This document shows positions 1 to 42,094 of a stretch of DNA of 42,094 nucleotides, in pieces. Both the position numbers and the translations under genes were made by a program. The first letter of the stretch is position 1, and each line of letters opens with the position of its first letter. The notes under the pieces are model-generated. The model searched no databases, was not told the origin of the DNA, and worked only from the letters and a program-made list of their open reading frames with translations. Source of the DNA: Neocallimastix lanati (nom. inval.) (taxonomy: Eukaryota; Neocallimastigomycota; Neocallimastigomycetes; Neocallimastigales; Neocallimastigaceae); assembly GCA_016946835.1 (NCBI GenBank), contig JACVTC010000340.1:1-42094 (forward strand). Direction: 5' to 3'.

Positions 1-442
1 CCCTAACCCCTAACCCCTAACCCCCTAACCCCTAACCCTAACCCTACCCCTAACCCTACCCCTAACCCTACCCTAACCCTACCCATAACCCCCTAACCCT
101 AACCCCCCCTAACCCCTAACCCTAACCCCCTAACCCTAACCCCCTAACCCTAACCCCTAACCCTAACCCTAACCCCTAACCCTAACCCCTAACCCCCTAA
201 CCCCTAACCCCTAACCCCTAACCCCTAACCCCTACCCCTAACCCTAACCCCTAACCCTAACCCCTAACCCTAACCCTAACCCTAACCCTAACCCCTAACC
301 CTAACCCCTAACCCCTAACCCCTAACCCCTAACCCTAACCCCTACCCTAACCCCTAACCCTAACCCCTAACCCCTAACCCTAACCCCTAACCCCTAACCC
401 CTAAACCCTAACCCTAACCCCTAACCCTAACCCCTAACCCCT
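1..442 (+). repeat. terminal telomere repeat array (C-rich strand)
   Basis: Irregular array of CCCTAA and CCCCTAA units with occasional variants such as CCCTACCCC and CCCATAACCCC. The C-rich strand reads 5' to 3' away from the left edge, as expected for a left chromosome end whose G-strand (TTAGGG/TTAGGGG) would form the 3' overhang. It stops abruptly at ...CCCCTAGCG, where element A begins. The mixture of 6- and 7-nt units implies a telomerase RNA template that permits slippage, or divergence of older repeats. Confidence 0.97.
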
Positions 443-869
443 AGCGTTTGTTCTATTGTTTATTGTCATTATTTATTTATTTTTAAATATTGTTTAAAAT
501 AATAGTTTTATAATTATATTGTTTTTATATTTGCATCATCCCTTTGATAAAACAAAATAATAAATAAATTATTTTAAAAACAAATAAATTTTATGAATCC
601 GTTTTTTTATTTTATTTTATTTTATTTTATTAATATAAATAAATTATTTTAAATAAAAGAATAAATCCCTTTGTATTAAAATGTAAATTAAAAGTGGACC
701 TATAATATTTTGTTTTATTTTATAATATTTTGTTTTATTTTTTTAATAATAAAGAAATTTAGAGTATAAATATCTTTTGTTTTTTTTTAAAATATTTTTT
801 CCGTATTAATGAGTATTCGTTTGCAATATTCATTATATCAAAATAAAATAAAATATATTTAAATAATTC

Positions 870-1302
870 GCCCAGAATTCAGGTTTTTTAACCTGTTTTC
901 TGGAATGTCTTTAAACTCTTCCAGTTGACACTTTTGTTAGCTGGACTCTTTTTGATTTAAACTCCGGTTCTCACTTTTGATTACTGGAATGTAATCTCTC
1001 CGGTTTCCTTTTGGAATGATTTTTTGGTTCCTTTTGGTTTTCAGGATTTCTGTTGTCTTGCTGAACTCTCCGGTTTACTCTTTGTTGGTTTGCTGGATTC
1101 TCTTTCGGTTATTCTTCTGGTTACTTGATTGGTTGTTGGATTCTCGTTTGCTTATTCTCCAGGGTACTCCTTTGATTCAGAGTTCTTGTCTTTTAGTTCT
1201 CTTGTCTATTCTTTGGGTTATTCTGGATTCTTTGGATCCCTTTTTTTGGTTCTCGGTTCTCCGACCTTACCTTCTTGGGATGTATTTTCTTTATTCTCTA
1301 TG
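870..1302 (+). other. pyrimidine-rich GC-elevated block in element A
   Basis: The + strand is dominated by T, C and G with few A, and CTCCGGTT, TCTGGA and GGTTATTCT-like words recur. It opens with a nested hairpin (872-903): CCAGAA/TTCTGG, a 2x2 TT/TT internal loop, CAGGTT/AACCTG and a T4 loop. A second hairpin GATTAC/GTAATC lies at 979-996. Small open frames here (95 codons at 1016-1303) translate to runs of L, F, S and V, as expected of T-rich DNA in any frame, so I do not call a gene. It could be a promoter/5' region or a structured transcript segment; no function is shown. Confidence 0.55.
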
Positions 1303-1920
1303 ATTGTTATAATAATTAACAATACTTTTAATTAATTATTATTTATTTAATAATTAATTATTTTATTATTATAATAATCTATTTAATAAACTTATGTATA
1401 ATTGTTATTATTTATATAATAACAATATTTTTTAATCAAAATTGTTTGATTATTATTTCTCATAATAATAATCTTCTATAAAATCATGTATTAATTATTA
1501 TTATTTTCATAATAATAATAATTTTCTATTTTAAAATGTATTATTTATTAACTCATGTATTAATTATTATTTCTCATAATAATTATAAACTCATGTATTA
1601 ATTATTATTTTTATAATAATTATAAACTCATGTATTAATTATTATTTTACAATAATAATTACTTAATATTTAAAGTTATTATTCGCTTGCTATAATTATT
1701 ATTATTTTCTTAATAATAATTCTCTAGAATAGTATAGAATTCTTTGTTACAAATAGAATAGTTTAAAAATCTTAGAATAGATTTTAATATCTAAAATAAA
1801 AATCTTATTTTCTATTATTATTTGTTTAAAATAATAATAGTCGCTAGAATAGTTTAATAATTAAACTTCTTGAAAATCAATAATGATTTTTCTTAAATTA
1901 TATATACATTAATAATGTAT
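1303..1920 (+). other. chain of about 12 A/T hairpins in element A
   Basis: Consecutive inverted repeats with short loops, by eye: 1303-1323 (7 bp), 1329-1360 (12 bp), 1401-1426 (11 bp), 1448-1473 (10 bp), 1493-1523 (13 bp), 1561-1585 (10 bp), 1599-1622 (10 bp), 1636-1661 (11 bp), 1694-1721 (10 bp), 1812-1840 (12 bp), 1872-1891 (7 bp plus a G-U), 1904-1920 (7 bp). Several are separated by the spacer ACTCATGTATT. As RNA this would be a string of stem-loops leading to the telomeric 3' end. Confidence 0.75.
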
Positions 1921-1974
1921 TAACTATTTTGATTAATTTTATTAAATAAAATTATAACGTTTAAAACCTAACCC
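1872..1974 (+). promoter_or_regulatory. conserved 3' terminus of element A (two hairpins plus telomeric tail)
   Basis: Hairpin 1 is AAAATCA/TGATTTT (1873-1879/1884-1890, 4-nt loop). Hairpin 2 is ATACATT/AATGTAT (1904-1910/1914-1920, 3-nt loop). After 38 nt comes GTTTAAAACCTAACCC (1959-1974). The same plan ends the otherwise different E2 element (4765-4866). I infer a 3' recognition structure for reverse transcription, with a tail able to pair with the TTAGGG overhang. Confidence 0.65.
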
Positions 1975-2210
1975 ATTCTTTGTTACAAATAGAATAGTTT
2001 AAAAATCTTAGAATAGATTTTAATATCTAAAATAAAAATCTTATTTTCTATTATTATTTGTTTAAAATAATAATAGTCGCTAGAATAGTTTAATAATTAA
2101 ACTTCTTGAAAATCAATAATGATTTTTCTTAAATTATATATACATTAATAATGTATTAACTATTTTGATTAATTTTATTAAATAAAATTATAACGTTTAA
2201 AACCTAACCC
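1975..2210 (+). mobile_element. 5'-truncated copy of element A (236 bp)
   Basis: Positions 1975-2210 repeat 1739-1974 with no difference that I can see. The copy begins immediately after the CCTAACCC end of the preceding unit and itself ends in the same GTTTAAAACCTAACCC, followed by TAAAT. A left end at an arbitrary internal site and a right end exactly at the family 3' terminus are the usual outcome of incomplete reverse transcription. A tandem duplication by DNA recombination would not need its border to coincide with the telomeric 3' end. The near identity implies recent origin or gene conversion. Confidence 0.75.
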
Positions 2211-2265
2211 TAAATAAAAATATTCTTTATAATTAAATATTCTTATAAATTTTTAATATCTTATA

Positions 2266-4479
2266 ATGCCATCTAAAGGGGAAGAAGTCTTAAGCTACGC
2301 CGGTGTTTACCACTTGTCATTTATTCTTAGTGGTAAAAACCAAAGCGCGGACGGACGCCCTATTCCGATCCGCTGCAGAAGATGCGGGGGAATTTTTACT
2401 AAGACAAGTCATACCCGCCTCTACTGCTCGAACAAACGAAAGAAATGCAACAATAGCTGCACCTTTAGTGCTCTTAAGGCGTATCTTATTGATCTTTATA
2501 ATCATAAGATCGTCTCTCTCAGTAAGGGAAATGATAACATACCTCTTATCCTATTCAAGAATGGGAGACAGGTCATATCTCTCCCCTTCCAAAGTCCTAA
2601 TCCCAAGGACAAAACTAATGAAGACCTCTTCAAACCGGTACCAGTAAAGAAGCTACTCACGATGGTGCCTAGTTTGAGAAACCATTTCTGGTGCAAATAT
2701 GATTATTGTAGACCAGAAATGAACGACAAAGAGGAGATTGATGTAAATCAAACCCTCCTCTCTGCTGAACCTACTACCTCTTCTAACGGTACTACTCTAG
2801 TCATCGCAGCACCTACCCAAGATGCTGCGATGAAAGAAGCTAACTCTGGGGAAGAACTCGTTGGAAAGACCGTCAGTAATCCCATGATTACTGAAGAGCC
2901 TATCTTAAAGCCTGTGATTCCCTCCACAACGAAAGAAGTAGATATCTTAAGCCAAGAAAGGTTATTCAAGAAGCCAGTGACCGAAGGGACTGGTAAAAGA
3001 AAAAATAACCCCTTGGAAGAAGATGAACGAAATCCTAGCATTGAGAGATATCTCTCAAGCTGCCAAAATTCGGCCCCTAAAGAGCTCAATCAGTTCGATT
3101 TAGACGAATTTAATCGTCTTAGAACTGAGAACGCTCATTTAAAAAATTTATGTTATAATAGTAAGATTGAAATTTCCAATCTTACTGAATCAATAAGAAG
3201 CCTAGAAGAGTCTTGGAAAAAGGAGAAAGTTAAACTTTCATCCCAAATTTTCAAGGCTCAGAACAACTCAGTAGCACTTAGTACGGTGCTACAAAATAAG
3301 TCTGAAGCCTCCCCCTCTCGACTTTCTCTTGAAATATTAGAGAAAAAGGAGAGGATCAAAAAAATGATAGAAGAAAAAAAGGGAAAATGTAAGGATATTA
3401 CAGATTCCCTTGAGAAGAATGCCGACCATCTTCCTCCACAGCTTCAACGAATAAGAAGTCAGGAAGATGGCCTCCCCTTAATTCAGGAAAGTATCCTGAG
3501 CCTCATTATGAGGCAACCTAAGATCATCCGAAAGGATGATCTTGACTTAGTATATATTAAAGGCATTCAAAGGCAACCCATCTGGGTTATCAAAAAATGC
3601 CTTAGTAATCTTGGAATACGACATTTTTATATTAAAAATGTCTCGTTCATTGGTAAAGACATTTGCGAACTTACAGTTCTCAAAAGATCCAAACCAATGA
3701 TTATTAACATCCTTAAAGTTTTTGAAAACTCATTCAAAGTTCTCGAAAACTTTAACCCTGTTGCTGTTGACAATGCCTCTACAGCTAATGATGAAGATAT
3801 TCTTAGAGTAGAAAAAGCATGCTACCGAAGAATATCTGAAACTATTAATAGAAAAAGAAGTCCTGATTATATTAAGGACTTCTTTTCTAATGTTATCCAG
3901 AATATTAAATTTACCAAATTTAATATTCCTACGCCTACGCCTACTGCTGTTCCTGATGAAGCTTCTCTTAATGTAGAAGCCTCTACCTCAGGTAATAACT
4001 TCGCTGCTCCTTCTTCGGTTTGTGCCCACGATAATGCTCCAGCTACCATCAATGATGCTCCAGCTAACTCGCCCGGCTCGACCTCGGAAGTAGCTAATGC
4101 TGCCCTCCGCTCTAGTAAAGAAGCCATCTCTGCCTTTGCCCTTGCGCTAAAGGAAAGGGTTGTTAGCCCATCAAAGGGCTTTGCTGCTTTTAAGGCTGCT
4201 AATCCAAGTGGCCCTCTTGAATCCCCAGAGTTCAAAGGTACGTCTGAACTCTTTGAGGATGACAGCCTAAACACGGAGGATGATAATGATTCAATTATCT
4301 CCTCAACGTTAACTCCTACAGTGCCAATTGAGCACTACCATGAAGCCGGGATGGATATGTATAGTGACACTATAATATCCAATTCCCCTAATATTCTCAG
4401 TACAACTATTAATCCATTAAATCCTATGGATTATAGTTCTGAGGATATTATTGAATCTATGAAATATATCAATGAATAA
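2266..4479 (+). CDS. LINE ORF1/Gag-like protein with Zn cluster, coiled coil and RRM-like domain
   Basis: 737 residues; ATG at 2266 is the first after an in-frame TAA at 2254-2256. GC content is far above the flanks. Residues 37-65 hold a Cys cluster (C37, C40, C54, C61, C65, with H49; CX2C-X13-C-X6-C-X3-C), plausibly zinc-binding, with C143 and C148 as a further pair. Residues 165-260 are Ser/Thr/Glu-rich with a basic patch (GKRK, 243-246). About 278-330 and 352-375 are charged heptad-like helices (coiled coil). About 426-488 reads as a beta-alpha-beta-beta-alpha module (LVYIKGI..PIWVIKKCLSNLGI..IKNVSFIG..ICELTVLK..MIINILKVFE), which I compare to the RRM-like module of LINE ORF1 proteins and to ORFs I recall beside reverse transcriptases in early-diverging fungi. 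The C-terminus is Ala/Pro/Ser-rich (555-655), then acidic. Likely role (inferred): RNA-binding particle protein taking element RNA to telomeres. No RT is adjacent. The name is a family-level guess. Confidence 0.75.
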   Translation: MPSKGEEVLSYAGVYHLSFILSGKNQSADGRPIPIRCRRCGGIFTKTSHTRLYCSNKRKKCNNSCTFSALKAYLIDLYNHKIVSLSKGNDNIPLILFKNGRQVISLPFQSPNPKDKTNEDLFKPVPVKKLLTMVPSLRNHFWCKYDYCRPEMNDKEEIDVNQTLLSAEPTTSSNGTTLVIAAPTQDAAMKEANSGEELVGKTVSNPMITEEPILKPVIPSTTKEVDILSQERLFKKPVTEGTGKRKNNPLEEDERNPSIERYLSSCQNSAPKELNQFDLDEFNRLRTENAHLKNLCYNSKIEISNLTESIRSLEESWKKEKVKLSSQIFKAQNNSVALSTVLQNKSEASPSRLSLEILEKKERIKKMIEEKKGKCKDITDSLEKNADHLPPQLQRIRSQEDGLPLIQESILSLIMRQPKIIRKDDLDLVYIKGIQRQPIWVIKKCLSNLGIRHFYIKNVSFIGKDICELTVLKRSKPMIINILKVFENSFKVLENFNPVAVDNASTANDEDILRVEKACYRRISETINRKRSPDYIKDFFSNVIQNIKFTKFNIPTPTPTAVPDEASLNVEASTSGNNFAAPSSVCAHDNAPATINDAPANSPGSTSEVANAALRSSKEAISAFALALKERVVSPSKGFAAFKAANPSGPLESPEFKGTSELFEDDSLNTEDDNDSIISSTLTPTVPIEHYHEAGMDMYSDTIISNSPNILSTTINPLNPMDYSSEDIIESMKYINE

Positions 4480-4491
4480 ATATATTTCATA
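2302..4491 (+). other. chain of strong hairpins spanning the E2 coding sequence
   Basis: Nearly the whole ORF can be read as successive stem-loops. Perfect stems of 9 bp or more: 2306-2314/2329-2337, 2683-2692/2712-2721, 2801-2811/2823-2833, 2873-2881/2886-2894, 3160-3169/3177-3186, 3426-3435/3461-3470, 3520-3529/3534-3543 (GAAA loop), 3620-3628/3634-3642, 3795-3804/3828-3837, 3853-3864/3875-3886, 3900-3912/3916-3928 and 4458-4469/4480-4491. Stems of 11-13 bp with one bulge or internal loop: 2730-2761, 3090-3128, 3314-3354, 3379-3411, 4276-4304, 4352-4381 and 4404-4438. Between them lie shorter ones, for example 3041-3058, 3222-3243, 3271-3292, 3483-3499, 3500-3514, 3560-3603, 3647-3700 and 4227-4252. 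Confidence 0.8.
4458..4491 (+). promoter_or_regulatory. 12-bp hairpin with the E2 stop codon in its loop
   Basis: TATGAAATATAT (4458-4469) pairs perfectly with ATATATTTCATA (4480-4491). The 10-nt loop (4470-4479) holds the last two sense codons and the TAA stop (4477-4479). It could affect termination, mark the end of the translated region, or be one more member of the hairpin chain. No downstream ORF is present to support readthrough or reinitiation. Confidence 0.6.
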
Positions 4492-4764
4492 CGATTTCAG
4501 TTTTAATTAAATATACTTACTTTACGAACAAACTAAAATTTAATTTCTTTATAAATTTTATTTTAAAATATTCTACTAGATTATAAAAACTTTATATTCT
4601 TTTAGATAATTACAAAAATTCTTTTATTAGAATTACTTTTATTATTCATTTACTTTAAAAGAATAATTTTTCTCTTCCTTAAAATTCTAAACTTTATAGA
4701 TATATACTTTTTTTTTACTTTATCGAACTTTTATTTTTTTACTAAAAATGTATTAATTTACTTA
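4492..4764 (+). other. E2 3' untranslated segment, AT-rich
   Basis: Low-complexity AT-rich sequence between the stop-codon hairpin and the conserved 3' terminus. There is no ORF and no poly(A) run that would mark a classical LINE tail. It does not resemble the corresponding region of element A; only the last ~105 nt of the two units are alike. Confidence 0.6.
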
Positions 4765-4869
4765 AAATCATGTAGTCATGATTTCATATAATTTATATAT
4801 ACATTAATTAATGTATTATCTAATCGAATAATTTTAATAAAAATTACAAAGTTTAAAACCTAACCCCCC
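4765..4869 (+). promoter_or_regulatory. conserved 3' terminus of element E2
   Basis: Hairpin 1 is AAATCATG/CATGATTT (4765-4772/4777-4784, loop TAGT). Hairpin 2 is ATACATT/AATGTAT (4799-4805/4810-4816, loop AATT). After 34 nt comes GTTTAAAACCTAACCC (4851-4866), identical to element A, followed by CCC. Hairpin 1 differs in sequence from that of A yet keeps full pairing. Confidence 0.65.
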
Positions 4870-5174
4870 AAATAAAATAAATATTTTTAATAATTTTAAA
4901 ATTTAATTGTTCATATCATTTATAATATAATTTAAATTTTTATTAATAAAATAATAGCTGTATTTATATACTATCATTGAGATTAAGTAAATTATTATTT
5001 AAAAATTGTAATATTTTATTTAAAATTTAATATATTGCAAATAATATTTATTATCAATATAATTATATATACTTCACAATATAATATATAATTAATTATT
5101 AAAATATAAATTTAAATTTTATTTAAAAATTATATTTTAATTAAAAATGTGAATTTTAATAATATTATATATAT
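4870..5174. other. AT-rich spacer without recognisable gene
   Basis: Nearly pure A/T sequence with many in-frame stops on both strands. The second copy is at 31869-32173. I see no gene, RNA or array here. Confidence 0.6.
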
Positions 5175-5565
5175 ATTTTATTTATTATTTAATCATTATC
5201 AAATTAAAAATATAAATAATAATGATATATTATTTATTATTTAATAATTATTTAATTAAAAATAAAAATTTCTCTAATATCATAGTAAATTTTATTAATT
5301 ATTTAATCATTATTAAATAATAAAATTTTATTAATATTATAATTATATGTTATTAATTATTTAATCATTATAAAAGTAAAAATATAAATTTTATAATATC
5401 ATAATTATATCTTATTAATTATTTAATCATTATAAAATTAAAAATATAAATTTTATAATATCATAATTATATGTTATAAATTATTTAATCATTATAAAAT
5501 TAAAAATATAAATTTTATAATATCATAATTATATGTTATTAATTATTTAATCATTATAAATTTAA
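5175..5565. repeat. 62-bp tandem repeat
   Basis: Unit built around TTAATTATTTAATCATTATA and ATAAATTTTATAATATCA, period about 62 bp. Degenerate to the left of about 5345, then four regular units to 5565. The second copy is at about 32174-32565. Confidence 0.8.
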
Positions 5566-5840
5566 TTAATTAACTTTATTCTAATGTAAATTAAAATCTA
5601 AGTAATAATTTAAAATAAATTAAAATCAAATATAAAATATAAAATAAAAAATAAATATAAATATAAAAAATTTTTAAATTTTTAATATTGATTAGTATTA
5701 TTCAAACAACATACTAATCTATTAATAATTATATAATTTAAAATAATTGCAATTAAATATAAAAAAATAAAATATAATTTTATTTGTTTTCTTATATTAA
5801 ATTATATAAATCATCATTTGATATTTCATCATTAATTTTT
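5566..5840. other. AT-rich spacer
   Basis: A/T-rich non-repetitive stretch with no gene seen; second copy at about 32566-32839. It contains TTAGTATTATTCAAACAACA, slightly more complex than its surroundings. Confidence 0.5.
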
Positions 5841-6425
5841 TTTATCATTAATTTATGTTTTTCACATGAAAAATAAATGTTTTTTTACATAAAATTATGT
5901 AAAAATCATATGATAGTTTGTCTTTAATTTATGTTTTTCACATGAAAAATTAATGTTTTTTTACATAAAAATATGTAAAAATCATATGATATTTTGTCAT
6001 TTATTTATGTTTTTCACATGAAAAATTAATGTTTTTTTACATAAAATTATGTAAAAATCATATGATATTTTGTCATTAATTTATGTTTTTCACATGAAAA
6101 ATTAATGTTTTTTTACATAAAATTATGTAAAAATCATATGATATTTTGTCATTAATTTATGTTTTTCACATGAAAAATTAATGTTTTTTTACATAAAATT
6201 ATGTAAAAATCATATGATATTTTGTCATTAATTTATGTTTTCACATGAAAAATTAATGTTTTTTACATAAAATTATGTAAAAATCATATGATAATTTGTC
6301 ATTTATTTATGTTTTCCACATGAAAAATAATGCTTTATTTTCATAAAATTATGTAAAATCATATGCTATTTTGTCATTTATTTATGTTTTCCACATGAAC
6401 TATAAATGATTTTTACATAAAAAAA
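5841..6425. repeat. 76-bp tandem satellite with two palindromes per unit (8 units)
   Basis: About eight units of roughly 76 bp. Each has a TTTTTCACATGAAAAA palindrome and an 11-bp hairpin TTTTTACATAA/TTATGTAAAAA, followed by ATCATATGATATTTTGTCAT. The last units are degenerate. The duplicate at about 32840-33366 has seven units, so a unit was gained or lost after the duplication. Confidence 0.88.
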
Positions 6426-6709
6426 TGAAATTATCATAGGATAATTTATCTTTAATTTATGTTAATCATATTAAAATTAAATAATATTTTAAGAAAAAAT
6501 TGTTTTGATATATTTTTATGTTTAATAAAAATTTATTTATAATATTAAATTTTTAATTTAATGGATTATATCATCCATCAAATAATTTATATATATTCAA
6601 TTAATAGTTATTAATATTTATAAGATTAATTATTTATTATTTTAATTTTTAACTAATAAATTATTTATTTTTTTTTTTTTTTTAATACAATAAAATATTT
6701 TCTTTAAAG
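6426..6709. other. AT-rich spacer with a T run
   Basis: No gene or array seen; includes a T homopolymer near 6668-6683. Second copy at about 33367-33650. Confidence 0.5.
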
Positions 6710-6975
6710 CAATTTCTAATTAAATAAATCAAAATATAAAAAAAATTGTAATATAAAAATATAAAATAAGAAATAAATAAAATAAAATAAAAAATAAATA
6801 AAATAAAAAATAAATAAAATAAAACATAAAAAAGAAATAAAAAATAATATAATAAAAAATAAAATAAAATAAAGAATATAAAAAAAAAATAAAATAAAAA
6901 ATAAAAAAAATAAAATAAAATAAAGAATAAAATAAAGATAAAATAAAATAAAGAATAAAAAAAATAAAATAATTA
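6710..6975 (-). repeat. A-rich AAAAT/AAAATAAAG low-complexity tract
   Basis: Built from AAAATAAAATAAAGAATAAA words. It is the reverse complement in kind of the TTTTATTC array at 7925-12484, and is therefore given minus orientation. Second copy at about 33655-33898. Confidence 0.75.
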
Positions 6976-7475
6976 CTTAAATAAATATTTTAATATATAT
7001 ATTAATGAATATATATTAATTACTTAAATAAATATTTTGATATATATATTAATGAATATTTATTAATTACTTAAATAAATATTTCGATATATATTTTAAT
7101 GAATATATATTAATAATATAAATAAATATTTTAATATCTATTTTAATGAATATATATAAATAATATAAATAAATTATTTATTATATATTTTAATAAATAT
7201 ATATTAATAACATAAATAAATTATTTATTATATATTTTAATGAATATATATTAATAATATAAATAAATTATTTATTATATATTTTAATGAATATATATTA
7301 ATAATATAAATAAATTATTTATTATATATTTTAATGAATATATATTAATAATATAAATAAATTATTTATTATATATTTTAATGAATATATATTAATAATA
7401 TAAATAAATTATTTATTATATATTTTAATGAATATATATTAATAATATAAATAAATATTTTAATATACTAATGAA
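6976..7475 (+). repeat. 47-bp tandem array, forward orientation
   Basis: Unit around AATATATATTAATAATATAA and ATAAATTATTTATTATATAT, period about 47 bp, about ten units. The first units (AAATAAATATTTTGATATAT type) are closest to the reverse complement of the array at 12485-13275. The duplicate (33899-34442) carries one extra unit near 33980-34035. Confidence 0.82.
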
Positions 7476-7924
7476 TATGGAATTATAGTATTTCGAAAAA
7501 TGTGGCTAACTAAATTTTTAATAATTGAATTAATAAATAAGCAGTTTTAATAAATAATGTTAAATTAGTATTAAAGTTTTTTTTTTTTTTTTTTTTTTTT
7601 TTTCTTATTTATTTTTATTTTAAAAAAAAATAAATAAATAAATATAAAATAAAATATTCAATAAAAATATTTAAATAATAAAATATATATATATTCTTAT
7701 ATTTAAAAATTAAAAAAGTCTTAAAAATATTTGTATTTAAAAAAAGTACCTATACCTAAAAAAAAAAAATATTCTTAATAATAAAAAAAAAATGATACTT
7801 TAAAATAAACTTCAAATAAAATATTATTTAAAAGAATAAAATATTATTTAAAAAAAATTATTCTTTTAAATAAAAAAAGTATTGCTAAAAATAATATATT
7901 CCTTAAAAAAAAAATAGTCATTAA
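7476..7924. other. AT-rich spacer with GTGGCT motif and T run
   Basis: Contains CGAAAAATGTGGCTAAC (about 7494-7510), a member of the dispersed GCCACATT motif family, then a T homopolymer at about 7579-7602 and A-rich sequence. No gene is visible. Duplicate at about 34443-34895. Confidence 0.6.
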
Positions 7925-10900
7925 ATGTTTTTATTTTTCGTTTTATTTTTTATTTTATTTTTTTTTATTCTTTATTTTATTTTATTTATTTTATTTCTTT
8001 TTTATTTTATTCTTTATTTTATTTTATTTTATTTTATTTTATTTTTTATTTTATTTTATTTTATTTTATTTTATTTTTTATTTTATTTTATTTTATTTTA
8101 TTTTTTATTTTATTTTATTCTTTATTTTATTCTTTATTTTATTTTATTTTATTTTATTTTTTATTTTATTTTATTTTATTTTATTTTTTATTTTATTTTA
8201 TTTTATTTTATTCTTTATTTTATTTTATTTCTTTTTTATTTTATTCTTTATTTTATTTTATTTTATTCTTTATTTTATTTTATTTTATTCTTTATTTTAT
8301 TTTATTCTATTCTTTATTTTATTTTATTTATCTTTATTTTATTCTTTATTTTATTTTATTCTATTCTTATTTCTTTTTTATTTTATTCTTTATTTTATTT
8401 TATTTTATTTTATTTTATTTTTTATTTTATTTTATTTTATTTTATTTTATTTTTTATTTTATTTTATTCTTTATTTTATTTTTTATTTTATTTTATTTTA
8501 TTTTATTTTTTATTTTATTTTATTTTATTTTATTTTATTTTTTATTTTATTTTATTCTTTATTTTATTCTTTATTTTATTTTATTTTATTTTATTTTTTA
8601 TTTTATTTTATTTTATTTTATTTTTATTTTATTTTATTTTATTTTATTTTTTATTTTATTTTATTTTATTTTATTCTTTATTTTATTTTATTTTATTTTA
8701 TTTTATTTTATTTAATTTTATTCTTTATTTTATTTTATTTTATTCTTTATTTTATTTTATTCTATTCTTTATTTTATTTTATTTATCTTTATTTTATTCT
8801 TTATTTTATTTTATTCTATTCTTATTTCTTTTTTATTTTATTCTTTATTTTATTTTATTTTATTTTATTTTATTTTTTATTTTATTTTATTTTATTTTAT
8901 TTTTTATTTTATTTTATTTTATTTTTTATTTTATTTTATTTCTTTTTTATTTTATTCTTTATTTTATTTTATTTTATTCTTTATTTTATTTTATTTTATT
9001 CTTTATTTTATTTTATTTTATTCTTTATTTTATTTTATTTTATTCTTTATTTTATTTTATTTTATTCTTTATTTTATTTTATTCTATTCTTTATTTTATT
9101 TTATTTATCTTTGTTTTATTCTTTATTTTATTTTATTCTATTCTTTATTTTATTTTATTTATCTTTGTTTTATTCTTTATTTTATTTTATTCTATTCTTT
9201 ATTTTATTTTATTTATCTTTGTTTTATTCTTTATTTTATTTTATTCTATTCTTTATTTTATTTTATTTATCTTTATTTTATTCTTTATGTTTTATTTTAT
9301 TTTTTTTTATTTTATTTTTTATTTATTTTTTAATGATATATTTTATTTCTTTATATTTTATTTATTCTTTATTTTATTTTATTCTATTCTTTATTTTATT
9401 TTATTTATCTTTATTTTATTCTTTATTTTATTTTATTTTATTCTTTATTTTATTTTATTTATTTTATTTTATTTATCTTTATTTTATTTTATTTATCTTT
9501 ATTTTATTCTTTATGTTTTATTTTATTCTTTATGTTTTATTTTATTCTATTCTTTATTTTATTTTTTATTTATTTTTTATGATATATTTTATTTCTTTAT
9601 ATTTTATTTTTTATGTTTTATTTTATTTCTTTTTTATTTTATTTTAATTTTTATTTTATTCTTTATTTTATTTTATTTATCTTTATTTTATTCTTTATGT
9701 TTTATTTTATTTTTTTTTATTTTATTTTTTATTTATTTTTTATGATATATTTTATTTCTTTATATTTTATTTATTCTTTATTTTATTTTATTCTATTCTT
9801 TATTTTATTTTATTTATCTTTATTTTATTCTTTATTTTATTTTATTTTATTCTTTATTTTATTTTATTTATTTTATTTTATTTATCTTTATTTTATTTTT
9901 TTTATTTATTTTCTTTATATTTTATTCTTTATTTTATTTATCTTTTTTTTATTCTTTATGTTTTATTTTATTTTTTTTTTATTTTATTTTTTTTGATTTA
10001 TTTTATTCTTTATTATATTTTTTTTGATTTATTTTATTCTTTATTATATTTTATTTTGATTTATTTTATTCTTTATTTTATTTTATTTTGATTTATTTTT
10101 TATTTTATTTTATTTTATTTTATTTTATTTTATTTTATTTTATTTTATTTTATTTTATTTTATTTTATTTTATTTTATTTTATTTTATTTTATTTTATTC
10201 TTTATGTTTTATTTTATTTTTTTTTATTCTTTATGTTTTATTTTATTTTTTTTATTTATTTTCTTTATATTTTATTCTTTATTTTATTTTATTCTATTCT
10301 TTATTTTATTTTATTTATCTTTATTTTATTCTTTATGTTTTATTTTATTTTTTTTTTTATTTTATTTTTTTTGATTTATTTTATTCTTTATTATATTTTA
10401 TTTTGATTTATTTTATTCCTTATTATATTTTATTTTATTCTTTATTTTATTTTATTCTTTATGTTTTATTTTATTTTTTTTTATTCTTTATGTTTTATTT
10501 TATTTTTTTTATTCTTTATGTTTTATTTTATTTTTTTTATTCTTTATGTTTTATTTTATTTTTTTTTATTCTTTATGTTTTATTTTATTTTTTTTTTATT
10601 CTTTATGTTTTATTTTATTTTTTTTATTTATTTTCTTTATATTTTATTCTTTATTTTATTTTATTCTATTCTTTATTTTATTTTATTTATCTTTATTTTA
10701 TTCTTTATGTTTTATTTTTTTTTTTTTTTATTTTTTATTTATTTTTTATGTTTTATTTTATTTCTTTATATTTTATTATTTATTTTATTTTATTCTATTC
10801 TTTATTTTATTTTATTTTATTTTATTTTATTTCTCTTTTATTCTTTATTTTTTTTTATTTTATTCTTTATTTTTTTTTATATCTTTTTTATTTTATTCTT

Positions 10901-12484
10901 TATTTTTTTTTATATCTTTTTTATTTTATTCTTTATTTTATTTTATTTTATTTTTTATTTTATTTTATTTTGATTTATTTTATTCTTTATTATATTTTAT
11001 TTTGATTTATTTTATTCTTTATTTTATTTTATTTTGATTTATTTTTTATTTTATTTTATTTTATTTTATTTTATTTTATTTTATTTTATTTTATTTTATT
11101 TTATTTTATTTTATTCTTTATTTTATTTTATTTTATTTTATTCTTTATTTTATTTTATTTTATTTTATTCTTTATTTTATTTTATTTTATTTTATTCTTT
11201 ATTTTATTTTATTTTATTTTATTCTTTATTTTATTTTATTTTATTTTTTATTTTATTTTATTTTGATTTATTTTATTCTTTATTATATTTTATTTTGATT
11301 TATTTTATTCTTTATTTTATTTTATTTTGATTTATTTTTTATTTTATTTTATTTTATTTTATTTTATTTTATTTTATTTTATTCTATATTTTATTTTATT
11401 TTATTTTATTCTTTATTTTATTTTATTTTATTTTATTCTTTATTTTATTTTATTTTATTTTATTCTTTATTTTATTTTATTTTATTTTATTCTTTATGTT
11501 TTATTTTATTTTATTTTATTCTTTATGTTTTATTTTATTTTATTCTTTATGTTTTATTTTATTTTATTCTTTATTTTATTTTATTCTTTATGTTTTATTT
11601 TATTTTATTCTTTATTTTATTTTATTCTTTATGTTTTATTTTATTTTATTCTTTATGTTTTATTTTATTTTATTCTTTATGTTTTATTTTATTTTTTTTA
11701 TTTTATTTTTTATTTATTTTTTATGTTTTATTTTATTTTATATTTCATTATTTATTTTATTTTATTCAATTCTTTATTTTATTTTATTTTAATTTTTTAT
11801 TTCATTCAATTCTTTATTTTGATTTATTTTAATTTTTTATTTTATTTTATTCTTTATTTTGATTTATTTTATTCTTTATTTTATTTTATTTCTTTTTTAT
11901 TCTTTATTTTATTTTATTTCTTTTTTATTCTTTATTTTATTTTATTTTATTCTTTATGTTTTATTTTATTTTAATTTTTTATTTTATTTTATTCTTTATT
12001 TTTTTTTTATTTCTTTTTTATTTTATTTTTTATTTTATTTTATTTTATTTTTATTTTATTTTATTTTATTTTATTTTTATTTTATTTCTTTTTATTCTTT
12101 ATTTTATTTTATTTTATTTCTTTTTTATTTTATTTTATTTTATTTTATTTTTATTTTATTCTTTATTTTATTCTTTATTTTATTCTTTATTTTATTTTAT
12201 GTTGGTTTGATTTATTTTATTCTTTATTTTATTTTATTTTTTATTTTATTTTATTCTTTATTTTATTCTTTATTTTATTTTATGTTATTTTGATTTATTT
12301 TATTCTTTATTTTTATTTTATTCTTTATTTTTATTTTATTCTTTATTTTATTTTATTTTTTATTTTATTCTTTATTTTATTCTTTATTTTATTTTATTTT
12401 TTTTATTTTATTTTTTTTCTCTTTATTATATTTTATCTTTATTTTATTCTTTATTTTATTTTATCTTTATTTTATTCTTTATTT
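7925..12484 (+). repeat. giant TTTTA/TTTTATTC simple array (about 4.56 kb)
   Basis: Almost entirely TTTTA pentamers with interspersed TTCTTTA, TTATCTTTA, TTTGATTTA and TTATGTTTTA variants, T-rich on the + strand throughout. TTTTA has no stop in any + frame (it reads F-Y-F-I-L), so very long spurious frames arise, up to 606 codons; I do not regard them as genes. Higher-order blocks, such as a repeated 65-70 bp group with TTATCTTTGTTTTATTC near 9100-9260, show local amplification. The duplicate at 34896-39390 is about 60 bp shorter and differs in block number. Confidence 0.95.
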
Positions 12485-13275
12485 AAATATTCATTAATAT
12501 ATATATCAAAATATTTATTTAATTAATTAATATATATTCATTAATATATATATCAAAATATTTATTTAATTAATTATTATATTTTCATTAATATATATAT
12601 CAAAATATTTATTTAATTATTTATTATATATTCACTAATATATATATCAAAATATTTATTTAATTAATTATTATATTTTCATTAATATATATATCAAAAT
12701 ATTTATTTAATTATTTATTATATATTCACTAATATATATATCAAATTATTTATTCAATTATTTATTATATATTCACTAATATATATATCAAAATATTTAT
12801 TTAATTATTTATTATATATTCACTAATATATATATCAAAATATTTATTTAAATAATTATTATATACATTTAAATAAATATCAAAATATTTATTTAAATAA
12901 TTATTATATACATTTAAATATATATCAAAATATTTATTTAATTATTTATTATATATTCACTAATATATATATCAAAATATTTATTTAATTAATTATTATA
13001 TATTCACTAATATATATATCAAAATATTTATTTATATAATTATTATATATTCACTAATATATATATCAAAATATTTATTTAAATAATTATTATATACATT
13101 TAAATATATATCAAAATATTTATTTAATTAGTTATTATAAATTCATTAATATATATATCAAAATATTTATTTAAATAATTATTATATATACATTTATATA
13201 TATAACAAAATATTTATTTAATTAATTAATATATATTCATTTAAATATATATCAAAATATTTATTTAAATAGTTA
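12485..13275 (-). repeat. 47-bp tandem array, inverted orientation
   Basis: Unit around TATTCACTAATATATATATC and AAAATATTTATTTAATTATT, period about 47 bp, about 16 units. Its reverse complement matches the units starting the array at 6976, so the same satellite family lies in opposite orientations on the two sides of the TTTTA array. The duplicate at about 39391-40190 has a partly different set of units. Confidence 0.82.
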
Positions 13276-13284
13276 AAATATATT

Positions 13285-13287
<3 letters not shown>

Positions 13288-13323
<36 letters not shown>

Positions 13324-13335
13324 TAAAATATATTT

Positions 13336-13368
<33 letters not shown>

Positions 13369-13370
13369 AT
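13288..13370. repeat. paired A homopolymers
   Basis: Two A runs of roughly 30 nt separated by GATAAAATATATTTATTT. Duplicate at about 40196-40279. Confidence 0.85.
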
Positions 13371-14446
13371 AATTCCTAAATATAATATATGATAAAACTA
13401 TATAAATGCAAATCTTTCATTATTTTAAATGTTAAAAAAAATAAAAACCCCTAAATATGAATGCTTAAATAATCATCCCTAAAAGAATTTAATACATCTA
13501 TATCAATTGAAGAAAATAAAATTTAAGATGAAACGGCAAAAAGTTCAATTCTTTTCAGTATAAACTTAAACATATATTTAATAAAGTATCACAAAAAAAA
13601 TGGGATTTATGCAAGTAATTCGAATATAGTACATTTCACAATAATTTGATTTGTAATGTGGCTTAAATATTTAAAAAAATAAAGCCATACATTTTTAAGA
13701 TATTCTATATAATCATAAATAAATATAAAAATAATTACTATTTCAAAAGAAATATTAAAAATTATTTTTTATAAAAACTTATTTTTACAATGGAATATTA
13801 ATAAATTATATATAAAAAAGAAAAAAGAATACTTATTATTTATTATATTATTAAAAAAATAGTAAAATACAAAAATACGCCACATTGCGAAATGCACTAT
13901 CCTCAATTAAATCATAAATAACAAAAAAAAAAAAAAATAAGTAAATAAACTTTCTTATGATGTAAACAATGTTTGATGATACTGGAAGAACTAAGAAATG
14001 ATAATATTAAATGATAGTTTAAATATTTAATTAAATTAAGTAATGAAAATACCAATTTATAATAAATTACAGGTTAATTATCAAACGAAAAGAATTATCT
14101 GAATTCTGTCACAATTGTTTTATTAACCTTAAATAATTAATAAACATTTAAAGAAAATTTATTTTAAAACTTTTATTTATATTTCTGAAGAATATTTAAG
14201 GAATATTTTTTTTTATAATTAAAAGATATATAACCTTTTTAAGTTTTAAATATAACTTTAAAGATATTTATAAGGATTTTTAAAATTTAAATATAATTAA
14301 TTTTTTATATTTTAAATATATATATAAACCTTTTTAAATTTTATATATAAATATATATTTTTTATTTAAAATATTTTTTATTGATTTATATTTTTTTTTA
14401 TATAACTATTTTTTAAAATAAATAAATAATAATAATAGAAATAAAA

Positions 14447-14450
<4 letters not shown>
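13371..14450. other. AT-rich spacer of somewhat higher complexity
   Basis: No ORF of note. It holds AATGTGGCTTAAATATTT (about 13655) and CGCCACATTGCGAAATGCAC (about 13870-13889), both of the GCCACATT family. A patch at 13955-14015 (TGATGTAAACAATGTTTGAT and following) and GAATTATCTGAATTCTGTCA (about 14082) are less repetitive than their surroundings. The duplicate (40280-41370) preserves these with few changes. No RNA gene could be established. Confidence 0.5.
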
Positions 14451-14479
<29 letters not shown>

Positions 14480-14514
14480 AAAAGAAATAAAAATTAAATA
14501 ATAATAAATAAATA

Positions 14515-15114
14515 TTAGGGTTAGAGATTTTTAAATTTTATTTTATTTATTTAAATTTTAACAAGCCACGTTATCCGAAATGGAACTCATAACCCTATTT
14601 ATTTATTTTATTAATAAATATTCATTAATATATATATTGAATTATTTATTTATGTTATTAAAACATGTTCATTAATAGATATATAAAAATATTTATTTAA
14701 AAAATTAATATATATACATTAATATATATATTAAAATATTTATTTATATTGTTATTAAATATTCATTTATATATATATAAATATTTATTTATATTGTTAT
14801 TAAATATTAATTTATATATATTATAATATTAATTTGTATTATTAATAAATATTCATTAATATACATTATAATATTTATTTATAGTATATAAATATATATT
14901 GATTAATATTTTTATTAAAATATTTATTTACATAATTAATATATATACATTAATATTTACAATTAAATTTATTTATATACATTATATACATACACTTATA
15001 TAATATTTTATTAATATTTATTTAAAATAGTAGAATATATTCATTAATATATATTATAATATTTATATTATTAATAACTTAATAATATAAAAATTAAAAA
15101 ATCTCTGACCCTAA
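14515..15114. mobile_element. 605-bp segment bounded by telomere-like inverted repeats (MITE-like?)
   Basis: Left end TTAGGGTTAGAGATTTTT (14515-14532) and right end AAAAATCTCTGACCCTAA (15097-15114) are inverted repeats with one mismatch in 18, and both begin or end in a telomere hexamer. The interior is AT-rich with no ORF. No clear target-site duplication is visible. The duplicate is at 41428-42027. It may be a small foldback/MITE-like element, or an inverted pair of internal telomere remnants. Confidence 0.5.
14561..14780 (+). repeat. dispersed repeat R1, first copy
   Basis: Starts at AAGCCACGTTATCCGAAATG and runs through ACTCATAACCCTATT into ATTCATTAATA-rich sequence. It is similar to 15521-15740, and duplicated again at about 41474. 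Confidence 0.65.
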
Positions 15115-15149
15115 CTTTTATTTATTAATTAATTATTTAAAACTTTAAA

Positions 15150-15225
15150 AAGCCACATTTTCAAAATGCAATTTTATGAATGTGCAAATGTGCATTTCGC
15201 AATTGTGTTTTTCACAATGTGGCTT
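15150..15225. repeat. 76-bp foldback with AAGCCACATT ends
   Basis: AAGCCACATT (15150-15159) and AATGTGGCTT (15216-15225) form a perfect 10-bp terminal stem. Inside are AAATGC/GCATTT and ATTGTG/CACAAT (T5 loop). The right half read in reverse contains the 13870 motif (GCCACATTG...CGAAATGCAC) split by a 15-nt palindromic insert. The second copy starts at 42063 and is cut by the window end. Confidence 0.65.
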
Positions 15226-15520
15226 AAATATTTTTAATTAATTGCCACAATATATATTTTTTTAACCAATAAATAACCCTAGTAAATAATAAATAATAAA
15301 TAATAAATAATAGCAAATAATAAATAATAGGAAATAATAAATATAAAAAATAATAATAAATAATAAACAACAGCAAATAATAAATATAAAATATAATAAC
15401 AAATAATAAATATAATAAATAATTATAATAATATAATAAATAAATAATAAATAATAAAAATATTTTAAGCCACATTTTGTGAAAAGCACATCTCTCCGAT
15501 TTAATTTATTTAAATTTAAA
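15226..15520. repeat. AAT/AAATAAT low-complexity tract
   Basis: Runs of AATAATAAATAATAG-type words on the + strand, ending at a further GCCACATT motif (AAGCCACATTTTGTGAAAAG, about 15468-15487). Minus-strand frames here are simple Y/I/L-rich translations and are not genes. Confidence 0.7.
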
Positions 15521-15772
15521 AAGCCACGTTATCCGAAATGCAACTCATAATCCTATTTTATTTATTTTATTAATAAATATTCATTAATAACTATATTGAA
15601 TTATTTATTTATATTATTAATACATGTTCATTAATAGATATGTCAAAATATTTATTTAATATATTAATATATTCATTAATATTTATATTAAAATATTTAT
15701 TTATATTATTAATTTACATTCATTAATGTTAATAAATAAATTTATTTATTTATATTTTTACATTCACTTATA
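15521..15772 (+). repeat. dispersed repeat R1, second copy
   Basis: AAGCCACGTTATCCGAAATG, ACTCATAATCCTATT and the following TTATTAATAAATATTCATTA correspond to 14561-14780, with small differences. It leads directly into the 273-bp satellite. Confidence 0.65.
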
Positions 15773-17548
15773 TAAACTTTTTATTTTAAATAATAATTAT
15801 ATAAAAAAAATTAATCTGAAAATACTTTTGCTTATTAGGAATAAAATATTCAAATATTTTTGCATTTTAAAGAAAAAAGTTTTTTCGCTATTTTTTTTTT
15901 GACATATACGGTTTGAGCAAATTTTTTTTATTTACCAAAAATAAAAGAATTTGTTTATGAAATTATTTATTTATTTATTTTATAATTATTTATTCATTAA
16001 TATGTATAGTTGATTTATTTATAAACATAATATACATCCACTTATATAAACTTTTTATTTTAAATAATAATTATATAAAAAAAATTAATCCAAAAATACT
16101 TTTGCTTATTAGGAATAAAATATTAAAATATTTTTGCATTTTAGAGAAAAAAGTTTTTTAGCTATTTTTTTTTGACATATACGGTTTGAGCAAATTTTTT
16201 TTATTTACCAAAAATAAAAGAATTTGTTTATGAAATTATTTATTTATTTATTTTATAATTATTTATTCATTAATATGTATAGTTGATTTATTTATAAACA
16301 TAATATACATCCACTTATATAAACTTTTTATTTTAAATAATAATTATATAAAAAAAAATTAATCTGAAAATACTTTTGCTTATTATGAATAAAATATTCA
16401 AATATTTTTGCATTTTAGAGAAAAAAGTTTTTTAGCTATTTTTTTTTGACATATACGGTTTGAGCAAATTTTTTTTATTTACCAAAAATAAAAGAATTTG
16501 TTTATTAAATTATTTATTTATTTATTTTATAATTATTTATTCATTAATATGTATAGTTGATTTATTTATAAACATAATATACATCCACTTATATAAACTT
16601 TTTATTTTAAATAATAATTATATATAAAAAATTAATCTGAAAATACTTTTGCTTATTATGAATAAAATATTCAAATATTTTTGCATTTTAAAGAAAAAAG
16701 TTTTTTCGCTATTTTTTTTTTGACATATACGGTTTGAGCAAATTTTTTTTATTTACCAAAAATAAAAGAATTTGTTTATTAAATTATTTATTTATTTATT
16801 TTATAATTATTTATTCATTAATATGTATAGTTGATTTATTTATAAACATAATATACATCCACTTATATAAACTTTTTATTTTAAATAATAATTATATAAA
16901 AAAAATTAATCTGAAAATACTTTTGCTTATTATGAATAAAATATTCAAATATTTTTGCATTTTAAAGAAAAAAGTTTTTTCGCTATTTTTTTTTTGACAT
17001 ATACGGTTTGAGCAAATTTTTTTTATTTACCAAAAATAAAAGAATTTGTTTATTAAATTATTTATTTATTTATTTTATAATTATTTATTCATTAATATGT
17101 ATAGTTGATTTATTTATAAACATAATATACATCCACTTATATAAACTTTTTATTTTAAATAATAATTATATAAAAAAAAATTAATCTGAAAATACTTTTG
17201 CTTATTGGGAATAAAATATTCAAATATTTTTGCATTTTAAAGAAAAAAGTTTTTTCGCTATTTTTTTTTGACATATACGGTTTGAGCAAATTTTTTTTAT
17301 TTACCAAAAATAAAAGAATTTGTTTATTAAATTATTTATTTATTTATTTTATAATTATTTATTCATTAATATGTATAGTTGATTTATTTATAAACATAAT
17401 ATACATCCACTTATATAAACTTTTTATTTTAAATAATAATTATAAAAAAAAATTAATCTGAAAATACTTTTGCTTATTATGAATAAAATATTCAAATATT
17501 TTTGCATTTGAAAGAAAAAAGTTTTTTCGCTATTTTTTTTGACATATA
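15773..17548 (+). repeat. 273-bp satellite (about 6.5 units)
   Basis: TTAATCTGAAAATACTTTTG recurs at about 15810, 16085 (variant), 16360, 16632, 16906, 17180 and 17452, a period of 272-275 bp. Each unit has AGAAAAAAGTTTTTTCGCTA, GACATATACGGTTTGAGC and ATATACATCCACTTATATAA. The last unit stops at GACATATATGGCTTAAATAT, where the TATACGGTTTGAGC word is replaced by a GGCTTAAAT sequence like the dispersed motif. Small frames within it (for example 16734-16997) are repeat translations, not genes. Confidence 0.93.
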
Positions 17549-17849
17549 TGGCTTAAATATGCTTTATTTTATTCTATAAAATAAAAATATTTTTTTTTAT
17601 TAAAATATTTAATTATTTATATAATTAATATTTATTCATTAATATTTTAAATTAAATTTATTTAATATTTAAATTTATATTTTTTTTATATATCTAATTA
17701 TAAATAATATTTTATTACATATGAATAGGTATTTTTTTTTAATTATCAGCTTTAAATATTAATAATTAAGAGTTTAAATTTTTATAAATTAAATATTTCT
17801 AATATTAAATATTTAATGATATTTTCATTTTTATTATATACTTATTTTT
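17549..17849. other. AT-rich spacer
   Basis: A/T-rich sequence between two satellites; nothing recognised. Confidence 0.5.
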
Positions 17850-20800
17850 TCATGAATTATTTTAACCTATATATCCAACTTGATTCATGCTTATTATAAA
17901 AATTTTATTAAAAAAAAAATATCTATTTTTAAAAATGAAGTTACAAATAATTTATATTCATTTAAAATTAGCGAAAACAAATGCTTTTCTTATGATATAA
18001 TTTATTTTATTCTAAGCTTAGAACTTCATGAATTATTTCAACCTATATATCCAACTTGATCCATGCTTATTAAAAAAAATTATTATAAAAATTTTACTGA
18101 AAAATAAAAAAAAAAATTTTTTTTTTAAAAATGATTTTACAAACAATTTATTTTCATTTTAAGTAAGAGAAAACAAATGCATTTCTAATGATATATTATA
18201 TTTTATTCTACTTTTACTATTTCATGAATTATTTCAACCCATATTTCTAACTTGATTCATGATTATTATAAAAATTTATTATAAAAATTTTAGTAAAAAA
18301 TAAAAAAAAAATTTTTTTTTTAAAAATGAAGTTACAATTAATTAATATTCATTTTAAGTAAGAGAAAACAAATGCTTTTCTAATGATATAATTTATTTTA
18401 TTCTAGGTTTACTACTTCATGAGTTATTTCAACCTATATTTCCAACTTGATTCATGATTATTATAAAAATTTATTATAAAAATTTTATTGAAAAAAAAAA
18501 AAAAAATTTTTTTTTTAAAAATGAAGTTACAAATAATTTATATTCATTTTAAGTAAGCGAAAACAAATGCTTTTCTAATGATATAATATATTTTATTCTA
18601 GGTTTACTACTTCATGAGTTATTTCAACCCATATTTCCAACTTGATCCATGCTTATTATAAAAATTTATTATAAAAATTTTACTGAAAAATAAAAAAAAA
18701 ATTTTTTTTTTTAAAAATGATTTTACAAACAATTTATTTTCATTTTAAGTAAGAGAAAACAAATGCATTTCTAATGATATATTATATTTTATTCTACTTT
18801 TACTATTTCATGAATTATTTCAACCCATATTTCTAACTTGATTCATGATTATTATAAAAATTTTAGTAAAAAATAAAAAAAAAATTTTTTTTTTTTAAAA
18901 ATGAAGTTACAAATAATTAATATTCATTTTAAGTAAGAGAAAACAAATGCTTTTCTAATGATATAATATATTTTATTCTAGGTTTACTATTTCATGATTT
19001 ATTTCAACCTATATATCCAACTTGATCCATGCTTATTATAAAAATATATTATAAAAATTTTAGTAAAAAATAAAAAAAAAAATTTTTTTTTTTTAAAAAT
19101 GAAGTTACAAATAATTTATTTTCATTTTAAGTAAGTGCAAACAAAAGCTTTTCTAATGATATATTTATTTTTATTTTAAGATTATTATTTCATGAATTAT
19201 TTCAACCCATATTTCCAACTTGTTTCATGATTATTATAAAAATTTATTATAAAAATTTTAGTAAAAAATAAAAAAAAAATTTTTTTTTTAAAAATGAAGT
19301 TACAAATAATTTATATTCATTTTAAGTAAGCGAAAACAAATGCTTTTCTAATGATATAATTTATTTTATTATAGGTATACTACTTCATGAGTTATTTTAA
19401 CTAATATTTCCAACTTGATCCATCCTTATTATAAAAATTTATTATAAAAATTTTACTGAAAAAAAAAAAAAAAAATTTTTTTTCTAAAAATGAAGTTACA
19501 AATAATTTATATTCATTTTAAGTAAGCGAAAACAAATGCTTTTCTAATGATATAATTTGTTTTATTCTAGGTTTACTACTTCATGAGTTATATCAACCCA
19601 TATTTCCAACTTGATCCATGCTTATTATAAAAACTTATTATAAAAATTTTACTGAAAAAAAAAAAAATTTTTTTTTTTTTAAAAAATGAAGTTACAAATA
19701 ATTTATATTCATTTTAAGTAAGCGCAAACAAAAACATTTCTAATGATATATTATATTTTATTCTAAGTTTACTATTTCATGAGTTATTTCAACCCATATT
19801 TCATACTTGATTCATGATTATTATAAAAATTTATTATAAAAATTTTACTGAAAAAAAAAAAAAAATTAATTTATTTTTAAAAATGAAGTTCCAAATAATT
19901 TGTTTTCATTTTAAGTAAGAGAAAACAAATACTTTTTTAATTATATAATTTATTTTATTCTAAGAGTACTATTTCATGAGTTATTTCAACCCATATTTCC
20001 AACTTGATCCATCCTTATTATAAAAATTTATTATAAAAATTTTACTGAAAAAAAAAAAAATTTTTTTTTTTTAAAAATGAAGTTACATATAATTTATTTA
20101 CATTTTAAGTAAGAGAAAACAAATGCTTTTCTAATGATATAATTTATTTTATTCTAGGTTTACTACTTCATGAGTTATTTCAACCCATATTTCCAACTTG
20201 ATTCATGATTATTATAAAAATTTATTATAAAAATTTTACTGAAAAATAAAAAAAAAATTTTTTTTTTAAAAATGAAGTTACAAATAATTTATTTTCATTT
20301 TTAGTAAGAGAAAACAAATGCATTTCTAATGATATATTATATTTTATTCTACTTTTACTATTTCATGAATTATTTCAACCCATATTTCTAACTTGATTCA
20401 TGATTATTATAAAAATTTATTATAAAAATTTTAGTAAAAAATAAAAAAAAAATTTTTTTTTAAAAATGAAGTTACAAATAATTTATATTCATTTTAAGTA
20501 AGAGAAAACAAATGCTTTTCTAATGATATAATTTATTTTATTCTAGGTTTACTACTTCATGAGTTATTTCAACCTATATATCCAACTTGTTTCATGCTTA
20601 TTATAAAAATTTATTATAAAAATTATACTGAAAAATAAAAAAAAAAATTTTTTTTTAAAAAATGAAGTTACAAATAATTTATTTTCATTTTAAGTAAGAG
20701 AAAACAAATGCTTTTCTAATGATATAATTTATTTTATTCTAGGTTTACTACTTCATGAGTTATTTCAACCCATATTTCCAACTTGTTTCATGATTATTAT

Positions 20801-22725
20801 AAAAATTTATTATAAAAATTTTACAAAAAAATAAAAAAATTTTTTTTTTAAAAATGAAGTTACAAATAATTTATTTTCATTTTAAGTAAGTGCAAACAAA
20901 AGCTTTTCTAATGATATATTTATTTTTATTTTAAGATTATTATTTCATGAATTATTTCAACCCATATTTCCAACTTGATTCATGATTATTATAAAAATTT
21001 ATAATAAAAATTTTACTGAGAAAAAAAAAAAAAAATTTTTTTTAAAAATGAAGTTACAAATAATTTATATTCATTTTAAGTAAGCGAAAACAAATGCTTT
21101 TCTAATGATATAATATATTTTATTCTAGGTTTACTACTTCATGAGTTATTTCAACCCATATTTCTAACTTGATTCATGATTATTATAAAAATTTATTATA
21201 AAAATTTTAGTAAAAAATAAAAAAAAAATTTTTTTTTTTTTAAAAATGAAGTTACAAATAATTTATATTCATTTTAAGTAAGCGAAAACGAATGCTTTTC
21301 TAATTATATAATATATTTTATTCTATGTTTACCATTTCATGAGTTATTTCAACCCATATTTCTAACTTGTTTCATGATTATTATAAAAATTTATTATAAA
21401 AATTTTACTGAAAAATAAAAAAAAATTTTTTTTTTTAAAAATGAAGTTACAAATAATTTATTTTCATTTTAAGTAAGCGCAAATAAATGTATTTCTAATG
21501 ATGTAATATATTTTATTCTAAGTTTACTATTTCATGAGTTATTTCAACCCATATTTCTAACTTGTTTCATGATTATTATAAAAATTTATTATAAAAATTT
21601 TACTGAGAAAAAAAAAAAAAAAAAATTTTTTTTTTAAAAATGAAGTTACAAATAATTTATTTTCATTTTAAGTAAGTGCAAACAAAAGCTTTTCTAATGA
21701 TATATTTATTTTTATTTTAAGATTATTATTTCATGAATTATTTCAACCCATATTTCCAACTTGTTTCATGATTATTATAAAAATTTATTATAAAAATTTT
21801 AGTAAAAAATAAAAAAAAAATTTTTTTTTTAAAAATGAAGTTACAAATAATTTATATTCATTTTAAGTAAGAGAAAACAAATACTTTTCTAATGATATAA
21901 TTTATTTTATTCTAGGTTTACTACTTCATGAGTTATTTCAACCCATATTTCCAACTTGATTCATGATTATTATAAAAATTTATTATAAAAATTTTAGTAA
22001 AAAATAAAAAAAATTTTTTTTTTTTTAAAAATGAAGTTACAAATAATTTATTTTCATTTTAAGTAAGCGAAAACAAATGCTTTTCTAATGATATAATATA
22101 TTTTATTCTAGGTTTACTATTTCATGATTTATTTCAACCTATATATCCAACTTGATTTATGATTATTATAAAAATTTATTATAAAAATTTTACTGAAAAA
22201 AAAAAAAAAAAATTTTTTTTTTAAAAATGAAGTTACAAATAATTTATTTTCATTTTAAGTAAGTGCAAACAAAAGCTTTTCTAATGATATATTTATTTTT
22301 ATTTTAAGATTATTATTTCATGAATTATTTCAACCCATATTTCCAACTTGATTCATGATTATTATAAAAATTTATAATAAAAATTTTACTGAGAAAAAAA
22401 AAAAAAAATTTTTTTTAAAAATGAAGTTACAAATAATTTATATTCATTTTAAGTAAGTGCAAACAAAAGCTTTTCTAATGATATATTTATTTTTATTTTA
22501 AGATTATTATTTCATGAGTTATTTCAACCCATATTTCCAACTTGATTCATGATTATTATAAAAATTTATTACAAAAATTTTACTAAAAAATAAAAAAAAA
22601 ATTTTTTTTTTTAAAAATGAAGTTACAAATAATTTATTTTCATTTTAAGTAAGCGAAAACAAATGCTTTTCTAATGATATAATTTATTTTATTCTAGGTT
22701 TACTATTTCATGAGTTATTTCATCG
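17850..22725 (+). repeat. 195-bp satellite (about 25 units)
   Basis: ATGAAGTTACAAATAATTTA recurs about every 195 bp from 17935 to 22620. Consensus order: TTTCATGAGTTATTTCAACC, CATATTTCCAACTTGATTCA, TGATTATTATAAAAATTTAT, an A7-11/T8-13 junction, AAAAATGAAGTTAC, CATTTTAAGTAAGAGAAAAC, AAATGCTTTTCTAATGATAT, TTATTCTAGGTTTACTA. A variant subtype (GTGCAAACAAAAGCTTTTCT with TTTTAAGATTATTATTTCAT) appears near 19135, 20885, 21665, 22255 and 22450, indicating block-wise homogenisation. The period is near a nucleosome repeat length. Confidence 0.95.
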
Positions 22726-23120
22726 TATATACAATATTATTTCAGGGTTAATAATTAAAATTAATTATAAAATTTTTAAAAAAATTAAAAAAATACTTGA
22801 ATAATTTTAAAATTTAGTTGCGATGAATTCAACGTTTAATATAATAAAACCCTATTTATTGTGCATCTAGTGATATATTATTTTCATTTATTCGTTAAAA
22901 ATTTAAAAAGTTATAAAACTTCAAATCTCAAAACTATCTATATGTATTATTAATAATTTAATAAAAATAACCCTAAGTTTAAACAAATATTTGAATATCT
23001 TGAAAATTTAGTTGTGAAGGGTTCAACATTTAATAAAATATACATTTAATTGATAAGCATCTTATAATATAATTTTAATTTGTTCATTAGTTATTTCAAT
23101 AATTGTAAACCATTAAATCT
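22726..23120 (+). repeat. two diverged about 195-bp units beside the satellite
   Basis: AAATTTAGTTGCGATGAATT (about 22810) and AAATTTAGTTGTGAAGGGTT (about 23004) lie about 194 bp apart with similar following sequence (TCAACRTTTAATA, CTCAAMACTAT). They look like old, diverged relatives at the edge of the 195-bp array. Confidence 0.55.
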
Positions 23121-23351
23121 CAACACTATTTTTTGAAACACACACACATACAAACAAATAAAAAAAAAAAAAAAAAAACCAAAACAAAAAAACAAAAAAA
23201 CAAACAAAAAAAAAAAAATAAATTTTAATTTTTCATAAACAAGTAATATTGTATTTTCAAATAATATATTATTATATGCCTTTTTATTATATTATTTAAA
23301 TAAAATTTGAATCTTTATTAATTTTTAAATAAAATATCTAAGTCTCAAATC

Positions 23352-23390
<39 letters not shown>
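23121..23390. repeat. CA microsatellite, A/C-rich run and T37 homopolymer
   Basis: ACACACACACATACAAACAA at about 23140, then A runs broken by C (to about 23220), AT-rich DNA, and a T run at about 23350-23387. Confidence 0.8.
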
Positions 23391-23391
<1 letters not shown>

Positions 23392-24165
23392 ATAAATAAA
23401 AAAAATGAAATATATAATTTAGTTTCTTTTAAAATAATTATATTAGAACTATAAAAATATATCATTTAATTACTATAAAAAAGAAATTATTTGTAAAGTG
23501 AGTGACCTTTAATTATTTATTCTTTTTATTTTTGATTTAAAAAATATTTAATATTTAAATATATATAAAAAATATTATATTTAAAAAATTATTATTAATA
23601 ATTAAGAAAAATTATTTAATTTTATTTATTTTTTATAAAAATTATTAAAATACATATTTTATGTTATTATAAAGTTTTGACATTATTTTTTTTATAAAAA
23701 AGTACTTTTATATTTTCTTTTTTATCATTATAGGTTTATTTTATTATGTTTTGAATACTAAATGATTAATTAAATATTAATCTTCAAAATCCTTTATAAA
23801 AATATTGTTAGTAATAAATATTAATATACTAAATAAATATATATAATATTTAAAGCTTAATAATTCTTGAAATAAAAATGGTAGTACAATAAATAATATA
23901 TCTTTTAAATAATATTTCTTAAATGTTTATTTTATTAAAGAATGAATATTTAATAATTAATATTTAAATAAATATTCATCTTATTAATAATAATTATGAA
24001 TAATAAAAAATAGTAATAATATTAAAAGTTATGTACCTCTTGAAATAAAAATAATAAAATAATAAATAACATTTTATTTTATTTATTTACATTTATTACT
24101 TTTTTTATCAAAATATAAATATTTATTGATTATTATTATTAATTTTACTTATATTTTATATATCC
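23391..24165. other. AT-rich spacer, no gene seen
   Basis: A/T-rich throughout with stops in all frames. No array, RNA or conserved motif recognised. Confidence 0.55.
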
Positions 24166-24705
24166 ACTAATTTCAATAACCCAAAAAATTTCTTTGACCT
24201 TAAATCTTCTTTGACCCTAAATTTTTCAATAACCCAAAAAAATTTCTTTGACCTTAAATTTTCTTTGACCTTAAATTTTCTTTGACCCTAAATTTTTCAA
24301 TAACCCAAAAAAATTTTTTGACCTAAAAATTTCTTTGACCCTAATTTTTTCAATAACCCAAAAAAATTTTTTGACCTAAAAATTTTTTGACTCTAAATTC
24401 TCTTTGACCCTAAATTTTTCAATAACCCAAAAAAATTTTTTGACCTAAAAAATTCTTTGACCCTAAATTTTTCAATAACCCAAAAAAATTTTTTGACCTA
24501 AAAAATTCTTTGACCCTAAATTTTTCAATAAACCAAAAAAATTTTTTGACCCTAAATTTTTCAATAATCAAAAAAAATTTTTTGACCTAAAAAATTCTTT
24601 GACCCTAAATTTTTCAATAAACCAAAAAAATTTTTTGACCTAAAAAATTCTTTGACCCTAAATTTTTCAATACCCCAAAAAATTTTTTTGACCTAAAAAT
24701 TTCTA
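24166..24705 (+). repeat. GACCCTAAA minisatellite (about 65-bp period)
   Basis: Alternating TTTCAATAACCCAAAAAA and TTTTTTGACCTAAAAAATTC with CTTTGACCCTAAATTTTTCA, about nine units of 60-70 bp. Most units contain ACCCTAA, a telomere-like hexamer core, in the same orientation as the terminal telomere. Present once in the window. Confidence 0.85.
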
Positions 24706-25640
24706 AAGAGAAAGTTGTATTTCAAAATGTATCATAAATTAAATCAAATATATATTTAATATTTTATTTAATTTTAAAGATATATTTTTATTTTTTTTAT
24801 AAAATAAAATAATAATATTTAGTATTACTTAATTTTAAATATATATATTTATTTTTTTTATTTATAATAATTTATTCTTTTCCTTTTTTTTTTATAAAAT
24901 AAAAAAAGAAATAAGTAAATAAAAATTATATATAAATAAATAATAAATAATAAATAAAAAAATAAATAATAAATAATAAATAAAAAAATAAATAATAAAT
25001 AAAAATAATAAATAATAAATAATTAAATAATAAGTAATAAATAAGTAATAAAAAATAATAAATAATAAATAATAAATAATTAATAATTAAATAATAAATA
25101 AATAAATAATAATTAAATAATTAAATAATTAAATAATAAATAATAAATAAATGCTACAAAAAAAAAAAATTAAATAAAAAAATAATAAAATAAAAAAATA
25201 TATATATTTATAAATTATTTTAATTGTTAATTTCTTATTAATTATTTTTATATAATTTATTCGTGGTTATGTACATTAGATATTATTTTATTTTTTAATT
25301 ATTTAATAATTTTTATAGTTAAAGATTTAAATATTTTTATAATCCTAAATGTAGATTAATTATATTGTGTTTAATAAAATACTATTTGATTTTATTTTTT
25401 AGTATAAATAATATTTTTATTTATTTTTATTTTTTTTTATTCCTTAAAAAAATTAATCATCTAATGTACTCTAAAATAAACTATAATTAAATATTGTTCA
25501 TTAATATTTTATATTTATCTATTATTATTTTTTATCTATATATTAATATAATAATTAAAAAAAAAAAAAAAAAGTTTTTTCTTTTCAGCTTTAAAATTAA
25601 ATTTTGATTAAAAAATTTAAAAAATTAAGTTTTTAAAAAA
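24706..25640. other. AT-rich spacer with AAATAAT microsatellite
   Basis: AATAATAAATAAATAAT-type simple sequence from about 24935 to 25150, otherwise A/T-rich single-copy DNA. No gene seen. Confidence 0.6.
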
Positions 25641-25716
25641 ATGGCATATCCGAAATTTTATTTTATAATTAATTTAATATAAATCTATAATTAAATTAAA
25701 AATTTAAATTTTTTTG

Positions 25717-25800
25717 GACCAATCGATTTTTAAATAGAAAAATTTTTCTACTTTGACAAATAAAACCCGCTTTTGCTAAGGGGGTGGTCATTTTTTTTGG
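25717..25800 (+). ncRNA. candidate structured RNA patch
   Basis: An island of higher complexity. GACCA (25717-25721) can pair with TGGTC (25785-25789). It encloses a 16-nt perfect palindrome TAGAAAAATTTTTCTA (25735-25750) and a CCC/GGG hairpin (25766-25768/25780-25782, loop GCTTTTGCTAA), followed by ATTTTTTTTGG (25790-25800), similar to an Sm site. The layout recalls U5 snRNA, but the invariant U5 loop is not matched and no 3' stem follows. Only the island and its pairing are seen; the RNA assignment is speculative. Confidence 0.2.
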
Positions 25801-26009
25801 TTTTTTATCTATGTGATGGGAAAAAAAAAAAAAAAAAAAAAAAAAAAATAAATAAAATAAAATTATATAATTATTAAAATTTTAAATAGCGAAATAAAAT
25901 TTTTGATTGTGGGTTTTTTTTTGGGATAATAATTATTTTTGGTGCATAGATAATATTTATTTTTTTTTTTAATTTTTTTTTTCTTATTGCAAGCTTTTTA
26001 CTTTGTAAA

Positions 26010-26240
26010 AAGTTTAACTTTAGAAAGATAAAAGAAATAAATATTTTTCTTTCTTTCTTTCTTTTTTTTTTTATTAATTTTTTTTATTATTTTTATTTTA
26101 AATTATTTTATTTTAAAAATAAAATAAAAATAAAAATAAAAAAAAAAATTAAAAAATGTTGAGAGGAAGAGGGGAAAATTTTTCTTTTTCTTTTTTTTCT
26201 ATTTTAGAAAAATAAAAGAAATAAATATTTTTCTTTCTTT

Positions 26241-26274
<34 letters not shown>

Positions 26275-26748
26275 TTTTTTTTATTTTTATTTTAAATTAT
26301 TTTATTTTAAAAATAAAATAAAAATAAAAATAAAAAAAAAAATTAAAAAATGATGAAAGGAAGAGGGGAATTTTTTCTTTTTTTTTTTTTCTATTTTAGA
26401 AAAATAAAAGAAATAAATATTTTTCTTTCTTTCTTTCTTTTTTTTTTTTAATTTTTTTTTATTTTTATTTTAAATTATTTTATTTTAAAAATAAAATAAA
26501 AATAAAAATAAAAAAAAATTAAAAAATGATGAAAGGAAGAGGGGAATTTTTTTCTTTTTTTTTTTTTTTATTTTAGAAAGATAAACGAAATAATATTTTT
26601 CTTTTTTCTTTCTTTTTTTTTTTATTTTTTTTTTTATTTTTATTTTAAATTATTTTTTAAAAAAAAATAAATTAAATTAAAAAATGATGAAAGGAAGAGG
26701 GAAATTTTTTTCTTTTTTTTTTCTACTTTAGAAAGATAAAAGAAATAA

Positions 26749-26782
<34 letters not shown>

Positions 26783-27010
26783 TAATTTTTTTATTATTTT
26801 TATTTTAAATTATTTTTAAAAAAAAAATAAAATAAAAATAAAAATAAAAAAAATTAAAAAATGATGAAATGGAAGAAGGAAATTTTTTTTTTCTATTTTA
26901 GAAAGATAAAAAGAAAAAATATTTTTCCTTCATTTTTATTTTAATTTTTTATTTTTATTTTTAATTATTTTTTTTAAAGAATAAAATAAAATAAAAATAA
27001 AAAAAAAGTG
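26010..27010 (+). repeat. tandem foldback array (about 155-192-bp units)
   Basis: TTTTAGAAAGATAAAAGAAA-type starts recur at about 26012, 26202, 26394, 26571, 26726 and 26895. Each unit has a CTTT/T-rich tract, a T-rich then A-rich inverted stretch (TTTTTATTTTAAATTATTTT against AAAATAAAATAAAAATAAAA), and GATGAAAGGAAGAGGGGAA. Unit length decays to the right; related debris continues to about 27330. Confidence 0.82.
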
Positions 27011-27530
27011 ATGAGAGGGAGGAGATGAATTTTTTTTTCTTTTTTTAATTGTAAAAGGCTAAAATTTTAGAAAATTAAAAACAATAATATATATGTTTTT
27101 TATTTAAAAAAAATAAGAAAGAAAGAAAGAAAGGAAAAAAAAATAAAAGAATATAAGAATTTTTTTTTGTTATCCTTTTTTTGCTTATTAAAAGGCTAAA
27201 TTTTAGAAAGATAGAAAAAATAATATTTTTTATTATGGTTTTTTCTTTCTTTCATTTTTATTAAAAAAAAAAAAAAATAAAATAAAAAATTAAATAAAAT
27301 AAAAAAAATTAAACATTATGGGAAGAAGTATTTTTTTATTATATGTAAATTAATTAATTTTTTTTCAAAAATTATTTATTTAAAAAAAGGTCATGAAATG
27401 AGTATAACTATCTTTTTTTTATTAAAGACCTTATAATTTTAAATGTCTTAAATTTATTTTAAAAAAGTTTTACTTTAAAATATGGATAACCCATTTTTTA
27501 TTTTTAAAAATAATTATTAAAAAAAAAATA
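27011..27530. other. degenerate AT-rich region with repeat debris
   Basis: Partial AAAGGCTAAAATTTTAGAAA-type fragments of the preceding array and A/T-rich sequence; no gene seen. Confidence 0.5.
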
Positions 27531-27690
27531 ATTAAAAGTTATAAATTTAAGAATCATAAATAAATAATTATTAACGTTTTTTAAAATTATAAATTAAAGA
27601 ATCATAAATAAATAATTATTAACGTTTATTAAAATTATAAATATTAAAGAATCATAAATAATAATAAACATTTATTAAAATTATAAATAA
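27531..27690 (+). repeat. 58-bp tandem repeat (3 units)
   Basis: AAAGAATCATAAATAAATAA followed by TTATTAACGTTT recurs three times at a spacing of about 58 bp; the third unit is partly degenerate. Confidence 0.75.
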
Positions 27691-28014
27691 TAAAATAAAT
27701 TATATAATAGATAATAAATATAATACCTAAATAATACCAAAATATCAATATATATAACTAATAATAAAATTTATACAAAATTTTCATTTTAATATGATAA
27801 TTTTAATATTTATATTAATATATATTGATTGGATTAATGTTTAATTTATAAATAGCAAATAGTATTTTTTTTAATGCTATTTTCATTGTATTATAACTAT
27901 AATTTATTAATATTTAATTATGAAATTTAATTAATTATTAATTTTTAAATAACTATATTAAAATATTTTATTTATTAGTTTTTGTTTAATATTTAAATTA
28001 TTATTATTTAAAAA
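27691..28014. other. AT-rich spacer
   Basis: A/T-rich; nothing recognised. Confidence 0.5.
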
Positions 28015-28064
28015 ACTTTTTTTTTTTTTTTTTTTTTTTGATTAGATTTTTATTACTATATAAC

Positions 28065-28097
<33 letters not shown>

Positions 28098-28195
28098 AAA
28101 AAAAGAAGCAAGCAAAAAAAAAAAAAAAAAAAAAAAAAAAGAAAAAAAAGAAGCAAAGCAAAAAAAATATATATATATATATATATATATATTAT
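28015..28195. repeat. homopolymer and AT microsatellite cluster
   Basis: T run (about 28017-28039), A runs with a twice-repeated AAAAAAAAGAAGCAA(A)GC insert, and an (AT)n run (about 28168-28192). Confidence 0.85.
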
Positions 28196-28340
28196 TTTTT
28201 TTTTAAATTTATAAAATATGAAAAACTTATATAAAATTAATTACTTTTAATTCAGTTTTAAATTTTAAAAAATAATTTTAATTTAGTTTTACGAAATTAT
28301 TTGAAATTATTAATTAAAAATTTATATTATATAAAATAAA
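28196..28340. other. AT-rich left flank of the second A copy
   Basis: Ends in ATATAAAATAAA directly before AGCGTTTG of element A'. No telomeric repeat is present at this junction, unlike at 442/443. Confidence 0.6.
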
Positions 28341-29874
28341 AGCGTTTGTTCTATTGTTTATTGTCATTATTTATTTATTTTTAAATATTGTTTAAAATAA
28401 TAGTTTTATAATTATATTGTTTTTATATTTGCATCATCCCTTTGATAAAACAAAATAATAAATAAATTATTTTAAAAACAAATAAATTTTTATGAATCCG
28501 TTTTTTTATTTTATTTTATTTTATTAATATAAATAAATTATTTTAAATAAAAGAATAAATCCCTTTGTATTAAAATGTAAATTAAAAGTGGACCTATAAT
28601 ATTTTGTTTTATTTTATAATATTTTGTTTTATTTTTTTAATAATAAAGAAATTTAGAGTATAAATATCTTTTGTTTTTTTTTAAAATATTTTTTCCGTAT
28701 TAATGAGTATTCGTTTGCAATATTCATTATATCAAAATAAAATAAAATATATTTAAATAATTCGCCCAGAATTCAGGTTTTTTAACCTGTTTTCTGGAAT
28801 GTCTTTAAACTCTTCCAGTTGACACTTTTGTTAGCTGGACTCTTTTTGATTTAAACTCCGGTTCTCACTTTTGATTACTGGAATGTAATCTCTCCGGTTT
28901 CCTTTTGGAATGATTTTTTGGTTCCTTTTGGTTTTCAGGATTTCTGTTGTCTTGCTGAACTCTCCGGTTTACTCTTTGTTGGTTTGCTGGATTCTCTTTC
29001 GGTTATTCTTCTGGTTACTTGATTGGTTGTTGGATTCTCGTTTGCTTATTCTCCAGGGTACTCCTTTGATTCAGAGTTCTTGTCTTTTAGTTCTCTTGTC
29101 TATTCTTTGGGTTATTCTGGATTCTTTGGATCCCTTTTTTTGGTTCTCGGTTCTCCGACCTTACCTTCTTGGGATGTATTTTCTTTATTCTCTATGATTG
29201 TTATAATAATTAACAATACTTTTAATTAATTATTATTTATTTAATAATTAATTATTTTATTATTATAATAATCTATTTAATAAACTTATGTATAATTGTT
29301 ATTATTTATATAATAACAATATTTTTTAATCAAAATTGTTTGATTATTATTTCTCATAATAATAATCTTCTATAAAATCATGTATTAATTATTATTATTT
29401 TCATAATAATAATAATTTTCTATTTTAAAATGTATTATTTATTAACTCATGTATTAATTATTATTTCTCATAATAATTATAAACTCATGTATTAATTATT
29501 ATTTTTATAATAATATTAATTCTTAAAGATTGTATTAATTATTATTTTACAATAATAATTACTTAATATTTAAAGTTATTATTCGCTTGCTATAATTATT
29601 ATTATTTTCTTAATAATAATTCTCTAGAATAGTATAGAATTCTTTGTTACAAATAGAATAGTTTAAAAATCTTAGAATAGATTTTAATATCTAAAATAAA
29701 AATCTTATTTTCTATTATTATTTGTTTAAAATAATAATAGTCGCTAGAATAGTTTAATAATTAAACTTCTTGAAAATCAATAATGATTTTTCTTAAATTA
29801 TATATACATTAATAATGTATTAACTATTTTGATTAATTTTATTAAATAAAATTATAACGTTTAAAACCTAACCC
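28341..29874 (+). mobile_element. telomere-linked element A, copy 2 (A')
   Basis: Matches 443-1974 end to end: same start (AGCGTTTG), same pyrimidine-rich block, same hairpin chain and same 16-mer end (29859-29874). By eye the differences are a 5-nt TTTTA unit and one T near the left, plus one replaced patch (10 nt at 1621-1630 versus 16 nt at 29515-29530). Its 3' end runs directly into the interstitial telomere array. Its left flank is AT-rich DNA, not telomere. Confidence 0.8.
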
Positions 29875-30105
29875 TAACCCCTAACCCCCCTAACCCCTAC
29901 CCCTAACCCCTAACCCCTAACCCCTAACCCCTAACCCCCCTCCCTAACCCCTAACCCCTAACCCCTAACCCCTAACCCTAACCCCTAACCCCTAACCCCT
30001 AACCCTAACCCTAACCCTAACCCTAACCCCTAACCCCTAACCCTAACCCCTAACCCCTAACCCCTAACCCCTAACCCCTAACCCCTAACCCTAACCCTAA
30101 CCCCT
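29867..30105 (+). repeat. interstitial telomere array
   Basis: About 239 bp of CCCTAA/CCCCTAA with a few C-rich irregularities (CCCCCCTAAC, CCCCCCTCCC), in the same orientation as the terminal telomere. It begins inside the CCTAACCC end of A' and ends at CCCCTTATCACGTGATTT. Orientation indicates a former left chromosome end now buried, not a head-to-head fusion. Confidence 0.95.
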
Positions 30106-31867
30106 TATCACGTGATTTTAAAAAGATTTTTTATTTCTTTTTTTTTGTTCTTTTTATCTCTTTAATTAAACAAATAAAATTCCTTTATAATTTATATTAT
30201 TTTCTTTTTTATTCATACTTTTTAAATAAATAATAATTTAAATTTATCTTTATTTTTTATTTTTATTTCTTTCTTATAAAATAATTTAATTTTTTAAATT
30301 AGTTAGACTAATTTTATTTTTTCAATGAATCCGTTTTACTCTTATATTGGAAAATTTTTAACAAATTTATAAATTTCATTTAAACTAAATTTTCTTTATT
30401 TTTTAAATTAATTTATATTTAAATAATTTTATTTCAATTTTAAATATTAAATAATCTTAAAAGTTATTTGTTTTTATTTTAATAACAAAATATTAATCAT
30501 TTTAATTATAAAATAAAAATTATTAGCCTTAAATTTAACAATAAATTTTAAATAAATCTTATTTTTATTTATTAAATTAAATATTAATATTTTGTTCATA
30601 ATTGAAAATAAATTTTCTTAATTTTATACTTGAAAGTATTTTATATAAATAAAAACTTATTATATTAATCAAAAATTATATATTTTTAAAATCTAATAAA
30701 CTGTAATAATATAAATAATTTTATACCTTTCCATTATAATAATAATTTAATATATATATACAATTTTCTAAATTTATAATTTGAAATTTAAAATAATTGA
30801 AATTATTATTGATAAAATATAAATTAAAATGAAAATACTAATTTTAATAAATCAATTTAAAATATATTAAATATATTTCTTTATTAATTATAAAACTAAA
30901 AATATTCGATGATTGAATTTTTAAATTAATTTAATTATATTAATATTTTTTTTTTTATTAATTTTTTTAATAAATACTTTCCTTTATAAAAAATATTTCA
31001 ATTATTAATTCTTTTAAATATTTTTTATTGCAATTTATTTTCTTTTTATTTAGAAAATAAATAAAATAAATAATAAAAATAATATATATATTATTTTATA
31101 CGAATAATTATATTTTTTAAAAACGAAATATTTTAATATTTATAGTAATCTATCAAGATTATTATATTCAAACGTTAATACTAATTACTAAAAATATACT
31201 ATAATAAATAAAATATTTTAATAATAATATAATAATATTTAATATTAAATTTAAATAGAAGTAATCTTATACTATTAAATTTTAAATTTATTTAAATTAA
31301 TATTATATATTAATTGAAATTTTTATATAAAGTATTTAATTTTAAATTGAAAAATCATTTAAATTTTATATTCTAAAAAAATAATTATATTTATATATTA
31401 ATATAAATTTATATCATTTTACCACTTAAAACATAATTTAATAATATACATTATTTACATAAAATTATTTTTTTATAAATTTTTAAATTTATTATTATTA
31501 ATTTAAAATATAAATAATTATTTTTATGTTTATTTTTTTATACATTAATAGTAAAAATAAAATAATTCTGAACTAATTAAAAATAAAAAATTTCAATTTT
31601 TATATATACCTGAATATAAAAAAAAATTTTTTATATATATACATTATATTTTAAAATAAACTTTCATTTTTTTTTTTTAATTTATACATTAAAACAAAAA
31701 ATAACAAAATTTTAAATTAAAAAAAAAAAATTAAATATTTTTATTTATTTTATATAAATATATAAAAAAAATTTTTTTTTTTATCTTCTATATTAAATTT
31801 TAATATTATAAATTTTTCCATATGTATAATGTAATATTCTTATTATTCTTTTTTACTAATAATTAAA
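30106..31867. other. AT-rich segment unique to the second duplicate
   Basis: 1.76 kb with no ORF, array or RNA that I recognise. It shares ATGAATCCGTTTT (30325-30337) with element A (593-605). A 17-nt direct repeat AATTAAACAAATAAAAT occurs at 30164-30180 and 31861-31877, the latter spanning the border at which similarity to the first duplicate begins. The first duplicate has E2 in place of this segment. Confidence 0.6.
30107..30116. promoter_or_regulatory. ATCACGTGAT palindrome at the telomere border
   Basis: A 10-bp perfect palindrome with an E-box CACGTG core, two bases after the last telomeric C run. It matches the consensus RTCACRTG bound by Cbf1-type bHLH proteins in yeasts. It is the only such site I noticed in the window; function is not shown. 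Confidence 0.3.
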
Positions 31868-34800
31868 CAAATAAAATAAATATTTTTAATAATTTTAAAA
31901 TTTAATTGTTCATATCATTTATAATATAATTTAAATTTTTATTAATAAAATAATAGCTGTATTTATATACTATCATTGAGATTAAGTAAATTATTATTTA
32001 AAAATTGTAATATTTTATTTAAAATTTAATATATTGCAAATAATATTTATTATCAATATAATTATATATACTTCACAATATAATATATAATTAATTATTA
32101 AAATATAAATTTAAATTTTATTTAAAAATTATATTTTAATTAAAAATGTGAATTTTAATAATATTATATATATATTTTATTTATTATTTAATCATTATCA
32201 AATTAAAAATATAAATAATAATGATATATTATTTATTATTTAATAATTATTTAATTAAAAATAAAAATTTCTCTAATATCATAGTAAATTTTATTAATTA
32301 TTTAATCATTATTAAATAATAAAATTTTATTAATATTATAATTATATGTTATTAATTATTTAATCATTATAAAAGTAAAAATATAAATTTTATAATATCA
32401 TAATTATATGTTATTAATTATTTAATCATTATAAAATTAAAAATATAAATTTTATAATATCATAATTATATGTTATAAATTATTTAATCATTATAAAATT
32501 AAAAATATAAATTTTATAATATCATAATTATATGTTATTAATTATTTAATCATTATAAATTTAATTAATTAACTTTATTCTAATGTAAATTAAAATCTAA
32601 GTAATAATTTAAAATAAATTAAAATCTAATATAAAATATAAAATAAAAAATAAATATAAATATAAAAAATTTTTAAATTTTTAATATTGATTAGTATTAT
32701 TCAAACAACATACTAATCTATTAATAATTATATAATTTAAAATAATTGCAATTAAATATAAAAAAATAAAATATAATTTTATTTGTTTTCTTATATTAAA
32801 TTATATAAATCATCATTTGATATTTCATCATTAATTTTTTTTATCATTAATTTATGTTTTTCACATGAAAAATAAATGTTTTTTTACATAAAATTATGTA
32901 AAAATCATATGATAGTTTGTCTTTAATTTATGTTTTTCACATGAAAAATTAATGTTTTTTTACATAAAAATATGTAAAAATCATATGATATTTTGTCATT
33001 TATTTATGTTTTTCACATGAAAAATTAATGTTTTTTTACATAAAATTATGTAAAAATCATATGATATTTTGTCATTAATTTATGTTTTTCACATGAAAAA
33101 TTAATGTTTTTTTACATAAAATTATGTAAAAATCATATGATATTTTGTCATTAATTTATGTTTTTCACATGAAAAATTAATGTTTTTTACATAAAATTAT
33201 GTAAAAATCATATGATAATTTGTCATTTATTTATGTTTTCCACATGAAAAATAATGCTTTATTTTCATAAAATTATGTAAAATCATATGCTATTTTGTCA
33301 TTTATTTATGTTTTCCACATGAACTATAAATGATTTTTACATAAAAAAATGAAATTATCATAGGATAATTTATCTTTAATTTATGTTAATCATATTAAAA
33401 TTAAATAATATTTTAAGAAAAAATTGTTTTGATATATTTTTATGTTTAATAAAAATTTATTTATAATATTAAATTTTTAATTTAATGGATTATATCATCC
33501 ATCAAATAATTTATATATATTCAATTAATAGTTATTAATATTTATAAGATTAATTATTTATTATTTTAATTTTTAACTAATAAATTATTTATTTTTTTTT
33601 TTTTTTTAATACAATAAAATATTTTCTTTAAAGCAATTTCTAATTAAATAAATCAAAATATAAAAAAAATTGTAATATAAAAATATAAAATAAAAAATAA
33701 ATAAAATAAAATAAAAAATAAATAAAATAAAAAATAAATAAAATAAAACATAAAAAAGAAATAAAAAATAATATAATAAAAAATAAAATAAAATAAAGAA
33801 TATAAAAAAAAAATAAAATAAAAAATAAAAAAAATAAAATAAAATAAAGAATAAAATAAAGATAAAATAAAATAAAGAATAAAAAAAATAAAATAATTAC
33901 TTAAATAAATATTTTAATATATATATTAATGAATATATATTAATTACTTAAATAAATATTTTGATATATATATTAATGAATATTTACTAATTACTTAAAT
34001 AAATATTTTGATATATATATTAATGAATATTTATTAATTACTTAAATAAATATTTCGATATATATTTTAATGAATATATATTAATAATATAAATAAATAT
34101 TTTAATATCTATTTTAATGAATATATATAAATAATATAAATAAATTATTTATTATATATTTTAATAAATATATATTAATAACATAAATAAATTATTTATT
34201 ATATATTTTAATGAATATATATTAATAATATAAATAAATTATTTATTATATATTTTAATGAATATATATTAATAATATAAATAAATTATTTATTATATAT
34301 TTTAATGAATATATATTAATAATATAAATAAATTATTTATTATATATTTTAATGAATATATATTAATAATATAAATAAATTATTTATTATATATTTTAAT
34401 GAATATATATTAATAATATAAATAAATATTTTAATATACTAATGAATATGGAATTATAGTATTTCGAAAAATGTGGCTAACTAAATTTTTAATAATTGAA
34501 TTAATAAATAAGCAGTTTTAATAAATAATGTTAAATTAGTATTAAAGTTTTTTTTTTTTTTTTTTTTTTTTTTTCTTATTTATTTTTATTTTAAAAAAAA
34601 ATAAATAAATAAATATAAAATAAAATATTCAATAAAAATATTTAAATAATAAAATATATATATATTCTTATATTTAAAAATTAAAAAAGTCTTAAAAATA
34701 TTTGTATTTAAAAAAAGTACCTATACCTAAAAAAAAAAAATATTCTTAATAATAAAAAAAAAATGATACTTTAAAATAAACTTCAAATAAAATATTATTT

Positions 34801-34895
34801 AAAAGAATAAAATATTATTTAAAAAAAATTATTCTTTTAAATAAAAAAAGTATTGCTAAAAATAATATATTCCTTAAAAAAAAAATAGTCATTAA

Positions 34896-37800
34896 ATGTT
34901 TTTATTTTTCGTTTTATTTTTTATTTTATTTTTTTTTATTCTTTATTTTATTTTATTTATTTTATTTCTTTTTTATTTTATTCTTTATTTTATTTTATTT
35001 TATTTTATTTTATTTTTTATTTTATTTTATTTTATTTTATTTTATTTTTTATTTTATTTTATTTTATTTTATTTTTTATTTTATTTTATTCTTTATTTTA
35101 TTCTTTATTTTATTTTATTTTATTTTATTTTTTATTTTATTTTATTTTATTTTATTTTTTATTTTATTTTATTTTATTTTATTCTTTATTTTATTTTATT
35201 TCTTTTTTATTTTATTCTTTATTTTATTTTATTTTATTCTTTATTTTATTTTATTTTATTCTTTATTTTATTTTATTCTATTCTTTATTTTATTTTATTT
35301 ATCTTTATTTTATTCTTTATTTTATTTTATTCTATTCTTATTTCTTTTTTATTTTATTCTTTATTTTATTTTATTTTATTTTATTTTATTTTTTATTTTA
35401 TTTTATTTTATTTTATTTTATTTTTTATTTTATTTTATTCTTTATTTTATTTTTTATTTTATTTTATTCTTTATTTTATTCTTTATTTTATTTTATTTTA
35501 TTTTATTTTTTATTTTATTTTATTTTATTTTATTTTTTATTTTATTTTATTTTATTTTATTTTTTATTTTATTTTATTTTATTTTATTCTTTATTTTATT
35601 TTATTTTATTTTATTTTATTTTATTTAATTTTATTCTTTATTTTATTTTATTTTATTCTTTATTTTATTTTATTCTATTCTTTATTTTATTTTATTTATC
35701 TTTATTTTATTCTTTATTTTATTTTATTCTATTCTTATTTCTTTTTTATTTTATTCTTTATTTTATTTTATTTTATTTTATTTTATTTTTTATTTTATTT
35801 TATTTTATTTTATTTTTTATTTTATTTTATTTTATTTTTTATTTTATTTTATTTCTTTTTTATTTTATTCTTTATTTTATTTTATTTTATTCTTTATTTT
35901 ATTTTATTTTATTCTTTATTTTATTTTATTTTATTCTTTATTTTATTTTATTTTATTCTTTATTTTATTTTATTTTATTCTTTATTTTATTTTATTCTAT
36001 TCTTTATTTTATTTTATTTATCTTTGTTTTATTCTTTATTTTATTTTATTCTATTCTTTATTTTATTTTATTTATCTTTGTTTTATTCTTTATTTTATTT
36101 TATTCTATTCTTTATTTTATTTTATTTATCTTTGTTTTATTCTTTATTTTATTTTATTCTATTCTTTATTTTATTTTATTTATCTTTATTTTATTCTTTA
36201 TGTTTTATTTTATTTTTTTTTATTTTATTTTTTATTTATTTTTTAATGATATATTTTATTTCTTTATATTTTATTTATTCTTTATTTTATTTTATTCTAT
36301 TCTTTATTTTATTTTATTTATCTTTATTTTATTCTTTATTTTATTTTATTTTATTCTTTATTTTATTTTATTTATTTTATTTTATTTATCTTTATTTTAT
36401 TTTATTTATCTTTATTTTATTCTTTATGTTTTATTTTATTCTTTATGTTTTATTTTATTCTATTCTTTATTTTATTTTTTATTTATTTTTTATGATATAT
36501 TTTATTTCTTTATATTTTATTTTTTATGTTTTATTTTATTTCTTTTTTATTTTATTTTAATTTTTATTTTATTCTTTATTTTATTTTATTTATCTTTATT
36601 TTATTCTTTATGTTTTATTTTATTTTTTTTTATTTTATTTTTTATTTATTTTTTATGATATATTTTATTTCTTTATATTTTATTTATTCTTTATTTTATT
36701 TTATTCTATTCTTTATTTTATTTTATTTATCTTTATTTTATTCTTTATTTTATTTTATTTTATTCTTTATTTTATTTTATTTATTTTATTTTATTTATCT
36801 TTATTTTATTTTTTTTATTTATTTTCTTTATATTTTATTCTTTATTTTATTTATCTTTTTTTTATTCTTTATGTTTTATTTTATTTTTTTTTTATTTTAT
36901 TTTTTTTGATTTATTTTATTCTTTATTATATTTTTTTTGATTTATTTTATTCTTTATTATATTTTATTTTGATTTATTTTATTCTTTATTTTATTTTATT
37001 TTGATTTATTTTTTATTTTATTTTATTTTATTTTATTTTATTTTATTTTATTTTATTTTATTTTATTTTATTTTATTTTATTTTATTTTATTTTATTTTA
37101 TTTTATTTTATTTTATTCTTTATGTTTTATTTTATTTTTTTTTATTCTTTATGTTTTATTTTATTTTTTTTATTTATTTTCTTTATATTTTATTCTTTAT
37201 TTTATTTTATTCTATTCTTTATTTTATTTTATTTATCTTTATTTTATTCTTTATGTTTTATTTTATTTTTTTTTTATTTTATTTTTTTTGATTTATTTTA
37301 TTCTTTATTATATTTTATTTTGATTTATTTTATTCCTTATTATATTTTATTTTATTCTTTATTTTATTTTATTCTTTATGTTTTATTTTATTTTTTTTTA
37401 TTCTTTATGTTTTATTTTATTTTTTTTATTCTTTATGTTTTATTTTATTTTTTTTATTCTTTATGTTTTATTTTATTTTTTTTTATTCTTTATGTTTTAT
37501 TTTATTTTTTTTTTTATTCTTTATGTTTTATTTTATTTTTTTTATTTATTTTCTTTATATTTTATTCTTTATTTTATTTTATTCTATTCTTTATTTTATT
37601 TTATTTATCTTTATTTTATTCTTTATGTTTTATTTTTTTTTTTTTTTATTTTTTATTTATTTTTTATGTTTTATTTTATTTCTTTATATTTTATTATTTA
37701 TTTTATTTAATTCTATTCTTTATTTTATTTTATTTTATTTTATTTTATTTCTCTTTTATTCTTTATTTTATTTTATTTTATTCTTTATTTTTTTTTATTT

Positions 37801-39390
37801 TATTCTTTATTTTTTTTTATATCTTTTTTATTTTATTCTTTATTTTTTTTTATATCTTTTTTATTTTATTCTTTATTTTATTTTATTTTATTTTTTATTT
37901 TATTTTATTTTGATTTATTTTATTCTTTATTATATTTTATTTTGATTTATTTTATTCTTTATTTTATTTTATTTTGATTTATTTTTTATTTTATTTTATT
38001 TTATTTTATTTTATTTTATTTTATTTTATTTTATTTTATTTTATTTTATTCTTTATTTTATTTTATTTTATTTTATTCTTTATTTTATTTTATTTTATTT
38101 TATTCTTTATTTTATTTTATTTTATTTTATTCTTTATTTTATTTTATTTTATTTTTTATTTTATTTTATTTTGATTTATTTTATTCTTTATTATATTTTA
38201 TTTTGATTTATTTTATTCTTTATTTTATTTTATTTTGATTTATTTTTTATTTTATTTTATTTTATTTTATTTTATTTTATTTTATTTTATTCTATATTTT
38301 ATTTTATTTTATTTTATTCTTTATTTTATTTTATTTTATTTTATTCTTTATTTTATTTTATTTTATTTTATTCTTTATTTTATTTTATTTTATTTTATTC
38401 TTTATTTTATTCTTTATTTTATTTTATTCTTTATGTTTTATTTTATTTTATTCTTTATGTTTTATTTTATTTTATTCTTTATTTTATTTTATTCTTTATG
38501 TTTTATTTTATTTTATTCTTTATTTTATTTTATTCTTTATGTTTTATTTTATTTTATTCTTTATGTTTTATTTTATTTTATTCTTTATGTTTTATTTTAT
38601 TTTTTTTATTTTATTTTTTATTTATTTTTTATGTTTTATTTTATTTTATATTTCATTATTTATTTTATTTTATTCAATTCTTTATTTTATTTTATTTTAA
38701 TTTTTTATTTCATTCAATTCTTTATTTTGATTTATTTTAATTTTTTATTTTATTTTATTCTTTATTTTGATTTATTTTATTCTTTATTTTATTTTATTTC
38801 TTTTTTATTCTTTATTTTATTTTATTTCTTTTTTATTCTTTATTTTATTTTATTTTATTCTTTATGTTTTATTTTATTTTAATTTTTTATTTTATTTTAT
38901 TCTTTATTTTTTTTTTATTTCTTTTTTATTTTATTTTTTATTTTATTTTATTTTATTTTTATTTTATTTTATTTTATTTTATTTTTATTTTATTTCTTTT
39001 TATTCTTTATTTTATTTTATTTTATTTCTTTTTTATTTTATTTTATTTTATTTTATTTTTATTTTATTCTTTATTTTATTCTTTATTTTATTCTTTATTT
39101 TATTTTATGTTGGTTTGATTTATTTTATTCTTTATTTTATTTTATTTTTTATTTTATTTTATTCTTTATTTTATTCTTTATTTTATTTTATGTTATTTTG
39201 ATTTATTTTATTCTTTATTTTTATTTTATTCTTTATTTTTATTTTATTCTTTATTTTATTTTATTTTTTATTTTATTCTTTATTTTATTCTTTATTTTAT
39301 TTTATTTTTTTTATTTTATTTTTTTTCTCTTTATTATATTTTATCTTTATTTTATTCTTTATTTTATTTTATCTTTATTTTATTCTTTAT
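34896..39390 (+). repeat. giant TTTTA/TTTTATTC array, second copy
   Basis: About 4.49 kb, T-rich on the + strand. It differs from the first copy by several block insertions and deletions (for example around 35440-35560 and 37700-37790) and is about 60 bp shorter overall. All long frames inside are pentamer artefacts. Confidence 0.95.
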
Positions 39391-40192
39391 TTAAATATTC
39401 ATTAATATATATATCAAAATATTTATTTAATTAATTAATATATATTCATTAATATATATATCAAAATATTTATTTATTTAATTAATATATATTCATTTAA
39501 ATATATATCAAAATATTTATTTAATTAATTAATATATATACATTTATATATATATCAAAATATTTATTTAATTAATTATTATATTTTCATTAATATATAT
39601 ATCAAAATATTTATTTAATTATTTATTATATATTCACTAATATATATATCAAATTATTTATTCAATTATTTATTATATATTCACTAATATATATATCAAA
39701 ATATTTATTTAATTATTTATTATATATTCACTAATATATATATCAAAATATTTATTTAAATAATTATTATATACATTTAAATAAATATCAAAATATTTAT
39801 TTAAATAATTATTATATACATTTAAATATATATCAAAATATTTATTTAATTATTTATTATATATTCACTAATATATATATCAAAATATTTATTTAATTAA
39901 TTATTATATATTCACTAATATATATATCAAAATATTTATTTATATAATTATTATATATTCACTAATATATATATCAAAATATTTATTTAAATAATTATTA
40001 TATACATTTAAATATATATCAAAATATTTATTTAATTAGTTATTATAAATTCATTAATATATATATCAAAATATTTATTTAAATAATTATTATATATACA
40101 TTTATATATATAACAAAATATTTATTTAATTAATTAATATATATTCATTTAAATATATATCAAAATATTTATTTAAATAGTTAAAATATATT

Positions 40193-40234
<42 letters not shown>

Positions 40235-40246
40235 TAAAATATATTT

Positions 40247-40281
<35 letters not shown>

Positions 40282-41358
40282 TAATTCCTAAATATAATAT
40301 ATGATAAAACTATATAAATGCAAATCTTTCATTATTTTAAATGTTAAAAAAAATAAAAACCCCTAAATATGAATGCTTAAATAATCATCCCTAAAAGAAT
40401 TTAATACATCTATATCAATTGAAGAAAATAAAATTTAAGATGAAACGGCAAAAAGTTCAATTCTTTTCAGTATAAACTTAAACATATATTTAATAAAGTA
40501 TCACAAAAAAAATGGGATTTATGCAAGTAATTCGAATATAGTACATTTCACAATAATTTGATTTGTAATGTGGCTTAAATATTTAAAAAAATAAAGCCAT
40601 ACATTTTTAAGATATTCTATATAATCATAAATAAATATAAAAATAATTACTATTTCAAAAGAAATATTAAAAATTATTTTTTATAAAAACTTATTTTTAC
40701 AATGGAATATTAATAAATTATATATAAAAAAGAAAAAAGAATACTTATTATTTATTATATTATTAAAAAAATTGTAAAATACAAAAATACGCCACATTGC
40801 GAAATGCACTATCCTCAATTAAATCATAAATAACAAAAAAAAAAAAAAATAAGTAAATAAACTTTCTTATGATGTAAACAATGTTTGATGATACTGGAAG
40901 AACTAAGAAATGATAATATTAAATGATAGTTTAAATATTTAATTAAATTAAGTAATGAAAATACCAATTTATAATAAATTACAGGTTAATTATCAAACGA
41001 AAAGAATTATCTGAATTCTGTCACAATTGTTTTATTAACCTTAAATAATTAATAAACATTTAAAGAAAATTTATTTTAAAACTTTTATTTATATTTCTGA
41101 AGAATATTTAAGGAATATTTTTTTTTATAATTAAAAGATATATAACCTTTTTAAGTTTTAAATATAACTTTAAAGATATTTATAAGGATTTTTAAAATTT
41201 AAATATAATTAATTTTTTATATTTTAAATATATATATAAACCTTTTTAAATTTTATATATAAATATATATTTTTTATTTAAAATATTTTTTATTGATTTA
41301 TATTTTTTTTTATATAACTATTTTTTAAAATAAATAAATAATAATAATAGAAATAAAA

Positions 41359-41392
<34 letters not shown>

Positions 41393-41427
41393 AAAAGAAA
41401 TAAAAATTAAATAATAATAAATAAATA

Positions 41428-42027
41428 TTAGGGTTAGAGATTTTTAAATTTTATTTTATTTATTTAAATTTTAACAAGCCACGTTATCCGAAATGGAACT
41501 CATAACCCTATTTATTTATTTTATTAATAAATATTCATTAATATATATATTGAATTATTTATTTATGTTATTAAAACATGTTCATTAATAGATATATAAA
41601 AATATTTATTTAAAAAATTAATATATATACATTAATATATATATTAAAATATTTATTTATATTGTTATTAAATATTCATTTATATATATATAAATATTTA
41701 TTTATATTGTTATTAAATATTAATTTATATATATTATAATATTAATTTGTATTATTAATAAATATTCATTAATATACATTATAATATTTATTTATAGTAT
41801 ATAAATATATATTGATTAATATTTTTATTAAAATATTTATTTACATAATTAATATATATACATTAATATTTACAATTAAATTTATTTATATACATTATAT
41901 ACATACACTTATATAATATTTTATTAATATTTATTTAAAATAGTAGAATATATTCATTAATATATATTATAATATTTATATTATTAATAACTTAATAATA
42001 TAAAAATTAAAAAATCTCTGACCCTAA
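41428..42027. mobile_element. segment with telomere-like inverted repeats, second copy
   Basis: TTAGGGTTAGAGATTTTT at 41428-41445 and AAAAATCTCTGACCCTAA at 42010-42027, as in 14515-15114. It was duplicated together with the surrounding mosaic and so is not an independent insertion. Confidence 0.5.
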
Positions 42028-42094
42028 CTTTTATTTATTAATTAATTATTTAAAACTTTAAAAAGCCACATTTTCAAAATGCAATTTTATGAAT

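Follow-up and report, generated by a model that had tools for sequence, protein, structure and literature searches.

A gag-like gene of a telomere-associated element in Neocallimastix lanati keeps a hairpin-forming coding sequence

Among the elements residing at chromosome ends, HeT-A carries a gag gene whose product has CCHC zinc knuckles, lacks a reverse transcriptase (RT) of its own, and is arranged in head-to-tail arrays. MoTeR1 encodes an RT, and so do the Penelope-like elements Athena and Coprina, whose telomere-complementary RNA ends attach at chromosome ends. Some RNA viruses possess a genome-scale ordered RNA structure, with a dense short-range pairing over the coding sequence that is kept at synonymous sites. 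In cellular genes, the secondary structure of the coding sequence is usually under weak selection. FoTeR elements, according to the accessible part of their description, form arrays at fungal telomeres and are classed as non-LTR retrotransposons. In the available portion of one study, the gag coding sequence of Drosophila telomeric elements was found to be under selection for G-quadruplexes, with the DNA conserved above the protein, a bias that also appears in other LINEs (PMC10088271). The available portion of the MoTeR literature describes telomeric arrays in fungi in which short telomeric tracts separate the copies, and contains nothing on the structure of the coding sequence (PMC8381367). 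Among the titles and opening lines of abstracts in the literature pairing both terms, no genome-scale ordered RNA structure was reported for a retrotransposon.

Here we describe an element found in a stretch of 42,094 nucleotides of N. lanati (contig JACVTC010000340.1), called the window below, whose features are collected in Table 1. Given that other copies of the noncoding module extend further upstream, position 443 is its junction with the telomeric repeats at this place and is unproven as a 5' end. The element ends 3' in CCTAACCC, a telomeric C-strand sequence with 107 exact occurrences in the genome and 0 of the reversed pattern. Many of these identical 3' ends belong to short contigs or are close to the end of a contig, and some lie deep within long contigs; among the 100 places listed, they have one orientation on 22 of the 23 contigs with at least two matches, contig C1 being mixed. 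The window has four 3' ends, all on the plus strand with the telomere at the left, so that they face the chromosome interior, the same as locus L003, and head-to-tail junctions between copies were seen. The end motif or a telomeric tract is present in 10 of the 13 loci examined and absent in L031–L033, and some element 3' ends adjoin non-telomeric DNA. The ORF has at least 76 protein-level matches in the genome, and at least 14 copies, the window copy included, are open over their full length and about 100% identical. The element is, then, multicopy, with fixed ends, a telomeric C-strand 3' end, and a single orientation in its arrays, and from these ends and junctions we infer that it would move via an RNA that is turned into DNA at chromosome ends.

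Table 1. Features of the window (positions on the forward strand).
Positions	Strand	Feature	Basis
1..440	.	Telomeric repeats of the CCCTAA and CCCCTAA variants, forming the chromosome end	Sequence and tandem repeats
443..1974	+	Noncoding telomeric module with the shared 3' end GTTTAAAACCTAACCC and folding of its own (z −8.2)	
1975..2210	+	Repeat of the final 236 bp of that module (100% identity), terminus CCTAACCC	
2211..4866	+	Element, 2,656-bp unit with a single ORF, ends common to other copies	
2266..4479	+	Gag-like ORF, 737 codons/aa; its coding sequence constitutes the hairpin chain	
2299..4500	+	Row of 45 domains predicted to fold as hairpins, ending 21 nt beyond the stop codon	Span-limited fold
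3426..3470	+	Example hairpin with a perfect 10-bp stem, the same in L018	
3620..3642	+	Example hairpin in which one pair differs in a compensatory way (T-A / C-G); intermediate T-G in L026	
3849..3928	+	Two adjacent hairpins with perfect 12- and 13-bp stems; at most 2 pairs in each differ across five other copies	
4451..4500	+	Stop-codon hairpin, perfect 12-bp stem	
4480..4866	+	3' UTR, folding at chance level (z −0.7), terminus GTTTAAAACCTAACCC	

The element encodes no RT, the gag-like frame being the only ORF of at least 150 aa in 2211–4866, and the window contains no RT-like ORF, its remaining 11 listed ORFs being translations of AT repeats. In three neighbouring stretches there is no ORF of at least 120 aa with GC over 0.2, one repeat excepted; upstream of other 3' ends we found only AT-rich noncoding DNA and no RT-bearing relative; and in the RVT_1 search, none of the 150 candidates scored, out of 5,028 from the first look, is linked to the telomeric elements. 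Many of these RVT_1 candidates are near-identical, with frames up to about 1,340 aa, and we read them as a putative LTR-type family. The 9 pattern matches in viral contigs come without any relative of the element, the whole window has no known RNA family at the gathering score, and the host genome does have a telomerase-domain match. As for the 737-aa protein, an N-terminal cysteine cluster and a coiled-coil-like centre are discerned by eye or from sub-cut-off matches. The label of LINE ORF1 given to it in the earlier note is unproven, with no RT-bearing ORF2 downstream, no Pfam match at cut-off, and few homologues: among the best-sharing 8,000 candidates scored, these were confined to Neocallimastix, including N. 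californiae, two ENA proteins, and one metagenome protein, and neither in that set nor at the Pfam cut-off was there homology to HeT-A Gag. The encoded protein is under purifying selection, with a dN/dS of 0.31 between the window copy and the intact relative L018, which are 77% identical in protein and 83% in DNA.

Counting perfect Watson-Crick stems with loops of 3–25 nt, the ORF has 15 of at least 8 bp, 12 of at least 9 bp, and 10 of at least 10 bp, vs. means of 0.87, 0.21, and 0.04 in dinucleotide shuffles (n = 300; largest 6, 2, and 1) and of 1.8, 0.71, and 0.32 in synonymous-codon shuffles (n = 300; largest 6, 4, and 2), the maximum in smaller synonymous runs (n = 100 and n = 60) being 3 stems of at least 10 bp. 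An extra 12-bp stem at 4458–4491 holds the stop codon inside its loop. The nine perfect stems of 10–13 bp announced by the earlier note were therefore correct within one or two, and their very large excess holds against synonymous shuffling. In the span-limited fold, 45 of the 53 top-level domains of the element fall within the chain, 42 of them with a single hairpin loop and 32 with dG ≤ −10, which is close to the approximately 29 strong hairpins first proposed. Stems of at least 6 bp are in excess only with loops up to about 40 nt, their counts with loops of 41–200 nt being equal to or under those of the shuffles (n = 10). For the window copy, single-mismatch stems, with one internal mismatch and at least 4 bp on each side, are not in excess (4 counted vs. 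3.6 expected), which corrects the many once-interrupted stems of the earlier note; in L018 their excess is small (6 vs. 3.2). A Dicer-type long hairpin was considered and discarded, since the longest perfect stem has only 13 bp and a role as dsRNA trigger is thus unlikely; a HeT-A-style G-quadruplex code was also rejected, the ORF having no quadruplex motif.

The folding energy of the window ORF, compared with codon-preserving synonymous shuffles (n = 40), reaches z −16.6, and the intact relatives L018 and L020 reach −12.6 and −14.9; these full-length values cover four sequences, the other controls being pieces no longer than 1,200 nt. In a distant telomeric relative, the stems are not in excess (5 vs. 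4.2) and the energy signal is weak (z −4.9). Among 150-nt windows, 21 of 28 in the window ORF and 19 of 28 in L018 have z < −2, with a gap at about 3936–4235, so that the hairpins do extend over most of the ORF, but without the even spacing described in the earlier note. The first 150 nt (z −0.5) and the 3' UTR are at chance level and the start codon has a weak predicted stem only (−2.2), the folding being confined to the ORF. The likelihood that these figures come from chance, from base composition, or from a habit common to N. lanati genes at large is close to negligible: the genome is very AT-rich, the AT-rich repeats of the window hold many inverted repeats, and one chaperonin piece (L054) has a z of −3.5, but both kinds of shuffles and the host controls speak against it. 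Host RT ORFs and chaperonin pieces span z values from that −3.5 to +1.6, and stem counts match those of the shuffles in all 13 host RT ORFs and in 5 of the 6 chaperonin ORFs; the exception (L058) has 6 stems, which lie in a TA-rich and presumably intronic stretch where its frame ends 3'. These stem controls represent 13 of 20 RT loci, many of the 13 near-identical, and 6 of 10 chaperonin loci, after loci with a frame under 600 nt, or with a test segment that duplicated a counted one, had been dropped. With these ordinary genes lacking a comparable excess, a genome-wide hairpin feature is rejected, and the hairpin observation on this ORF is confirmed as real.

The hairpins have also been kept through divergence. 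At 17% divergence from the window copy, L018 has an energy of −583 kcal/mol, while the same codon changes placed at random give −418 ± 13, and the two copies, with 636 and 622 pairs, have 359 in common vs. 162 ± 31 expected. Third codon positions are more conserved at stem sites also in copies from which the stems had not been derived (0.879 vs. 0.701 for L018–L026), a level that 0 of the 728 circular shifts reach in three of the copy pairs and 56 of 728 in a fourth, and dS is 0.32 in fully paired codons vs. 0.58 in unpaired ones. In the one recently dead copy on which the live–dead contrast is built, 20 changes have eroded the structure as random changes do (z +1.2). Compensatory changes in the pooled decayed copies are 14/20 vs. 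19/62 in slid controls, or 9/17 vs. 36/150 with L018 as reference; in the intact pair they are not clearly above controls (4/9 vs. 11/35 slid, and 3/6 vs. 15/54 the other way). A second constraint on the coding sequence thus keeps dense local Watson-Crick self-pairing, and the hairpin-forming spelling is kept by evolution and not by chance. Intact relatives within the genome retain the stems, and the distant relative mentioned above lacks the stem excess.

A mutational origin, in which the element's reverse transcriptase switches template and perfects quasi-palindromes, was the second proposal of the earlier note. It would suit the strikingly perfect stems with few surplus single-mismatch ones, and the random erosion of the dead copy is also expected if only live copies undergo reverse transcription. 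However, comparing the window copy with L018 gives 30 clusters of at least four differences, of which 29 are enclosed by no perfect stem whose other arm is at most 60 nt away and the remaining one lies in a trivial 4-bp stem, in a test that demands the whole cluster inside the stem; the clusters were thus not templated by opposite arms, which argues against template switching. Stem sites, third positions included, are conserved rather than turned over, even though just the 359 pairs above are shared, and no excess is seen in the 3' UTR, which the same enzyme would copy. We therefore hold this origin to be highly improbable.

Selection for local folding, the first proposal of the earlier note, is supported by the maintenance of the structure, the third positions, the host controls, and the random erosion of the dead copy. 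The data speak less clearly for the sense RNA as the folded molecule, with no tolerance of wobble pairs and an antisense strand maintained almost equally well. G-U pairs are depleted on both strands (31 vs. 57 ± 5.5), and single-sided changes in stems of at least 5 bp comprise 34 G-U vs. 47 A-C (34 vs. 43 the other way); with G-U changes no commoner than A-C ones, it is Watson-Crick self-pairing that is kept. The maintenance z is strongest for a fold without G-U (−9.6 and −16.2), the antisense giving −7.9 and −11.9. The self-pairing molecule may be the sense RNA, the antisense RNA, or single-stranded DNA. All of these figures, besides the fact that the G-quadruplex motifs of Drosophila telomeric gag genes likewise lie off the sense transcript in the available portion of that study (PMC10088271), would fit a constraint on both strands or on DNA, such as chromosome-end single-stranded cDNA, subtelomeric cruciforms, or a structured antisense telomeric RNA. 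Nevertheless, the sense strand scores slightly above the antisense in 6 of 6 comparisons, and the folding ends with the ORF, leaving the 3' UTR of the same DNA strand unfolded, which favours RNA; we regard this constraint as unlikely, though deserving serious attention. A function in translation, with hairpins that pace ribosomes or repress translation so that the RNA becomes packaged instead, agrees with a structure that coincides with the coding sequence, has only the weak stem at the start codon, and stops just past the stop codon; it does not predict the G-U depletion or the near symmetry of the strands, and we find it doubtful.

The explanation that we propose, with about an even chance of being right in our judgement and drawn from sequence comparisons, is that of a telomere-homing N. 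lanati retroelement with only a gag-like ORF, whose hairpins would serve a compact, packable, and protected coding RNA. The RNA 3' CCUAACCC would pair with the G-rich overhang at a chromosome end, and the RNA would then be copied onto that end by a reverse transcriptase provided in trans. The hairpins, by making the coding RNA a compact string of short helices with perfect stems of at most 13 bp, could let it pack more readily with its own Gag, and could also prevent its annealing to antisense telomeric transcripts or its degradation. This explanation in terms of the sense RNA alone does not predict the G-U depletion, and it has against it the distant telomeric relative without stem excess and the 3' ends that adjoin non-telomeric DNA or lie far inside long contigs. 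A bolder version, a dual code in which the gene of this gag-only telomeric retroelement is a near-continuous scaffold of short, perfect Watson-Crick hairpins on both strands, folding as RNA and as chromosome-end single-stranded DNA, shielded from dsRNA sensing and end-damage responses, and copied by a borrowed reverse transcriptase, possibly telomerase, seems to us a rather long shot.

In comparison with known systems, the Neocallimastix element resembles the RNA viruses of ordered structure in its dense short-range pairing across the coding sequence with conserved synonymous sites, and differs from them in being a cellular retroelement with folding limited to the ORF and G-U pairs depleted. 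With Athena and Coprina it would share attachment at chromosome ends by a telomere-complementary RNA end, and, as far as the available MoTeR and FoTeR sources go, it shares with those elements fungal telomere arrays with telomeric tracts between copies; unlike Athena, Coprina, MoTeR1, and the non-LTR FoTeR retrotransposons, it was found without an RT. Here selection on structure is very strong across most of a 2.2-kb ORF, live and decayed copies can be compared inside one genome, and the role of the structure becomes testable, be it packaging, escape from antisense RNA, or a single-stranded chromosome end. The closest likeness is to HeT-A and the related HTT elements, which are also chromosome-end elements with a gag gene in head-to-tail arrays, HeT-A likewise without an RT of its own, and whose gag DNA is also conserved above the protein; the differences are the hairpins in place of G-quadruplexes, the telomerase-domain match of the host, and the lack of detected protein homology. 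This would be a second case, with hairpins and not quadruplexes, where a telomeric gag gene may double as a structural nucleic acid: structure-selected telomeric gag genes were already known for G-quadruplexes, according to the accessible part of the Drosophila work, and the hairpin form is a new variant.

The hairpin excess of the gag-like ORF is real, strong and selected. The frame contains 10 perfect stems that reach 10 bp or more (loops of 3-25 nt), against a mean of 0.04 (maximum 1) in 300 dinucleotide shuffles and 0.32 (maximum 2) in 300 synonymous-codon shuffles, so that the reading of 2302-4491 as a hairpin chain far beyond chance, made in an earlier note, holds. With the base-pair span limited to 100 nt, its folding energy is -635.5 kcal/mol, compared with -424 ± 12.7 in synonymous shuffles (z -16.6, n=40) and -409.5 ± 14 in dinucleotide shuffles (z -16.2, n=30), and the codon- and dinucleotide-preserving comparison proposed in that note thus bears it out. 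The excess is local, stems of at least 6 bp showing none once loops exceed 40 nt. Where about 29 strong hairpins had been counted, folding predicts 45 successive domains between 2299 and 4500, 42 of them single hairpins and 32 at -10 kcal/mol or lower, and the ORF proper has the limits listed in the table. The predicted chain starts 33 nt inside the ORF and ends 21 nt beyond the stop codon; in 150-nt windows, z lies below -2 in 21/28 ORF and 0/3 UTR windows of this copy (19/28 and 0/3 in L018, an intact relative elsewhere in the genome), with a gap in the folded windows at about 3936-4235, and the 3' UTR folds no more strongly than its shuffles (z -0.7).

Coordinates of the elements, modules and repeats (in the window unless a locus is named)
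Feature	Coordinates	Strand	Remark
ORF, 737 aa	2266-4479	+	from ORF listing
ORF element, 2,656-bp unit	2211-4866	+	both ends common to copies
Noncoding telomeric module	443-1974	as ORF element	3' end inward
Second copy of the module's last 236 bp	1975-2210	as ORF element	3' end inward
Noncoding module, further copy	28341-29874		
Noncoding module, L064	822-2355		
Noncoding module, L065	3906-5439	reverse	
Noncoding module, L066	5639-7172		
AT hairpins in a row	1310-1740		in noncoding module
Distant family, L031	823-3213		intact frame
Distant family, L032	2023-4440	minus	intact frame
Distant family, L033	1127-3517		intact frame
Subtelomeric block, two copies	~5917-14500; ~32840-41413		97.9% identity
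Internal telomeric array	near 29863-30105		between the block copies
76-bp tandem repeat	5840-6463		8.3 copies, inverted repeats per unit (e.g. ACATAA..TTATGT)
TTTTA-type satellite, 4.5 kb	7948-12484		strand composition skewed; long ORFs spurious

A genome-wide habit of hairpin density was rejected, as ordinary host genes showed no comparable excess: among 13 reverse transcriptase (RT) ORFs (from 20 loci) and six chaperonin ORFs (from 10 loci), stems stayed at shuffle level in all except the chaperonin L058, whose six stems fall in a TA-rich stretch, presumably an intron, that closes the frame on its 3' side. Energy z ranged from -1.5 to +0.3 in five RT pieces and from -3.5 to +1.6 in six chaperonin pieces, and third-position GC was 0.36 in the ORF vs 0.11-0.24 in the controls. 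A distant telomeric family (~800 aa, 32% identical over parts of the gag ORF) shows no excess of stems, and its energy signal is mild (z -4.9); L031-L033, members with intact frames, are weakly structured and carry long asparagine tracts.

Between L018 and the window copy, 17% of aligned bases and 23% of residues are different. When the same codon changes were placed randomly on the window ORF (40 simulations in each direction), the expected energy was -418 ± 13 against the observed -583, and 162 ± 31 shared pairs were expected against the observed 359; in reverse the energies were -432 ± 16 and -615. The intact relative has therefore maintained the structure, where loss of the stems in homologues had been named as a refutation. 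Stem sites defined in the window copy are also more conserved between other copies, third positions included (0.879 vs 0.701 for L018-L026), with 0/728 circular shifts doing as well for three copy pairs and 56/728 for the decayed pair L026-L029, and dS is 0.32 in fully paired codons vs 0.58 in unpaired ones. This supports selection for local folding. In L015, a recently dead copy interrupted by a stop codon and lacking part of its 5' end, 20 substitutions (5, 9 and 6 across codon positions) eroded the fold as random ones do (z +1.2 in this one dead copy; +1.1 in a separate run, -5.8 in reverse); six near-identical copies, four with one change and two with none, were uninformative. The older, decayed L024, L025, L026 and L029 retain much structure (z -2.3 to -12.3). 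A mutation process that rebuilds stems, such as the template switching once proposed to perfect quasi-palindromes, predicts multi-base changes copied from the opposite arm, but 0/30 clusters of differences fit such copying, which speaks against it.

As to which molecule folds, the fold contains 31 G-U pairs vs 57 ± 5.5 in shuffles (n=24), and where only one side of a pair had changed, in stems of 5 bp or more, 34 changes gave G-U and 47 A-C; that G-U pairs are not tolerated argues against selection on the sense RNA alone. Maintenance on the antisense strand (z -7.9 and -11.9) falls little short of that on the sense strand (z -9.4 and -14.2), and together with the G-U depletion this means that Watson-Crick self-pairing is the property kept. 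Compensatory changes exceeded slid controls with all copies pooled (14/20 vs 19/62, cells that are not independent), while the intact pair by itself gave no clear excess (4/9 vs 11/35). Of the proposed compact folded RNA, the local self-pairing is supported, with sense RNA as one candidate for the folding molecule. That the folding ends at the ORF boundary favours RNA, and the strand symmetry points to both strands or DNA; any function of the fold is an inference.

With a dN/dS of 0.31 against L018, the ORF very likely encodes a functional protein. No Pfam family matched the protein at cut-off. Annotated N. lanati proteins are 57-91% identical (local alignment), and the homologue searches, which scored about 8,000 candidates apiece and gave 7 proteins in one case and 9 in the other, also found N. 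californiae, two ENA proteins (identity 100% and 75%) and a metagenome protein at 30%. The genome also has at least 150 fungal dockerin matches, as befits the phylum. Three public gene models, P0002, P0003 and P0006, are shorter than the 737 aa (679, 643 and 611 aa), presumably because introns were predicted or the copies are decayed.

From the chromosome tip, the window reads telomeric repeats, noncoding module, 236-bp second copy and ORF element, every module pointing the same way, its 3' end towards the chromosome interior, the arrangement expected if the element were added by reverse transcription onto chromosome ends. No RT-like ORF was listed in the element or the whole window. At least 76 matches include at least 14 full-length open copies at about 100% identity, the window's among them, and at least three open copies at 76-77% protein identity. 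In the 199 Mb and 762 contigs searched (published as 200.97 Mbp, 970 contigs, PacBio; PMC8561657), GTTTAAAACCTAACCC, the 3' end of the element, is present 107 times and its reversed control 0 times; among 100 of the 107 places, 22 of the 23 contigs with at least two such ends are uniform in orientation and one (C1) is mixed, and several ends adjoin non-telomeric DNA or sit inside long contigs. The telomerase RNA-binding domain has a match in the genome, weak, in two pieces and just above the family cut-off, so that telomerase probably maintains these ends and the element is a guest there.

The noncoding module is folded too (z -8.2; two middle parts, sense -5.5 and -6.7 vs antisense -2.9 and -4.7), shares the gag element's 3' end, and is perhaps its noncoding partner, both being moved by one machinery. 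Judged by its sequence, the 76-bp repeat is possibly another, noncoding hairpin chain.

Among the papers listed, covered by title and abstract opening and including few subscription papers, none described such an element or a hairpin-coded gag. The closest precedent comes from telomeric elements of Drosophila, in whose gag gene quadruplex motifs, described as absent from the sense transcript, accompany DNA conservation above protein conservation (PMC10088271), and the window array resembles the arrangement reported for fungal MoTeR arrays (PMC8381367).
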